64,000 nucleotides of DNA, taken from NCBI GenBank assembly GCA_021404785.1, contig QWHH01000004.1:1-64000 (forward strand), read 5' to 3'. The notes beneath the pieces were generated by a model, which searched no databases, was not told where the DNA came from, and saw only the letters and a program-made list of their open reading frames with translations. Each line of letters begins with the position of its first letter. The first letter of the stretch is position 1. Below, in pieces: positions 1 to 64,000 of this stretch. A program made the position numbers and the translations under genes. The stretch is from Lysobacterales bacterium PRO7. GTDB lineage: Bacteria > Pseudomonadota > Gammaproteobacteria > Xanthomonadales > Rhodanobacteraceae.

Positions 1-1
1 C

Positions 2-1213
2 TGGGGCGACGGCTGGCTCGCGGCCCTGGTCGCGGTGGCGGCACTGGCCTTGCCACTGGTGTGGATCGCGCGCACCGCGATCGCGCCGATCCGGCGCCTG
101 CTGCGCGCGCTGTCCGGCAGCGTCGCCAGCTATCGCGACGGCGATTACAGCCTGTCGCTGGCGTCGCGCCGCGGCGATGAAATCGGCGCACTGATCAAGG
201 CCCACAATGCACTCGGCCAGGCGTTGCGCGGCCAGCGCCAGAACCTGGTGCAGCGCGAACTGCTGCTCGATACGGTGATGCAGCACACGCCCACGGCGCT
301 GCTGCTGGTCGATCCGCACCTGCGCGTGGTCTATGCCAATCTCGCCGCGCGACACCTGTTGAACGACGGCAAGAGTCCGCTCGGCATGGATTTCGCCGAA
401 ATGCTGCAGGCGTGTCCCGCGCCGATGCGCGAGGCGCTGGCCAGCGGCAACGACAGCCTGACCGCGGTGACGCTCGACGGCGCGGAGGAGATGTTCCACA
501 TTTCCTGCCGCGACTTTCGCCTGCAGGGACGCGCGCACCGCCTGCACCTGGTGCAACGCATGACGCGCGAATTGTCGCGCCAGGAAGTCGCGGCGTGGAA
601 ACGCGTGATCCGCGTGATCAGCCACGAGTTGAACAATTCGCTGGCGCCGATTTCCTCGCTCGCGCATTCGGGCACGGAACTGGCGCGGCGCGGCGACAGC
701 GACCGCCTGCCGCAGGTCTTCGCCGGCATCGGCGAGCGCGCACGGCATCTGCACGACTTCATCGCCGGCTACGCGGATTTCGCGCGACTGCCGGCGCCGC
801 GCTGCGCGGACATTGCCTGGGGGCCATTCGTGGAAGGCTTGCGCCAGCACGCGCAATTCCAGCTCGAGGGCAACTTGCCGAAAGAGCCCGGCTGGTTCGA
901 TGCGGTGCAAGTCGAACAGGTGCTGCTCAACCTGCTCAAGAACGCATACGAATCCGGCAGCGCCGCCGATGCGATCCGCGTGCGCGTCACGCTCGGCGCC
1001 GACCAGCGCATCGAGGTGCTCGATCGCGGGCCGGGAATGAACGACACGGTCCTGGCGCAGGCACTGCTGCCGTTCTATTCGACCAAGCGCAGTGGCACCG
1101 GCCTGGGCCTGGCGCTCGCGCGCGAGATATCCGAGGCGCATGGCGGCCGCATCACTCTGGCCAATCGCGACGGCGGCGGTTTGCGCGTCATGCTGCAACT
1201 GCCGCGGCGCTGA
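2..1213 (+). CDS. Sensor histidine kinase, NtrY-like (5' end outside window)
   Basis: The reading frame is already open at base 2, so the N-terminus lies upstream; the GTG at 35 is not a convincing start. In order the protein shows the end of a transmembrane segment, a HAMP linker, a PAS-like region (about residues 75-180 of the visible part), a HisKA helix with SHELNNSLAP containing the phospho-accepting His, and a HATPase domain with an N box (NLLKNAYES), G1 (DRGPGM) and G2 (GTGLGLAL). The Asn-rich HELNN motif after a PAS domain is typical of NtrY/NtrB-type kinases. The signal sensed and the partner response regulator, probably upstream, are not visible. The kinase assignment is secure; the NtrY-like subtype is an inference. 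Confidence 0.9.
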   Translation, partial: WGDGWLAALVAVAALALPLVWIARTAIAPIRRLLRALSGSVASYRDGDYSLSLASRRGDEIGALIKAHNALGQALRGQRQNLVQRELLLDTVMQHTPTALLLVDPHLRVVYANLAARHLLNDGKSPLGMDFAEMLQACPAPMREALASGNDSLTAVTLDGAEEMFHISCRDFRLQGRAHRLHLVQRMTRELSRQEVAAWKRVIRVISHELNNSLAPISSLAHSGTELARRGDSDRLPQVFAGIGERARHLHDFIAGYADFARLPAPRCADIAWGPFVEGLRQHAQFQLEGNLPKEPGWFDAVQVEQVLLNLLKNAYESGSAADAIRVRVTLGADQRIEVLDRGPGMNDTVLAQALLPFYSTKRSGTGLGLALAREISEAHGGRITLANRDGGGLRVMLQLPRR

Positions 1214-1281
1214 TGATGCGATAAAGCGCGGGCCTTTCGCCGTTCCCGCCCGATGCTATGATGGCGACGGGGGTTGCAGCG

Positions 1282-3345
1282 ATGGGCAACGGCTACATCC
1301 AGATACCGGGGTACGAAATCCTGCGTCCGCTGGGCGCGGGCGGCATGTCGACCGTGTACCTGGCCCTGCAGCGATCGCTGGATCGCACCGTGGCGATCAA
1401 GGTCATGCGTCGCGGCGTGGACGCGGCCGCAGCGGAGGCGGCGCAGTCGGAAAAGCGCTTCCTGCTCGAAGGCCGCATGATGGCCAAGCTGCCGCACCGC
1501 AATATCGTGGCGGTATACGACATCGTCAGCAACGAGGACATCGCCTACATCGCGATGGAATATCTTTCCGGTGGCGCGCTCACCGATCGCATGCGCACCG
1601 GCATCGCGCTCGGCGACGCGGTCGCGGTGATCGTGCAGGTCGCCGCGGCGCTGGAATTCGCGCACGAGCACGGCGTCGTGCATCGCGACCTCAAGCCCGC
1701 CAACATCATGTTCCGCGATTCGGGCACGCCGGTACTGACCGATTTCGGCATCGCCCGCTACCAGGATGGCTCTGCCACGCGCCTGACCCAGACCGGCATG
1801 CTCGTGGGCACGCCCACCTACATGAGTCCGGAACAGATCAACGGCCTGCAGGTCGATGGCCGCGCCGACCAGTACAGCCTTGGCATCCTTTTTTACGAAT
1901 TGCTCACCGGCGCTCCGCCGTTCCGCGGTGACACGCCGATCGCGGTGCTGATGGCGCATCTGACCCAGGCGCCCGCGCCGCTGCCGACGGAATTCGCCGC
2001 GTTCCAGGACATCTTCGATCGCGCGCTGGCCAAGAAGTGCGACGACCGTTATCCGACGCTCAAGGCCTTCAGCGACGACCTCAAGTCGCGCCTCGTGCAC
2101 AGCGATACCTTGCTCACGCGCCTGCAGCTCGATCCGAACCAGACCTCGTCCGAACAATTGCGTGCGCTCGGTTTCTATACCAGCATGCCGAGCAGCGGCG
2201 GCGCGCGCATGTCCGTGTCCGGGCAGATCCCCGCGCCGGCGACGGCGGATCAACCGGCAGCGACGCCTTCAGCAGCGCCCGCCACGCCAGCGCGCAAGCG
2301 CAACGCATGGATTGCGATCGCGGCCGTCATCGCGGTACTCGCGATCATCCTCTGGGGCAGGTTCGGGCACCGCCGCCTGAGCCATGACGAGCAGGAACTG
2401 GTGAACCTGTGGAACGACCGCGCCGCGGCCCTGATCCAGTCCGGGCAATTGCTTGTCGCCGCGCCGGGCAGTGACGGCAGCGCGCTGGATTTCGTGCGCA
2501 AGGTCGAGCAGAAGGATCCGGGCAATGCGCGTGCCGAGGAAGCCCGCGAACAGATCGGCAAGCAACTCGCCGCGCAAGGCGATGCGGCGCTGGCCGACAA
2601 ACGCATCGACGACGCGGCGAAGATCGAAGCCGACGCACTCGCCGCCCTGCCCGGCGACAAGTCCCTGGCCGCCTTGCAGCAACGCATCGCGCAGGCGCGC
2701 GAACAGGCGCGCGCGCAGGCCCAGATCCAGATGCAGACTGCCGAAAACCGGCAGAAGGCACACGCCCAGGTGACCGCCTTTCTCGACGCCGGCACGGACG
2801 CCGAATTGCGCGCCGCCTTCGATGGCATCACCCAACTGCTGGCAGCCGATGCGACCGACAAGGACACGCTCGCTCTGCGCACGCGCGCCGTCGAGGCCAT
2901 CGGCAAACGCCTGCAGGCCGCGGCGAACTCGGACGATTTCGACGCGATGGCCGCATTCGTCAAGGGCCGCGGCGATGATTGGACCGCGGATCCGGCGTGG
3001 GCGAAGCTGGTGCAGGACATGCCCGGCTGGCGCGCCGGCATCGTCGCGGCCGCGCAGGCGCAGGCCGCCGCGAATGCCGGCGAGTTGCTGCTCAACGCAA
3101 CGCCGTGGGCACGCGTGGATGCGGTGGCCGACGGCAACGGTCGCGCAATCGCGCTGCCCGACGACAACAGCACGCCGCTGTTGCTCAAATTGCCCGCCGG
3201 AACCTACAGCGTCGTCTTCCGCCAGCCGCTCGACGGCAAGAGCAGGCAGATGACGATTGCGGTCGAGGGGAAACAGCGTGCCACGCTGACAGCCGGCTTT
3301 GCGGCGCCGGATGCGAAGGAGTATTTCAAGCATGCCGGTCTGTAG
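1282..3345 (+). CDS. Membrane-anchored Ser/Thr protein kinase (PknB-like)
   Basis: Hanks-type kinase of about 687 residues. The domain begins at once: glycine loop GAGGMSTVY, VAIK lysine, HRDLKPAN catalytic loop, DFG and a SPEQ segment, all intact. A transmembrane helix lies near residues 340-360 (WIAIAAVIAVLAIILW), followed by a long Ala-rich, partly helical extracytoplasmic region. In-frame ATGs occur at 1258, 1261 and 1282. I prefer 1282: a G-run at 1269-1273 is well placed as a ribosome site, and a -10-like TATGAT at 1257-1262 covers the first ATG. The gene overlaps the next one by 14 nt, so the two are probably co-translated. Substrates are unknown. Confidence 0.92.
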   Translation: MGNGYIQIPGYEILRPLGAGGMSTVYLALQRSLDRTVAIKVMRRGVDAAAAEAAQSEKRFLLEGRMMAKLPHRNIVAVYDIVSNEDIAYIAMEYLSGGALTDRMRTGIALGDAVAVIVQVAAALEFAHEHGVVHRDLKPANIMFRDSGTPVLTDFGIARYQDGSATRLTQTGMLVGTPTYMSPEQINGLQVDGRADQYSLGILFYELLTGAPPFRGDTPIAVLMAHLTQAPAPLPTEFAAFQDIFDRALAKKCDDRYPTLKAFSDDLKSRLVHSDTLLTRLQLDPNQTSSEQLRALGFYTSMPSSGGARMSVSGQIPAPATADQPAATPSAAPATPARKRNAWIAIAAVIAVLAIILWGRFGHRRLSHDEQELVNLWNDRAAALIQSGQLLVAAPGSDGSALDFVRKVEQKDPGNARAEEAREQIGKQLAAQGDAALADKRIDDAAKIEADALAALPGDKSLAALQQRIAQAREQARAQAQIQMQTAENRQKAHAQVTAFLDAGTDAELRAAFDGITQLLAADATDKDTLALRTRAVEAIGKRLQAAANSDDFDAMAAFVKGRGDDWTADPAWAKLVQDMPGWRAGIVAAAQAQAAANAGELLLNATPWARVDAVADGNGRAIALPDDNSTPLLLKLPAGTYSVVFRQPLDGKSRQMTIAVEGKQRATLTAGFAAPDAKEYFKHAGL

Positions 3346-4114
3346 CCGCGCGCTTGCCGTGCTTGCCCTCGCGGCCTTGCTCGCGCCGGCGATCGCGCGC
3401 GCCGATTTCGAGGACGATTACACCGATGGTCTGGCGGCGCTGGATCACGGCGAATACGGTCGTGCGGTACAGGCCTTGAAAAAAGCGCTCGCGGTGCGAC
3501 CGGAATCGCCGGTCATGGTGAGGATCGAAGGCGTTCCGCAACCCTATCTGCCGCACCATTTCCTCGGCATCGCCTATTTCAAGCTTGGCGATTGCGCCGC
3601 GGCGAAAGCGCAATGGAACGATCAGTCGAACCTGCGCTCGCTTGGCCGCCTGCGCCAGTTGCGTGCGCAAGAAGAGCAACTCCAGGCGCAGTGCACGCCG
3701 GTTGCCGTGCAAGCGCAGGAAGCTCCCACGAAAACGCAGTCGGCGCAGGCGGTGGTCGCAACACCTGCCACGCCAGAGTCTGCGCCGGTATCCAATCCGC
3801 CGCCGAAACCAACCGCGGTTGCCGTCGCCGGACCGCCGCCCGCGCTGATCCGTGCCTATGTCGATTTCAGCGCGGGCCGCTTTGCGAATGCAGCGCGTCT
3901 GGATGTCGATGCGGTCAACGGCGCGAATGTACGCTTTCAGGCCTATCTGTTGCGCAGCGCCGCGCGTTTTGCATTGGCGCGATCGGGAGAGGCATCACAA
4001 CTCGAAGGCGCGCGCAGCGACGCTCGCGCGGCGCGCCATCTGGATGCGAACGCGCTGCCTGACGAGCGCGTGTTCTCGCCCGCGTTCCGCGCGTTCTTCG
4101 CGGCCGCGCACTGA
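3332..4114 (+). CDS. Exported TPR-like protein paired with the Ser/Thr kinase
   Basis: A 260-residue protein of no family I can name. It begins with a clear Sec signal peptide (about residues 1-22, ending AIARA) and continues with a short TPR-like helical repeat region (DGLAALDHGEYGRAVQALKKALAV). A Gln/Ala/Pro-rich linker and a second helical region that again resembles a TPR (ARLDVDAVNGANVRFQAYLLRSAARFALA) follow. The ATG at 3332 sits inside the end of the kinase gene, suggesting translational coupling. It probably works in the periplasm with the extracytoplasmic part of the kinase, as a sensor or scaffold; this is inference from position only. Confidence 0.75.
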   Translation: MPVCSRALAVLALAALLAPAIARADFEDDYTDGLAALDHGEYGRAVQALKKALAVRPESPVMVRIEGVPQPYLPHHFLGIAYFKLGDCAAAKAQWNDQSNLRSLGRLRQLRAQEEQLQAQCTPVAVQAQEAPTKTQSAQAVVATPATPESAPVSNPPPKPTAVAVAGPPPALIRAYVDFSAGRFANAARLDVDAVNGANVRFQAYLLRSAARFALARSGEASQLEGARSDARAARHLDANALPDERVFSPAFRAFFAAAH

Positions 4115-4166
4115 CGCGGCGCCGCGCTATACTCGAAACCCTTCTTGCCGTTTTGCGGAGATCGCC

Positions 4167-5105
4167 ATGGGTGGGTTTGTCGCATTGGTTCTGCTGGTTG
4201 TGGTCGCCATCTTTGTTTCCAAGACCGTGCGCGTGGTGCCGCAGGGCTACGAGTGGACCAAGGAAACTTTCGGTCGGTACACCAGCACGATGGAGCCGGG
4301 CCTGCACATCCTGATTCCGATCTACCACACGGTCGGCCGCAAGATGAACATGATGGAACAGGTGCTCGACGTGCCGTCGCAGGACGTGATCACCAAGGAC
4401 AACGCCGTGGTGCGCGTGGACGGCGTCGTGTTCTACCAGGTGCTGGATGCAGCCAAGGCGGCGTATGAAGTCGCGAACCTGCAACAGGCGATCCTGAACC
4501 TGGTGATGACCAACATCCGCACCGTGCTCGGCTCGATGGACCTGGACGAATCATTGAGCAAGCGCGACGAAATCAACGCGCGTCTGCTCAAGGTTGTTGA
4601 CGAGGCCACGCATCCGTGGGGCTTGAAGTGCAACCGCATCGAGATCAAGGACATCCAGCCGCCGCGCGACCTGGTCGATTCGATGGCGCGCCAGATGAAG
4701 GCCGAACGCGAGAAGCGCGCGAACATCCTCGAAGCCGAAGGTTTTCGCCAGGCCGCGATCCTGAAAGCCGAAGGCGAGAAACAATCGGCCATTCTTTCCG
4801 CCGAGGGCAAGCGCGAAGCCGCATTCCGTGAAGCCGAGGCGCGCGAGCGTCAGGCGCAAGCGGAAGCCAAGGCGACCGAGATGGTTTCCGAAGCGATCCG
4901 CAAGGGCGATATCAACGCCATCAATTATTTCGTCGCGACCAAGTACGTGGACGCACTCAAGTCGATGGGCACCGCGCCGAACCAGAAACTGTTGCTGCTG
5001 CCGATGGAATCGATGGGCCTGCTCGGTTCGCTGGCGGGCATCGCCGAGGTGGCCAAGTCGAGCCTGGAACAGCAGCAGGCGGCCAAAGCGCTGCCGAAGG
5101 CTTGA
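4167..5105 (+). CDS. qmcA: SPFH/Band 7 membrane protein, QmcA/stomatin-like
   Basis: 312 residues. One N-terminal membrane anchor (residues 1-20) is followed by an SPFH/PHB domain (VVPQGYEWTKETFGRYTSTMEPGLHILIP) and a long charged coiled coil rich in AEGEKQ/AEAKA repeats, the standard build of stomatin-type proteins such as E. coli QmcA. Such proteins form membrane microdomain cages and often pair with an NfeD partner, which is exactly the next gene, 1 nt downstream. The start at 4167 has a GCGGAG ribosome site; the open frame extends further upstream but lacks such a site. A -10-like TATACT lies at 4128-4133. Confidence 0.93.
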   Translation: MGGFVALVLLVVVAIFVSKTVRVVPQGYEWTKETFGRYTSTMEPGLHILIPIYHTVGRKMNMMEQVLDVPSQDVITKDNAVVRVDGVVFYQVLDAAKAAYEVANLQQAILNLVMTNIRTVLGSMDLDESLSKRDEINARLLKVVDEATHPWGLKCNRIEIKDIQPPRDLVDSMARQMKAEREKRANILEAEGFRQAAILKAEGEKQSAILSAEGKREAAFREAEARERQAQAEAKATEMVSEAIRKGDINAINYFVATKYVDALKSMGTAPNQKLLLLPMESMGLLGSLAGIAEVAKSSLEQQQAAKALPKA

Positions 5106-5106
5106 C

Positions 5107-6901
<1,795 letters not shown>

Positions 6902-6982
6902 GATGTTCTCGGCGGCAGGTTGGATGGCGCACACTCTAGCGCCGGCACGTCGCCGCGATAAGATGGTAAATTGCGCATGTAC

Positions 6983-7001
6983 TCATGAACAGGATTCATG
7001 A
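6983..7001. promoter_or_regulatory. Perfect 7-bp dyad before the LysR gene, candidate operator
   Basis: TCATGAA (6983-6989) and TTCATGA (6995-7001) are perfect inverted repeats separated by CAGGA. The dyad ends exactly one base before the ATG of the LysR gene and lies in the 100-bp divergent region shared with the carboxymuconolactone-decarboxylase-like gene. LysR-type proteins bind interrupted dyads in such regions and repress their own gene, so this is a reasonable binding site. Its position over the ribosome-binding region also fits autorepression. Confidence 0.55.
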
Positions 7002-7916
7002 ATGGTAACCGCCAATCTCGACGACCTGCGCGCTTTCGTCGCCGTCGCGCGCGAGGGCAGCTTCACCAAGGCGGCGGCGCGGCTTGGCGTGTCGCAGTCG
7101 GCGTTGAGCCATACGCTGCGCGGCCTCGAAGCGCGCCTCGGCCTGCGCCTGCTCAACCGGACGACGCGCAGCGTCGCGCCAACCGCCGCCGGCGAACGCC
7201 TGTTCGATTCGGTCGCGCCGCGTTTTGCGGAGATCGAGGCCGAACTCGCCACCCTGTCCGAACTGCGCGAGAAACCCGCCGGCACCATCCGCATCACCAC
7301 GGGCGAGCATGCGGCCGCGACGATACTGTGGCCGGCGCTCGCGAAATTCCTGCCCAAATATCCCGACGTCAAAGTGGAATTGAGCGTCGATCGCGCGCTC
7401 ACCGACATCGTCGCGCAACGCTTCGACGCCGGCGTGCGCCTCGGCGAGCAGGTCGCGCAAGGCATGGTCGCCGTGCGCATCGGCCCGTTGCAGCGCATGG
7501 TAGTCGTGGGCGCGCCGGCGTATTTCCGGAAGCATCCGGCGCCGAAACATCCACGCGACCTGACGCAACACGACTGCATCAACCTGCGCCTGGCGACGCG
7601 GGGCGATCTGTACGCCTGGGAATTCCAGAAAGGCAGCCGCAAGATCAACGTGCGCGTGGATGGCCGGCTCGTGTTCAACCATTCGGCGCACATTCTCGAC
7701 GCCGCGCTGGCCGGATTCGGACTCGCCTTCGTGATGGAAGACGTGGTCGCGCCGCATCTGGCAAAGAAGAAGCTCGTCGGCGTGCTCGACGACTGGACGC
7801 CGCCGTTTCCCGGCTATTACCTCTACTACCCGAGCCGGCGGCAATCCTCGCCGGCATTCGCGCTGCTGGTCGATGCGTTGCGCTGGCGCGGAACCGGCGC
7901 CGACGGCATACGTTAG
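7002..7916 (+). CDS. LysR-family transcriptional regulator
   Basis: 304 residues. The N-terminal winged helix-turn-helix is clear (EGSFTKAAARLGVSQSALSH, then GLEARLGLRLLNRTTRSV), followed by the usual periplasmic-binding-protein-like effector domain (IRITTGEHAAATILWPALAKFLPKYPDVKVELS). It is transcribed away from the carboxymuconolactone-decarboxylase/aldo-keto reductase pair, which is the standard arrangement for a LysR protein controlling its neighbours. A 19-bp interrupted dyad abuts its start codon. The effector is unknown, perhaps an aldehyde or aromatic compound handled by the reductase. Confidence 0.95.
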   Translation: MVTANLDDLRAFVAVAREGSFTKAAARLGVSQSALSHTLRGLEARLGLRLLNRTTRSVAPTAAGERLFDSVAPRFAEIEAELATLSELREKPAGTIRITTGEHAAATILWPALAKFLPKYPDVKVELSVDRALTDIVAQRFDAGVRLGEQVAQGMVAVRIGPLQRMVVVGAPAYFRKHPAPKHPRDLTQHDCINLRLATRGDLYAWEFQKGSRKINVRVDGRLVFNHSAHILDAALAGFGLAFVMEDVVAPHLAKKKLVGVLDDWTPPFPGYYLYYPSRRQSSPAFALLVDALRWRGTGADGIR

Positions 7917-7949
7917 AATGCGCGTCCGATTTTGTCCGGAGCCGGGACG

Positions 7950-9035
7950 ATGACCCAGAAAACGATACTCAACGACGCCCACCGCGCGCTCGGCGCGAAG
8001 ATGGTCGACTTCGGCGGCTGGGACATGCCGCTCAACTACGGCTCGCAGATCGAGGAACACCATGCCGTGCGCCGCGACGCCGGCATGTTCGACGTCTCGC
8101 ACATGACCGTGGTCGATCTGCACGGCGCCAACACGCGGGATTTCCTGCGCCATCTGTTCGCCAACAGCATCGACAAGCTGAAAGTCCCGGGCAAAGCGCT
8201 GTATTCATGCATGTTGAACGAGCAGGGCGGGGTGATCGACGACCTGATCGTCTATTACCTAGCCGAGGATTTCTTCCGCGTCGTGGTCAACGCGGCCACG
8301 CACGATAAAGACTTGGCCTGGATCGAAAAGCACGCCCCCGCGTTTGGCGTCAAGGTCACCGAGCGCAAGGACCTGGCCATGATCGCCGTGCAAGGGCCGA
8401 ACGCGCGGGCCAAGGTGCAATCACTATTGAGTCCGGGCACGCGCGAGAAGGCCGCCAAGATCGGCAAGTTCGTCGCCTGCGAGGGCGACGGCTTGTTCAT
8501 TGCCCGGACCGGCTACACCGGCGAGGACGGTTACGAGATCATCGTGCCCGAGGCGCAGGCCGTGGAATTGTGGAACAGGCTGCTCGCCGCAGGTGTCAAG
8601 CCGGCGGGCCTCGGCGCACGCGACACGCTGCGCCTGGAGGCTGGCATGAATCTGTATGGTCAGGACATGGATGAAGCCATCACCCCGTGGGAAGCGGGCC
8701 TCGCGTGGACGGTCGCGCTCGACGAAGGCCGCGACTTCATCGGTCGCGCCGCATTGGAAAAGCAAAAGGCCGCTGGCGTCGCGCGCGCGATGGTGGGCCT
8801 GGTGATGGACGAGAAAGGCGTGCTGCGCCACGGCCAGCGCGTCGTGACCGCGCACGGCGACGGCGAAATCCTTTCCGGCACGTTCTCGCCGACTCTCGGC
8901 AAGGCGATCGCGTTCGCACGCGTGCCCGCTGGTGCGCAGGACGGCGTGAGCGTCGATATCCGCGGCAGGCTGGCGCCGGTGCGCGTCGTGAAATATCCTT
9001 TTGTAAGGGACGGCAAACCAATCGATGGCGTTTGA
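7950..9035 (+). CDS. gcvT: Aminomethyltransferase, glycine cleavage system T protein
   Basis: 361 residues, the usual length of GcvT. The protein transfers the one-carbon unit from the aminomethyl group on lipoylated GcvH to tetrahydrofolate and releases ammonia. Typical blocks include [36 protein letters not shown], the folate-binding core ([33 protein letters not shown]) and the C-terminal barrel ([17 protein letters not shown]). I chose the ATG at 7950; an upstream TTG at 7932 would add a few unsupported residues. gcvH follows after 94 nt. Only 33 nt separate it from the LysR gene, too little for a glycine riboswitch. A TAGAAT hexamer at 7914-7919 may be a -10 element. Confidence 0.96.
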
Positions 9036-9129
9036 CCTCACCCCGCCAGTTCGTGTGTAGAATCGGCATCGTGAAATTCGACATCGCAGCATTGGACCTC
9101 GCAATAATCGACATCTAGGAATCTCGGTC

Positions 9130-9528
9130 ATGAACGAAATCCCCGGCGATCTGAAATTCATGAAGTCCCACGAATGGGCACGCATCGAAGACAACGGCAC
9201 GGTCACGGTCGGCATCTCCGATCATGCCCAGGGCCTGCTCGGCGATTTGGTCTACGTCGAGTTGCCCAGTGTTGGCGACGAGGTCAAGGCCGGCAACGCC
9301 TGTGCCGTGGTCGAATCCGTCAAGGCGGCATCCGACATCTACGCGCCGATCTCCGGTGAAGTGGTTTCGGTCAACAGCGCGCTCGCGGACAAACCGGAAA
9401 CGATCAACGAAGACGCGTTCGGTGAAGGCTGGATCTTCGTCGTGAAACCGAGCAACCTTGCCGAAGAATCCGAAGAGCTTCTTGATCCGGATGCGTACGC
9501 CGAGCTGATCGAAAACGAAGAACACTGA
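9130..9528 (+). CDS. gcvH: Glycine cleavage system H protein
   Basis: 132 residues, full length. GcvH carries the aminomethyl group on a lipoyl arm between the P, T and L proteins. The lipoylated lysine is Lys65 in [19 protein letters not shown], and the rest of the barrel ([33 protein letters not shown]) is standard. It lies 94 nt after gcvT on the same strand. A -10-like TAGAAT at 9058-9063 in that gap could give it its own weak promoter. gcvP is not in the window. A strong hairpin follows 58 nt after its stop. Confidence 0.97.
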
Positions 9529-9586
9529 CGCGAACGCATGCGTGCTGTGTCACGCGCTGCACGAAATAATCTTCCAGAATTTTCCT

Positions 9587-9613
9587 CGCGCGCATCGTCA
9601 CCCGATGCGCGCG
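9587..9613. terminator. Strong hairpin after gcvH, possible terminator
   Basis: CGCGCGCATCG (9587-9597) and CGATGCGCGCG (9603-9613) form a perfect 11-bp stem with a 5-base loop, 58 nt downstream of the gcvH stop. There is no T-run on either side, so it is not a classical intrinsic terminator. It may instead stabilise the 3' end of the gcvTH message. Confidence 0.4.
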
Positions 9614-9710
9614 ATGCGTTTGCGGGTTCGAAAAAGTTGCGCAATTTTGCGCAATCACTGCGTTCGATCACGCGTTTTTCACCTCGGGAAGAAATATTTT
9701 TTTAGGGGCA

Positions 9711-9762
9711 ACAGCGCCGGCCAGGCGGTGATATTCGAGGGTCTCGCGCCTGGCCGGGCTGT
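9711..9762. repeat. Long imperfect hairpin, 16-bp stem with one bulge
   Basis: ACAGC-CCGGCCAGGCG (9711-9727, with G9716 bulged out) pairs with CGCCTGGCCGGGCTGT (9747-9762), leaving a 19-base loop. The stem is far longer than expected by chance. The sub-sequence GCCTGGCCGG occurs again in the small hairpin right after the GH44 gene (12467-12476), so it may belong to a genomic repeat family. Its function is unknown. Confidence 0.45.
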
Positions 9763-9938
9763 GTCCGGCATCGTGAATCGAAAGATACGTGCGCATGGTT
9801 GTTGTATTGCGGATGACGCGAGTGTCGTTGCGTCACGAAGACAGTGCGATTGCTTGCAGCCCGCATGTTTGCTGGGGTTGCGCGCCATCTTCCAAAATGG
9901 CGGGATGACATCGGCATGTGTTTGTGGATTGGGATGAA

Positions 9939-9954
9939 AGACGTATAGGCGTCT
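9939..9954. promoter_or_regulatory. Tandem met-box-like operator (MetJ site)
   Basis: AGACGTAT (9939-9946) and AGGCGTCT (9947-9954) are two directly abutting 8-bp units, each matching the MetJ met-box consensus AGACGTCT at 7 of 8 positions. MetJ binds two or more adjacent met-boxes as dimers, so phase and spacing are correct. It lies about 170 bp upstream of metJ and about 110 bp upstream of the promoter proposed for it. It could overlap an unrecognised promoter (a TATAGG hexamer spans 9944-9949). The match is seen directly; the function is inferred. Confidence 0.6.
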
Positions 9955-10062
9955 AAATCAGATTGGACTTTGTGTGCTCGCCAGTGATTTGTGGCGTAGC
10001 CATCGCGCTTGCGTTGCGTGTTTCGCAACCGCGGTTTGCCTGGGACGGGTTGCAAAAACCTG

Positions 10063-10089
10063 TTGACAGGAAAAAAAACCGGGAATAAT
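10063..10089 (+). promoter_or_regulatory. metJ promoter
   Basis: A perfect -35 hexamer TTGACA (10063-10068) is followed by AATAAT (10084-10089) after 15 bp; a shifted reading, TAATTT at 10086-10091, gives 17 bp. The region is much more A/T-rich than its surroundings. Transcription would start near 10096, leaving a leader of under 30 nt before the metJ ATG. Confidence 0.6.
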
Positions 10090-10124
10090 TTTTGCCCCGG
10101 CGTTACACGCGCATTGCAGGATTT

Positions 10125-10469
10125 ATGGCGGGAGCGAAGTTCGTACAACCTTACATTGAGCACGGCCACAAATCTGTCGCCGTGAAAAAAGTGACGGTGT
10201 CGATACCGCTTCACGTGCTCAGACTTCTCTCCGATGAACGTACACGCCGGCAAGTGAACAACCTCAGGCACGCAACGAACAGCGACCTGCTGTGCGAAGC
10301 GTTCCTGCACGCTTTTACTGGGCAGCAACTACCCACTGACGAGGAGCTAAGACGCGATATGGCTACGAAGAAAGCTGCAAAAAAGAAACCCGCTAAGAAG
10401 GCCGCCAAGAAAACCGTGAAGGCCAAGGCCGCCAAGAAGACCGCTCGCAAGACCGCGAAGAAGAAGTAA
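10125..10469 (+). CDS. metJ: MetJ methionine repressor with histone-H1-like Lys/Ala tail
   Basis: 114 residues. Residues 1-78 align closely with E. coli MetJ: the DNA-contacting beta strand KKVTVSIPL (21-29, with the Lys and Thr that read the met-box), helix A with [18 protein letters not shown], and the corepressor helix [14 protein letters not shown]. After [10 protein letters not shown] the normal MetJ C-terminus (third helix) is missing. Residues 79-114 are instead a tail with 17 Lys and 11 Ala in 36 residues (repeated [11 protein letters not shown]), like bacterial histone-H1-like proteins. The start at 10125 follows GCAGGA. A promoter and a tandem met-box lie upstream, which suggests autoregulation by S-adenosylmethionine-loaded MetJ. 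The internal ATG at 10359 could start the tail alone. Confidence 0.9.
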
Positions 10470-10786
10470 GACTTCGCACCTTGTAACCACTTGCAATACC
10501 AGGCTCCTTGCACGGCTGACGGAACAGCCTGAGCCGACCGGATGAGGAACCCGCATCCGGAAATGTCCTGAAGCCGGGCGCAAGCCCGACTTCACGACCG
10601 GAAATGCCAAAGCAATAACTTTCAGCAGTACGGTTCACTCTCCCTGTGACTTGCCCAGCGCAGGGAGAGTCCTTAACCCCAGTTCTCATATTCCCGGTTT
10701 CTTCTGCAGACCACACTGTGATGCAGTCGCTGGTTTGCGCATCTCGGCATGCCTAGTCTCGATATCCCTTCATCGGAGATTGGTGC
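10470..10786. other. Intergenic region metJ-GH44 with three hairpins
   Basis: 317 bases without a gene. Three inverted repeats are visible: CCGGATG/CATCCGG (10538-10560), a stem GAAGcCGGGC/GCCCGaCTTC with a GCAA tetraloop (10570-10593), and ACTCTCCCTG/CAGGGAGAGT (10637-10670). None has a T-run. Together they could end metJ transcription or form a small structured RNA; I see no clear promoter for the latter. Confidence 0.6.
10637..10670. terminator. 10-bp inverted repeat between metJ and GH44 gene
   Basis: ACTCTCCCTG (10637-10646) and CAGGGAGAGT (10661-10670) are perfect complements around a 14-base loop. It lies about 115 bp before the GH44 start. It lacks a T-tract, so termination is uncertain; an operator or RNA structure is equally possible. 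Confidence 0.35.
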
Positions 10787-12454
10787 GTGCGCAAGATCAT
10801 TGTATCGCTGCCGGCAGTGCTTTGGTCCGGCATCGTGGCCGCTGCCGCGGTCAATGTCGGCGTCGATCTGACCGCCAACGTGCATCCGTTCAGCCCGCTG
10901 ATTTTTGGCGTGGCCTACGGTGATACGTCCCGCAACGCGCAGATGGGTTACACCGTGGATCGCTGGGGAGGAAATTCGACCACGCGCTACAACTGGCAGA
11001 CGGATTTTCACAACACGGCGAACGACTATTACTTCGAAAACATCCCGGATTGCACGGCGCCGACCTGCGCCGGCACACCGCCCGCCGGCAATTCCGCCGA
11101 CACGTTTGTGCACGGCGCGTTTGGCGCGGGCGCGCAGCCGCTGCTGACGATTCCGACCATCGGCTGGACGCCGCGACCGGACAGTGCGAAGCAGCATCCC
11201 TACACGGTCGGCTTTTCGGTGGCGAAGTACGGCGCACAACAGTCAGTCGATCCCTGGGACACCAACGCCGGCAACGGGTATCGCACCAACGGCACGGCAA
11301 TTACCGGCAACGATCCGGCGGATACGTCGGTGGTCGCGCCGCCATCGTTCGAACAAGGCTGGATCGCGCATCTGCAATCCGCGTTCGGCATTGCGGCGAA
11401 CGGCGGCGTGAAGCTATACACGCTAGACAACGAAGTGATGTTGTGGAATTCCACCCATCGCGACGTGCATCCTGCTCCGGCGACGTACGACGAAATCTGG
11501 AGCAAGACCGTCGCCTACGCGAGCGCGATCAAGCAGCAGGAGCCAGGTGCGCTGGTGACCGGACCGGTGACGTGGGGCTACTGCGATCTGTTCGGTTCGG
11601 CCGCGGACAATTGCGTGGACGGCACCGATCGCCTAGCCCATGGCGGCCTGCCGTTCGTGGCCTGGTACCTGCAGCAGGTTTGCGCGAACCCGTTGTCCGG
11701 CGGCAAGCACCTGGTTGACTATCTCGATCTGCATTATTACCCGCAAGGCACCAACGTATCACTCAGCGACGCCGACGATCCAGCGACCGCCCGCGTGCGG
11801 CTGCGTGCGCTGAAAGAGCTGTACGATCCAACTTGGGTTTCGGAATCGTGGATCGCCAACCTCGGCGATGCCGACGCCAACCATTACGACAAGCCCGATC
11901 TGATTCCGCGGGTGCGCGCCTGGATCAGCCAGTACTGTCCCGGCACCAAGCTGGCGATCACCGAATACAACTGGGGCAACGACGGTACCGTGAGCGGCGC
12001 CGTGGCGCAGGCCGAAGTGTTGGCGATCTTCGCTCGTGAGGGCGTGGACATGGCCACGCGCTGGATTGCGCCAGCTGCCGGCACGAACGCCGAGAAGGGT
12101 TTTTCGATTTTCCTGAACTATGACGGCTCCGGATCGAAAGTGCTGGGCGATAGCGTCGGTGCGACCAGCGCCAATGTCGACCAGATCGGCGCCTATGCCT
12201 TCCACGGCGATGCCCGTACGTTCGTGCTGCTGACCAACAAGGACAGCGTCGCCCATGAAGTGTCACTGACCTTCAATACCCCTCATGTGGCGGCGTGGAA
12301 ACTGTACGGCTTCACCGGCGCGACGGCGCTTGCACAAACCGGCAGCGGCAGCATGAACAGCCCGTCGCTCACCCTGACCGCGTTACCGGCGCTATCGGCC
12401 AGTTTGCTGGTAGTGCCAGACAATGACGAAATCTTCAAGGACGGTTTCGAGTAG
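10787..12454 (+). CDS. Secreted glycoside hydrolase family 44 (endoglucanase/xyloglucanase-like)
   Basis: 555 residues from a GTG at 10787 with GGAG eight bases upstream. A signal peptide (about 1-20, LWSGIVAAAA) leads into a GH44 catalytic region. Diagnostic blocks are MGYTVDRWGGNSTTRYNWQTDFHNT near the N-terminus, LDNEVMLWN with the likely acid/base Glu216, and KLAITEYNWGNDG with the likely nucleophile Glu393, followed by a beta-sandwich. GH44 enzymes cut internal beta-1,4 linkages in cellulose or xyloglucan. No binding module is seen. The protein ends in NDEIFKDGFE, a short acidic/aromatic tail that I believe recurs on exported proteins of this bacterial group. It appears to be a single-gene unit, set off by hairpins. 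Confidence 0.9.
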   Translation: MRKIIVSLPAVLWSGIVAAAAVNVGVDLTANVHPFSPLIFGVAYGDTSRNAQMGYTVDRWGGNSTTRYNWQTDFHNTANDYYFENIPDCTAPTCAGTPPAGNSADTFVHGAFGAGAQPLLTIPTIGWTPRPDSAKQHPYTVGFSVAKYGAQQSVDPWDTNAGNGYRTNGTAITGNDPADTSVVAPPSFEQGWIAHLQSAFGIAANGGVKLYTLDNEVMLWNSTHRDVHPAPATYDEIWSKTVAYASAIKQQEPGALVTGPVTWGYCDLFGSAADNCVDGTDRLAHGGLPFVAWYLQQVCANPLSGGKHLVDYLDLHYYPQGTNVSLSDADDPATARVRLRALKELYDPTWVSESWIANLGDADANHYDKPDLIPRVRAWISQYCPGTKLAITEYNWGNDGTVSGAVAQAEVLAIFAREGVDMATRWIAPAAGTNAEKGFSIFLNYDGSGSKVLGDSVGATSANVDQIGAYAFHGDARTFVLLTNKDSVAHEVSLTFNTPHVAAWKLYGFTGATALAQTGSGSMNSPSLTLTALPALSASLLVVPDNDEIFKDGFE

Positions 12455-12462
12455 TGCATCGG

Positions 12463-12477
12463 GCCGGCCTGGCCGGC
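12463..12477. terminator. Small GC hairpin after GH44 gene
   Basis: A self-complementary GCCGG...CCGGC block begins nine bases after the GH44 stop codon. It may help end transcription but has no T-run. It shares GCCTGGCCGG with the long hairpin at 9711-9762. Confidence 0.3.
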
Positions 12478-12637
12478 GGGAAGCGAGTGCGCATTTGCGA
12501 CGGCCGTCACAGTGAGTTACCTTTGCGCTTACCGCACTGTGGCCGTGTCAGGGGGCCGAGATGCCCGATGACGCGGTTGGCCGGAAAGTTGCAAGCAAAA
12601 AAGCGCGGTTTCTTTTCCTTCAGCGGACGATGCGATC

Positions 12638-13630
12638 ATGGCCGACAAAGTACCCAACACGTTTCCCGCGGCTTCCGGCGTGGTCCGGTTTCTTGCGGTC
12701 GTCATCCCCGGCCTGATCCTCGCCGCTTGCGGCGGCAGCGCGCCGCCACCGGCCGCTCCGGCGAAACCGGCAGCACCCGCGATGGCGACGGCAACGCCGG
12801 CAGCATCGGGAACCGCAGCAACGCCTGCACCCGCCCCGGAGATGACCGAGGATCAGTTGCTCAAGGCCGCCAACGCCGCGTTTGGCGAGAAACGCTATGT
12901 TGCACCGCCGGGCAACAATGCGGTGGAGTACTACCTGCAGGTCCTCGCCAAGGATCCGAAAAACCACATTGCCGATTCTGCGTTGCGCGAAATGTTCCCA
13001 TTCGCGACCGGCGCGGTTGAGCAGGAAATCAACGGCGGCAATCTGGACGAGGCTTCGCGCGTCATCGATGAGTTGGCCAAGTTCGATCCGAGCAACTACA
13101 CGCTGACCATCCTGCGCGGCAAGCTCGATGCCAGGAAGAAGCAAGCCGACCATGACCAGCAGGTCGCCGCGGCTGCGGCAACTGCGGCAGCAGCCAAGGC
13201 CGCGGCGGATCAAAAGGCCGCGCAAGCTGCGGCGACTCCGGCGCCGGCCGCTGCGCCGCCGCCTGCGGAAAGACCCGCATCCATGCCCGCAGAGAAGCCT
13301 GCCGTGGTTACCCCCGCACCTGCGCCGGTCGCCGCCGCACCCGCGCCGGCGCCCGTGACGAGTCCAGCGCAACTGCTCAAGGCGGTGCCGCCGACGTATC
13401 CGACCGACGCATTCCGCTCCGGCCGCGAGGGTTGGGTGGAAGTGGAGTTCACGATTACCGCGGATGGCTCGGTAACCAATGCCAAGGTCGCCAATGCCCA
13501 GCCGAATCGAGTCTTCAACCAGGCCGCGCTGGAGGCTGTGCGCCGCTGGACGTTCAAGCCGCGCATGGTCGATGGCAAGCCGACCGAAGAACAGGCCACG
13601 CGCAGGATCGAATTCAAACTCAACAAATGA
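12638..13630 (+). CDS. TonB C-terminal-domain lipoprotein
   Basis: 330 residues. The N-terminus is a lipoprotein signal with lipobox LILAAC (Cys near 31), followed by a Pro/Ala-rich stretch, a helical region (about 70-170), a second long Ala/Pro/Lys linker and a C-terminal TonB/energy-transducer domain (VPPTYPTDAFRSGREGWVEVEFTITADGSVTNAKVANAQP...ALEAVRRWTFKP). The carboxy half is clearly TonB-like, but a classical TonB has an uncleaved N-terminal helix that docks to ExbB-ExbD; here the anchor looks like a lipid. It may therefore be a periplasmic TonB-box adaptor without its own energising helix. No exbB or exbD gene is nearby. Confidence 0.85.
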   Translation: MADKVPNTFPAASGVVRFLAVVIPGLILAACGGSAPPPAAPAKPAAPAMATATPAASGTAATPAPAPEMTEDQLLKAANAAFGEKRYVAPPGNNAVEYYLQVLAKDPKNHIADSALREMFPFATGAVEQEINGGNLDEASRVIDELAKFDPSNYTLTILRGKLDARKKQADHDQQVAAAAATAAAAKAAADQKAAQAAATPAPAAAPPPAERPASMPAEKPAVVTPAPAPVAAAPAPAPVTSPAQLLKAVPPTYPTDAFRSGREGWVEVEFTITADGSVTNAKVANAQPNRVFNQAALEAVRRWTFKPRMVDGKPTEEQATRRIEFKLNK

Positions 13631-13678
13631 ACGCTGCGTGCCGCGGCGATACGGTGGCACGCTGCGGCACCGGACCGG

Positions 13679-14299
13679 TCAATCGCGCAGTAGAGCCTGC
13701 CTGACTTCCGCCAGTACGCGCCGTGATTGCGGCGCCCAGGCTTCGACCTGATTGAGTGCGAGCAGTCGCTTCACGGCCGGCGCATGATCGTGCGCATTCA
13801 GGTATTTGGGCAAAATGCCGCTCGCGTCGGATAACAGCAGCAGCGCCAGTCCATGGGTGTCGTCCGTGTGCGCGGCAGACTGCAGCAGCTGCAGCGCTTC
13901 GTTGCGCGCCTGCACCGAACGCAGCGGGTAACGCAGGCGTTTGCGCAGGCGCCAGTCGCGAAACTCGATGCGGTGAACCAGGTCGCGGCGGAACAGCGCG
14001 TCCAGTATTTTCGGCGGCAACGGGGCCATGCTGCGCGTGATCAGGTCCATGGCTTCGGCGACGGATGCATTCTTCCCGCCCAGCAGTTCCATCGCCTCGC
14101 TGAGCAGTGGATGATTCAGCGGCATCTGCGAATCGGCGCGCAGGCGTCCATCGTGCAAGTGCACGCGCTCGCGCGCTGCGAGGTCGATCAGGATCGCGGC
14201 AGCGACCAGTTCGCCGGCATCCTGCTCGCGGCGCGGCCACGACAGCATTCCGGTGCGCGGATCACAGGCAATCAGGAAGAAGTGTTCGGCGATCAACAT
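13679..14299 (-). CDS. GPP34/GOLPH3-family phosphoprotein-like protein
   Basis: About 206 residues from the ATG at 14299, which has GGGAG six bases upstream; the open frame continues to a GTG at 14329. The pattern matches the GPP34 (Golgi phosphoprotein 3-like) fold: MLIAEHFFLIACDPRTGML, then GELVAAAILIDLAARERVHLHDGRL, HPLLSEAMELL, and RLRKRLRYPLRSVQARNEALQLLQSA. Eukaryotic GOLPH3 binds phosphatidylinositol-4-phosphate; the role of bacterial members is not established, although membrane association is likely. It follows the serine hydrolase gene on the same strand after about 20 nt, so the two may form an operon. Confidence 0.8.
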   Translation of the reverse strand: MLIAEHFFLIACDPRTGMLSWPRREQDAGELVAAAILIDLAARERVHLHDGRLRADSQMPLNHPLLSEAMELLGGKNASVAEAMDLITRSMAPLPPKILDALFRRDLVHRIEFRDWRLRKRLRYPLRSVQARNEALQLLQSAAHTDDTHGLALLLLSDASGILPKYLNAHDHAPAVKRLLALNQVEAWAPQSRRVLAEVRQALLRD

Positions 14300-14318
14300 T
14301 CCCATCTCCCGCCGTCGA

Positions 14319-15581
14319 CTACTGAGCACCCCTGCTGGCCACAGTGTGCCGCGAAGATCGCAAGGATTCCAGTCCCGCCCAGTCCACGGCGTGCAGGCCG
14401 AGGTAGCGATCCAGCAACATCGGCATCAGGCCGCTGGGCAGGGCGCACTCGCAATTCCACAGCATCACCGCACCAAAGCGGTATTTGGGGAAGAACGCGA
14501 TCATCGAACGATAGCCCTGCACCGCGCCGGCGTGGAAGATCAGGGTCTGTCCGGCGTAGTCGTACACGCGCCAGCCCAACGCGTACTGGGCATCATCCAG
14601 GCGCGCGCGGCGCCACGGCGTGGCGTGACGCTCACTCGGTGTTTCGACCAGCGGGGTGTGGACCGTGTCGAGAAGTTCCTGCGGCAGCACATCCGTGCGC
14701 CCGCCCATCTGGGCGATCAGCCATTGCGTCATGTCGCGGATCGAGGCGTTGACGCCGGCCGCGGCGGGCACGTGGTAATACGCTTCCTTGATCGGTATCG
14801 GCGCCCAACCGTGACCGTGGCGCGCGTGCGGTTGGGCCCAGTCACGGCTTGCTTCCAGCGCCGCGCGGCCGTAGGTGGCATCGGTCATTCCCAGTGGATG
14901 GAAAATGCGCTTTTCGACCATGTGATAGAAAAAGTCGCCACTGACCGCGTAGGCGATGTCGCCGATCAGTGCGAACGTGATGTTCTGGTAGCCGTAGCAG
15001 TCGCCGACATCACAAGTCATGGGCACGTCGCGCAGCTTGTCGACCAGTTCTTCGTAGGGTTCTTCCTGTTCGAGCAGACGGTCGTAGGTGTTGTGCGGCA
15101 GACCTACGCGCTGGCTCAAGATGTCGCGCACGGTAAGTTTGTCGCTGGCCTCGATGTTCTTCAGCTCGAACGTGGGCAACACGCCGGCAACGCGGGTGTT
15201 CCAGTCGAGCATACCCTCGTCGACGAGCATGGCGGCCAGCGCGCTCGCGAATGCCTTGGACAGCGAAGCCAGGCGAAACGGCGAGTCCACCGTGATGCGC
15301 GCGCCGGTGCTCGCGTTCGCGTAACCGATGCCGCGTTGCAGGAGAACCTTGTCGTCCTTGACGATCGCGACAGCCATGCCGGAAATCTGTCCCGAGGCAT
15401 CGACCTGGTCCATCCACTCGCCGAACTGCTTGGCGATGGCTTGCGGGTTCGTGGAAACGTGCACGCCCTGGTCGGCGCTGCGATGAACCCACTTCTCGCG
15501 CACATCGCGCGCATTGGCTGCCGTCGCATGCGCGACGAGCATGAGCAACGCCAGTGTTGCCGGCGTACGCAGGTGAAACAT
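14319..15581 (-). CDS. Secreted serine beta-lactamase-like hydrolase (class C / PBP4* family)
   Basis: 420 residues from the ATG at 15581, with GAGGGA upstream; the frame is open further but without a plausible start. Residues 1-23 form a signal peptide. The beta-lactamase/transpeptidase fold shows SxxK at Ser106-Lys109 (LASLSKAF), a Tyr-x-Asn box (GYQNITF) and a His-x-Gly-like box (FHAGAVQG). Such proteins are D-aminopeptidases, esterases or carboxypeptidases, and sequence alone does not choose among them. It is divergent from lemA and lies directly upstream of the GPP34-like gene on the minus strand. Confidence 0.88.
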   Translation of the reverse strand: MFHLRTPATLALLMLVAHATAANARDVREKWVHRSADQGVHVSTNPQAIAKQFGEWMDQVDASGQISGMAVAIVKDDKVLLQRGIGYANASTGARITVDSPFRLASLSKAFASALAAMLVDEGMLDWNTRVAGVLPTFELKNIEASDKLTVRDILSQRVGLPHNTYDRLLEQEEPYEELVDKLRDVPMTCDVGDCYGYQNITFALIGDIAYAVSGDFFYHMVEKRIFHPLGMTDATYGRAALEASRDWAQPHARHGHGWAPIPIKEAYYHVPAAAGVNASIRDMTQWLIAQMGGRTDVLPQELLDTVHTPLVETPSERHATPWRRARLDDAQYALGWRVYDYAGQTLIFHAGAVQGYRSMIAFFPKYRFGAVMLWNCECALPSGLMPMLLDRYLGLHAVDWAGLESLRSSRHTVASRGAQ

Positions 15582-15684
15582 TCGATGAATCCCTCTTCCG
15601 GAACGTCCGCACGGCGGCGGATTCGGCCGTGCTATGCTTTTCGCACGGGGCGTCATGGTAACGCCAAATCGGAGCACAAGTGTT

Positions 15685-16272
15685 ATGGGTACGATAATCT
15701 TCCTGGTCGTCGTTGTCGCCATCGTGTTCTGGCTGGTCGGCATCTACAACGGCCTGATTACGGCGCGCAACGGCTACAAGAACGCGTTCGCGCAAATTGA
15801 TGTGCAGCTGCAACGCCGCTACGATTTGATTCCAAACCTCGTGGAAACCGCCAAGGCGTACATGGCGCACGAGCGCCAGACGCTGGAAGCCGTAATCGCG
15901 GCGCGCGGCGCGGCGATGGGCGGGCTGGCCGCGGCGAAGGCCAATCCGGGCGACCCGCAGGCAATGCAGCAGCTGAGCGCCGGCGAGAACCAGCTGACCG
16001 GAACGCTCAAGAGCCTGTTCGCGGTGTCCGAGAACTACCCGGACCTGAAAGCGAACCAGAACATGATGCAGCTCTCCGAAGAACTCACCTCGACCGAGAA
16101 CAAGGTCGCGTTCGCGCGCCAGGCCTACAACGACGGTGTGATGTACTACAACAACAAGCGCGAAGTCTTCCCGAGCTCGATCATCGCCGGGATGTTCAAC
16201 TTCGCGCCGGCCACGTCGTGGGAAGTGGAATCGCCCGAAGCGAAGAAGGCGGTCAAGGTATCGTTTTCCTGA
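15685..16272 (+). CDS. lemA: LemA family protein
   Basis: 195 residues. An N-terminal hydrophobic helix (MGTIIFLVVVVAIVFWLVGIYN) is followed by the LemA helical bundle: LITARNGYKNAFAQIDVQLQRRYDLIPNLVETAKAYMAHE and later ENYPDLKANQNMMQLSEELTSTENKVAFARQAYNDGVMYYN. The start at 15685 has GGAG ten bases upstream. LemA is a membrane-anchored protein of unclear function that is frequently encoded next to an HtpX-type protease, as here (34 nt downstream). A -10-like TATGCT lies at 15633-15638. Confidence 0.96.
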   Translation: MGTIIFLVVVVAIVFWLVGIYNGLITARNGYKNAFAQIDVQLQRRYDLIPNLVETAKAYMAHERQTLEAVIAARGAAMGGLAAAKANPGDPQAMQQLSAGENQLTGTLKSLFAVSENYPDLKANQNMMQLSEELTSTENKVAFARQAYNDGVMYYNNKREVFPSSIIAGMFNFAPATSWEVESPEAKKAVKVSFS

Positions 16273-16306
16273 TCCCGGTTCCGGCTGACAGCGGCGGAGT
16301 GCGGCG

Positions 16307-18262
16307 ATGAATTTCTTCGCCCAGCAAGAGCGCGCCCGCGCACACACCAAGCGCATGCTCGTGCTGTTCGTGCTTGCGGTGGCGTGCATCGTCGCCGCGC
16401 TCGACTTCGTGCTGTTCCTCGCGTTCGGTTCGTCCGGGCACGGCGTGCATCCCGGCATCGGCGCGGTGATGTTCTGGAACAGCGTGCTCGTGATCGGCAT
16501 CATCGGCGCCTGTTCGATGTACAAGATCACCGCCTTGCGCGGCGGCGGCGGCGTGGTCGCGCGCCAGCTCGGTGCCACCTTCGTCGAGCCGACCACAACC
16601 GATTTCGCACACAAGCGCCTGCGCAACGTGGTCGAGGAAATCGCCATCGCCTCCGGCGTGCCGGTGCCCGAGGTCTACGTGCTCGAAGGCGAATCTGCGA
16701 TCAACGCCTTCGCCGCCGGCTATACGCCTGCGGATGCGGCGGTCACGGTGACCCAAGGTTGCCTGGACAAGCTCAACCGCGAAGAATTGCAGGGCGTGAT
16801 CGCGCACGAGTTCAGCCATGTGCTCAACGGCGACATGCGCCTGAACATTCGCCTGATGGGTGTGCTGTTCGGCATCCTCGTGATCGGCATCATCGGCCGC
16901 AAGATCGCGGCGAACAGCGGGCGCAGCCGCGATTCGGGCTATGCCGTGCTGATCGGCATCGCGATCCTCGCCATCGGTTACATCGGCGTGTTCTTCGGCC
17001 GCCTGATCAAGGCCGGCATCTCGCGCCAGCGCGAATACCTGGCCGACGCTTCGGCCGTGCAGTTCACCCGCCAGACGACCGGCATTGCCGGAGCGCTGAA
17101 AAAGATTGGCGGCTTGGCAGATGGCTCAAAACTGGCCAGCGGGGAGACCGAGGAAGTCGCGCACATGCTGTTCGGCGATGGTGTCGGCTACTCGGCGCTG
17201 TTCGCCACGCATCCACCGCTGCATTTGCGCATCAAAGCCATTGATCCGGCGTTCGATCCGGTTGAACTCGACGCCATCGCCAAGGCCTGGTCGAATCCGG
17301 TGCCGGTGGGCGAGTCCGACGGCGCACAGGTCTCGATCTCGGGTTTCGCCCCGGCACCCATCGCGTCCGCCCTGGCGACTGCTGCACCGGTTGCGCCTGC
17401 CGCGGAAGCGGTCCTGCCGCAAGCCGACGCGCAGATTGCGCTTTCGGCGCAAAAGGTGGTCAAGCAAGTCGCGCATCCCGGCAACGACGACTACCAGACT
17501 GCCGGCGCCATCCACGGCACCATTTCCGACAAGCTGCGCGCGCTCGCCTACATGGGCACGCGATGCCAGCAAGTCGTGTTCGCGCTTGCCGTCGACACCG
17601 ACGCGACGATGCGCGGCAAGCAACTCGCGTTGCTGGAAAAGCGCTACGACGCAAACGTGCGCAAGGGCGTCGAGGAAATCCTCGTCGACACCGACACCTT
17701 GCATCCGATGCAGCGCCTGCCGCTCGCCCAGCTCGCGTTTCCGGCACTGCGTCGCCAGCCACGACCGCAATTGCAGACCTTCCTGGTCGCGCTCAACGAA
17801 CTGATCCAGGCCGACGGCGAGGTGCATCTGGAGGAGTACTGCCTGGCCAAACTTGTCGGCGTGCAGGTCATGGATGCGCTGGATCCTTCCAAGGCGCGGC
17901 CGACGGGCTCGACGAAATTGACGACCTGCGCGTCCGAAGTGGCCGACGCTATTTCCATCGTCGCCGAGTACGGCTCCGACAGTGAAGCCGATGCCGAGCG
18001 CGCCTACCTCGTGGGCATGAACGAAGTGTTGCCCGACGACATCGCGCCCTATCTGCAGCGCGAGGAATGGATCGTGGCTCTGGATCGCGCCTTGCCCCTG
18101 CTTGACGCGCTCGCGCCGGCCGGCAAGGAACTGCTGGTGCGCGGCTTCACTGCCGCAATCGGCGCCGACGGCAAGGTCAGCGTGACCGAAGCGGAATTGC
18201 TGCGCACCATCTGTGCGGCGCTGCACTGCCCGTTGCCGCCGCAACTCGACCGGGCGGCTTAA
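16307..18262 (+). CDS. htpX: M48 family membrane metalloprotease (HtpX-like) with C-terminal extension
   Basis: 651 residues, about twice the length of E. coli HtpX. Residues 1-290 hold the integral-membrane M48 protease: two N-terminal helices, the zinc motif HEFSH (167-171) and the third-ligand region REYLADASAVQF, and further helices after the active site. Residues from about 300 onward are a soluble extension, with a linker rich in Ala/Pro and then a helical, TerB-like region (LVALNELIQADGEVHLEEYCLAKLV and later GFTAAIGADGKVSVTEAELLRTICAALHC). The lemA-htpX pair suggests membrane-protein quality control. Its TAA interlocks with the stop of the convergent GMC gene (TTAA, 18259-18262). Confidence 0.93.
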   Translation: MNFFAQQERARAHTKRMLVLFVLAVACIVAALDFVLFLAFGSSGHGVHPGIGAVMFWNSVLVIGIIGACSMYKITALRGGGGVVARQLGATFVEPTTTDFAHKRLRNVVEEIAIASGVPVPEVYVLEGESAINAFAAGYTPADAAVTVTQGCLDKLNREELQGVIAHEFSHVLNGDMRLNIRLMGVLFGILVIGIIGRKIAANSGRSRDSGYAVLIGIAILAIGYIGVFFGRLIKAGISRQREYLADASAVQFTRQTTGIAGALKKIGGLADGSKLASGETEEVAHMLFGDGVGYSALFATHPPLHLRIKAIDPAFDPVELDAIAKAWSNPVPVGESDGAQVSISGFAPAPIASALATAAPVAPAAEAVLPQADAQIALSAQKVVKQVAHPGNDDYQTAGAIHGTISDKLRALAYMGTRCQQVVFALAVDTDATMRGKQLALLEKRYDANVRKGVEEILVDTDTLHPMQRLPLAQLAFPALRRQPRPQLQTFLVALNELIQADGEVHLEEYCLAKLVGVQVMDALDPSKARPTGSTKLTTCASEVADAISIVAEYGSDSEADAERAYLVGMNEVLPDDIAPYLQREEWIVALDRALPLLDALAPAGKELLVRGFTAAIGADGKVSVTEAELLRTICAALHCPLPPQLDRAA

Positions 18263-19839
18263 GCAGCTGCGATCATATCTGCCGCTCGTTCGGCGATCAT
18301 GATCGTCGGCGCATTCGTGTTGCCGCCGGGCAGGCAGGGCATCACCGAGGCGTCGACGACGCGCAATCCGGCGACGCCGCGCACGCGCAGTTGCGAATCC
18401 ACCACGGCCTGATCGTCGTTGCCCATGCGGCAGGAGCCGACCGGGTGGTAGACAGTCTCGGCCTTGCGCCGGATGAAGTCCGCCAGACCTGCGTCGGTCG
18501 TCACTGCCGAACCCGGGAAGATTTCTTCGCCACGATACGCATCGAAAGCCGTGGCGGCGAAGATTTCGCGTGATAGCTTGGCGCCTTCGATCATGGTTGC
18601 AAGATCGTGGCCGTCGCCGTCGCTCAAATAATTCGCGCGAATCTCGGCTTTCGCCGCCGGATCGGCGGATTTGAGCCGGATCGTGCCGCGGCTGCGCGGG
18701 CGCAGGTTGCAGGCATGCAGGGTGTAGCCGTAGCCGGGCAGGCGATGGCGGCCATGGTCGTCGAGCAGGGCGGGGATGAAGTGCAGTTGCACGTCGCAGC
18801 GCTCGTCCGGCGCGAGTCGCGTGCGCACGAATGCGCCGCCTTCGGCGATGTTGGATGTCCCCGGCCCGTCGTGGCGCAGCAGGTATTCCAGCGCCACCGC
18901 CACTTCGTTGAGCCGGTCGTAGCTGACCGGCTGCGTGCAGTGCTGCAACGTGCAGATGTCCAGGTGATCCTGCAGGTTTGCACCGACACCGGGCAGATCG
19001 TGCGCCGCGCGGATGCCATGCGCGCGCAAATGATCGGCCGGACCGACGCCCGACAGCATCAACAGTTGCGGCGAATTGATCGCACCGCCGCACAGGATCA
19101 CCTCGCGGGCTTCGGCGCGGGTGAGGCGGCCGTTGTGGCGGTAGTCGACCCCCACTGCACGATGACCGTCGAGCAGGACGTGCTGCGTCACCGCGCGCGT
19201 GCGCACGGTCAGGTTGGCGCGGCCGCGCGCTGCGTGCAAATAGCTCGCCGCGGTCGAGCAGCGCGCGCCGTCCTTTTGCGTGACTTGATAGAAGCCCGCA
19301 CCGAGCTGCGTGGTGCCGTTGAAATCGGGGTTGAGCGGCAAACCGGTGCCCTGCGCCGCATCCACGAAGGCCTGCGTGAGCGCGTTGTGGTACTTGAGGT
19401 CCTGCACGGCGAGCGGTCCGTCTGCGCCGTGCAATTCGCTGGCGCCGCGTGTGTTGCCTTCGGCACGTTTGAAATACGGCAGCACGCCGTTCCAGTTCCA
19501 GCGCTCGTCGCCAACCATGCGCGCCCATTCGTCGTAATCGCGCGCGTCGCCGCGGATGTAGCACATGGCATTGATCGAGCTGGAACCGCCGAGCACCTTG
19601 CCGCGTGGCCACCACAGGCGGCGGTTGTCGAGTTGCGCTTCCGGTTCGGTGGAGTAGTCCCAATTGATGCCCTTGCGGTTCACCATCTTGGCGATGCCGG
19701 CTGGCATGTGGATGAACGGGTGCCAGTCGCGGCCGCCGGCTTCGAGCAGGAGCACGCGGTGGTTCGGATTCGCGCTTAGCCGGTTGGCGAGCACGCAGCC
19801 GGCGGAACCGGCGCCGACGATGATGGTGTCGTAAGTCAT
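18259..19839 (-). CDS. GMC-family FAD-dependent oxidoreductase (choline/alcohol dehydrogenase-like)
   Basis: 526 residues, the usual size for the family. The N-terminus has the FAD Rossmann motif (IIVGAGSAGCVLANRLS), then GKVLGGSSSINAMCYIRG and the second GMC signature (GAINSPQLLMLSGVGP). The C-terminus has the active-site region YHPVGSCRMG and GGNTNAPTIMIAERAADMI. Relatives include choline dehydrogenase BetA and alkyl alcohol dehydrogenases. No betaine genes are nearby, so an alcohol dehydrogenase role is as likely as choline oxidation. It is a probable single-gene unit. Confidence 0.93.
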   Translation of the reverse strand: MTYDTIIVGAGSAGCVLANRLSANPNHRVLLLEAGGRDWHPFIHMPAGIAKMVNRKGINWDYSTEPEAQLDNRRLWWPRGKVLGGSSSINAMCYIRGDARDYDEWARMVGDERWNWNGVLPYFKRAEGNTRGASELHGADGPLAVQDLKYHNALTQAFVDAAQGTGLPLNPDFNGTTQLGAGFYQVTQKDGARCSTAASYLHAARGRANLTVRTRAVTQHVLLDGHRAVGVDYRHNGRLTRAEAREVILCGGAINSPQLLMLSGVGPADHLRAHGIRAAHDLPGVGANLQDHLDICTLQHCTQPVSYDRLNEVAVALEYLLRHDGPGTSNIAEGGAFVRTRLAPDERCDVQLHFIPALLDDHGRHRLPGYGYTLHACNLRPRSRGTIRLKSADPAAKAEIRANYLSDGDGHDLATMIEGAKLSREIFAATAFDAYRGEEIFPGSAVTTDAGLADFIRRKAETVYHPVGSCRMGNDDQAVVDSQLRVRGVAGLRVVDASVMPCLPGGNTNAPTIMIAERAADMIAAA

Positions 19840-19892
19840 GCGGCGAGGCTACGGGGCAACGCTAGAGCAGATGCTCCATCGCAGCGCAGCAA

Positions 19893-20693
19893 TCAGGCAA
19901 GCACTTCCACCGCATCGCCGACGCGCAACAAGCCCGTACCGCGCGGAATCAGGTTCTGGCCGAAACTCACGCCTTTCGGCGTTTTGCGGTAGGTAAGCAA
20001 GGTGCGCAGAGGTTCGCCGGACGGATCGAACTCGCCGCGCTCGAAATCCACCGTGGTGAACACGCAGCGGATGCACGGCTTGACGACGTCGAAGTCGATG
20101 CCGCCGATGCGCACGCGCTTCCAGCCATCTTCGGCGTGCGGCTGGGTGCCGGCAATGACGATGCTGGGGCGAAAGCGCAGCATCGGCACCGGCTGCGCCA
20201 GTTTGGAATTAAGCAGATCCAGTGCCGCCTGCGAAATCAGCAGCAACGGATAGCCGTCGGCAAAGCTGACGATGTCGCCGGGGTGCGAATGATCGGGGTC
20301 GACCGGACGCAGGCAGGTTTCGTCCATGTGCACGAAACGCGCTGGATGTCCGAGGAACGTGCTGATCCAATCATCAGATTCGGAATTTGCCGCTTGCGCA
20401 GCGACATGGCTGTTCCAGACCTCGACACCCATGCGAGGCGACGTGGCGACAGGCGCCAGTCGCAGCAGCGGCATGTCCGGCGCGCGCAGTTGCAGCGTGC
20501 CGTCGCCGACGGGTTCGGCGCGAATCAGGGTCAGGCGTGGATGCTTGCGTCCGGTGATGAACTTGCCATCGGCATCCACCACCATCCAGCGCCGGTCGTG
20601 TTCGAAGCCACGCACTTGCACGCGCGCGGATTCGAGTGCCAGCGCAGCGCCGGACTTGAGCGGATAAACATGGATCGACGCAAGCATGGACAT
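19893..20693 (-). CDS. MOSC domain protein (YcbX-like, no ferredoxin domain)
   Basis: 266 residues. The N-terminal MOSC beta-barrel domain (IHVYPLKSGAALALESARVQVRGFEHDRRWMVVD) precedes the MOSC domain with its conserved cysteine in KPCIRCVFTTVDFERGE and a GQNLIPRGTGLLRVGD ending. These proteins handle molybdenum-cofactor-dependent N-hydroxyl reduction or sulfur carriage. E. coli YcbX carries an extra C-terminal ferredoxin domain that is absent here. It is divergent from the transporter at 20756. Confidence 0.93.
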   Translation of the reverse strand: MSMLASIHVYPLKSGAALALESARVQVRGFEHDRRWMVVDADGKFITGRKHPRLTLIRAEPVGDGTLQLRAPDMPLLRLAPVATSPRMGVEVWNSHVAAQAANSESDDWISTFLGHPARFVHMDETCLRPVDPDHSHPGDIVSFADGYPLLLISQAALDLLNSKLAQPVPMLRFRPSIVIAGTQPHAEDGWKRVRIGGIDFDVVKPCIRCVFTTVDFERGEFDPSGEPLRTLLTYRKTPKGVSFGQNLIPRGTGLLRVGDAVEVLA

Positions 20694-20755
20694 GGCGTTC
20701 AGAATACCATTGCGCGCGTGTTACCCTTCGCCGCCTTTAGTTTGGAACTGTCGAC

Positions 20756-22078
20756 TTGAGCACAGCCGATCCGACTGCGCGCCGCGGCTTTGCGGCGATG
20801 CTCACGGGCGTGGAACGCCACGAATGGCCGGCGGTGATCCTCGCGTTCGCGTATTTTTTCCTCGTACTAGCCGCCTACTACGTGCTGCGACCGGTGCGTG
20901 AACAGCTCGCGGCGGCCGAAGGCACACAGGCGCTGTTGTCGTTCTACACCGCTACGTTCATCGCCACCCTGGTATTGACGCCGGTGTACGGTTGGCTGGT
21001 CGCGCGCTTCCCGCGCAAGCGTTTCGTGCCGGTGGTGTACGTCTTTTTCATCGTCAACCTGCTGGCCTTCATTCCCGCGTTTCGCGCGCAGGGCGACCTG
21101 AGCCCGCAAATCCTGGGCGCAGTGTTCTTCGTCTGGATGAGCGTGTTCAACCTGTTCGTGGTGGCGGTGTTCTGGAGTTTTGTCGCCGACATTTTCAGCA
21201 CCGACCAGGCCTATCGCTTGTTCGGCATCGTGGCGCTCGGCGGCACACTCGGTGCGATCGCCGGGCCGCTGCTGACGAAGTGGCTGGTGCACGTCATCGG
21301 CATCGCGCCCTTGCTCGCCGTTGCATCCGCGCTGCTTGCCGGTGCAGTCGCTTGCGTTCTCGGCCTGATCGCATGGTCGCGCCGCCATCCGGTGGCGCTG
21401 GATCATGCGCGCAACGAAAGCGTGATCGGCGGGGGGTTCTGGGCCGGCGCCAAGCTCGTGCTGTCGGTGCCGTTCCTGCGTCGCATCGCCGTGCTGATGT
21501 TGCTCGGCGATTGCGTCGGCACGGTGTTGTACAACCTGCAGACCGACATCGGCCACCATTTCTATCCGGATGCCGCGGCACGCACCGATTTCTATGCGAG
21601 TGTCGATGCAGCCACCAATGTGCTGATGGCGCTGACCCAGATCTTCATCACGCGCGTCGTGCTGACGCGCTTCGGCCCCGCCTCGAGTATCGCCGGCACC
21701 GAGGTGGTCAAGATGTTGACCCTGATCTCGCTGGCCCTGATCGGCATGCCGGGCGCGGTCGCGGCGGCACTGATCGTCACCCGCGCCGGATCCTACGGCG
21801 TCAACAATCCCGCGATCGACAGCCTGTTCACCCATGTCGATCGTGAGACGCGCTACAAGGCCAAAGGCTTCATCGATACCGCGGTATGGCGCCTCGGCGA
21901 TGTGCTGGTGATCGCCGCGATCCAGGGATTGCGCGACGTCTCGGCACATGTGCCTTGGTTGTCCTGGATCGCGGTCACACCCGCGTTTGCCGCAATGTCC
22001 GCGCTGGCGTCGGCCTGCGCGGTGTATGTGGCCTGGCAGATCCGCAAGATGCCGGAGATGAAATCCGGCACCAGTTGA
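20756..22078 (+). CDS. MFS-type carrier, NTP/NTP-translocase-like
   Basis: 440 residues with about 12 hydrophobic segments. The N-terminal block (EWPAVILAFAYFFLVLAAYYVLRPVREQ) and internal NLFVVAVFWSFVADIFSTDQAYRLFGIVALGGTLGAIAGP resemble proteobacterial carriers related to ATP:ADP translocases, often annotated simply as MFS. The substrate is unknown. The first start is a TTG at 20756 without a good ribosome site; an ATG at 20798 is an alternative that loses 14 residues before the first helix. It converges on fadE with only 4 nt between stop codons. Confidence 0.85.
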   Translation: MSTADPTARRGFAAMLTGVERHEWPAVILAFAYFFLVLAAYYVLRPVREQLAAAEGTQALLSFYTATFIATLVLTPVYGWLVARFPRKRFVPVVYVFFIVNLLAFIPAFRAQGDLSPQILGAVFFVWMSVFNLFVVAVFWSFVADIFSTDQAYRLFGIVALGGTLGAIAGPLLTKWLVHVIGIAPLLAVASALLAGAVACVLGLIAWSRRHPVALDHARNESVIGGGFWAGAKLVLSVPFLRRIAVLMLLGDCVGTVLYNLQTDIGHHFYPDAAARTDFYASVDAATNVLMALTQIFITRVVLTRFGPASSIAGTEVVKMLTLISLALIGMPGAVAAALIVTRAGSYGVNNPAIDSLFTHVDRETRYKAKGFIDTAVWRLGDVLVIAAIQGLRDVSAHVPWLSWIAVTPAFAAMSALASACAVYVAWQIRKMPEMKSGTS

Positions 22079-22082
22079 CGGT

Positions 22083-24551
22083 TCAGGCCACGCTGCGCAA
22101 TCCCGGTTTCGGCCGCACCACCGCCGCGCGCAGTTCCGCGGGATCGAAATCGTCCACGTCAATGAATTCCTGCATCGCCGCGCGCACGCGTTCGAGCAGT
22201 TTGCGTTCGTCGGTCGAAATCGCGCCGGATTGTTCGGCTTCGGCGAGTTGCGCGTCGGCATCCAGCGCCTTGATGCTTCCGGACTTGAGCGCCTTGGCGA
22301 ATTTGCGTTCCACGGGTTCGGCGGCAATCACGTCCGGTAGCAACGCGTTCATGCGCCCGACCGGATTGTTCGCGCTGGGCGTGAGATAAATCCATTCGGC
22401 CAGGCGCGAACGCGCATCGTTCGGCGCGCACAGGATCGTGGCGACGCGGTGGCCCAGTCGATCCGACGGCGGCGCTTCGCGGCGGCCGATCGGGAAGACC
22501 AGCGCGCGCAGAATCCACGCCACCGGACGGATCGGATAATTGCGCAGCACGCCATCCAATGCCGATTGCATCCGGTAGGCGCAATCGTGGAACGCCCAGG
22601 CCAGCAGCGGCTGGTCGGCGACCGGACGGCCCTGGTCTTCGTAACGCTTGAGCATCGCGCTGGCGATGAACAGGTTGGACAGCACGTCGCCGAGGCGCGC
22701 GGACAGCCGCTCCTTGAACTTGAGCTTGCCGCCGAGCGTGAGCATCGCGGTGTCGGCGGCGAGCGCCAGGTTCGCAGCATAGCGGTTGAGCTTGCGGTAG
22801 TAGCGCCGCGTGTACTTGTCGCCCGGCGCACTGCCGATGTGCGCATGCGTGAGGCCGAGCACGAAGCTGCGCGCCGCATTGGAAATGGCAAAGCCGACAT
22901 GGCGGAACAGCACGTCGTCGAATGCGACAAGGCGCTCGCGGTAATCCGGCAATTTGGCGGCCCGCAATTCCTTGAGCACGAACGGATGGCAGCGGATAGC
23001 GCCCTGACCGAAGATCATCAGGCTGCGTGTCATGATGTTCGCGCCTTCCACCGTGATCGCAATCGGCGCGGTCTGCCACGAGCGTCCGGCGTAGTTGGAC
23101 GGGCCGAGCTGCACCGCCTTGCCGCCGTGCACGTCCATCACGTCGCGCGCGACCTCACGGCCGAGTTCGGTACAGTGATACTTGGCGATGGCCGATCCCA
23201 CCGCCGGTTTCTCGCCGCGATCCACGGCGGCGGCGCTGGCGCGCGACAACGCGGTGATCGCATAGGTCAGACCGCCGATGCGCGCGAGCGCTTCCTCGAC
23301 GCCCTCGAAGCGACCGATCGCCATGCCGAACTGTTTGCGGATGCGTGCGTAGGCGCCGGTCGCGATCGCGCCCATGCGCACGCCGCCCGATGCATTCGCG
23401 GGCAAGGTGATGCCGCGGCCGATGGACAGGCATTCGACCAGCATGCGCCAGCCCTGGCCGGCCATTTCCGCGCCGCCGATCAGCTGCGACAGCGGCACGA
23501 ACACGTCCTTGCCGCGCAGCGGACCGTTGAGGAACGCGGCATTCAGCGGAAAATGCCGGCGACCGATTTCCAGGCCATTGGTATCGCGCGGAATCATCGC
23601 CAGCGTGATGCCCAGATCGTCCTTGTCGCCGAGCAGGTGGTCGGGATCGTGCAAGCGGAAGGCAAGGCCGATCAGCGTCGCGATCGGCGCGAGCGTGATG
23701 TAGCGCTTGTCGAAAGTCAGACGCACGCCGACCACGTTGCCGCCCTGCCACTGACCCTTGCACACGATGCCGTAGTCGGGAATCGAGGTGGCGTCCGAAC
23801 CTGCATGCGGGCCGGTCAGCGCAAAGCAGGGAACCTCGCGGCCATCGGCAAGGCGCGGCAGGTAGTAGTCGCGCTGCTCGGGCGTGCCGTAGTGCAGCAG
23901 CAGTTCGCCGGGGCCGAGCGAGTTCGGCACGCCCACGGTGGAGGAGAGCGCACCCGATATGCTCATCAGTTTCTGCAGCACCGCCGATTGCGCGTAAGCG
24001 GAGAACTCCAGGCCGCCGTATTTTTTCGGGATGATCATGCCGAAGAATTTCTTCTGCTTGATGTATTCCCAGATTTCCGGCGGCAGGTCGGACAGCTCGT
24101 GCGTGATCTGCCATTCGTCGACCATCCGGCAGAGTTCTTCGCACGGCCCGTCAAGGAAGGCCTGTTCCTCCACCGACAGTTCCGGCTTGGGCTGCTTGAG
24201 CAGTTTCGACCAGTCCGGCTTGCCCGAAAACAACTCGCCTTCGAAGCCGACGGTGCCGGCCTCCAGCGCGATTTGTTCAGTCTCGGACAACTGCGGTGTG
24301 ATTTTTTGGTAGATGCCAAGAAGCGGCGCGGTGATGCGGCGACGGCGGAATTCGGGAATGTTCAACGGCACGACGATGAGGGCGAACACCAGCGCCGTTA
24401 TCGCGATGGCCAGCCAGTGGCTGCCGGCCATCAATCCGATGCCGATGATGGCCACGAAGCCGGCGCTGGCCCATACGCGCAAGCCAACGCGCAGATAGGC
24501 GCAGGCAAGGCAAACCACGAGCAGGGCGATGAGCGGGTACCAGTGAATCAT
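22083..24551 (-). CDS. fadE: Acyl-CoA dehydrogenase FadE-like
   Basis: 822 residues, close to E. coli FadE (814). Two N-terminal membrane helices are followed by the acyl-CoA dehydrogenase core (GGLEFSAYAQSAVLQKLMSISGALSSTVGVPNSLGPGELLLHYGT, FALTGPHAGSD, AKYHCTELGREVARDVMDVHGGKAV) and the long FadE-specific C-terminal part. FadE does the first step of beta-oxidation, an FAD-dependent dehydrogenation of acyl-CoA at the inner membrane. The ATG at 24551 has GAGGA at the right distance; an upstream open frame is ignored. It follows the alpha/beta hydrolase by 13 nt, so the two are co-transcribed. Confidence 0.95.
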   Translation of the reverse strand: MIHWYPLIALLVVCLACAYLRVGLRVWASAGFVAIIGIGLMAGSHWLAIAITALVFALIVVPLNIPEFRRRRITAPLLGIYQKITPQLSETEQIALEAGTVGFEGELFSGKPDWSKLLKQPKPELSVEEQAFLDGPCEELCRMVDEWQITHELSDLPPEIWEYIKQKKFFGMIIPKKYGGLEFSAYAQSAVLQKLMSISGALSSTVGVPNSLGPGELLLHYGTPEQRDYYLPRLADGREVPCFALTGPHAGSDATSIPDYGIVCKGQWQGGNVVGVRLTFDKRYITLAPIATLIGLAFRLHDPDHLLGDKDDLGITLAMIPRDTNGLEIGRRHFPLNAAFLNGPLRGKDVFVPLSQLIGGAEMAGQGWRMLVECLSIGRGITLPANASGGVRMGAIATGAYARIRKQFGMAIGRFEGVEEALARIGGLTYAITALSRASAAAVDRGEKPAVGSAIAKYHCTELGREVARDVMDVHGGKAVQLGPSNYAGRSWQTAPIAITVEGANIMTRSLMIFGQGAIRCHPFVLKELRAAKLPDYRERLVAFDDVLFRHVGFAISNAARSFVLGLTHAHIGSAPGDKYTRRYYRKLNRYAANLALAADTAMLTLGGKLKFKERLSARLGDVLSNLFIASAMLKRYEDQGRPVADQPLLAWAFHDCAYRMQSALDGVLRNYPIRPVAWILRALVFPIGRREAPPSDRLGHRVATILCAPNDARSRLAEWIYLTPSANNPVGRMNALLPDVIAAEPVERKFAKALKSGSIKALDADAQLAEAEQSGAISTDERKLLERVRAAMQEFIDVDDFDPAELRAAVVRPKPGLRSVA

Positions 24552-24564
24552 GGTCTGTCCTCGA

Positions 24565-25443
24565 TCAAGTTTTCTGTAGCGGCGCGACGAAGTGTTCGAC
24601 GGCCGTGGTGAAGGCGGCATTTTCGTCGCCGGCGATCATGTGCGTGGCACGGCTCACGCGCACGTGCTGCGCATGCGGCACGCAGTGCAGGAACTCGGCG
24701 ATGGTGGCGTCGGATACGACGTCGCTGCGCTCGCCGCTGACGAGCAGCACGGGCACGTCGATGCGACGCGCGGCAGCGAGCAGACGCGCCTGTTCGCGTT
24801 CGCTGTCGACGGCAATGGTGTCGAGCAGGCGCGGATCCCAGTGCCAGCGCAGGCGGCCGTCGACATCCGTCACCAGCAGGGAACGCAGGCGTTCCGGAGA
24901 CTTGCGTTGCGCGCGATGCGGCAGGTAATGGGCGATGGCCGCGCTGGCTTCCTCGACGTTTGCAAAACCTTGTGGATGCGCGCGCATGAACGTGAGGATG
25001 CGTTCCACGCCGGCGGCTTCCCAGCGCGGCGTGATATCGACCAACACCATGGCGCGGAAAAGTTCGTGCTCGGCCTGCGCGACCAGACCCAGCAAACCGC
25101 CCATGGAGGCGCCGACGAGGATGGGCTTTTGCGCAGGAACGCGCGCGAGTCGCACCAGATCATCGACGAATTGGTGGAATTCGTATTGGCCATCCGTGCG
25201 CCAGCCGCTGTCACCGTGGCCGCGCGCGTCCATCGTCAGGCAATGCCAACCGGAATTTGCCAGCACCGCGGCCGTGACATCCCAGGCATGCCGGGTCTGG
25301 CCGAAGCCGTGCGCGAAAACCAGCGCAGACGTGGTCGAATCACCGCGCGACTCGATTGCCAGCGGCACGCCGTCCGCACCATCGAGCAGGATGCGCCTGG
25401 GCTCGGTGGCAAATGCTTTTCCGGCGATGGACATTGCAACCAT
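24565..25443 (-). CDS. Alpha/beta hydrolase, in operon with fadE
   Basis: About 290 residues. The fold shows the oxyanion block LVFAHGFGQTRHAWD, the nucleophile elbow VGASMGG with its Ser, the acid in the SGERSDVV region and the catalytic His in ATHMI. The mid-region is helical and lid-like. Starts at 25479, 25443 and 25434 are all possible and none has a clear ribosome site. It lies 13 nt upstream of fadE, suggesting a thioesterase or lipid esterase that feeds beta-oxidation; that link is inference from the operon. Confidence 0.85.
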   Translation of the reverse strand: MVAMSIAGKAFATEPRRILLDGADGVPLAIESRGDSTTSALVFAHGFGQTRHAWDVTAAVLANSGWHCLTMDARGHGDSGWRTDGQYEFHQFVDDLVRLARVPAQKPILVGASMGGLLGLVAQAEHELFRAMVLVDITPRWEAAGVERILTFMRAHPQGFANVEEASAAIAHYLPHRAQRKSPERLRSLLVTDVDGRLRWHWDPRLLDTIAVDSEREQARLLAAARRIDVPVLLVSGERSDVVSDATIAEFLHCVPHAQHVRVSRATHMIAGDENAAFTTAVEHFVAPLQKT

Positions 25444-25646
25444 ACGCGCGAGTATGGAAATCCGGATTGGAGTAATCAATCAGTGCAGGTTTATGCTGCA
25501 TTGCAGCGCAGGCGTGGCTTCACGCTGCCGGCGTCAGCCGTTACCATCGCAAACACTTTCCCGCGCACGCGGGCCGCTGCATGAGACGATGCTGATCGTC
25601 CGCCATGTTTTTTACATCCAGCCGCAGGGCTGCCTGAAGGAGAACA

Positions 25647-27428
25647 ATGAGCAAGCTGGAATCCCTCAACCAGTGGGTTGAAGCTGTCGCGCGTTCGACC
25701 CAACCCGAGCGCGTGCATTGGTGCGACGGTTCCGAGGCCGAAAACGACGCGCTGATCGACCTGATGCTGCAGCGCGGCGACCTGATCGAGCTCAATCCGC
25801 GCACACATCCGGACTGCTATCTGCACCGTTCCAACCCTTCCGACGTGGCGCGCGTCGAGCACCTGACCTTCATCTGCACGAAAAGCAAGGACGACGCCGG
25901 CCCGAACAACCACTGGATGGATCCTGCCGAAGCGCATGCCAAGGTCGACGCGCTGTTCGCCGGCTGCATGAAGGGTCGCACGCTGTACGTGATTCCGTAC
26001 TGCATGGGACCGATCGATTCGCCGCTGTCGCGCTGCGGCGTGGAGATCACCGATTCGCCGTATGTGGTCGCCAACATGCGCATCATGACGCGCATGGGTG
26101 CCGCGGCGCTTGAACGCATCGAACGCGAAGGCACGTTCGTGAAAGGCCAGCATTCGACCGGCGAACTGGATCCGCACAAGCGCTTCATCATGCATTTCCC
26201 CGAGGAATTGACGATCAAGTCGATCGGCTCCGGCTACGGCGGCAACGCCTTGCTCGGCAAGAAATGCCATGCCCTGCGCATCGCCTCCTACCAGGCGCGC
26301 ACGGAGGGATGGCTCGCCGAACACATGCTGATCGTCGGGATCCAGAATCCCAAGGGCGAAACGCATTACATCGCCGCGGCGTTTCCCTCGGCCTGCGGCA
26401 AGACCAACCTGGCCATGCTGATCCCGCCGGAAAGCTATCTCAAGGCTGGCTGGAAAGTGTGGACGGTGGGCGACGATATCTGCTGGATGACGCCCGGTGC
26501 GGACGGCCGTCTGTGGGCGATCAATCCCGAGGCCGGATTTTTCGGCGTCGCGCCGGGCACCAGTGCAAAGACGAATCCGAACGCGCTGGCCATGCTCAAT
26601 CACGACACGATCTTCACGAATGTCGCAGTCACCGCCGACGGCGATCCGTGGTGGGAAGGCCTGCCCGACGGCGTGCCGGTCAAGGATTGGCAGGGCCGCG
26701 ATTACCTCGCCACCAACGGGCCGGCCGCGCATCCGAATTCGCGTTTCACGGTTTCCGCGAAACAGTGCCCGAGCTGGTCGCCGCATGCGGAAGACCCGCA
26801 GGGCGTGCCGATCTCGGCGATCATTTTTGGCGGCCGTCGCGAACACCTCGTGCCGCTGGTGTTCGAGGCGCGTGACTGGACGCACGGCGTGCTGGTCGGC
26901 TCGGCGATGGGTTCGGAGACCACCGCCGCAGCGACCGGCGCGGTTGGCGTGTTGCGCCGCGATTCGATGGCGATGAAACCGTTCTGCGGCTACAACTTCG
27001 CCGACTACTTCGCGCACTGGCTGAGTCTGGAGAAGTCCGGGGCGAAGCTGCCGAAAATCTTCCACGTCAACTGGTTCCGCAAGGGTGACGACGGCAAGTT
27101 CCTGTGGCCGGGTTTTGGCGACAACATGCGCGTTCTGGAATGGATCCTCGGCCGCAGCAATGGCAGCGAAGGCGCTGAGGAAACACCGATCGGCAATATT
27201 CCGCGCGCGCAGGACCTGAATCTCGACGGACTCGACCTGACGCGATCCAAACTCGAAGCGCTGCTGCACGTCGACCTGGAAAGCTGGGCGGCCGAATACG
27301 AAAGCATTGGCGAATATCTCGCGTCTTATGGCGCGCGCATGCCGCAGAAATTGCTGGACGAACATCGGCGCATTGCGGCGCTATTGGCCGAAGATGTGGC
27401 CGAGTCGGATGCGGTGGGGACGCCCTGA
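25647..27428 (+). CDS. pckG: Phosphoenolpyruvate carboxykinase, GTP type
   Basis: 593 residues with a perfect ribosome site GAAGGAG before the ATG. GTP-dependent PEP carboxykinase converts oxaloacetate and GTP to PEP, CO2 and GDP in gluconeogenesis. Signature blocks are IPYCMGPIDSPLSRCGVEITDSPYVVANMRIMTRMG, the P-loop AAFPSACGKTNLAM, and WTVGDDICWM with GRLWAINPEAGFFGVAPGTS. This is the GTP form also found in animals and some proteobacteria, unlike E. coli's ATP form. An inverted REP-like pair follows 9 nt after the stop and probably ends the message. Confidence 0.98.
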   Translation: MSKLESLNQWVEAVARSTQPERVHWCDGSEAENDALIDLMLQRGDLIELNPRTHPDCYLHRSNPSDVARVEHLTFICTKSKDDAGPNNHWMDPAEAHAKVDALFAGCMKGRTLYVIPYCMGPIDSPLSRCGVEITDSPYVVANMRIMTRMGAAALERIEREGTFVKGQHSTGELDPHKRFIMHFPEELTIKSIGSGYGGNALLGKKCHALRIASYQARTEGWLAEHMLIVGIQNPKGETHYIAAAFPSACGKTNLAMLIPPESYLKAGWKVWTVGDDICWMTPGADGRLWAINPEAGFFGVAPGTSAKTNPNALAMLNHDTIFTNVAVTADGDPWWEGLPDGVPVKDWQGRDYLATNGPAAHPNSRFTVSAKQCPSWSPHAEDPQGVPISAIIFGGRREHLVPLVFEARDWTHGVLVGSAMGSETTAAATGAVGVLRRDSMAMKPFCGYNFADYFAHWLSLEKSGAKLPKIFHVNWFRKGDDGKFLWPGFGDNMRVLEWILGRSNGSEGAEETPIGNIPRAQDLNLDGLDLTRSKLEALLHVDLESWAAEYESIGEYLASYGARMPQKLLDEHRRIAALLAEDVAESDAVGTP

Positions 27429-27437
27429 AAAGAACTT

Positions 27438-27548
27438 GTCATTCCGGCATGGAATGCCGGAATCCAGAAGCCATGGATGGCAGGATCACAAGCACGAGCA
27501 GCATGGCATCCATGCAGTCTGGATGCCGGCATTCCATGCCGGCATGAC
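27438..27548. repeat. Head-to-head pair of REP-like palindromes
   Basis: Two copies of the same element lie in inverted orientation. The left unit begins GTCATTCC and folds ATTCCGGCAT / ATGCCGGAAT (27441-27463) around GGA. The right unit folds ATGCCGGCAT / ATGCCGGCAT (27523-27545) around TCC and ends CATGAC, the complement of the left end. Between them CCAGA...CCATGGATG and CATCCATG...TCTGG also pair, so the whole 111 bp can form one large cruciform. This build matches REP/BIME elements mobilised by TnpA-REP-type transposases; none is encoded in the window. It probably also stabilises or ends the pckG message. Confidence 0.85.
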
Positions 27549-27604
27549 GACTAGGATTTGACGGGTTTAAACCGGCTGGTACTCCACCGCATCCAAGCTC
27601 ACAA

Positions 27605-28183
27605 ATGGATGGCCTCGCCTTGACCGCCGATGTACCGATTGCCGAACCGACGCCGCGCGATGCGGATGCGGCGCTGGTGCGCCGCGCCCTGGCTGGCGAA
27701 GTCGCCGCATTCGAGCAGTTGTACCGGCGACATGCGGGGCGGGTGCACGGCGCGATTTTGCGCCTGGTTGGCAGGGATCGCGCGCGCGCCGAAGAATTGA
27801 CCCAGGACGCCTTCGTGCAGGCTTGGCGCAAGCTTGGCAGCTTCCGCTTCGAATCCACGTTTGCGACCTGGCTGCACCGGCTGGGCGTCAACATCGCGCT
27901 GATGGATTTGCGCATCCGCCGCGACGAGGACGCCATGGACGACGAAGCATTGCATGCGGCTGCTGGCGGGGAAGTGCCGTTTTGCGCCGCGGAACGCGGC
28001 GATCTGGAGCGCGCCGTGGCGGCGCTGCCCACGCGCGCACGCGCGGTGCTCGTGTTGCACGACGTGGAGGGCTACAAGCACGAAGAAATCTCGGCCGAAC
28101 TGGGCATGGCCGTGGGTTCGTCGAAAGCGCAACTGCATCGTGCACGCGGCTTGTTGCGGCGTGCACTCGGAGAAGCAGCATGA
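27605..28183 (+). CDS. ECF RNA polymerase sigma factor (RpoE-like)
   Basis: 192 residues. Sigma-2 region (AFEQLYRRHAGRVHGAILRLVGRDRARAEELTQDAFVQAWRKLGSFRFESTFATWLHRLGVNIALMDLRIRR) and sigma-4 region (LPTRARAVLVLHDVEGYKHEEISAELGMAVGSSKAQLHRARGLLRRAL) are complete, with a short linker between them. It is the first gene of a three-gene operon; its stop overlaps the next start (ATGA). Such factors respond to envelope stress and are held by the membrane protein encoded next. No autoregulatory promoter was recognised in the short upstream region. Confidence 0.95.
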   Translation: MDGLALTADVPIAEPTPRDADAALVRRALAGEVAAFEQLYRRHAGRVHGAILRLVGRDRARAEELTQDAFVQAWRKLGSFRFESTFATWLHRLGVNIALMDLRIRRDEDAMDDEALHAAAGGEVPFCAAERGDLERAVAALPTRARAVLVLHDVEGYKHEEISAELGMAVGSSKAQLHRARGLLRRALGEAA

Positions 28184-28635
28184 ATATCGGGAACGAATTC
28201 CAGTGGCGCAGCGAACTGCGCAAGCTTGGCGGCGACGTGGAACCGTCACGCGACCTGTGGCTGCCAATTTCCGCGCGCATCGCGGTACGGCTGGCGACGC
28301 AGCGCTGGCGCATGGGATTGGGAATCGCGGCGGCCCTGATCGCGGCCTGTGGCGTCGGCGCGATCGCCTGGCGCACGCAACATCAGGCGAGTTATCCGAC
28401 GGTCGCGCGTGCATCGAACGCCGTGCCGAGTATTTCCGCCGACAGCGCGCCGCTGGCCTGGGCCATGCCCGCGAATCCGGCGCTCGCCGCTGCCGCACGA
28501 GATCTGGACGCCGCCAATGTGCAATTGCAGCGCGCCATCGAACAAAACCCGCGGGCCGTGTTCCTGGTCGGCCTGCTCAACCGCACGAACGATCAACGCA
28601 TGCGCCTGCTGCGGCAGGAAAACAGCGCTGGATAA
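28180..28635 (+). CDS. Putative membrane anti-sigma factor
   Basis: 151 residues, overlapping the sigma gene by ATGA. A cytoplasmic N-terminal part (about 1-44, EFQWRSELRKLGGDVEPSRDLWLPI) precedes one transmembrane helix (MGLGIAAALIAACGVGAIAWR) and a periplasmic helical part (PANPALAAAARDLDAANVQLQRAIEQNP). The size, topology and position directly after an ECF sigma gene fit an anti-sigma factor that releases the sigma on signal. It has no zinc-finger HxxxCxxC motif, so it is not of the ZAS type. The assignment rests on context. Confidence 0.75.
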   Translation: MNIGNEFQWRSELRKLGGDVEPSRDLWLPISARIAVRLATQRWRMGLGIAAALIAACGVGAIAWRTQHQASYPTVARASNAVPSISADSAPLAWAMPANPALAAAARDLDAANVQLQRAIEQNPRAVFLVGLLNRTNDQRMRLLRQENSAG

Positions 28636-28678
28636 CCCACGCGATGACGACCCGAAAAAACGACATGAGACCGACGAT

Positions 28679-29620
28679 ATGAAAACTACGATCCTTCACG
28701 CGATGGCAATTGGACTTCTGCTGGTCGGCGGCGGCTATGCGCACGCCGATTCGCCCTATCGCGACATCGTCGCCGGCGATGCATCCAAGACCCTGGACGA
28801 AACCTGGGCGCTTGCTGCGGATGGAAGCATCACGGTTGCCAACATCAGCGGCAAGGTGCAGGTAACCGGCTGGGGCCAGGCCCAGGTCAAACTCGAAGGC
28901 AATCTTGGTGCGGGCTCGACGCTGGCGGTTTCCGGCGACGCGAAAAAATTGTCCCTGCAAGTCAAGACGACGAAATCCGGATGGTTCGGTTCGAATGCGC
29001 CGAGCCACGACAGTATCTTGATCGTGCATGTGCCGAAGAGCGCCGCACTTGATCTGAGCGTGGTCAGCGCTGATGCGGACGTCGATGGCATGGACGGAAA
29101 AACACTCAAGGTTGGCAGCGTAAGCGGTGACGTGACGATTGCAGGTTCGGCGCCGCAGATCGACGTCGATAGCGTCAGCGGCAACGTGACGCTGGCGGCG
29201 CCGGCAGGCTCGAGCGGCCGTGCGCACGTGCAGACCGTGAGCGGCGACATCAGTGCGAAGAATCTCGGTGGCCGGATCAAGCTGGAGACGGTCTCCGGCA
29301 ACATGGACTGCGCCTGTGGCGCCATCAGCGAACTGGAATCCGGCAGCGTATCCGGCGACGCCGACATCGCCGTCGCGCCTGCGAACGACGCGCACTTGCA
29401 TCTGTCGACCATGAGCGGCGGGGTGACCCTGCATCTGCCGGCGACGCTGTCTGCGCGCATCGATGCATCCAGTTTCAGCGGCGACATCCACAGCGATTTC
29501 GGCACCGTGCAGACCAAGGAATACGGCCCGGGCAGCAGTCTGAAGGCCACGCTCGGTGCGGGCAGCGCGCAGATCGGTATCGAATCGATGAGCGGCGATA
29601 TCCAGTTGCGCAAGCAGTAG
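28679..29620 (+). CDS. Exported DUF4097 beta-helix-like protein
   Basis: 313 residues. A signal peptide (1-23, ending YAHAD) is followed by a repetitive region with about ten repeats of roughly 20 residues, marked by SGDV/SGNV/SGDI-type turns (VSGDVTI, VSGNVTL, VSGDISA, VSGNMDC, MSGGVTL, MSGDIQL). This is the DUF4097 pattern, predicted to fold as a right-handed beta helix. The function is not known in general; here it is the third gene of an ECF sigma/anti-sigma operon, 43 nt after the anti-sigma gene, so it may take part in sensing envelope stress. The start at 28679 is chosen because it gives the signal peptide. Confidence 0.85.
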   Translation: MKTTILHAMAIGLLLVGGGYAHADSPYRDIVAGDASKTLDETWALAADGSITVANISGKVQVTGWGQAQVKLEGNLGAGSTLAVSGDAKKLSLQVKTTKSGWFGSNAPSHDSILIVHVPKSAALDLSVVSADADVDGMDGKTLKVGSVSGDVTIAGSAPQIDVDSVSGNVTLAAPAGSSGRAHVQTVSGDISAKNLGGRIKLETVSGNMDCACGAISELESGSVSGDADIAVAPANDAHLHLSTMSGGVTLHLPATLSARIDASSFSGDIHSDFGTVQTKEYGPGSSLKATLGAGSAQIGIESMSGDIQLRKQ

Positions 29621-29668
29621 CGCTTCGCCCTGTCGCGCCGCGACGCCGCTGCATGCGATCATGGCGGG

Positions 29669-31264
29669 ATGAAACTGCCATCACGCCTGACCGGACTTAC
29701 GCCTGCCGCGGCACAATCAATCGTCGCAACCGCGCAGGCACTGGAGGCCGGCCGCCCCGACGATGCGGCGCGTGCGCTGGCCGGTGCGTTGGCCAGCCAT
29801 CCGGATCATCCCGAGGCCTTGCGCCTGGAAGCCGGAATCCTGAATCTGCGCGGACAGCGCACCCAGGCTGCGAGCGTGATGCGGCGCGCGCTGGCACAAC
29901 GGCCCGACGATGCGCTGTACCACAATACACTCGGCAGCATCCTCGCCGATGCGGGGGAATTCGATCAGGCGATCGTCGAACTGCGGCGCGCCTGCGAATT
30001 GCAAGCGGACTTCGCCGCCGCCTGGTACAACCTGGGCATCGTGCTCGTTCGTTGCGTGCGTTACGACGAGGCCGACGCCGCGTTGCGCCAGGCCGTCGTG
30101 CTTGATCCGGGCAACGCCGACGCGCGCGCGCAACTGGCGGACACGCTGAAGGTTCGTGGTCGCAACGACGATGCCGTCGCGGAATATCGCCGCATCCTCG
30201 CGGCGCGACCATGGGCCGGCATGGCGTGGTGGGGCATCGCCAACATCAAGACCGTGCGCCTCGATGTGGCGGATATCGACGCCTTGCGCGCGGCCCTGCG
30301 CGATGCGCGCGCCAGCGACGACGACCGCATCGCGATCGGCTTTGCGTTGGCGCGTGCGCTCGACGACGAGCGTCGCTATGCCGATGCGCTGGATGCGCTG
30401 GCGCAGGCCAATGCGATCGCGCGACGGCGCAGAAAATGGGATGCGGCGGCGTTCGACGCGCAGCTTGGCGCGTTGCGCGATGCGTGTTCGTCCGCTGTTG
30501 GTGCGGACGATCCGGCATTGGGCGGCGATGTCATCTTCGTCGTCGGCCTGCCGCGCTCGGGCACGACCTTGGCCGAGCAGATCCTCGCTTCGCATTCGCA
30601 GGTCGAAGGCGCGGGCGAGCTGCCGGATCTCGCGCTCACGCTCAACGAGGAAGCGCAGCGCCGCGCTGCGCCGCTGGCACTATGGATCGGCGCGCAGACT
30701 CCGGCGGACTGGTCGCGGCTGGGCCGGCGTTACCTGGAACGGACCGCGCACTGGCGCGCGCGCAAGCCGCGCTTCGTCGACAAGATGCCGAACAACTGGA
30801 TCCAGATCGGCGCGATCCGCGCCATGCTGCCGGGCGCACGCATCGTGGTGTGCCGGCGCGATCCGCTGGAGACCTGTTTTTCCTGCTACCGCCAGCATTT
30901 CGCGGGCAACGACTGGACCCGCGACTTCACCGATCTTGCCGCATACTGGCGTGCCTTTGATCGCGTTGCACGCGCCTCGCACGAGCACTCCCCCGCGCGC
31001 ATCCGCCTGCACGACCACGAAGCATTGATTGCCGATCCACAGGCGCAGATTCGCGCATTGCTCGAGTTCTGCGATTTGCCTTTCGAAGAGTCGTGTCTGC
31101 GCTTTCACGAAACCGCGCGCGATGTGCGTTCACCCAGCGCCGCGCAAGTTCGGCAACCCTTGCGCGTCGACACCGCGCGTGCCGGTGATTACGGCAAATT
31201 GCTCGATCCCTTGCGCGTCGCACTCGGATTGCCCACTTTCGCGGATGCCGCACATGCCGGCTGA
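29669..31264 (+). CDS. TPR-domain sulfotransferase 1
   Basis: 531 residues. Residues 1-260 carry six or seven TPR units (for example ALYHNTLGSILADAGEFDQAIVELRRACELQADFAAAWYNLGIVL). Residues about 285-500 are a sulfotransferase domain with the PAPS 5'-phosphosulfate loop FVVGLPRSGTTLAEQIL, a later 3'-phosphate motif RIVVCRRDPLETCFSCYRQHF, and DKMPNNW between them. The enzyme is expected to transfer sulfate from PAPS to a protein, sugar or small molecule; the target is unknown. It starts a two-gene plus-strand unit within a cluster of four such genes around a TonB-dependent receptor. No signal peptide, so it acts in the cytoplasm. Confidence 0.92.
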   Translation: MKLPSRLTGLTPAAAQSIVATAQALEAGRPDDAARALAGALASHPDHPEALRLEAGILNLRGQRTQAASVMRRALAQRPDDALYHNTLGSILADAGEFDQAIVELRRACELQADFAAAWYNLGIVLVRCVRYDEADAALRQAVVLDPGNADARAQLADTLKVRGRNDDAVAEYRRILAARPWAGMAWWGIANIKTVRLDVADIDALRAALRDARASDDDRIAIGFALARALDDERRYADALDALAQANAIARRRRKWDAAAFDAQLGALRDACSSAVGADDPALGGDVIFVVGLPRSGTTLAEQILASHSQVEGAGELPDLALTLNEEAQRRAAPLALWIGAQTPADWSRLGRRYLERTAHWRARKPRFVDKMPNNWIQIGAIRAMLPGARIVVCRRDPLETCFSCYRQHFAGNDWTRDFTDLAAYWRAFDRVARASHEHSPARIRLHDHEALIADPQAQIRALLEFCDLPFEESCLRFHETARDVRSPSAAQVRQPLRVDTARAGDYGKLLDPLRVALGLPTFADAAHAG

Positions 31265-32771
31265 AGCGCAGGCGCTGACGGAATTGCGCGCGGCGGTACT
31301 GCGCGCCGACTGGCAAGTCGCGATTCGCGCCGCCACGGCAGGATTGGCCGAACATCCGGAATCACTGGAATTGCGCCGCGCACTGGCCGGCATCCACCGC
31401 CAGTTGGGGCACGACAGCGAGGCCGAAGTACTGCTGCGGCAAGTCCTGGCACGGGAGCCCGGCGATTTCGCGGCGGCGTTTACCCTGACCGAACTGCTGC
31501 TCGATGCCGGTCGCGGCGCGGCGGCGTCGGATGCCCTGCAACATTGCTTCGCGACCGGTGCGCACGATGCGGAACTCGCAATTCGCGCGATCGAACTGCT
31601 TGACGAAGGCGGACGCAAGCGCGCCGCCTCGAATATCGCAGAAGGCGCACTGGCCACGCAGCCGGACGATGCGCGCCTGCATGCGTATGCCGGCATGCTC
31701 GACGTGCAGCTGGGCGATTTCGAGCGTGCGCGAACGCACTTCGAATTCGCGCTGGCGCACGATTTGCGCGCCTGCGAATGGCACGTGTCGTTGGGCTTGT
31801 CCAGCGCACAACGCTATGCGGACGCGACGCATCCGGATTTTCGCCGCTTCGACGTTGCGCTGGCGCGTACGGACTTGTCGGACAAGGCGCGCGCTTCGCT
31901 ATTGTTTGCTGCTGGCAAGGCGCACGACGATATCGGCGATTACGCGCAAGCGGCGGATTTTTTTCGCCGTGCCAACGCGCTGGCGCATGCGCAGACGGCC
32001 TGGTCGCGCAAGAACTGGCGGCGCGCGGTCGAAGCGCGTTTGTCATCCAGGCCTTTTGCGCAAAAACTCGACGCGGCGGATTTCGTGCCGGTGTTCATCG
32101 TCGGCATGCCGCGTACGGGCACGACCTTGGCAGCGGAACTGCTGGCGCGGTATCCCGGCGTGCGCAATCGCGGCGAGTTGCCATGGCTGGCGAAACTTGC
32201 GCAATTGCCGGTTCTGGCCGGCAATCCGGCGCGCGCCACGCTGCAACGCTGCGCTGCGATTTATGCCTCGCAGTTGCGCCAGGACGATTCCGGCGACGCA
32301 CGATTTTTCATCGACAAACAGCCGCTGAATTTCCGCTATCTCGATTTGATCATGGCGCTATGGCCGAATGCGCGCATCGTGCACTGCACGCGCGGCGCAC
32401 GCGACACGGCGCTGTCGCTGTGGACGCAATCCTTCAGCGAAGACGTGCAGGGTTACGCCTGTGATTTTGCCGATATCGCGCAGGTTATGCGCGATTGTGA
32501 ACGGCTGATGGCGCTTTGGAGCGCACGCTATCCGGATGCGATTCGTGCACTGCGCTACGAGGAATTGGCCGCGCAGCCGCAAGCACAGATCGCCGCGCTT
32601 GCCGAATGGATCGGCTTGCGCTCGAATCCCGCGCCACGAGCGGATGCATCGCCCGAAGCGATCGGTACGGCCAGCCTGTGGCAGGCGCGTCAGCCGGTCT
32701 ACACGCGTTCGGTCGGGCGCTGGCGCAATTACGCGCCGTTCGTGCCGGAGCTGGGCAGGTTCGCCGAATAA
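31254..32771 (+). CDS. TPR-domain sulfotransferase 2
   Basis: 505 residues from the ATG at 31254, which overlaps the previous gene by 11 nt (ATG at 31245 is possible). TPRs fill the first 230 residues; the sulfotransferase domain has FIVGMPRTGTTLAAELL and RIVHCTRGARDTALSLWTQSF, with DKQPLNFRY between them. The domain differs more from the other three copies, which suggests a distinct acceptor. Its last 43 bases overlap the end of the convergent sulfotransferase 3 gene, an unusually long tail-to-tail overlap. It is probably co-translated with sulfotransferase 1. Confidence 0.9.
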   Translation: MPAEAQALTELRAAVLRADWQVAIRAATAGLAEHPESLELRRALAGIHRQLGHDSEAEVLLRQVLAREPGDFAAAFTLTELLLDAGRGAAASDALQHCFATGAHDAELAIRAIELLDEGGRKRAASNIAEGALATQPDDARLHAYAGMLDVQLGDFERARTHFEFALAHDLRACEWHVSLGLSSAQRYADATHPDFRRFDVALARTDLSDKARASLLFAAGKAHDDIGDYAQAADFFRRANALAHAQTAWSRKNWRRAVEARLSSRPFAQKLDAADFVPVFIVGMPRTGTTLAAELLARYPGVRNRGELPWLAKLAQLPVLAGNPARATLQRCAAIYASQLRQDDSGDARFFIDKQPLNFRYLDLIMALWPNARIVHCTRGARDTALSLWTQSFSEDVQGYACDFADIAQVMRDCERLMALWSARYPDAIRALRYEELAAQPQAQIAALAEWIGLRSNPAPRADASPEAIGTASLWQARQPVYTRSVGRWRNYAPFVPELGRFAE

Positions 32772-34576
32772 CCCCAGTGGTCGAGCATGGGTTGCAGGGT
32801 CGGCAAAACCGGCTCGAACCATTCACGATACATGTGCCAGCGGCCCAGACCCTTGCGATTGACCGGCTCGATGACCTGGCTGTAGCTCGGCGTCTGGATA
32901 TAGGCCTTTTCGCGCGCGCGGCGGTCGAATTGCAGCATCGGCGCAGCGTCGTCGAGATCGAGAAACCCGGCAATGCGCCGTGTTTGCGCCGTGGTATCGG
33001 CGACCAGGTCTTCGTAGCGCGAGACAAGGACATCGGGCTGGATGACGGACGCATGCTGCAGCCAGGTACGCATGGCCTGCACGTAAGCCGCCGCGAGCCG
33101 ATCGAGGTTCTCGCAGGCCGCGCCGAGCACGACCGAGCGGAAATTCTGCATGTAACACGACAGCACGACATCGCAGGGATGGCGTACGCACAAGATCAAT
33201 TTGGCTTCCGGAAACAGGCGGTGGATCAGGGGCAACCACGCCATGTTCAGCGGATTCTTGTCCACGAGTTGGGCGCCGTCGCGACGCGGAATGCGTTCGG
33301 CGGTCATCAGAAAATACATCTTGCGCAATTCGTCGCAGTCGTACTGGCGCAGTACCGAAAGATCGTCCAGGATGCGCGGATTGTGCGATCGCAATTTGCT
33401 GGCAAGACGCTCGAAGAACGGCGTTTCGTCCATTGATTGCAGCTGCGGGTGCGCATCAAGCATCTGCTCGAGAAGCGTGGTGCCGGAACGCGGAAATCCG
33501 ACCACAAAAATGGGTGAGTTGCGCGAATCGGGCGATCGATACCGCGGCCAGCGGGCATACTCTTCTGCCGTGATTTCGCGCACCTTGCCCGGCATCGGCA
33601 GGGCATCGGCGGCGAAACTTTCCGGCGCGGCATGCTTGAATTCGGTCACCTGGCGCGCGTGCGCTTCGTGCAGGGCGCGTATCGCCGCCGCCGAGTCGCG
33701 TAACTTGTCGCAGACATTGGCCAGCTCGAACCAGTACGCGTAGTCGTTGTCCTGGACCGGCCCGGATTGTTCCAGCAGCGCGCGCGCGTGTTGGGGATCA
33801 CCGCGACGCAGGGCAATCAGCGCGCGCGTGTTGAGAACCTGGCGGCGCGCAGCATCGCCGAGTTGCATTTCGTCGAGTGGTAGCAACGCCGTCTCGGCTT
33901 CATCGAGCAAATTGAGCCGTTCATCGATACGTGCCAGCAGGATGCGCGCATCGGCGCGATCGGGCTGGCGGGCGAGCAGTTCCTGCATGGCGAACTGCGC
34001 TCCCGGCGCGTCGGCCAGCAGCAGCAGGTTGCGCGCCAGTTCCACCTGCAGGTAGGTATCGTCCAGCGGCAGCCAGGTGCGCCAGGGTTTGAGCAAATCC
34101 TCGCAACCGCGGAAATCCAGCGCCAGTGCACAGGCGCGCGCGGCAAGTATGCGCGGACGCGGCGCGTCGCGATCGCGTTCGAAGGCGTCGAGCAGCGTGT
34201 CCCGCGCGGCGAGGTATTCTTTGCGTCCCATCTGCCGCTGCCCAATCTGGACATATGGCTCCGGATCAGCTGGATCGCACTCCATGGCGCGGCGCCAGGC
34301 CGTTTCGGATTCCTCGGTGCGGCCGGATTCGGCGAGGATGGTCGCGTAGTTGCTCCAGTGCACATGGCTTTCCGGCTGCAGCCGCGTGAGTTCCGCGTAT
34401 GCCTGCGTCGCATCGTCGGTGCGGTGTTGCGCGTGCAGGCTCATGGCCAGTGCGAGCCGTGCATCGATGTGGTCTGGTGTCTCGGCCAGCACGCGGCGGC
34501 TCAGGCGTTCGGCCTCGAGCGGATTGCCGGTTTTGAGTGCGTTGCCGATTTCCGTGAATATGGCGGGTTCATCCAT
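32729..34576 (-). CDS. TPR-domain sulfotransferase 3
   Basis: 615 residues from the ATG at 34576; a TTG at 34594 would add six residues. It has the longest TPR array of the four copies (about residues 1-330). The sulfotransferase domain has FVVGFPRSGTTLLEQML, DKNPLNMAW and KLILCVRHPCDVVLSCYMQNF, so the PAPS-binding elements are intact. It lies just beyond a strong intrinsic terminator that follows the TonB receptor gene; its start codon is only 17 nt past the T-run. Expression must therefore come from read-through or from a promoter inside the terminator region. Confidence 0.9.
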   Translation of the reverse strand: MDEPAIFTEIGNALKTGNPLEAERLSRRVLAETPDHIDARLALAMSLHAQHRTDDATQAYAELTRLQPESHVHWSNYATILAESGRTEESETAWRRAMECDPADPEPYVQIGQRQMGRKEYLAARDTLLDAFERDRDAPRPRILAARACALALDFRGCEDLLKPWRTWLPLDDTYLQVELARNLLLLADAPGAQFAMQELLARQPDRADARILLARIDERLNLLDEAETALLPLDEMQLGDAARRQVLNTRALIALRRGDPQHARALLEQSGPVQDNDYAYWFELANVCDKLRDSAAAIRALHEAHARQVTEFKHAAPESFAADALPMPGKVREITAEEYARWPRYRSPDSRNSPIFVVGFPRSGTTLLEQMLDAHPQLQSMDETPFFERLASKLRSHNPRILDDLSVLRQYDCDELRKMYFLMTAERIPRRDGAQLVDKNPLNMAWLPLIHRLFPEAKLILCVRHPCDVVLSCYMQNFRSVVLGAACENLDRLAAAYVQAMRTWLQHASVIQPDVLVSRYEDLVADTTAQTRRIAGFLDLDDAAPMLQFDRRAREKAYIQTPSYSQVIEPVNRKGLGRWHMYREWFEPVLPTLQPMLDHWGYSANLPSSGTNGA

Positions 34577-34592
34577 TGCAAAAATCCGGGGC

Positions 34593-34623
34593 AAAAAAAG
34601 AGCCGCGCGATTTCTCGCGCGGC
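34593..34623 (-). terminator. Intrinsic terminator between the TonB receptor and sulfotransferase 3
   Basis: On the minus strand, GCCGCGCGA and TCGCGCGGC form a perfect 9-bp GC stem with a 4-base loop, followed by CTTTTTTT. This is a textbook Rho-independent terminator, 34 bases past the receptor stop. It is the clearest one in the window. Sulfotransferase 3 begins immediately after it. Confidence 0.9.
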
Positions 34624-34657
34624 CCTTGAGTTTACGCTGTTTGCTTGACCGGTTCGA

Positions 34658-37600
34658 TCAGAACTTCACGGTCACGCGCGCCCAGTAGTAGCGGCCCAGC
34701 GTGTCGAACGTCGCCGTATCGGTGTTGCCGTTGAGCGAGTTGTTCGCCCACAGGAACGGCGGCTGGATGTCGCCCACGTTGTCGATACCCAGATCGACGC
34801 GCGTGTTCAGGCGCTCGATGTTGTAGCCGACCTGCACGTCGTTGTACGTGCGTGCACCGTAGTGGAGCTTGACGCCGTGCAGTGTGCAATCCTTGCCGAA
34901 CTGGGCGTAGTAGCACTGACCAGCCGGGAAGACATCTTCGTCGGCGCGAGCCGAACCCAAGGTGGTCTTGCCGATGTAGCGCATGCGCCAGGACGCATCC
35001 CACGCGCCGAGATTCCAGTTGACGTTGGCGAGTGCGCGCCAGCGCGGGAAGGTGCAAACGCCGGCCGGGGCGCTCGGGCAGGACGATTCCGGTGCGCTCA
35101 GGTACGGCAGGATGTGACCCGCGTTGTGGTACGTGAGGTCGCTGATGCCCGGAGCCACGGTCTGGTTGTACTGCGCGAGGTAGGTCGCATCCAGACCGAC
35201 CGAGAACTGGCCAAACGAGAACTGCGGCAGGCGGTACTTGATCGACAGATCCAGACCCTTGGTATCGAGGCGACCCAGGTTACCCGTCGGCTCCTGGATG
35301 TAGTCGATCTGGCCAGCGTCCTGACCGGTCTTGATGCGATGCACCAGCGGGCAGTAGGCGGTGGCGCCGACGAAGCAGCTGAGCAGAACCTGCTGCGCAC
35401 CGACCGTGGTGATGGTGTTGTCGAGCTTGATGCGCCACAGGTCGGCGCTCAGCGAGAGGCCTTCCACCCAGTGCGGCGAGTAGACGAAGCCCCAGTTGAA
35501 CGTCGAGCCGTTTTCCGGCTTGATCGGGAAGCCGGCGTACTGCGAACCGGACTGGATCGCCTTGATCTGCTGGCCACTGACCGTGTACTGGTTCTGGAAG
35601 CCGCCCGAAGTTGGCACGTACTGGCACGCCGGATTGCTGGCGTTCGGGTTGCTGGCGCCGGAGTAATTGCACGGGTCGGTCTTCAGGCCCGGTGCGTCGT
35701 TGATCGGCGCGCCGTACACGTCGCCGATGGTCGGCACACGGAACACCTTGTTGTAGTTGGCGCGCAGCAACAGGTCTTCGATCGGCTTGAATTCCACGCC
35801 GATCGCCGGATTGTTGGTGCTGCCGAACAGGCTGTACTTGGAATAGCGGTCGCTCAGGGTGACGTTCAGCGAATTGACGAACGGCAGGTCCTTGAGAACC
35901 GGGATGAACAACTCGGCGTAGGCTTCCTTGACGTTGTAGCCGCCGTTCAGGTGCGAGGAGCACTGGCTGCCCAGCGTACAGTTGCCGTTGTTGTCGATCT
36001 GCAGATCGGCGGAGACGGTGTTGTTGGTGTATTCCTTGCGATAGTTGCCACCAACGGCAAGCTGAACGGTACCGGCCGGCAGGTCGAACACGCCACCGTT
36101 GAAATCGATGCGGTGGACGCGTTCGAGACTCCAGGTGTTCGTCAACGCCGGCGAAGCGATCGTGCCGAGAATTGCCTTCTGATCAGGCGTGTACGGATTG
36201 AACGGGTTGAACGGCACGCAGCCGGCGATCGCCGTGGACGGATCGCCCGCCGTGCCCACGCAGGTCGGAACGCCATCGACGAGCATGGACGGGCCCATGG
36301 CGCGGTTCAGCAAGGCGACGTTCGGCAGGCCCAGCGTGGTACCGACGGACGAGATGTGACCGTAGTCGGTGGCCAGTTCCCAGTTCCAGTCCTGGTTGAA
36401 GATGCCGAAATGGCCCTTGAAGCCGAAGCTGAACTGGTCTGTCGTGTTGTTGGAGCGGAACGCGCGCGGGCCGGCCGCAACGAGGCGCTCGCGGAATTCC
36501 TTGCCGCCGGACACGAAATCGGTGCCGAACGGGTTGTACATGTTGTCTTTGGAGATGACCGCGCCATAGATCGTGCCGAGCAGTGACGGCGCGAGTTGGA
36601 AGCCCGATTGGGTCTTGTTGTGGTAGCCGGTCATGTACACATCGACGTTGTCGGTCAGATGGTAGGTGCCGTTCACGAACAGGTTGGTGCGTTCCTGCGG
36701 GGTCATCAACAGGTTGACGGCCGCGTAGTTGTATTTGTCCGACGGACCGGCCGCGTTCGCATTGTTGCGGAAGCAGTGGTAGTCGGTCAGTGCGTTGGCG
36801 CCACTGGTGCCTGGCGTATGTGCCAGCGTGGTGCAACCGTACTGGGCATACAGCGGGCCGGAGTTCGGGATCTTGATATAGCCGTTCGGGCCGAACGTCG
36901 AGCCACCCGGCGCCACATTGTCCGGGCTGCTTGGCGGCGTAATGGCGCCAACCGGCGAACCGCCGGCCGAGGTGCCGCTGCCGCGACCGTACAGGGACTT
37001 GGCATCCTGCGAGAACTTGCGGTGCGACTGCAGCACGGCGTCCTGCTTGTTGTAGTCGATGCCGGCCATGATGCTGCCCTTGTCGGACGTCTGGCCGAAC
37101 ATGAAGTGATAGCCCTTGCGCTGGCCGTCATCGTGATCGGAAATACCGTAGTCGGCCGAGAACTCGGCGCCCTGGTAGTTCTTTTTCAGGATGACGTTGA
37201 CCACGCCGCCGATGGCCGACGAACCGTACACGGCCGAGGCGCCGGAAGTCAGGACTTCGATGCGTTCCACCGCCGCGATCGGAATCGCATCGATGTCGTT
37301 GTTCACCGCATTGTGACCGTCGACCAGCAGCAGGGTGCGGGCCGCACCGATACCACGCAGGTTGATCGTGGCCGAGCCGCTGCCGCCGCCGTTGTTGACC
37401 TGCGGGTTGGTGCCCATCATGTTGGCCGGCAGGCTCTGGACGAGGTCGCCCAGGGTCAGCTTGCCGGAATTCTGGATCGCGGCGCTGTCAATGGAAATGA
37501 CCGGATTGGCCGTTTCGATGTCTACGCGGCGGATGTTCGAACCAGTCACCACGATGGTCTCGAGGGCCTGGCTCTTCTGGTTGGTGTTGGTATTGCCGGT

Positions 37601-37699
37601 ATCCTGGGCATTCGCCGTCAGGGTTCCAGCAGCGGCCACCGTGCCCAGCGTCAACGCCAGGCGAACCGCCGATGAAAGTTTATTTACGTCGAGTCTCAT
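34658..37699 (-). CDS. TonB-dependent outer-membrane receptor
   Basis: 1013 residues from the ATG at 37699, which has GGAGAG upstream. A signal peptide (about 1-32, ending TANAQ) precedes a TonB-box-like start (ETIVVTGSNIRR) and plug domain (LGDLVQSLPANMMGTNPQVNNGGGSGSATINLRGIGAARTLLLVDGH). A long 22-strand-type barrel ending VTVKF with a terminal Phe follows. Several extracellular Cys pairs are visible. The barrel is of the large Oar/carbohydrate-type seen in Xanthomonadales; the ligand is unknown. The receptor sits at the heart of the sulfotransferase cluster. A 12-bp palindrome lies in its leader, and a terminator follows it. Confidence 0.95.
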   Translation of the reverse strand: MRLDVNKLSSAVRLALTLGTVAAAGTLTANAQDTGNTNTNQKSQALETIVVTGSNIRRVDIETANPVISIDSAAIQNSGKLTLGDLVQSLPANMMGTNPQVNNGGGSGSATINLRGIGAARTLLLVDGHNAVNNDIDAIPIAAVERIEVLTSGASAVYGSSAIGGVVNVILKKNYQGAEFSADYGISDHDDGQRKGYHFMFGQTSDKGSIMAGIDYNKQDAVLQSHRKFSQDAKSLYGRGSGTSAGGSPVGAITPPSSPDNVAPGGSTFGPNGYIKIPNSGPLYAQYGCTTLAHTPGTSGANALTDYHCFRNNANAAGPSDKYNYAAVNLLMTPQERTNLFVNGTYHLTDNVDVYMTGYHNKTQSGFQLAPSLLGTIYGAVISKDNMYNPFGTDFVSGGKEFRERLVAAGPRAFRSNNTTDQFSFGFKGHFGIFNQDWNWELATDYGHISSVGTTLGLPNVALLNRAMGPSMLVDGVPTCVGTAGDPSTAIAGCVPFNPFNPYTPDQKAILGTIASPALTNTWSLERVHRIDFNGGVFDLPAGTVQLAVGGNYRKEYTNNTVSADLQIDNNGNCTLGSQCSSHLNGGYNVKEAYAELFIPVLKDLPFVNSLNVTLSDRYSKYSLFGSTNNPAIGVEFKPIEDLLLRANYNKVFRVPTIGDVYGAPINDAPGLKTDPCNYSGASNPNASNPACQYVPTSGGFQNQYTVSGQQIKAIQSGSQYAGFPIKPENGSTFNWGFVYSPHWVEGLSLSADLWRIKLDNTITTVGAQQVLLSCFVGATAYCPLVHRIKTGQDAGQIDYIQEPTGNLGRLDTKGLDLSIKYRLPQFSFGQFSVGLDATYLAQYNQTVAPGISDLTYHNAGHILPYLSAPESSCPSAPAGVCTFPRWRALANVNWNLGAWDASWRMRYIGKTTLGSARADEDVFPAGQCYYAQFGKDCTLHGVKLHYGARTYNDVQVGYNIERLNTRVDLGIDNVGDIQPPFLWANNSLNGNTDTATFDTLGRYYWARVTVKF

Positions 37700-37718
37700 T
37701 ACACTCTCCAACGTCAGG

Positions 37719-37730
37719 GTTGTATACAAC
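37719..37730. promoter_or_regulatory. 12-bp perfect palindrome in the TonB receptor leader
   Basis: GTTGTATACAAC is perfectly self-complementary and lies 20 bp upstream of the receptor start codon. On the minus strand it contains TATACA, a plausible -10 element, but no matching -35 is visible. TTGTATACAA-type palindromes are common for GntR-family regulators, so this could be an operator controlling receptor expression. No such regulator is encoded in the window. Confidence 0.5.
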
Positions 37731-37889
37731 GTTTCGGGACAAATCCTTCCTGGAAAACAGCCAAAGAACGGCACACCTAAGGCCTTGGCAGCGGTCGATA
37801 GTAGCAACATTTGCTTAACATGGGAATCCCTTCGCGGATTCAGTTCCAAGGTATTGAAACCACGAAAATTACCCGTTCGAACAGGCGTT

Positions 37890-39446
37890 TCAGTCCATGC
37901 GTTCCAATGCGCGCGCCAACGGAGCGAGTTGGGTGTCGTAGCGACGCCAGGAATCGACAAAACGCTTGTGCACGGGCTCGCGCACCTGCACGGCGCTCAG
38001 CGTGGACACCGCGCTGCGGTTGCGGGTGAGGTCGGTGCAGCCCGGCTCCCAGGCCAATCCGCAGAATTGCAGGACCTGGCGTACGGTTTCGTCCGGGTTT
38101 GCGACCAGGTCGGCATAGGCGACGTCGCGAATCCGGCCGGGCATCGCCGCATGCCAATGCGCCATGGTGCGCCGGTAGACGCGATAGTGCGATGCGAGCG
38201 CCTCCAGATTGTAAATATGTGCAAATGCATCGGCGAACAGGGCGCGGAAGTTCGAAAAGCACACATCCATCGGGTCGCGCACGAGGTTGATGATGCGCGC
38301 TTGCGGCAAGGCTTTGGCGATGAGCCCGGCCAGCATCCAGTTGCGCGGCAATTTGTCGGTAAAGAACGGTTTGCCGGCAGCGCGCCACTGGGTTTGCTCC
38401 AGATAGCGCCGCCCGAGTTGGGCGAAGTCGATCTGCGGCAGGCGTTCGATGGTGGTGGCGTCCAGGGTTACGCGATGATCGGCCGCCCAGCGCAACTGGA
38501 ACGCAAAATCATCAAGCTCCCCTACCGATTCGACCTGGGAATGATTGCCGAGCAGCCGGTCGAGCACCGTGGTTCCCGAGCGCGGCATGCCGATGATGAA
38601 GATCGGCTGTGGGCCGGAATGGCTGACTTCGGCCGGCCGCAGGAATTCGGCGGTGCAGGCACGTGTCAGTTTCTCGAACAAAAGCCGCGTCTTTTCCGGA
38701 TCGTGGCGGTGGCGCGCGTACATCAGCGCATTGCCGTGGGCGAGCGCCGCCCAGGCTTCGTCGAGCCGGCCAAGGTCTTCGAATTCCTTGTAGCGGGCGA
38801 ACTCGATCGAGGCATGCTCGTAACTGCCCGGATGCACGCGTTGCAACGCTTGCGCGGTGCCAGATAGATGGTTGTGCTCTGCGGTCTGCTTGCGCAGGCG
38901 TGCCAGCTCCTGCCAGGCGCGGCCATAGGTCGGATCGCGGCGCACGGTTTCCAGAAATTCGCCTTCGGCTTCCTCGATGCGGCCATTGAATACCAGTTGC
39001 ACGCCGCGCCGGAAACGAAACTCCGGACCGTCGGCGCCCAGTGCCCGGGCACGGTCGTAGAGCGCCAGGGATTCGGCGGTCTGATTGAGCAAATAGCGAT
39101 GCTCGGCCAATTGCACCAGTGCCGGAACCGAACGAATCCTGGCGCAGGCCGGGCGATCCATGCAGCGCGCGGCGGCCGCCGTCTCGCCAGCGCGAATCAG
39201 CGCCGCGACGACGGCGACAATCGGTTCGGGATCGCCTGCGAACATCGCCTCGGCGGCGAGCGCGTGCCGCGCGGAATCGCGCACTCGATCGTCTTCCCAG
39301 GCGATGTCGGCCAACAGCAGATGTGCTTGCGCGTGCTGCGGATTGTGCTGGATGAAGGATTCGAGTTTGACGCGTGCCGCATCGAGGTTGCCCTCGGCCA
39401 GATAACGCTGGGCGCGGATCCAGTGGCGATCGGAGGTATCGTTCAT
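37890..39446 (-). CDS. TPR-domain sulfotransferase 4
   Basis: 518 residues from the ATG at 39446; a GTG at 39452 is an alternative. TPR-like helices fill residues 1-270 (RYLAEGNLDAARVKLESFIQHNPQHAQAHLLLADIAWED). The sulfotransferase domain has FIIGMPRSGTTVLDRLL, DKLPRNWMLAG and RIINLVRDPMDVCFSNFRALF, and is most like copies 1 and 3. It lies upstream of the receptor on the same strand with 190 bp between them, and 57 nt downstream of the predicted outer-membrane protein. Copies 1, 3 and 4 probably arose by duplication, followed by divergence of the TPR part. Confidence 0.92.
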   Translation of the reverse strand: MNDTSDRHWIRAQRYLAEGNLDAARVKLESFIQHNPQHAQAHLLLADIAWEDDRVRDSARHALAAEAMFAGDPEPIVAVVAALIRAGETAAAARCMDRPACARIRSVPALVQLAEHRYLLNQTAESLALYDRARALGADGPEFRFRRGVQLVFNGRIEEAEGEFLETVRRDPTYGRAWQELARLRKQTAEHNHLSGTAQALQRVHPGSYEHASIEFARYKEFEDLGRLDEAWAALAHGNALMYARHRHDPEKTRLLFEKLTRACTAEFLRPAEVSHSGPQPIFIIGMPRSGTTVLDRLLGNHSQVESVGELDDFAFQLRWAADHRVTLDATTIERLPQIDFAQLGRRYLEQTQWRAAGKPFFTDKLPRNWMLAGLIAKALPQARIINLVRDPMDVCFSNFRALFADAFAHIYNLEALASHYRVYRRTMAHWHAAMPGRIRDVAYADLVANPDETVRQVLQFCGLAWEPGCTDLTRNRSAVSTLSAVQVREPVHKRFVDSWRRYDTQLAPLARALERMD

Positions 39447-39503
39447 GCGCACGCAGGCACGGCGCTCAGTCGCAACGCGACCGGGTCCCGCGGATGGGAA
39501 AAA

Positions 39504-40532
39504 TCACAGGTCCTGATGGTATTGCACGTACGGCACGCGCGCCTGGCTCGGATCGGGCTCGTGCGCGGGATCGGCAAGCAGCGGCGGCGTGCCGGAAGAC
39601 CACAGGTTCTGGGCGCCGATGCTGAACACGCCGCGCCACGGCGCGCGCCAGGAAATGCCCAGGTCGAAGCTGGTCCAGTTCTGGCCGTTGCCCAGCGCGT
39701 TGTCCGCACCGAGTACGCGACCGGTCAGGGTGCCGCTGAAATTGCCGCTGCGCAAACCGAAACTCAGCGCGGCCTGGTTGAGTGCCGGCAGCAGTGGGCT
39801 GCCCGGCAGCGCATATTGCAAACGGCTGATCGCGGCGCCGATGTCCAGGCTCTGCTCGTCGTTCCAGCGCCAGTGGCTTTGCGCGCCGATGCCGGCGTCG
39901 CGGATATCCGCCCATTGCAGGGCCGGAATCGCGAGCGTGGGCAGCGCTTGGCTGCCGATCGTCGTGAACAGGTCCCACGGGGCCTGTGTGGCCGTGGCGG
40001 ACGCTGAACCGGAATGGCGCAACCACGAGAAACCGTAGTCCACACCGGCGCTGAAGCGATCGTTGCCGGTGCCAGCCCCGATACTCACGGCGCCAGTGTC
40101 GACAGCGGCCGCGTTGTGTGGGCACAGCGCGTAGGGTGCGAACGCGGCAGAACCGCAGCCGACGGTGACCGCGGCCGAATTGAGCGGGGTCAGCGCGATG
40201 CCGCGGCCGAACTTCGCCCAGGCGCTGACGTGATTGCCCATTTGCATCGACAGACCGCCACCGACGAAGTTGGTGACATCAATCAATTGCCAATCGGCAG
40301 CGGATCCGATTTGCGGCGCCTGCGGCATCACCGGCGCGCCATGGTTGCCGCCAAGGGCTACCAGCGCCAGAACCCGGCCATCCGGAGTGCTCCACAAGGG
40401 CATGCGCAACCCCGCGTCACCAGCCGGCTGGATGATCGAGCCGGCGCTTTGCGTTTGCGCAGGCACGACCGTCTGTGCCAGCGCCAGGGCGGGCGAGAAA
40501 ACGGCAATGAAGAACGCGATTGCTAAACGCAT
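39504..40532 (-). CDS. Predicted outer-membrane beta-barrel protein
   Basis: 342 residues, no family I can name. It has a clean signal peptide (MRLAIAFFIAVFSPALALAQ) and then alternating amphipathic strands rich in Gly, aromatic and small residues (SMQMGNHVSAWAKFGRGIALTP, RFSAGVDYGFSWLRH, GVFSIGAQNLWS), typical of an outer-membrane barrel. Two or three Cys lie near residues 125-140. The C-terminus (YVQYHQDL) lacks the usual final aromatic. It is upstream of sulfotransferase 4 on the same strand and may belong to the receptor cluster. Confidence 0.7.
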   Translation of the reverse strand: MRLAIAFFIAVFSPALALAQTVVPAQTQSAGSIIQPAGDAGLRMPLWSTPDGRVLALVALGGNHGAPVMPQAPQIGSAADWQLIDVTNFVGGGLSMQMGNHVSAWAKFGRGIALTPLNSAAVTVGCGSAAFAPYALCPHNAAAVDTGAVSIGAGTGNDRFSAGVDYGFSWLRHSGSASATATQAPWDLFTTIGSQALPTLAIPALQWADIRDAGIGAQSHWRWNDEQSLDIGAAISRLQYALPGSPLLPALNQAALSFGLRSGNFSGTLTGRVLGADNALGNGQNWTSFDLGISWRAPWRGVFSIGAQNLWSSGTPPLLADPAHEPDPSQARVPYVQYHQDL

Positions 40533-40672
40533 GGCCTGCTTGTCGTATGGCGCGATTGTATGAACACACGGCGGTCGACGAGTTCAATGCACCGAACCCA
40601 CCAGCGCTTGCTACGAGTATAGCGCAAATTACGGAAAACTAACAATTACTTTCGGCACCTGTCTGGCTTAAG

Positions 40673-43333
40673 TTGAGTCGGAAACTCGTTAAACTAACCA
40701 TCTGGAGAGTTGGGGATTCGATTTTGCCGTCACAAGCAACAGACGAAGTCGGGACGCCGGTTGATGGCGCAGCCGGTACTGCACGGGAGCAGCCGGCACC
40801 AAAGTTCACGGGTGTTCGCGGCTCGGATCTGGAACAGGCCGAACGCTTGCAGCGCGCCCTGTTTGCGATCGCCGACCTGGCCAGCAACGACCTGGACCTT
40901 TCCGAAGTCTACAAGTCCTTGCACGGAATCATCGGCAGCCTGATGTATGCCGAGAATTTCTTCATCGCCTTGTACGACGTGGCGCGCGACACCCTGCGTT
41001 TTGCCTATTTCGTCGATGTCGCAGATACCGATGCGCCCAGCCCTGATGACGAGGTGCCGATGCAAAAGTGGTATGGCAGCATCACCTGGCACCTGATCAA
41101 GGGCGGCAAGCCGTTGCGCGGCACGCTTGATGAAATCGAAGCGCAAGTGGGCGAGTCGATGGTCGGATTCGGCCCGGATTGCGTGGACTGGATGGGCGTG
41201 CCGCTGTTGCGCTCGGGCAAGGTCAGCGGCGCCCTGGTCGTGCAAAGCTATACCGAGAATGCGCGCTATACCGGGCGCGACCAGGAACTGCTCACCTACG
41301 TCGCCCAGCACATCCAGTCGGCACTGGAGCGGCGCTTCGCGCACGAAGAACTCGAACGCCGTGTTGCCGAACGCACCGACGCGCTGCGTGATGCCAACCG
41401 CATGCTCCAGCAGCAGGTGCTCGAACGCCAGCGCGGCGAGCGTTTGCAGGCGGCGTTGTTTCGCATTGCCGAACTCGCCAACAGCAGCGATAGCCTCGAC
41501 GAATTCTATGCCGCGGTGCATCGTGCCGTGGGTGGATTGCTGTATGCCCGGAATTTCTACATCGCCCTGCTCAGCGACGATGGCACGCAATTGGTGTTCC
41601 CGTATTCGGTGGACGAACGCGACCTGAAGCGTGAACCGCGCGCGCTCGGCAATGGCTTGACCGAATACGTGCTGCATACCCGCAACGCCCTGCTTGCCGA
41701 TCGTGCAGGGCTGGAGGAACTGTACGCCACGGGCGCGGCGCAGCCTTTCGGCACGCGCTCGCGCAGCTGGCTCGGCGTCCCGTTGATCTGTTCCGATCGC
41801 GCGGTTGGCGTGCTTGCCGTGCAGAGCCATTCCGAAGAACACAATTTCACGCCGCGCGACCAGGATCTGTTGACCTTCGTCTCCTATCACATCGCGAATG
41901 CGCTGGAACGCAAGCGCAACGCGGAATCGCTCAAGCAGGCGAATGCCGAACTCGAGCAGCGCGTCATCGCGCGCACCAGCGAACTGGCGGCGGCCAACAA
42001 CGAGTTGCGCGAAAACATCGCCGTACGCGAGCGCATGGAACGCCAGCTCAAGCATGAAACCCTGCATGACGCGCTGACCGGGCTGCCGAACCGCAATTTC
42101 CTGATCCAGCGCCTGACCCAGTCGCTGGCCAACTTTGCGCGCGACCCGCGGCGGCGGTTTGCGGTGCTGTTCCTTGATCTTGACCGGTTCAAGGTGATCA
42201 ACGATTCGGTCGGACACCTGATCGGCGACGAACTGCTCAACGAAGTGGGCGGACGCATTGCGGCGTGTCTGGAGCCGCGCGATATCGTCGCGCGCCTGGG
42301 CGGCGACGAGTTCGCGATCCTGCTCAACGACATCGAGGATGCCGACGACGCCTGCGCGCTGGCGCAACGCGTGATCGACGCGCTCAACGCGCCGGTCCGG
42401 CTCGGCGGCAAGGAAGTATTCAGTTCCACCAGCATCGGCATTGCGATGGTCGCCTCGCGTTATCGCAAGGCCGAAGAATTGCTGCGTGACGCCGACGTGG
42501 CCATGTATCGCGCCAAGAACGAAGGCCGTCACCGCTATGCCCTGTTCGACGAACACCTGCACAAGGAAGCGATGCAGTTGATGGAGCTGGAAAGCGACTT
42601 GCGCCGGGCTGTCGCGCGCAACGAGTTCATTCCGTTCTTCCAGCCTGTGGTGCAAATGGCGGATCGTTCGACGATCGGCTACGAGGCGCTGCTGCGCTGG
42701 CAGCATCCCGAGCGCGGCCTGCTGTTGCCAGCCGACTTCCTGGCCGTTGCCGAGGACACCGGCATTGCCGAGCAGATCGACTGGCAGATGTTCGAGCGCA
42801 CGTTCGAGATTGCCACTCCGTTGCTGGAGGGAAACGCCGGCTTTATCGCAATCAATCTGTCGGGCCGGCATTTCCGTACCCAATCACTGGACGCGGACTT
42901 GCTGGCGTTGCTGGATAAACACAAGATACGACCCGATCGCCTGCGCATCGAGGTGACCGAGCGCATGCTCATCGACAATCCGCCGGCCGCCAAGCGCCTG
43001 CTCGATGCATTGCGCGCGCACGGCATCGGCGTGGCCCTGGACGATTTCGGCACCGGCTATTCGTCGTTGAGCTACCTGCACCAGTATCCGGTGCAGACTC
43101 TGAAGATCGACCGCTCGTTCGTGGCCGGCACGGGTTCGGAAAATCCCGGCAGCACGGCGATCGTGCGCGCAATCCTGGCGCTGGCCGGAGCGCTCGACAT
43201 GCAGGCGATTGCCGAAGGCGTGGAAACCGAAGCGCAGCACCAGATGCTGATGCAGCTGGGCTGCCGCCTGGGCCAGGGATTCCTGTATGCGCGGCCGCAG
43301 CCGGCGCATGTGTGGCTGGATCGTAACCGCTAG
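40673..43333 (+). CDS. GAF-GAF-GGDEF-EAL cyclic-di-GMP protein
   Basis: 886 residues from a TTG; the first ATG lies far inside the first GAF domain, so a non-ATG start is needed, though TTG at 40724 is also possible. Two GAF domains (about 45-215 and 255-420), each preceded by similar helical segments (ERLQRALFAIADLA), lead through a coiled coil to a diguanylate cyclase domain with intact GGDEF (about 543-547). A phosphodiesterase domain follows with EAL (near 671), AINLSGRH, DDFGTGYSSL and EGVET. Both active sites look intact, so it may both make and break c-di-GMP. It is divergent from the outer-membrane protein. Confidence 0.92.
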   Translation: MSRKLVKLTIWRVGDSILPSQATDEVGTPVDGAAGTAREQPAPKFTGVRGSDLEQAERLQRALFAIADLASNDLDLSEVYKSLHGIIGSLMYAENFFIALYDVARDTLRFAYFVDVADTDAPSPDDEVPMQKWYGSITWHLIKGGKPLRGTLDEIEAQVGESMVGFGPDCVDWMGVPLLRSGKVSGALVVQSYTENARYTGRDQELLTYVAQHIQSALERRFAHEELERRVAERTDALRDANRMLQQQVLERQRGERLQAALFRIAELANSSDSLDEFYAAVHRAVGGLLYARNFYIALLSDDGTQLVFPYSVDERDLKREPRALGNGLTEYVLHTRNALLADRAGLEELYATGAAQPFGTRSRSWLGVPLICSDRAVGVLAVQSHSEEHNFTPRDQDLLTFVSYHIANALERKRNAESLKQANAELEQRVIARTSELAAANNELRENIAVRERMERQLKHETLHDALTGLPNRNFLIQRLTQSLANFARDPRRRFAVLFLDLDRFKVINDSVGHLIGDELLNEVGGRIAACLEPRDIVARLGGDEFAILLNDIEDADDACALAQRVIDALNAPVRLGGKEVFSSTSIGIAMVASRYRKAEELLRDADVAMYRAKNEGRHRYALFDEHLHKEAMQLMELESDLRRAVARNEFIPFFQPVVQMADRSTIGYEALLRWQHPERGLLLPADFLAVAEDTGIAEQIDWQMFERTFEIATPLLEGNAGFIAINLSGRHFRTQSLDADLLALLDKHKIRPDRLRIEVTERMLIDNPPAAKRLLDALRAHGIGVALDDFGTGYSSLSYLHQYPVQTLKIDRSFVAGTGSENPGSTAIVRAILALAGALDMQAIAEGVETEAQHQMLMQLGCRLGQGFLYARPQPAHVWLDRNR

Positions 43334-44220
43334 TGCTGGGTCGGCGCCGCGGGCATATCCTGCCCGCTGCGGAACACCTGTTCCAGATCCACACGGTCGA
43401 AGCGATATTGGGTATTGCAGAACTCGCAAGTCACCTCGACTTGGCCATCGTCGCGCAACGCAGCTTCGGCTTCCGAACGTCCCAGCGAATGCAGCATCGC
43501 CGCGACGCGCTCGCGCGAGCAACTGCAACCGAAGCGCAACGGTTGCGCCGCATGCAGGCGCACGTTTTCTTCGTGGAACAAACGGTACAGCAAAGTTTCC
43601 GGCGCGACCGTCAGCAACTCGTTCGCACGCGCGCTCGCGAGCAGGTGGCCAACGCGATTCCAGGCATCCGCGTCATCCTCGGCATGGACGCTGCCGGGCA
43701 GACGCTGCAGCATCAGGCCTGCGCAGCTGCCATCACCACAGGCAAGCACGACGCGCGTGGGCAGTTGTTCGGAACGCTCGAAGTAGCGCTCGAAAAGCGT
43801 CGCCAGGTGCGCGTCTTCCACCGGCACCAAACCCTGATAGCGCTGTCCGCTGGTGCGGTTGTCGATGGTGATCGCGAGCAGCGGCGCCGGCTGCGCGCCG
43901 AGCATGGAAGATTCATCCGCAAGGTCGCCGGCCCAACGCGCCAGTCCGCGCACTTGGCCGTCGCTGCCGCATTCGGCGAACAGCAAGTTGACCGGGCCGG
44001 CGTTCTTGATCTGGATCGACAGCGCGCCGTCGAACTTGACGTTGCCGGTGAACAATGCGCTCGCGGCCAGCGTGCGACCGAGCAGATCGGCCAGTGCCGG
44101 CGGATACTCGGCGCGGCCACGCACCTGATCCCAGCTGTCGGTCAGGCGCACGAGCACGCCGCGTACGCCGGCGCGTTCGAGTTCGAAGCGATGCAGGAAA
44201 TCGTTGGGCAAATCGGACAT
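43330..44220 (-). CDS. hslO: Redox-regulated chaperone Hsp33
   Basis: 296 residues. The N-terminal domain has FTGNVKFDGALSIQIKNAGPVNLLFAECGSDGQVRGLARW, and the C-terminal zinc switch has FGCSCSRERV...VEVTCEFCNTQYRFD with the four conserved cysteines (CxC...CxxC). Oxidation releases zinc and turns the protein into a holdase under oxidative and heat stress. The ATG at 44220 is chosen; the open frame continues far upstream without homology. Its stop interlocks with that of the c-di-GMP gene (CTAG, 43330-43333). Confidence 0.97.
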   Translation of the reverse strand: MSDLPNDFLHRFELERAGVRGVLVRLTDSWDQVRGRAEYPPALADLLGRTLAASALFTGNVKFDGALSIQIKNAGPVNLLFAECGSDGQVRGLARWAGDLADESSMLGAQPAPLLAITIDNRTSGQRYQGLVPVEDAHLATLFERYFERSEQLPTRVVLACGDGSCAGLMLQRLPGSVHAEDDADAWNRVGHLLASARANELLTVAPETLLYRLFHEENVRLHAAQPLRFGCSCSRERVAAMLHSLGRSEAEAALRDDGQVEVTCEFCNTQYRFDRVDLEQVFRSGQDMPAAPTQH

Positions 44221-44307
44221 GGCCGCGAAAGATGGGGCGAGCGCCGGCAAAATCAATGGCGCGCAGACTATTGCACATTGCCTGCGGCTCGGCCATCGTG
44301 CGCGGCC

Positions 44308-45033
44308 ATGCGAACTGCACAAACCCATCGACGACACGGTTGGCCGCGCCGAATCTGGCGCTGGGCTTGGCGGCTCGCGCTGGCGTGGGTCGCGCTGACG
44401 TGGCTGGTTGTCGCGATTCTGCGTTTCGTGCCGCCGCCGACATCGGCGTTCATGCTCGAACGGCGCATTGCCGCGTGGCACGCGGGCGAAAAGAACTTCA
44501 CGTTGCGTTACCACTGGGTGCCGTGGCGCGAAATCTCGCCGCAATTGCCGATCGCGCTGATCGCCAGCGAAGACCAGAAATTCCCGTATCACCACGGGTT
44601 CGACGTGCAGGCGATCCAGGATGCGCTGGACGAGGCCGACGAAGGCGAACGCTTGCGCGGCGCGAGCACGATCAGCCAGCAAACTGCGAAGAATCTGTTT
44701 TTGTGGAGCGGCCGCAGCTTCGTGCGCAAGGGGCTGGAGGCCTATTTCACGGTGCTGCTGGAAATTACCTGGCCCAAGCAGCGCATCCTCGAGGTGTACA
44801 CGAACATCGCCGAATTCGGTGACGGCATCTACGGCGCCGATGCGGCGGCGCACACGTTTTTTCGCGAGGCACCGTCGCAACTCGACGCCTATCAATCCGC
44901 GTTGCTTGCCTCGGTGCTGCCGAATCCGAAGCGCTTGCACGCAGATCGCCCGTCGCCGTATGTGTTGAACCATGCGCAGTGGACGCAGCGCCAGGTGCGG
45001 CAATTGGGCGGGATCGGCTATTTGCCGCGCTGA
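44308..45033 (+). CDS. mtgA: Monofunctional peptidoglycan glycosyltransferase
   Basis: 241 residues, the size of E. coli MtgA (242). One N-terminal membrane helix (LALAWVALTWLVVAILRFV) is followed by the GT51 domain: IASEDQKFPYHHGFD with the catalytic Glu, GASTISQQTAKNLFLW, and KQRILEVYTNIAEFGDGIYG. It polymerises lipid II glycan strands without transpeptidase activity. The ATG at 44308 gives this standard length. It is divergent from hslO and its end overlaps the arsenic operon's last gene by 16 nt. Confidence 0.97.
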   Translation: MRTAQTHRRHGWPRRIWRWAWRLALAWVALTWLVVAILRFVPPPTSAFMLERRIAAWHAGEKNFTLRYHWVPWREISPQLPIALIASEDQKFPYHHGFDVQAIQDALDEADEGERLRGASTISQQTAKNLFLWSGRSFVRKGLEAYFTVLLEITWPKQRILEVYTNIAEFGDGIYGADAAAHTFFREAPSQLDAYQSALLASVLPNPKRLHADRPSPYVLNHAQWTQRQVRQLGGIGYLPR

Positions 45034-46466
45034 TCGCTTGTCGCCTCGTACCAGACCCGGCTGCGATTGACCACGCCGACGACGACCAACATCAGAGGCA
45101 CCTCGATCAATACGCCCACGACCGTCGCCAGGGCGGCTCCAGATTCGAAGCCGAACAGGGCAATCGCGGCGGCCACCGACAGTTCGAAGAAGTTGCTGGC
45201 GCCGATCAGCGCCGACGGACCGGCTACGCAATGCGCCTCGCCGCTGAGGCGGTTCAATCCGTATGCCAGCGCCGCATTGAACACGACCTGGATAACGATA
45301 GGTACCGCAAGCATGGCAATCACGAGGGGTTGACGCAGGATCGCCTCGCCCTGAAAGCCGAATAACAGCACGAGAGTGGCCAGCAGGGCGAGCAGCGACA
45401 ACGGGTGCAGTGCGCGCAGTGCGGCCTCCAGCGCGCCGGGACTTCGGCGCAAGCGGATCCTCACCGCCTGGGCCAGCGCGAGCGGGAGCACGATGTACAG
45501 TGCCACGGACAACAGCAGCGTCGCCCACGGTACCGCGATCGCGGCGACGCCGAGCAGCAACGCGACGATGGGTGCGAATGCAAACACCATGATGGTGTCA
45601 TTGAGCGCGACCTGGGTTAGGGTGAAATTGGCCTCGCCGCGCACGAGCTGGCTCCACACGAATACCATCGCCGTGCACGGTGCTGCCGCGAGCAGGATCA
45701 GGCCGGCGATGTAGCTGTCGTGCTGCTGGGGCGGCAGCCATTGCGCGAACAGGTGGCGGATGAAGATCCAGCCGAGCAACGCCATCGAGAACGGTTTGAC
45801 CGCCCAATTCACGAACAGGGTGACGCCGAAGCCGCGCCAGTGTTGGCGTACCGCGCCGAGCGAGCCGAAATCCACCCGCATCAGCATCGGCACGATCATC
45901 AGCCAGATCAGCACTCCGATCGGCAGGTTGATGTGCGCAATCTGAATCGCCCCCAGTGCTTGAAATGCTTGCGGGAACAGGCGACCGATGCCGATGCCGA
46001 CAAGGATGCACAAGGCGACCCACAGGCTCAGCCAGCGCTCGAATGCGCCCAGCGCCGGCTTGCCAGTACGAGTGTCGGCGGGCAACTCGCGCAGCAGCGC
46101 CTGCACGCGGCTTTCGATTTCGTCGCGTACAGCGCGGAACCTGTCGTCGGAGAGGTGCTTCGGATCGGGCAACGCCCAGTCCTCGCGGCGTGCCGCCGGA
46201 ATCCATGGACAGGTGTCGCCGCAACCCATCGTCACCACGGCGTCGAAGGGCTCATCGCCGATGTCCTGCAATGACTTGGAACGTTGCGCGCCCAAGTCGA
46301 TGCCGCGTTCGGCCATGAAATGAACGGCACGCGGATTGATCGACCCCGACGGACGCGAGCCGGCCGAATGCGCCTCCACGCGCCCGCCGCCGTGCGCGCG
46401 GGCGAAGGCCTCCGCCATCTGACTGCGGTTGGAGTTCTCGACACAGACGAACAGAATGCGTTTCAT
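45018..46466 (-). CDS. Fused arsenate reductase (ArsC) - arsenite efflux permease (ACR3)
   Basis: 482 residues in one continuous frame. Residues 1-130 are a thioredoxin-type (low-molecular-weight phosphatase fold) arsenate reductase with the P-loop C8-x5-R14 and the redox pair in MGCGDTCP (Cys82, Cys86). Residues about 150-480 are a ten-helix ACR3 permease with the conserved Cys in LLAAAPCTAMVFVWS and Glu in GASNFFELSV. Arsenate would be reduced and the arsenite exported by the same chain. ACR3-ArsC fusions are known in actinobacteria, with the domain order reversed as far as I recall. The start overlaps arsI (ATGA). It is the last gene of the operon. Confidence 0.93.
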   Translation of the reverse strand: MKRILFVCVENSNRSQMAEAFARAHGGGRVEAHSAGSRPSGSINPRAVHFMAERGIDLGAQRSKSLQDIGDEPFDAVVTMGCGDTCPWIPAARREDWALPDPKHLSDDRFRAVRDEIESRVQALLRELPADTRTGKPALGAFERWLSLWVALCILVGIGIGRLFPQAFQALGAIQIAHINLPIGVLIWLMIVPMLMRVDFGSLGAVRQHWRGFGVTLFVNWAVKPFSMALLGWIFIRHLFAQWLPPQQHDSYIAGLILLAAAPCTAMVFVWSQLVRGEANFTLTQVALNDTIMVFAFAPIVALLLGVAAIAVPWATLLLSVALYIVLPLALAQAVRIRLRRSPGALEAALRALHPLSLLALLATLVLLFGFQGEAILRQPLVIAMLAVPIVIQVVFNAALAYGLNRLSGEAHCVAGPSALIGASNFFELSVAAAIALFGFESGAALATVVGVLIEVPLMLVVVGVVNRSRVWYEATSDQRGK

Positions 46467-46933
46467 GCGCCGCGGCGGCCGCTGCCGGCGGTTGGGCCGC
46501 AGCACGGTGCTTTCGCCACTTCCTTCTGCGGCCCGCAACACGCGGCATCCTGTGTCGGCGCGAAATAACTCGTCGCCGCGCCGTGCGTGTAGAAACTTTC
46601 CCAGCGCAAGCCTTGCGGGTCCTCGCTCCAGTACTTGTCCGAATGCGCGTAGCAGCAAGTCGTGCCGGTTTCGGCCATGCGCACGGCGTCGGCGGCCTTG
46701 AGGCGTGCGCCGATCTGCTCGAGCTCGGCGGTATCGTCCGCCTGCAGGCCGAGGTGATCGACGCCAGGCGCGCGATTGCGCTGCGAGATGGCGAAATTGA
46801 TGCGTGGATCGTCGAGCATCCACTTCGCATAGTCGTCCTTGCGCACGACGGGTTGCGCGTCGAACAGCTGCGAGTAGAAACGTATGCTCTGGTCGAGGTC
46901 TTGTACGTTGACGTGGACGTGGAAGCGTTTCAT
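46463..46933 (-). CDS. arsI: ArsI-type C-As lyase (ArsI/CadI family dioxygenase)
   Basis: 156 residues from the ATG at 46933, which overlaps arsR by ATGA. The vicinal-oxygen-chelate fold has probable iron ligands His5 or His7, His60 (GVDHLG) and Glu112 (RWESFY), and the hallmark vicinal cysteine pair TTCCYAH (Cys93-Cys94) that binds trivalent organoarsenicals. ArsI cleaves the carbon-arsenic bond of methylarsenite using iron and oxygen. The C-terminal tail has two more CC pairs (AACCGP, APCCGP), probably extra metalloid ligands. CadI, a cadmium-induced relative, is an alternative name, but operon context favours arsenic. Confidence 0.92.
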   Translation of the reverse strand: MKRFHVHVNVQDLDQSIRFYSQLFDAQPVVRKDDYAKWMLDDPRINFAISQRNRAPGVDHLGLQADDTAELEQIGARLKAADAVRMAETGTTCCYAHSDKYWSEDPQGLRWESFYTHGAATSYFAPTQDAACCGPQKEVAKAPCCGPTAGSGRRGA

Positions 46934-47280
46934 GCGCGGTTTCTCCTCTTCGGTTTGGTCGGCGCCGGGGCGCAGGCGGAATCGATGCCGCACGGTTCAC
47001 CCGCGCAGCAGTTTTCGGTGAGATGGGCGAGCAGGGCGTTCATGCGTGCGTAATCGGCGCGGCACCAGATGTTGCGGCCCGCGCGCCGGTTGTTGACGAG
47101 TCCGGCATGGCGCAGGGCGTTCAGATGGTTGGTCAGCGTCGCCGCCGCGTGTCGCGTCTGCGCCTGCAACGCGCCGACTGTGAGGCCGTCAGCTCCGGCC
47201 TGCACGAGCAGGCGGTACAGCTCCAGCCGATGCGCATGTGCGAGGGCCTTGAGCGCGGCAATTGCATCTGATGTTTTCAT
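46930..47280 (-). CDS. arsR: ArsR/SmtB-family arsenic-responsive repressor
   Basis: 116 residues: a winged helix (ALKALAHAHRLELYRLLVQ, then ATLTNHLNALRHAGLVNNRRAGRNIWCRADYARMN) and a Cys-rich C-terminus (ENCCAGEPCGIDSAC), where the CC pair is the likely arsenite site as in many proteobacterial ArsR. It is the first gene of arsR-arsI-arsC::acr3 and its stop overlaps arsI. The ATG is embedded in an 18-bp palindrome, and the -10 element is so close that the transcript probably starts within a few bases of the ATG. Confidence 0.95.
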   Translation of the reverse strand: MKTSDAIAALKALAHAHRLELYRLLVQAGADGLTVGALQAQTRHAAATLTNHLNALRHAGLVNNRRAGRNIWCRADYARMNALLAHLTENCCAGEPCGIDSACAPAPTKPKRRNRA

Positions 47281-47295
47281 AATTCCGGAATTATG
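47278..47295. promoter_or_regulatory. 18-bp perfect palindrome, candidate ArsR operator
   Basis: CATAATTCCGGAATTATG reads the same on both strands and covers the arsR start codon and the -10 element of its promoter. ArsR-type repressors bind A/T-rich dyads over the promoter, so repression by blocking RNA polymerase is the obvious model. A perfect 18-bp palindrome is very unlikely by chance. Confidence 0.8.
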
Positions 47296-47317
47296 GAAAT
47301 AAATTGGAACTTGTCAA
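47290..47317 (-). promoter_or_regulatory. Arsenic operon promoter
   Basis: On the minus strand a perfect -35 TTGACA (47317-47312) is followed after 16 bp by CATAAT (47295-47290), five of six matches to the -10 consensus. The expected start, about 7 bp further, is near 47283, only about three bases before the arsR ATG at 47280. The message is therefore expected to be leaderless or nearly so. Confidence 0.75.
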
Positions 47318-47357
47318 GCGCGCCCGCGGTTCCTCGCGCAACCAGCTTTCGGCTAGC

Positions 47358-48311
47358 ATGCCTGCCATGCAAACGCTCACAGTAGTCGTTCCCGCGTTCA
47401 ACGAAGGCACTGGCTTGCGCGAATTTCATACGCGCCTCATGGCCGTGTTCGACACGCTCGATATGAATTGCAGCGTGCTGTACGTCGACGATGGCAGCCG
47501 TGACGATACGTGGACGGTGATGGAGTCCTTGCGCGCGGTGGATGCGCGCGTGGCAACCCTCAAATTGAGTCGCAACTTCGGCAAGGAGCTGGCGCTGACG
47601 GCGGGCCTGGATACGGCCGACGCGGACGCCGTGGTCGTGATCGATGCCGACCTGCAGGATCCGCCCGAACTCATCGCGCAATTCGTCGCCGCCTGGCGTG
47701 AAGGTTTCGATGTCATCTACGGCACGCGCTCCACGCGCGCGGGCGAAAGCGCACTGAAGAAATTCACTTCGGCCGCGTTTTACCGCGTTATGGAGCGCTT
47801 GAGCCACACCCCGCTGCCGCGCGACACCGGCGACTTTCGCCTGCTCGACCGGCGCGCACTGGACGCGCTCAAGCAGGTGCGCGAGCGCCAGCGCTTCATG
47901 AAAGGTCTGTTTGCCTGGGTCGGCTTCCGCCAGAAATCCATCGTTTATAAACGCGATCCACGCTTCGCCGGTTCGAGCAAATTCAACTATTGGCGATTGT
48001 GGAATTTCGCCATCGAAGGCATCACTTCGTTTTCCACCGTGCCGCTGCGGCTCGCGACTTACGCCGGCCTTCTGACCGCTTTCGCCGCATTCGTATTTGG
48101 CGTGTTCGTGTTCATCAAAGCCGTGTTTTATGGCGACGTGGTGCGCGGTTATCCGACGTTGCTGCTCGTCATCCTGTTCCTGGGCGGCGTGCAATTGATG
48201 GCGTTGGGTCTGATCGGCGAATACCTGGGCCGGCTATACATGGAAGCCAAGCGGCGGCCCTTGTACCTGATCGACGAAGTCCATCGCGCATCGGCTGAAA
48301 AACGGCAGTAG
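47358..48311 (+). CDS. Glycosyltransferase family 2, bactoprenol-type (GtrB/DPM-like)
   Basis: About 317 residues; ATGs at 47358 and 47367 both fit. The GT-A domain shows VVVPAFNEG, VDDGSRDDTW, the DxD-like VVVIDADLQDPPEL and the typical SRNFGKELALTAGLDTA. Two C-terminal transmembrane helices (AGLLTAFAAFVFGVFVFIKAVF and LLLVILFLGGVQLMALGLIGEYLG) match GtrB-type enzymes that load glucose or another sugar onto undecaprenyl phosphate for lipopolysaccharide or protein modification. No flippase or acceptor transferase is adjacent. It is divergent from the arsenic operon. Confidence 0.93.
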   Translation: MPAMQTLTVVVPAFNEGTGLREFHTRLMAVFDTLDMNCSVLYVDDGSRDDTWTVMESLRAVDARVATLKLSRNFGKELALTAGLDTADADAVVVIDADLQDPPELIAQFVAAWREGFDVIYGTRSTRAGESALKKFTSAAFYRVMERLSHTPLPRDTGDFRLLDRRALDALKQVRERQRFMKGLFAWVGFRQKSIVYKRDPRFAGSSKFNYWRLWNFAIEGITSFSTVPLRLATYAGLLTAFAAFVFGVFVFIKAVFYGDVVRGYPTLLLVILFLGGVQLMALGLIGEYLGRLYMEAKRRPLYLIDEVHRASAEKRQ

Positions 48312-48342
48312 ACTAGGGCGGGGAAATTGCTGCGGAGGGCGT

Positions 48343-48771
48343 ATGCGCCTGGTCAAGCATCTGCTCGAAGACAAGGGTGGCGCGATTCATGCCATCGAGC
48401 CGGACAAACCCGTGCTCGATGCGATCCGCCTGATGGCCGACAAGTACATCGGCGCGCTGCTGGTAATGCGCGGTTCGCAATTGCTCGGCATCGTTTCCGA
48501 ACGCGATTACGCGCGCAAGGTGATCCTCAAAGGCCGTTCGTCGGCCGACACGCCGGTGCGCGAAATCATGTCTGCGCAGGTTCTCACCGTGGCACCGGGT
48601 GATTCGGTCAATCACTGCATGCAGCTCGTAACCGACAAACGCGTACGTCATTTGCCGGTAGTCGACGATGGCCGCGTGATAGGCGTGGTATCGATCGGCG
48701 ATCTGGTCAAGGCGGTGATCGAGGATCAGGCGCGCGAATTGGAGCACATGCAGCGATACATCGCGGGCTGA
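48343..48771 (+). CDS. Tandem CBS-domain protein
   Basis: 142 residues with a GGAGGG ribosome site. It consists almost entirely of two CBS motifs (AIEPDKPVLDAIRLMADKYIGALLVM...LLGIVSERDYARKVI and VLTVAPGDSVNHCMQLVTDKRVRHLPVVDDGRVIGVVSIGDLVKAVI). Such stand-alone pairs bind adenine nucleotides and act as energy sensors; the partner protein is not identifiable. It lies 31 nt after the glycosyltransferase and may share its message. Confidence 0.93.
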   Translation: MRLVKHLLEDKGGAIHAIEPDKPVLDAIRLMADKYIGALLVMRGSQLLGIVSERDYARKVILKGRSSADTPVREIMSAQVLTVAPGDSVNHCMQLVTDKRVRHLPVVDDGRVIGVVSIGDLVKAVIEDQARELEHMQRYIAG

Positions 48772-48812
48772 AAGAGTCTTTCGCGCCGCATCGAGCGCAG
48801 GCAAAATGGGCA

Positions 48813-49364
48813 ATGAGCTTCGATCCCGCCCTGCGCGCCCGCCTGCACCAGCTTCTGGCCGATTATGGCGCCCGCGTGCGCAGTTTGATCGAGGGTCATG
48901 GCATCGGTCAGTACGGCATCGATGCGGCCGATATCGAGCAGGAGGTCCGCATCCGCCTGTGGCGGGCGCTGGAACGTGACCGGAATGCGGCCTTCCATGC
49001 GTCTTATATCCACAGGACGGTGCTTTCGGCCGTGATCGACGCGATCCGCGCTGCCAATGCGCGGCCCGCCGATCCGATGCCGGACGAGGAAAGTCCGGGT
49101 TTTGAAGCGTTTGCGTCCGCAGGACCCGGGCCGGAACGGTTGGCCGGAGGCGCGCAGGATTTCTCGCGCGTGGCGGCCTGCATGGCTGGTTTGCCGCTGC
49201 GTCGGCGCGAGGCGGTGGCGCTGCATCTGCAAGGCTTCAGCCTGCGTGAGATAGGCAATGCGGTGGGCGTGTCGGAAGAAGCTGCGCGCAAGTTGCTCGA
49301 CCGGGGGATGTTGACCCTGCGCGAGCGCCTCGCGGCACAGGGGTTTGGAGACTTCGATGAATGA
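48813..49364 (+). CDS. Sigma-70 family (ECF-like) RNA polymerase sigma factor
   Basis: 183 residues. Region 2 is divergent but recognisable (GIDAADIEQEVRIRLWRALERDRNAAFHASYIHRTVLSAVIDAIRAA) and region 4 is clear (GLPLRRREAVALHLQGFSLREIGNAVGVSEEAARKLLDRGMLTLRERL). The linker is Pro/Glu/Ala-rich. It forms an overlapping pair (8 nt) with the next gene, which looks like its membrane partner. It converges with the photolyase operon, so a link to light or oxidative stress is possible but not shown. Confidence 0.9.
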   Translation: MSFDPALRARLHQLLADYGARVRSLIEGHGIGQYGIDAADIEQEVRIRLWRALERDRNAAFHASYIHRTVLSAVIDAIRAANARPADPMPDEESPGFEAFASAGPGPERLAGGAQDFSRVAACMAGLPLRRREAVALHLQGFSLREIGNAVGVSEEAARKLLDRGMLTLRERLAAQGFGDFDE

Positions 49365-49866
49365 GTTTGAATTGAAAAGTCTGTTTGCCCGGGTCGCCCG
49401 CAAGCCGCTCGATGTGCCCGATGCGGACAGCGTGCTCGAATTGTCGCGCCTGCCGCATGCCGAAGATGCGGCATCCGCATTGCGCGCGGACCTGGTGCGT
49501 TTGAGTCGCGAACTCGAACCGGTTTCGGAACAATTGAGTGCGGACATCGCTGCCGCGCTCGGACAAACGTCGGTCGCCGCGCATCGCCGCGCCGCGCCGC
49601 GTCGCGCCGCGCCGGCCCGCCGCGGCTGGCGCATCGCTGCCGCGGCAATGGCAGCTTGCCTTGTCGTCGCCGTCGCGATCGTGGCGACGCATCGTGGTCG
49701 CTCCGCCGACCAACCGGTCGTTGCGCATGCCGTGCCGGACCGCATCTTCGCCGGTTTCGACGACCGTCACGTCGCCGCCGGTCAAGCCAGCCACAACGAC
49801 GAAATCTTCCGCGGCAATTTCCTGCCGGACCGGATATTCAGTTCATCCAGGTCGAACGACGGCTGA
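49357..49866 (+). CDS. Membrane anti-sigma-like protein with D-x-I-F repeats
   Basis: 169 residues; the start at 49357 has GGAG six bases upstream and overlaps the sigma gene by 8 nt. An N-terminal cytoplasmic part with helices (MNEFELKSLFARVARKPLDVPDADSVLEL) and an Ala/Arg-rich stretch precede one transmembrane helix (IAAAAMAACLVVAVAIVAT). The extracytoplasmic tail has three D-x-I-F motifs: VPDRIFAGFDD, NDEIFRGNFL and PDRIFSSS. The middle one closely resembles the NDEIFKDGFE end of the GH44 enzyme. Position and topology suggest an anti-sigma factor; I know no named family. Confidence 0.65.
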   Translation: MNEFELKSLFARVARKPLDVPDADSVLELSRLPHAEDAASALRADLVRLSRELEPVSEQLSADIAAALGQTSVAAHRRAAPRRAAPARRGWRIAAAAMAACLVVAVAIVATHRGRSADQPVVAHAVPDRIFAGFDDRHVAAGQASHNDEIFRGNFLPDRIFSSSRSNDG

Positions 49867-49940
49867 GGGGCTTCGGAAAATTTGCCTTCCATCGCAGCCA
49901 TGGCCGAGAATGATCGGAGGCCGGAGCATGCCGAACGAGG

Positions 49941-51374
49941 TCAATTTTCCCCGGACCTTGCCGCTGCGAGTTCCTGCCAGGCCGCGAGCGCGGCTTGCCG
50001 CGTGGCTGCTACGTCGACCACCGGCGCGGGGTAGCCGCGCGCGGCGAGTGCCGCGGGATCGCGCCAAGGCTCCAGCAGCAGTTTCGCCGGTAACGCCGCC
50101 AGCTCGGGCAGCCAGCGCTTGAGGTAAATCGCCTCGGGATCGAACCTCGCGGCCTGGGTGTGGGGGTTGAACACGCGAAAATAGGGCGCGGCATCGGCGC
50201 CGCAACCGGCGACCCATTGCCATCCGAGCGTGTTGTTGGCGAGGTCGGCGTCGACCAGCGTATCCCAGAACCAGCGTGCGCCGTGCCGCCAGTGCTGGCG
50301 CAGGTTCTTGGTCAGCCAGCTGGCCGCGATCATGCGCACGCGATTGTGCATCCAGCCGGTCGTCCACAGCTCGCGCATCCCGGCGTCGACGAGGGGTATT
50401 CCGGTCTGTCCCCGCTGCCAGCTCCGGATTGCGCCGGGGCCGTCTTTGGCCCAGCGAAATCGGTCGAAGCGCGGGTTGAAGTTTTCGTCCGGCGTGTTCG
50501 GGAAGTGGTACAGCAAATGATGCGCGAACTCACGCCATGCGAGCTCGCGCAGGTAGGGCTCGAGATCCGGTTGGCGCCGGCTGCGGTTGCGGCTGGCGTA
50601 CGCCTGCAGCCGGTGGTGGATCTGGCGCGGCGTGATTTCCCCGAAATGCAGGTGCGGCGACAGCCTGGATGTGCCGTGGCGCGCGGGCAGATCGCGCACC
50701 GTCTTGTAATCGTTCAGCGCGTCGTCCGCGAAAATGTCCAGCATTTCCGCCGCGCCGGCCTCGCCGGGACGCCACGCCGCGTCGAAACCGGCATCCCAGG
50801 CGATCTTGGGCAATAGTTCCAGCGCGGATAGCGGCAAACTGCCATGCGCTTGCGCCCATTCCCGGGCGCTGGCCATGGGCAACGGCTTGTCCGGTTGCAG
50901 TTGCGTGCGCAACTTGCGCCAGAACGGCGTGAAGACACGGTAAGGATCACCCTGATCGGTGGCGATTTGCCAGGGCTCGCACCACAGATTGCCCGATCGG
51001 CTCTCGACCGTGATGCCGTCTGCGCGCAAGCCGGCCTTGAGCTTCGTGTCGGCGGCAATGGCAGCGGGCTCGTAGCGCCGATTCCAGTACACGGCCGCGG
51101 CATCGAATTCCCGAATCAGCGCCCGCGCCACGCCCAGGGTTTCGCCGCGGGCGATGCAAAGCCTTCCGTTCTGTTTTGCGAGCGCATCGTCGAGCGCCTG
51201 CAGCGAGCGGTGCAGCCACCATCGGCTGGCTGCGCCGGGTTGCCAGGGCGCCTCCTCGTCCGGCGCATGGATGTATACGGGCAGGACGCGCTCGTGTTCC
51301 GCGCAGGCTGCGTGCAGGGCTGGATTGTCTTCCAGGCGCAGATCCCGGCGCAGCAGAACCAGTGCCGTGCTCAT
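49941..51374 (-). CDS. phrB: Deoxyribodipyrimidine photolyase (CPD, class I)
   Basis: 477 residues. The N-terminal antenna domain (ALVLLRRDLRLEDNPALHAA) and C-terminal FAD domain (TSRLSPHLHFGEITPRQIHHRL, GQTGIPLVDAGMRELWTTGWMHNRVRMI, ADLANNTLGWQWVAGCGADAAPYFRVFNP) are complete, including the Trp chain region. It repairs cyclobutane pyrimidine dimers with blue light. It is the third gene after a lipocalin and a TspO-like protein on the same strand, 57 nt after the latter. This set is typical of light-inducible operons under LitR/CarH or sigma control in proteobacteria. Confidence 0.96.
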   Translation of the reverse strand: MSTALVLLRRDLRLEDNPALHAACAEHERVLPVYIHAPDEEAPWQPGAASRWWLHRSLQALDDALAKQNGRLCIARGETLGVARALIREFDAAAVYWNRRYEPAAIAADTKLKAGLRADGITVESRSGNLWCEPWQIATDQGDPYRVFTPFWRKLRTQLQPDKPLPMASAREWAQAHGSLPLSALELLPKIAWDAGFDAAWRPGEAGAAEMLDIFADDALNDYKTVRDLPARHGTSRLSPHLHFGEITPRQIHHRLQAYASRNRSRRQPDLEPYLRELAWREFAHHLLYHFPNTPDENFNPRFDRFRWAKDGPGAIRSWQRGQTGIPLVDAGMRELWTTGWMHNRVRMIAASWLTKNLRQHWRHGARWFWDTLVDADLANNTLGWQWVAGCGADAAPYFRVFNPHTQAARFDPEAIYLKRWLPELAALPAKLLLEPWRDPAALAARGYPAPVVDVAATRQAALAAWQELAAARSGEN

Positions 51375-51431
51375 CGGTGGCCCGGGTCGAACGGGTCGCC
51401 GGGCAGAAGGCGCAGGGTCGTCATCCGAAAA

Positions 51432-52199
51432 TCATGCGCTTGATCGAGCCGCATCATGACGCAGGCTCCGGTAATGCCAACTGCACAGCAGCGAAGTCGC
51501 GGCCACCACGAATGCAAGAGCCAACGCGGCATCGGCCGCCACATCCGCGCCGGGCAATTGCGAATGACTCTGCTTGACGTAAACGCCGATCAAACCCCAG
51601 ATCGCAGCCAACGCATAGACCCAGTTGCCGCGCATCCCGGCCAGCGCGGCCAACACGAGCAGCGCGGCCAGCGCGAACAATGCGAGCGTCCACGGCAGCA
51701 TGTTGGCGACCGGCAGCAAATGGAACGCGACAATCACCTGGGCGACATTCAGGAATACGGCAAGCGAAACCCAGCCGGCGTGCAAGGACAGCGGAATCCA
51801 CTGCCACCAGGGGCCTCGCGCATGTTGCGCCGTGTGCGCGATGTGCCAAGCGGCCCGGAGAATGCTGGCGAAGCTGATCCAGATGATCGCCAGCGCGATC
51901 CAGAACAACTGCAAGGTGAACGCGATCATCCACAGCGAGGTCAAGGCAAACGCCAACGCCGCCCACGGCCGCGTGCGTTGCAGTCTGGCATCCGCCGCTC
52001 GATCGAAGATTTGACGTGTAGCGTAGACCACATCGAGAAGGAAGATGGCCCCCCAGATCGAGAACGCGTATCCGGCGGCAACAATCAAGGTTGGATAGCG
52101 ATCGGAAATTTCGCCGTTGGTCGGGCCGAATATCCGCGCGTTCGAAAGCCACGCGACGACAGGCATCGTCCACGCCAGCAGAGTGACAAGAACCTTCAT
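51432..52199 (-). CDS. TspO/MBR-related membrane protein
   Basis: 255 residues with about seven hydrophobic helices. The strongest block, LIVAAGYAFSIWGAIFLLDVVYATRQ, matches the AGYAFSIWG motif of the TspO-related tryptophan-rich sensory protein group; the protein is longer than classical TspO (about 160 residues) and is probably a diverged member. The start at 52199 overlaps the lipocalin gene (ATGA). TspO proteins bind porphyrins and act in light or oxidative stress, which suits the neighbouring photolyase. The exact ligand is unknown. Confidence 0.8.
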   Translation of the reverse strand: MKVLVTLLAWTMPVVAWLSNARIFGPTNGEISDRYPTLIVAAGYAFSIWGAIFLLDVVYATRQIFDRAADARLQRTRPWAALAFALTSLWMIAFTLQLFWIALAIIWISFASILRAAWHIAHTAQHARGPWWQWIPLSLHAGWVSLAVFLNVAQVIVAFHLLPVANMLPWTLALFALAALLVLAALAGMRGNWVYALAAIWGLIGVYVKQSHSQLPGADVAADAALALAFVVAATSLLCSWHYRSLRHDAARSSA

Positions 52200-52774
52200 C
52201 GACACTCTCCCGTGAACGTCTGGCTGCCTTCGCCAACTTCGGGCCACCGCTGCGGCGCCTTTTCGATCCGGGCGGTGTCATAGCCCATCGCCTTGGCCCG
52301 GTCCAGCATCGCCTGGTAGTCCGAATCGGAGACTTCCGGCGTGCGCGCCATGAACCACAGGTAGTCGCGTGCATCGCGCACGACCAGCACCTGGCTGTAG
52401 TCGGCGTTCAACCATCCGACCAGGTATTGCATGGAAAGGATTCCGAACAGTCGCACCCGCCACTCGCCGTTTCCGCTCTCCGCAACGGGCGTGGCGCTGG
52501 AATGGATCAGTTTGACCGGAGCCTCGAAACTCCCCGGGCGCAGGCGGAACCACGTGCAGATGGTTCCATCGGATTCGCGGCTATAGGTTTCCACCGGATT
52601 GTGCCCACCCCGTTCGAATCGGGTCGGGATCGAGGCAATCACGTACCAGCGGCCCATGAATCGCGACAGGTCGACCGGGGAAACCGGGCGTATGGGCGGA
52701 CCCGCCGGTGCGCATCCGCACAACGCGAACAAGACAATCAGCCCGGCGATCGCAGGAATTTTGCGTGCATTCAT
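52196..52774 (-). CDS. blc: Outer-membrane lipocalin lipoprotein (Blc-like)
   Basis: 192 residues from the ATG at 52774. A lipoprotein signal with lipobox-like LFALCGCAP is followed by the lipocalin barrel: the GxW motif in MGRWYVIASIPTRFERGGHNPVETYS, GEWRVRLFGILSMQYLVGWLNADYSQVLVVRDARDYLWFMART and a C-terminal helix. Blc-like lipocalins bind lipids or fatty acids in the outer membrane under stress. It is the first gene of the lipocalin - TspO-like - photolyase operon; no clear promoter was recognised upstream. Confidence 0.94.
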   Translation of the reverse strand: MNARKIPAIAGLIVLFALCGCAPAGPPIRPVSPVDLSRFMGRWYVIASIPTRFERGGHNPVETYSRESDGTICTWFRLRPGSFEAPVKLIHSSATPVAESGNGEWRVRLFGILSMQYLVGWLNADYSQVLVVRDARDYLWFMARTPEVSDSDYQAMLDRAKAMGYDTARIEKAPQRWPEVGEGSQTFTGECR

Positions 52775-52907
52775 GATTGGACGAGGCCTCGGCAATGGAA
52801 GGATCCAATGCTACGAGGCGGTCGCGCAAGGCGGCGTGAAGGCCGCCGGCGTGCAGCCGTTGTCGAGCAGCATCCACCGGCATCGCGTCCGGCCGGGGCT
52901 TTATTTT

Positions 52908-54506
<1,599 letters not shown>

Positions 54507-54549
54507 GACGGGTTTGCGCGGATCGGCAAACCCGTCATTCTACCGTGGA

Positions 54550-55941
54550 TCACTTGGTCAGGCGGGTGAACAGGCTGTGCCAGTAGTCCAACGCCGCCGG
54601 CACTTCGCTGGCCAGCAGCTTTTCGTTGAGGCCGTGCGCAAAAGTGTCGTTGGGCTTGGCGAAGTTCGGCGAGACGCCATAGCATTCCACGCCGAGATTG
54701 CGAAAATGCATGCTGTCGGTCGCGCCCGAGGACATGTCTGGCACGACTTCCACGCCCGGGAAGCGTTCGTGGATTGTCGCGGTAACGGCTTTCAGCACAT
54801 CGTCGCGCAAGGGCGATGCCGGGCTTTCCACCGGTGGCGGTGGCTTGATCGATATCGCAACACTCGCGTCGTCGATCACCTTGCCCAGCGTGGCCTCGAC
54901 CGAGGCGATGCCTACGCCCGGAAAAATGCGGCAGTTGATGTTCGCCTGCGCGCGTTGCGGCAGTGCATTCAGCGCGTGGCCGCCATCGAGCATGGTCGCA
55001 ACGCAGGTGGTGCGAATCTGGCCGACGTAGGCGGGATCAGCCGAAATGACCTGTGCCGCCTTGGCGTCGTCAGGATGCGCGGCGAACTGCCGCATCGCGT
55101 CGGCGAGCGGGCCACGCGTGTGTTCGCCGGTCGCTTTCAGCGAAGCCAGCGTGATCTCGCTGTGCTGCACCGGAAACTGGTACGCCGCGACCTTGTCCAG
55201 CGCCCTGGCGAGGCGATAGATCGCGTTTTGCTTCGGGTTTGGCTCGCTCGAATGTCCGCCGGGCGAGGTCACGGTCAGGGTGAAATCCGCATAGGACTTC
55301 TCCGCCGCCTGGATCTCGAAATCCACCGGCTTCAAGCTTGCGTCGAAAGTTCCGCCGCCGGCGTCCGCGTTGAGCAGGAATTGCGCGTCGTGGTAGCGCT
55401 TGGCCAGTTCGCGCGTCGAGGCCATCTCGGTCTCCTCGTCGCCGGAAAACACCAGGATCATTTCGCGCTTCGGCACGAAACCTTCGCGCTTGAAGCGCAT
55501 GAAGGTTTCGACCAGGGTGATCACGTTCGTTTTCATGTCCGCGACACCGCGGCCGTACAGATAGCCGTTTTCCTCGATCAACGTGAACGGGTCGCGTTGC
55601 CAGTCGGCGGGATTGGCAGCGACCACGTCCATGTGTCCGGATATCAGGATCGGTTTGAGTTTCCTGTCGCTGCCGCGGTAGTGCACGACCAGCGCGGCGG
55701 TGCGCGCGACCGGGATGATCTGGATATCGGACTTGGCAAAGCCCGCCGATTCGAGCTTGTCCGCGAGGTATTGCGCGAACGCCGGCACCTGATCCTTGCC
55801 TTCGACCGTTTGTGCGGCGACGGCGTGACGCAGCATGTCCATCGTTTCCGGCATTGCCTGCTCGGTCGTTTCCGCCGGCGCGGCCGCCGGGAAAATGGCT
55901 GCTGCAAGACAAAGCGCAATCCACAATCGGGACGAAGTCAT
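54550..55941 (-). CDS. Exported M20 family metallopeptidase
   Basis: 463 residues from the ATG at 55941, which has GGAG eight bases upstream. A signal peptide (about 1-23, ending AAPAE) is followed by the di-zinc peptidase domain: SGHMDVVAANPADWQRDPF with the first metal His-x-Asp, GRGVADMKTN, SGDEETEM with the catalytic and bridging acids, a dimerisation domain with PGGHSSEPNP, and the last ligand in the GLNEKLLASEVPAALDYWH region. It is likely a periplasmic dipeptidase or acetyl-amino-acid deacylase. It is 22 nt downstream of sdaA and may share its message. Confidence 0.93.
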   Translation of the reverse strand: MTSSRLWIALCLAAAIFPAAAPAETTEQAMPETMDMLRHAVAAQTVEGKDQVPAFAQYLADKLESAGFAKSDIQIIPVARTAALVVHYRGSDRKLKPILISGHMDVVAANPADWQRDPFTLIEENGYLYGRGVADMKTNVITLVETFMRFKREGFVPKREMILVFSGDEETEMASTRELAKRYHDAQFLLNADAGGGTFDASLKPVDFEIQAAEKSYADFTLTVTSPGGHSSEPNPKQNAIYRLARALDKVAAYQFPVQHSEITLASLKATGEHTRGPLADAMRQFAAHPDDAKAAQVISADPAYVGQIRTTCVATMLDGGHALNALPQRAQANINCRIFPGVGIASVEATLGKVIDDASVAISIKPPPPVESPASPLRDDVLKAVTATIHERFPGVEVVPDMSSGATDSMHFRNLGVECYGVSPNFAKPNDTFAHGLNEKLLASEVPAALDYWHSLFTRLTK

Positions 55942-55963
55942 CAATGGTTCTCCGGTAGGTCGG

Positions 55964-57346
55964 TCAGCATTCAATCACATTGACCGCTAATCCGCCGCGG
56001 CTGGTTTCCTTGTACTTGTCCTGCATGTCGCGTCCCGTATCGCGCATGGTCTTGATGACTTTGTCCAGCGACACACGATGCTTGCCGTCGCCGCGCATCG
56101 CCATGCGTTGCGCATTGATCGCCTTGACCGAACCCATTGCGTTGCGCTCGATGCAGGGAATCTGCACGAGCCCGCCGATGGGGTCGCAGGTGAGCCCGAG
56201 GTTGTGTTCCATGCCGATTTCCGCGGCGTTCTCGACCTGGTAGACCGTGCCGCCGAGCGCGGCGGTGAGTCCGCCCGCGGCCATCGAGCAGGCCACGCCG
56301 ACTTCGCCCTGGCAGCCGACTTCAGCACCGGAGATCGAAGCGTTTTCCTTGTACAAGATGCCGATCGCCGCGGCGGTGAGCAGGAAGTCAATCACGCCTT
56401 GTTCATTCGCGCCGGGCACGAAGCGATGGTAATAGTGCAGCACGGCGGGAATGATGCCTGCCGCACCATTCGTCGGCGCGGTGACGACGCGCCCGCCGGC
56501 GGCGTTTTCCTCGTTCACCGCCAGCGCATATAAATTTACCCAATCCAGAATCGTCAGCGGATCCTTGAGCGCGGCCTCGGGACGCTCTTTCAATTCGTGG
56601 CACATGGCCGGCGCGCGCCGTTGCACATGCAGGCCGCCGGGCAGGATGCCGGCTTCGCGCATGCCGCGCGCAACACACGCCGACATGGCCTTCCAGATGA
56701 TCAGCAGCCCGGCGCGGATTTCAGTTTCGCTGCGCCACGCTTTTTCGTTGTCGAACATGATCTGCGCGATGGACTTGCCGGTGTCCTCGCAAATCTTCAG
56801 CAGTTCGTCGCCGGTATGGAACGGGTGCGGCAACGGCGTGGTGTCGGCCACGATGCGGTTCTCGGCGGCCTCGTCGGGATTGACCACGAAGCCGCCGCCG
56901 ACGGAGTAGTAATCGCGCGTGGCCAATTCATTGCCGGCGGCGTCGTATGCCGAAAATCGCATGCCGTTGCTGTGGAACGGCAGTTTGGTGCGCTTGTTGA
57001 AGACGAGATCGGTTTTCTCGTCGAACGCGATTTCGTGCTTGCCGAGCAGATTGATTTTCCTGGTCGTGCGGATGCGTTCAAGTCGCGCCGGGATCGAGTC
57101 CGGATCGATCTTGTCCGGCCACTCGCCCTCGAAACCGCACAACACGGCCTTGTCGGTGCCGTGGCCGCGGCCGGTGTGCGCGAGCGAGCCGAACAGTTCC
57201 GCACGGATGCGCGCCACGCGTGCGAGCATGCCCGTCTCGTCGAGCCAGCGCGTGGCGAAACGCGCCGCCGCGCGCATCGGCCCAACCGTGTGCGAGGACG
57301 ACGGTCCGATGCCGATCTTGAACAGATCGAATGTGCTTACGGCCAT
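55964..57346 (-). CDS. sdaA: L-serine ammonia-lyase, single-chain type
   Basis: 460 residues. The iron-sulfur serine dehydratase has an N-terminal beta domain ([23 protein letters not shown]) and a C-terminal alpha domain ([43 protein letters not shown]) with the cluster cysteines in place. It deaminates serine to pyruvate and ammonia. It is divergent from the glutaredoxin-like gene and upstream of the M20 peptidase, a sensible pair for amino acid catabolism. Confidence 0.97.
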
Positions 57347-57387
57347 GGAATGGCAAACAAGGATGGAAAGGCGGCTATTCTACGCCG

Positions 57388-57615
57388 ATGCGCCTGATGC
57401 TTTTCCAACGCGACGATTGCCGCCTGTGCGACCTGGCCATCGATGTGCTCGCGCAGGCGCGGGCGCCGGAATTTTCCAGCGTATTCATAGACGACGATGC
57501 CGCACTCGAAGCGCGCTACGGCGAGCGCGTGCCCGTGCTGCGCGAGGACGAATCCGGGCGCGAGCTGAACTGGCCGTTCGATGCGGATGCGTTGCGAGAA
57601 TTTCTGGGAAACTAA
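57388..57615 (+). CDS. Glutaredoxin-like small protein (DUF836)
   Basis: 75 residues from the ATG at 57388. It has the glutaredoxin-like start MRLMLFQRDDCRLCDLAIDVL with a CxxC active site, and VPVLREDESGRELNWPFDADALREFL, which contains the cis-proline position of thioredoxin folds. Such DUF836 proteins are minimal thioredoxin-fold enzymes of unclear specificity. Its stop interlocks with the PAP2 gene (CTAA, 57612-57615). Confidence 0.9.
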   Translation: MRLMLFQRDDCRLCDLAIDVLAQARAPEFSSVFIDDDAALEARYGERVPVLREDESGRELNWPFDADALREFLGN

Positions 57616-58496
57616 AACTGCCACGTCAGCAGCAGCTGCTGCCCATCGGTGCCCAGCGTTGGCGCGAATGCGGAGTGCTCGGCGCGCAGCCTGCGATTGA
57701 ATTCCACCAGGTGATGGCCGATCAAGCCGCCGATCAGGGCGCCGGCAACGACGTCGGAGGTCCAGTGCGCATTCTGCTCGATGCGCGCATAACCGACGAG
57801 CCCGGCGATGCCATAGGCACCGATGTCGACCCAGACCGAGTCGTAATGCGTGGCAATGACCGAGGCGAACGCGAACGCTCCGGTGGCGTGGCCGGAAGGA
57901 AACGAGTAATCGCCCTGCAATGGCGCGAAATGGTGCGGGCCCAATCCCGAGTTGGGCCGCGCGCGGCCGACGACGCCCTTGATCGTGGAAGTCACCAGCG
58001 CGCTGATGACGCTGGCGGAGAAGCCGTCCAGCGCGACGGCCTTGGCATTGCTGTCGTCGGCGAGCGCGCCGTAGCCGTAGAAGCCGAGCAGCACCGGCAG
58101 GCCGTATTGCTTGGTGCCGAATTTCTGCACGTCGCGGAAAACCCGGTCGGTCGAAGCCGAGCGGCTGCGCTGCGCCGCGTCCTTGATCGGCTTGTCGAGA
58201 ACGGCCATGCCGACCAGCAATCCGCCGCCGACCAGCGCCGCATTGCGCCAGTCGTCGCGGTCCCAGCGCGCGGGTTCGGTCGCGGTTTCCACCGCATCGG
58301 ACCAGATCAGCTTGAGGTAATCGCGCGAAATCGGACTTTCGGGCGGCGGGTAGTCGTTGCCCGATAGCGTCGACATCGACGTCGTGCTGCTCGCGGCAGC
58401 AGCCGGTGCATTCCAATCGTCCGAAGCGGCGCCAGCCGCAGCGCATGGCGCCAAGGCCAGACAACACAAAGCCGCAAATGCCCGTGTGCGCGACAT
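57612..58496 (-). CDS. PAP2 family phosphatase
   Basis: 294 residues. A signal peptide (about 1-24) is followed by several hydrophobic helices and the three phosphatase motifs: KGVVGRARP, SFPSGHAT with the catalytic His, and ARIEQNAHWTSDVVAG. It is probably a periplasm-facing lipid phosphatase, acting on undecaprenyl pyrophosphate, phosphatidate or lipid A. The middle region has fewer helices than integral PAP2 enzymes. It lies 68 nt downstream of the APC permease on the same strand. Confidence 0.93.
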   Translation of the reverse strand: MSRTRAFAALCCLALAPCAAAGAASDDWNAPAAAASSTTSMSTLSGNDYPPPESPISRDYLKLIWSDAVETATEPARWDRDDWRNAALVGGGLLVGMAVLDKPIKDAAQRSRSASTDRVFRDVQKFGTKQYGLPVLLGFYGYGALADDSNAKAVALDGFSASVISALVTSTIKGVVGRARPNSGLGPHHFAPLQGDYSFPSGHATGAFAFASVIATHYDSVWVDIGAYGIAGLVGYARIEQNAHWTSDVVAGALIGGLIGHHLVEFNRRLRAEHSAFAPTLGTDGQQLLLTWQF

Positions 58497-58564
58497 TTCC
58501 CCTCCATTGCGGATTGGGGTGCTGTCGCGATTAGACTCCGGGTGCTGTTATCAGCGCCTGAAAA

Positions 58565-60169
58565 TCAGCGCGGCGGCATGCCCGCCGCTTCCACATCCGG
58601 CGTGCGCCAGCCGCTGGCCAATCCCCAGAAATAGAACGCCAGACCGAAGATGCCGACGATGATCAGGTCCCAGCCATACGTCATCCAGCCCAGACCATGG
58701 AATTTCGCGCTGCCGATGTACGACAGCCCCGCGATCGTTGGCAGGTAGGCGACCAACCACCACGCGCCGCGCAGCTGGCGGCCGAAATCGCGCCATTGCC
58801 CACGCGCCTGATAGTAGAAATAGATCGGCAGGCCGATGACGACGAGCAGCACGATTTCGCCGCACAGAGGCCAGGTGGCCCAGTACATCAGTTCCGTCGA
58901 AAACACGAAGCCAAGGCACGACAATACGCCCAAGGCAGGCAGGCGCATGGGGCGCGCAATTTCCGGCGCGGTGCGTCGCAGTGTCGCCACGCTGACCGGA
59001 CCGACCAGATACGAGATGATGGTCGCGCCGGATATCACCGCAGCCAGCGTGCCCCAGCCGCGGAAGAAGAACAGGAACACGAAACCGACGGCGAGATCGA
59101 GCCACATTGCCGCGCGCGGCACGCCCCAGCGCGGATGCACGGTACCGAACACCGCGGGCATGCTGCCGTTCTTCTGCATCGCATAGATCATGCGCGCGCT
59201 GGTGGCGGTGTAGGTCATGCCGGTTCCGCTCGGGCTGATGAAAGCGTCGGCGTAGAGCAGCACCGCCAGCCATTGCAGATTCACGATCAGCGCCAGTTGC
59301 GCGAACGGCGAGCGGAAATCGATGCCGTGCCAGCCGAGCTGGGCGAGCATGTCGGGCGGCACCGCGCCGATGTAGGCGACTTGCAGCAACAGGTACACGA
59401 CGGTCGCGATCGCGATCGCGCCGATCACCGCGAGCGGCACGCTGCGTCCGGGATTGTGCGCCTCGCCGGCCATGTTCACCGGGCTCTGGAAGCCGTTGTA
59501 GCTGAACACGATGCCGGAAATGGCGACTGCGGTCAGCACCGCCGACCAATCCGTGATGTGCGGCCCGGAGTGGATACCGACGGAGAAATTTTCGGTGTGG
59601 AATCCGCTCGCGATCAGGGCCACGCCGGTCAGTGCCGGCACCACCAGTTTGAACAACGTGATCGCGGTGTTCGAGCGCGCGAACAACTTCACGCTCCAGA
59701 AGTTGATCAGGAAATAGACGATGACGAGGGCCGCGGCGATGGCCAGGCCCGGCGGCGTGAGTTCACCGCGACCGCCCGGCGCCGCCACATACAACGCCTG
59801 CGTCCAATCCCACGGCCACGAGGCCATGTATTGCACCGAGGCTTCGGCCTCGACCGGAATCACCGAGACGATCGCGATCCAGTTCGCCCACGCCGCGATG
59901 AAGCCGACCAGCGAGCCGTGCGAATACTGACCGTAGCGCACCATGCCGCCGGATTCGGGAAACATCGCGCCGAGTTCGGCGTAAGTGAGCGCGATTGCCG
60001 TGATGATCAACGCGCCGATCACCCAGGCCCAGACCGCGTCCGGTCCGGCGAGGCCGGCCGCACGCCACGCGCCGAACAGCCAGCCCGAGCCGATGATCGA
60101 ACCCAGGCCCATCAGCATCAGCGCGAACGCGCCGACCTCGCGGCGGATCGCGGTATCGTTCGTGGTCAT
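58565..60169 (-). CDS. APC family amino acid permease
   Basis: 534 residues with about 12-14 transmembrane helices. The first helix has the APC signature MGLGSIIGSGWLFGAWRAAGLAGPDAVWAWVIGALI, followed by TYAELGAMFPESGGMVRYGQYSHG and later YNGFQSPVNMAGEAHNPGRSVPLAVIGAIA. Such carriers take up amino acids by proton symport or exchange them. The substrate is not predictable. It may be transcribed together with the PAP2 gene. Confidence 0.93.
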   Translation of the reverse strand: MTTNDTAIRREVGAFALMLMGLGSIIGSGWLFGAWRAAGLAGPDAVWAWVIGALIITAIALTYAELGAMFPESGGMVRYGQYSHGSLVGFIAAWANWIAIVSVIPVEAEASVQYMASWPWDWTQALYVAAPGGRGELTPPGLAIAAALVIVYFLINFWSVKLFARSNTAITLFKLVVPALTGVALIASGFHTENFSVGIHSGPHITDWSAVLTAVAISGIVFSYNGFQSPVNMAGEAHNPGRSVPLAVIGAIAIATVVYLLLQVAYIGAVPPDMLAQLGWHGIDFRSPFAQLALIVNLQWLAVLLYADAFISPSGTGMTYTATSARMIYAMQKNGSMPAVFGTVHPRWGVPRAAMWLDLAVGFVFLFFFRGWGTLAAVISGATIISYLVGPVSVATLRRTAPEIARPMRLPALGVLSCLGFVFSTELMYWATWPLCGEIVLLVVIGLPIYFYYQARGQWRDFGRQLRGAWWLVAYLPTIAGLSYIGSAKFHGLGWMTYGWDLIIVGIFGLAFYFWGLASGWRTPDVEAAGMPPR

Positions 60170-60228
60170 GCGGTTCCCCGGCGCGGCGATGACGAGATGG
60201 TGGCAGGTTTGGCGCGGGTTGTCAGCGC

Positions 60229-60768
60229 CTACTTCGGCGTCAACACCAGATGCGCGTGCACGTTGATGTCACGGCTGATGTCGGCCCAGTCGCCGCTCGC
60301 GCCAAGGCCGAAGTCGAAGCGGTTGAGGATGGTGGACACATCCAATGTGGTCGCGCCGCCGCTGACCGCGAACTTCACCTTCAGCACCACGGGTTTTTCC
60401 TGGCCGCGAATCGTCAGCATGCCATTGGCGGTGACGCCGCCGTCGACGCCGCGATTGAAGCTGGAGGTCACGAAATGCGCCTGCGGAAATTTCGCGCTAT
60501 CGAAGAATTCCGAGGTCGCCAAGGTCTGGTCGCGCTCGCTGCTGCCGGTTTCGGTGCTGGCAAGCTGCACGGTCACGTCGAATTTCGCGTGGGCGAGGTC
60601 GGTCTCGTCGTAGCTGATCGCCGCCGTCCATTTCTCGAACTTGCCGGCGAACGCGCCGCCCTGGTAAATGCCATCGAAACCGAGGCCACTCTTGGCCATG
60701 TCCACGTTCCAATCGCGCGCGAACGCAGCGACAGGCAGCAACAACAGACAAAGTATAAAAGTGCGCAT
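60229..60768 (-). CDS. YceI family periplasmic protein (copy 1)
   Basis: 179 residues. A signal peptide (1-17, VAAFA) is followed by the YceI lipocalin-like barrel (WNVDMAKSGLGFDGIYQGGAFAGKFEKWTAAISYDETDLAHAKFDVTVQLASTETGSSERDQTL, FPQAHFVTSSFNRG, MLTIRGQEKPVVLKVKF). YceI proteins bind isoprenoid chains such as polyprenols or ubiquinone. It is the third gene of YceI - cytochrome b561 - YceI, 13 nt after the cytochrome gene. Confidence 0.95.
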   Translation of the reverse strand: MRTFILCLLLLPVAAFARDWNVDMAKSGLGFDGIYQGGAFAGKFEKWTAAISYDETDLAHAKFDVTVQLASTETGSSERDQTLATSEFFDSAKFPQAHFVTSSFNRGVDGGVTANGMLTIRGQEKPVVLKVKFAVSGGATTLDVSTILNRFDFGLGASGDWADISRDINVHAHLVLTPK

Positions 60769-60781
60769 CGTGGCGACTCCT

Positions 60782-61348
60782 TCAGGTTCGCGTGAACGGC
60801 AGCATGCGGCGCAGCACGTTGTCGCGGTTGTGGAAATGGTGGATCAGCGCCATCGCCGCATGGCCGGCCGCAACGATGATCAGGATCCAGAACAACATCT
60901 CGTGCCGCTCGGCAGCGATGTCCTTGAGACCCGGATTGGATGGATCGGGTCCGCCCAGCGGCGGCACATGGACCAGACCCCACCAGTACAGCGGCCGCAG
61001 CGATGCCACCGAATCGAACCACCAGCCCGACAGCGGTACGAGAAAAATCAGCACATACAGCAACACATGCCCGGCGCGTGCGCCCAGCACTTGCCAGCGC
61101 GGCATGGTCGGCGGATCACGTGGGCGCGGATCGAACAGCCGCCATGCCAAGCGCAGAATCGCGAGCGCGAGGATGGTCAGGCCCAGCGATTTGTGGAAAT
61201 TGAAAACCGGAATCACGTTCGGGCGCTTGGGCAGCTCGACCATGATCAGACCGATCGCGCCTTGTGCAAGGATGAGTATGACGATCGTCCAGTGGAAGAA
61301 CTTGGCGACGCTGCCCCAGTGGTTCGGTCCGCTTTTGAGCATGCTCAC
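60782..61348 (-). CDS. Cytochrome b561
   Basis: 188 residues with four transmembrane helices and the heme-ligand His pattern (VAKFFHWTIVIL, VFNFHKSLGLTILALAILR, ARAGHVLLYVLIFLVPLSGWW, GHAAMALIHHF). It moves electrons from quinol to heme in the inner membrane. The start overlaps the upstream YceI gene by ATGA. The cytochrome b561/YceI partnership is common and is thought to handle ubiquinol. Confidence 0.96.
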   Translation of the reverse strand: MSMLKSGPNHWGSVAKFFHWTIVILILAQGAIGLIMVELPKRPNVIPVFNFHKSLGLTILALAILRLAWRLFDPRPRDPPTMPRWQVLGARAGHVLLYVLIFLVPLSGWWFDSVASLRPLYWWGLVHVPPLGGPDPSNPGLKDIAAERHEMLFWILIIVAAGHAAMALIHHFHNRDNVLRRMLPFTRT

Positions 61349-61950
61349 GACTCCGGCTTGGCCGGCGCAGTTTGAACCGGCGCGGGCTTGCCGCGCAAGC
61401 CTTCGGCTTCGATGCGGATCGTCACCACATCGCCGATATCCGGCAGGTATTTGCGCATGCCGAAATCCGAACGCTTGAGCATGGCGGTGGCGGAAAAACC
61501 CGCCGTGTAGCGCAGGTCGTAGGGATCGAGTCCGGTGCGATTGAATGTCACATGCAGATCCACATTACGCGTCACGCCGCGCAGCGTCAGCATGCCGTGA
61601 ACAATACCCGAATTGTCGGCTGCCTTTTCCGCCGATCGGGAAACGAAATGCGCTTCGGGATATTTGTCCGATTCGAGGAATTCCCACGAACGCAGCGCGG
61701 AATCCCATTTCGCGTCTCCCAGATCAATCGACGTCGTGTCGATGGTCGCATCGACCGTCGCCGCGTTCCAGTCGCCGTCGAAGTGGAAAAATCCACTTTT
61801 TATCTTGAAACGCGCGCAGGGCGTGGAAAACCCGATATGGCTCGCGCAGGCGAATACCTGCGTGTGCACCGGATCGAGCACGTAATCCGATGCGTGCGCA
61901 GAAGTTGCACACAGTATTGCGGCCATCAAGATCGCGGATCGCACGTTCAT
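61345..61950 (-). CDS. YceI family periplasmic protein (copy 2)
   Basis: 201 residues. A signal peptide (1-20) is followed by a YceI barrel (YVLDPVHTQVFACASHIGFSTPCARFKIKSGFFHFDGDWNAATVDATIDTTSIDLGDAKWDSALRSWEFLESDKYPEAHFVS, GMLTLRGVTRNVDLHVTFNRTG). It has two Cys near the barrel start and an extra Lys/Pro-rich C-terminal tail compared with copy 1. It is the first gene of the operon and overlaps cytochrome b561 by four bases. Confidence 0.95.
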   Translation of the reverse strand: MNVRSAILMAAILCATSAHASDYVLDPVHTQVFACASHIGFSTPCARFKIKSGFFHFDGDWNAATVDATIDTTSIDLGDAKWDSALRSWEFLESDKYPEAHFVSRSAEKAADNSGIVHGMLTLRGVTRNVDLHVTFNRTGLDPYDLRYTAGFSATAMLKRSDFGMRKYLPDIGDVVTIRIEAEGLRGKPAPVQTAPAKPES

Positions 61951-61989
61951 GCGATCCGCAGTTTGCCAGAAGTTGATAGCGCGCGGTCG

Positions 61990-64000
61990 TTACGTCCGCC
62001 GAGTACGCGCCAGAGCGACGAGTCCGACCAGAGCGGCCAGCAACAGCAGCGCGCGACGATCCAGCATCGGCGTCGGCACGATTGGCGCGAGCACGTTGAT
62101 GTTCACGTTTTGCGAAACCGCCGCGTTGTTCGTGTCGCCGCCTTGTGATGCAGTCAGCGTGCAGGTGCCGGGTGCGAGCAAGGTCACGCTGAATGTCGGC
62201 GCGGTTCCGGACACCGTGCAAATCGTCGGTGTGGTGCTGGTCACGGTCACCGGCAGTCCGCTGGATGAAGTTGCGGTCAGTGTGGCCGGGCCAAGATTGA
62301 TGTAGATACCGCTCGGCACGGCGATGGTGAGGGTTTGCGTTGCCGGCGCGATGGTCACGTCCAGCGAAACCTGCGGCGCAGCCGCGTAGGCGCCGTCGTC
62401 GGCCTGATTGGCGAGGACCGTGCACGTGCCAACTGCAAGCATCGTGATCGTACTGCCATTGGTGCCACCGGCGCTGCATACACTCACGCTGGCCGGCGCG
62501 ATCGAGAAGACTACCGGGTACAGCGACCCGCCGCCCGTGGCCGACACCGTGAACGTGCCGGTACCGCCGGGCACGAAGGTCGGACTGGGCGGATTGGCGA
62601 CAAAGTTCGTGATGGCTTGCACCTGTTCGACACTGATCTGCACCGTATGCGCGTTGTAGATGAGCTTCGCGGTCTGGCTGGACAACAGCCCGGTGACGTT
62701 CAGGGTTGAGAACATACCGGTGATACTGCCGCCCGCAGACAGCACGACGGCCAAAAGACCTGTGCCGGATGCCGGCGGAGGGGAAAACGCCACCGACAAG
62801 GTCCCGCCCAGATTGGCGTTGCCTGAAATCCCCAGATGGTCGGCATTCGTGGCGATCGCGTGCAGGTTCAGCGTTCCCGATTGCGAGTAATCGCCGGTCA
62901 CGCTGGAGCCGGTTGCGCCGCTGCCGAAGGTAAAACTGCTGGAATCGATGACGCTCGGCGCACTCATTGCCAGAGCGCCGGCAGTCGTGCCGCCGATGTC
63001 CAGGTTGCTGGTGGCAGTGATGGTTGAAACCCCGGAAATTGTTCCCCCGACGCCGGTCGTGCCGGGGCCCGACAACCTTACCGCCACTGGCGAGGCGTAC
63101 CCATATTTCAGCGTGGCCGCTGTCACGTTGCCAGTGAGGCTGCCGGCCGTGCCGAAGTTGACCGTCCCCGTCGTGTCGCTCAGGTTGCCGATGCCGGTGA
63201 AGCCGCCCGGCAACAGGGTCGCTACCGTGCCCGTGTTGCTGCCCGTAAGCGTGTAGCTCTGTCCGCCCGTCGTGGCTATTGTGCCGGTGCCGCTGTCGGC
63301 GATCTGCGCGAACGACGCCCAGCTCACTATGCCGTTGTTGCCCGCATTGGCGCCGGTCAGCGTGTAGATCTGCCCCGTGCCCGTAATCGTCGCCCCGGCG
63401 CCACTACCCGACACCGTGACCAAATTGAATCCGCTGTAGTCCAACCCCGAGGCGCTGGAATTTTGGGTACCCACGTCGAAATTGCCGGTCACGCCCGTGA
63501 CGTTGCCGCCCGTGCCCGTCACCGCACCGAAGCCGCTGTAGACGATGCCGCTCGTCGACGAGGTGCCGCTGTTGTCGGCAAAGCTGCCGGCAACGTTCGC
63601 GATGGTGCCGTTGCCACCCACACTGGTGGCATTGGCGAAGGTCAACCCTTCGCTGCTCTTGGCGGCGTCGTCAAAGCCCGCTGCGCCCGTGATGGTCGCA
63701 GCATCGGCCGAGCTGAAGCCGCTGAAGCTGATGCCACCATCCCGACCCGTGCCATATCCGGTCAGATTGAATGTCGTGCCGCCAAGCCCCGTAATCGCGC
63801 CTGAGCCGGAAAGGCTTCCTGTTCCTGTTCCTGTCGGTGTCGTTCCGGAGAACGCCGCTCCGGTCAGACCAGTGAGGCTGCCGTTGATCGTGATCGACGT
63901 GCCGGATTGGGTCGACAAGTTTCCATTGATCGAGCCGTTTCCCGAAAAGATTAACGCTCCATTGCTGCTGGCGGTCAGACTACCGGTGGCGAGAGTTCCC
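61990..64000 (-). CDS. Large surface protein with IPTL-CTERM-like tail (5' end outside window)
   Basis: The frame is open through the right end of the window, giving at least 670 residues with no start in view. It is extremely rich in Gly, Ser, Thr and Asn, with irregular beta-repeats (GTGGNVTGVTGNF, LTGANAGNNG, LTGSNTGTVATLLPG), like bacterial filamentous-haemagglutinin or autotransporter-like surface proteins. Toward the C-terminus come two Ig-like beta-sandwich repeats (PTFVPGGTGTFTVSATGG and SGLPVTVTSTTPTICTVSG). The end has VPTP, a hydrophobic helix (ALLLLAALVGLVALA) and RTRRT, the layout of IPTL-CTERM sorting signals processed by exosortase-like systems. Confidence 0.8.
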   Translation of the reverse strand, partial: GTLATGSLTASSNGALIFSGNGSINGNLSTQSGTSITINGSLTGLTGAAFSGTTPTGTGTGSLSGSGAITGLGGTTFNLTGYGTGRDGGISFSGFSSADAATITGAAGFDDAAKSSEGLTFANATSVGGNGTIANVAGSFADNSGTSSTSGIVYSGFGAVTGTGGNVTGVTGNFDVGTQNSSASGLDYSGFNLVTVSGSGAGATITGTGQIYTLTGANAGNNGIVSWASFAQIADSGTGTIATTGGQSYTLTGSNTGTVATLLPGGFTGIGNLSDTTGTVNFGTAGSLTGNVTAATLKYGYASPVAVRLSGPGTTGVGGTISGVSTITATSNLDIGGTTAGALAMSAPSVIDSSSFTFGSGATGSSVTGDYSQSGTLNLHAIATNADHLGISGNANLGGTLSVAFSPPPASGTGLLAVVLSAGGSITGMFSTLNVTGLLSSQTAKLIYNAHTVQISVEQVQAITNFVANPPSPTFVPGGTGTFTVSATGGGSLYPVVFSIAPASVSVCSAGGTNGSTITMLAVGTCTVLANQADDGAYAAAPQVSLDVTIAPATQTLTIAVPSGIYINLGPATLTATSSSGLPVTVTSTTPTICTVSGTAPTFSVTLLAPGTCTLTASQGGDTNNAAVSQNVNINVLAPIVPTPMLDRRALLLLAALVGLVALARTRRT

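Follow-up and report, generated by a model that had tools for sequence, protein, structure and literature searches.

Four TPR-sulfotransferase genes grouped around a single TonB-dependent receptor gene raise the question of which of these genes belong together, and of what the enzymes sulfate. The locus lies in a window of 64,000 nucleotides (the whole stretch of DNA that was analysed) from Lysobacterales bacterium PRO7, whose 2.81 Mb genome contains 11 Sulfotransfer_3 matches and 12 receptor-barrel matches, one of the latter below cut-off.

Genes of the locus

The six open frames that the original prediction grouped into one cluster are all present. On the plus strand, P0001 (copy 1; 29669..31264, 531 aa, PF13469 141 bits) overlaps by 11 bp with P0002 (copy 2; 31254..32771, 505 aa, 115 bits), whose 3' end in turn overlaps by 43 bp that of P0003 (copy 3; 32729..34576, minus strand, 615 aa, 131 bits). 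P0003 lies 81 bp downstream of the receptor gene P0004 (34658..37699, minus strand, 1013 aa), and directly upstream of the latter, on the same strand, stands P0005 (copy 4; 37890..39446, 518 aa, 168 bits). In all four enzymes the Sulfotransfer_3 match (115-168 bits, Pfam cut-off 27) follows TPR repeats, and P0004 carries the plug (PF07715) and the barrel (PF00593) of a TonB receptor, both over cut-off, in agreement with what had been predicted. P0006 (39504..40532, minus strand) and a GAF-GGDEF-EAL protein (40673..43333, plus strand; Pfam) follow on the right, while PEPCK, a sigma factor and a DUF4097 protein are encoded to the left of P0001. Near the cluster there is indeed no sulfate-activation gene; since the genome encodes an APS kinase (a single one, C4:244007-244450), PAPS is available to the enzymes. 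An Rfam search of positions 25000-45000 found no structured RNA.

By inspection, the PAPS motifs of copies 1-4 are intact, as predicted (P-loop, following Glu, DK motif and Arg/Ser 3'-phosphate motif). The proposal that copies 1, 3 and 4 form one paralogue group did not hold: copies 1 and 4 constitute one BLAST family (34% identity over 367 residues), copy 2 belongs to a second and copy 3 to a third, separate from that of copies 1 and 4. The P-loop pattern occurs in 89/89 members of the P0003 family, 41/42 of the P0001/P0005 family and 29/32 of the P0002 family, and the strict Arg-x-Pro...Ser pattern in 88/89, 33/42 and 4/32, respectively, the last value being so low because the P0002 family carries a variant at that motif. 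Within the P0003 family the last of the patterns, the Q..P motif, is found in 76/89 copies and the other motifs in 88-89/89.

P0004 resembles SusC-type and siderophore TonB receptors in having a plug and a barrel, but it scores far under their curated cut-offs (40.9 bits against SusC/RagA, TIGR04056, cut-off 368; 31 bits against the TonB siderophore receptor, TIGR01783, cut-off 223.5); every NCBIfam receptor model listed scores far under cut-off. A FecA-type N-terminal signalling domain was not found, Pfam at E 0.01 giving plug and barrel only. The leader of the receptor gene (37700..37889, minus strand) contains a conserved element, ACGTTGGAGAG, immediately 5' of the start codon (37704-37714, minus strand). 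Across 127 loci, 25 of the 49 matches to this element with at most one mismatch sit at receptor-gene starts, the window's included, and it may represent an extended ribosome-binding site or a target of RNA regulation. No palindrome was common to more than 3 of 76 receptor leaders.

The reading of P0006 as an outer-membrane barrel received no clear support, its sole match being to the XOO1806 family (85.3 bits against a curated cut-off of 280, over most of the model) and its AlphaFold2 model being beta-rich but poor (pLDDT 61.9); judging from its sequence, it is a distant XOO1806 relative. Nor does it appear to be a component of the cluster: a relative is present in 97/98 genomes of the family, mostly with one match per genome, and P0006 is therefore a core flanking gene, probably outside the module. 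The GAF-GGDEF-EAL gene is likewise a core flank outside the module; in 20/20 loci lacking the receptor pair a divergent gene of 964-1047 aa stands beside XOO1806, and the 965-aa family among such neighbours is GAF-GGDEF-EAL. The C-terminus of XOO1806-like proteins is strongly conserved around PYVQYHQDL, and its two tyrosines are kept in 45/45 sequences (25 module-adjacent, 20 elsewhere). P0006/XOO1806 was considered as a dedicated substrate on account of this C-terminus and rejected, because the tyrosines persist in G010, G063 and G090, where a PF13469 gene was not found, and because of the near-universal presence of a relative in the family.

The receptor and P0003 as a conserved pair

Linkage was studied across 98 genomes of the family to which PRO7 belongs. 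From these, 80 receptor neighbourhoods were hand-picked among the matches listed (nearly all of the best-ranked and about 20 lower-ranked), and their genes were clustered. A further 40 loci, added later by enzyme, had been chosen for holding a P0003-type enzyme and were therefore used for the enzyme-to-receptor count only. Genes were called as the longest frames, picked by codon-position GC and homology, and since these calls were made ad hoc some start codons are wrong. Receptors shorter than 850 aa were removed before the count of receptors without an enzyme, the tyrosine comparison and the score-band and module-company counts given below.

Of the 89 copies of the P0003 family, 84 follow a P0004-like receptor: 76 as the very next gene, on the same strand, seven as the second gene downstream and one as the third; the five unlinked copies are those of L097 (near a contig end), L126, L127 and L135 and the second copy in L103. 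These 89 were examined out of 93 long relatives (at least 206 bits, the next match scoring 123); two further long relatives (G066:C23, G006) have a receptor listed directly upstream, and G025:C2:247 and G085:C1:1118110 stand outside the examined set. The neighbourhood, expected by the original prediction to extend beyond this strain, does so widely, with P0003 relatives at E 1e-25 in 17 of the 26 genera of the family, nearly always adjacent to a receptor, and P0004 relatives at E 1e-60 in at least 89 of the 98 genomes. Seen from the receptor side, a P0003-type enzyme is located at most three genes away in 44/84 receptors of the receptor-ranked sample, namely in 18/23 of the highest score band (at least 1000 bits) and then in 11/16, 10/28, 5/5 and, among the most distant, 0/12. 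A same-strand sulfotransferase stands directly downstream of 42/84 receptors, against a probability of about 0.001 for a random neighbour (estimated from 796 sulfotransferase matches in 407 Mb and 98 genomes, assuming 900 genes per Mb), and the adjacency is therefore not due to chance.

The unit originally proposed, four sulfotransferases and a receptor, stands as far as the receptor gene, first of a core pair, and its dedicated partner, copy 3, are concerned. Copies 1, 2 and 4 are common companions but optional ones, the P0001/P0005 family and the P0002 family each being present in 26/46 modules of version A, the window's kind. A second version, B, keeps the pair across several settings, beside M17, M1 or Prc peptidases, DinB and others, with a TPR-AspH gene before the pair, after it or absent. 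Receptor and sulfotransferase phylogenies, whose comparison had been proposed together with the cluster, mirror each other: across 76 pairs the correlation of their distances is 0.91, a level to be compared with a maximum of 0.20 among 2000 permutations, and a receptor clade of 30 loci is matched by an enzyme clade made of the same loci plus L129, the receptor of which is incomplete. In the 20 genomes that possess both versions, 42/42 enzymes and 35/35 receptors group by version and not by genome, which is a sharper test than the distance correlation because the trees of linked genes come to agree through linkage by itself. The receptor and the P0003-type enzyme are an old, conserved pair, co-inherited across genera of one family, and the module is probably functional.

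Receptor and enzyme might nonetheless be mere neighbours by inheritance, devoid of a joint function, as the trees of linked genes agree even in that case and for 40/116 receptors the nearest three genes include no recorded enzyme, some of these receptors being paralogues in genomes with a linked copy too. We regard this explanation as very unlikely, given that the pair persists while its flanks change, that linkage reaches 84/89, and that a second receptor family is similarly paired, with another gene order, in 30/30 cases.

A pair of this second kind is found in the same genome, on C5 (L009:6607-11364), with its order reversed with respect to P0004-P0003. Its receptor P0007 (806 aa), which shares 25% identity with P0004 over 145 plug-region positions, is encoded directly downstream of P0008, a TPR-sulfotransferase falling outside the P0003 cluster. 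Across the 98 genomes, this one included, all 30 receptors of the P0007 kind (E 1e-80 or better, coordinates matched by eye) are immediately preceded by a same-strand sulfotransferase gene. Because both partners are distant from those of the first pair, the two pairings would seem to have arisen separately.

Beyond the family the picture changes. A survey of the class (369 genomes) gave P0003-like matches at 1e-45 in 15 genomes, 13 of them outside the family, and the 15 loci from these 13 genomes showed a receptor in two instances (L137, where it is encoded on the opposite strand; L142, where other sulfotransferases flank it). In the phylum (398 genomes) 31 genomes had a P0003-like match, and of 30 loci compared, their flanks reaching at most about 1.5 kb, a receptor was present in 3/3 from the family and in 3/27 others, only L190 having it on the same strand. 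As a receptor is rarely beside P0003-like genes outside the family, the constant pair is largely a property of one family. Within genus g14, the P0003-type enzymes of L126, L127 and L135, without a nearby receptor, are placed beside or near a single-family protein of 217-244 aa, which matches a nitroimidazole-reductase model weakly and under cut-off.

The enzyme and its candidate substrates

Residues 1-316 of P0003 form a helical TPR array according to Pfam and to the AlphaFold2 model (pLDDT 94.1), and the top solved-structure matches of its catalytic half are protein-tyrosine sulfotransferases; the structure comparison was a renewed look at Foldseek's rows, and folds missing from those rows could be overlooked. 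TPST enzymes have PAPS-binding motifs and catalytic Glu, Lys and Ser residues. In P0003-type enzymes R363, E384, K440, R465, S473 and S564 are invariant (n = 61 sequences). No signal peptide is seen in P0003, and the predicted association of cytoplasmic-looking sulfotransferases with a receptor is supported.

The explanation that we favour, while giving it only an even chance, is a receptor-dedicated, TPR-guided module for polypeptide sulfation. The P0003-type enzyme would work in the cytoplasm using PAPS, its TPR superhelix would grip an extended polypeptide, as in OGT, and its TPST-like domain would sulfate tyrosine, less likely Ser/Thr, ahead of the export of the polypeptide. The sulfated product would serve that single receptor, either as the receptor chain en route to the outer membrane or as an exported ligand of the receptor, a peptide or a protein. 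The pair suggests that, in these bacteria, a protein or peptide working with one particular receptor is sulfated. A bolder version, which we hold only tentatively and consider unlikely, assigns to every receptor of this sort a tyrosine sulfotransferase of its own, cytoplasmic and guided by its TPRs, which acts before export on the receptor chain or on the receptor's one peptide ligand. The outer membrane would then possess a receptor-specific system of covalent modification that evolved at least twice, with hydroxylases as an extension.

The company of the module bears on the nature of the substrate. Another sulfotransferase occurs within six genes in 38/46 version-A and 5/30 version-B modules, and a TPR-Asp/Asn-hydroxylase in 14/46 and 9/30, respectively; a small 2OG-Fe(II) oxygenase is found within the same distance in 13/46 version-A modules and is absent from the 18 families listed for version B. 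A single representative per family served to name these hydroxylase and oxygenase domains, as it did the flanking families, and hydroxylases of the same Pfam family are also present elsewhere, 97/98 genomes carrying one. Since TPR-bearing modifying enzymes recur around the module, a polypeptide substrate would be favoured. Fusions of an Asp/Asn-hydroxylase with a sulfotransferase were observed in two proteins (L011:6326-8182 and L011:10916-12763; genome C7). A MATCAP-type protein (tyrosine carboxypeptidase family) directly follows a TPR-sulfotransferase at L010:8072-11017 (genome C16), and such proteins also occur near the version-B pair of other genomes, in L105, L106, L116, L123 and L128.

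The named recurrent flanks are mostly housekeeping (including lipoyl synthase, lipoyl ligase, E2/E3 dehydrogenase subunits, Hsp33, DegV, a type II/IV secretion ATPase), and three of 20 flanking families had no Pfam match in one scan. A family-2 glycosyltransferase (L050:1478-2434) recurs in 6/46 version-A modules and, although probably a core flank, could speak for a small-molecule substrate, such as a siderophore-like compound, a lipid or a sugar, taken up by the receptor in its sulfated form. TonB-dependent receptors do import small ligands, and the sulfotransferase domains of CurM and olefin synthase are likewise similar to P0003, the score of P0003 against the model of the nodulation-factor sulfotransferase NoeE being far under cut-off. 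Such a substrate is conceivable but improbable in our view: the glycosyltransferase aside, no biosynthesis or exporter family was seen among the recurrent flanks that could be named, P0004 fails the siderophore and SusC/RagA models, and the TPR superhelix and TPST-like domain indicate a polypeptide.

If the substrate is a polypeptide, the receptor chain and a local peptide are candidates. Comparison of 76 linked, 28 unlinked and 12 outgroup receptors gave no tyrosine near-invariant in linked receptors yet rare in unlinked ones, and the receptor as substrate through a linked-specific tyrosine was accordingly set aside, with the proviso that a variable-loop site could escape this comparison. To look for a local precursor, 2502 small open frames of 20-150 aa were grouped by similarity (E 1e-5); none kept a constant position close to the receptor in more than 4 of the 127 loci, in a search that would miss very divergent precursors. 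Near the receptor, the clusters listed (at least 4 loci) comprise two of 4 loci and 22-23 aa inside the receptor's own leader and a third of 4 loci on the opposite strand, 2.5-2.7 kb from the receptor midpoint; the larger clusters listed have no fixed place near it.

This result weighs against a further possibility, modelled on RaxST/RaxX and lasso-peptide tailoring, that a ribosomal peptide from a precursor gene elsewhere is tailored by the enzymes, exported and recaptured by the receptor. A TPST-like enzyme and an Asp/Asn hydroxylase, domains fused in this genome, would make a plausible tailoring set, and sulfotransferase, AspH and lasso-peptide clusters bear nearly consecutive numbers in a table that does not itself state their adjacency (PMC10040529). 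We consider this possibility decidedly unlikely, as the flanks named include neither lasso nor peptide-export genes and no small frame accompanies the receptor at a constant position in more than 4 loci.

Comparison with known systems

A constant pair of TPST-like enzyme and receptor provides a direct handle, in that the enzyme is tied to one named receptor; sulfation of a polypeptide serving that receptor would, if true, link sulfation to outer-membrane uptake and give a reason for the many sulfotransferases encoded in the 98 genomes (796 matches). Pairs of TPR-sulfotransferases and TonB receptors were not found described in the titles, abstract openings and passages of the open-licence literature.

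In animal TPST the catalytic domain stands behind a membrane anchor and is devoid of TPR. The sulfotransferase domain of P0003 matches TPST1/TPST2 and tick TPST over nearly its full length, and the PAPS motifs, the Glu position, the Lys, the Arg/Ser and the S..QVI.P.N end segment align. In contrast, P0003 is bacterial, is fused to a long TPR array with no membrane anchor seen, and is encoded beside a TonB receptor, a tyrosine acceptor being predicted only. It fails the classical TPST layout and, because residues 1-316 form a TPR array, is not classed as a classical TPST, though it may act like one. The combination of a TPR superhelix with a protein-modifying domain is shared with the eukaryotic O-GlcNAc transferase (TPR and GT41) and mammalian AspH, and the hydroxylase of the module likewise has TPRs, while the catalytic chemistry of these proteins differs from that of P0003.

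To our knowledge, very few cases of bacterial tyrosine sulfation have been reported. RaxX of Xanthomonas is one, its enzyme RaxST being accompanied by the small precursor gene raxX and the exporter genes raxA and raxB (PMC6637879). Exporter genes of the raxA/raxB type were not found among the named window flanks and the named recurrent families, nor was a precursor gene, and 'tpr' is absent from the main text available for the Rax system (PMC6637879). As the original prediction held, the two systems resemble each other and are yet distinct: both have a bacterial TPST-like enzyme and a proposed exported-polypeptide substrate, but here the receptor takes the place of the precursor gene and the enzyme bears TPRs.
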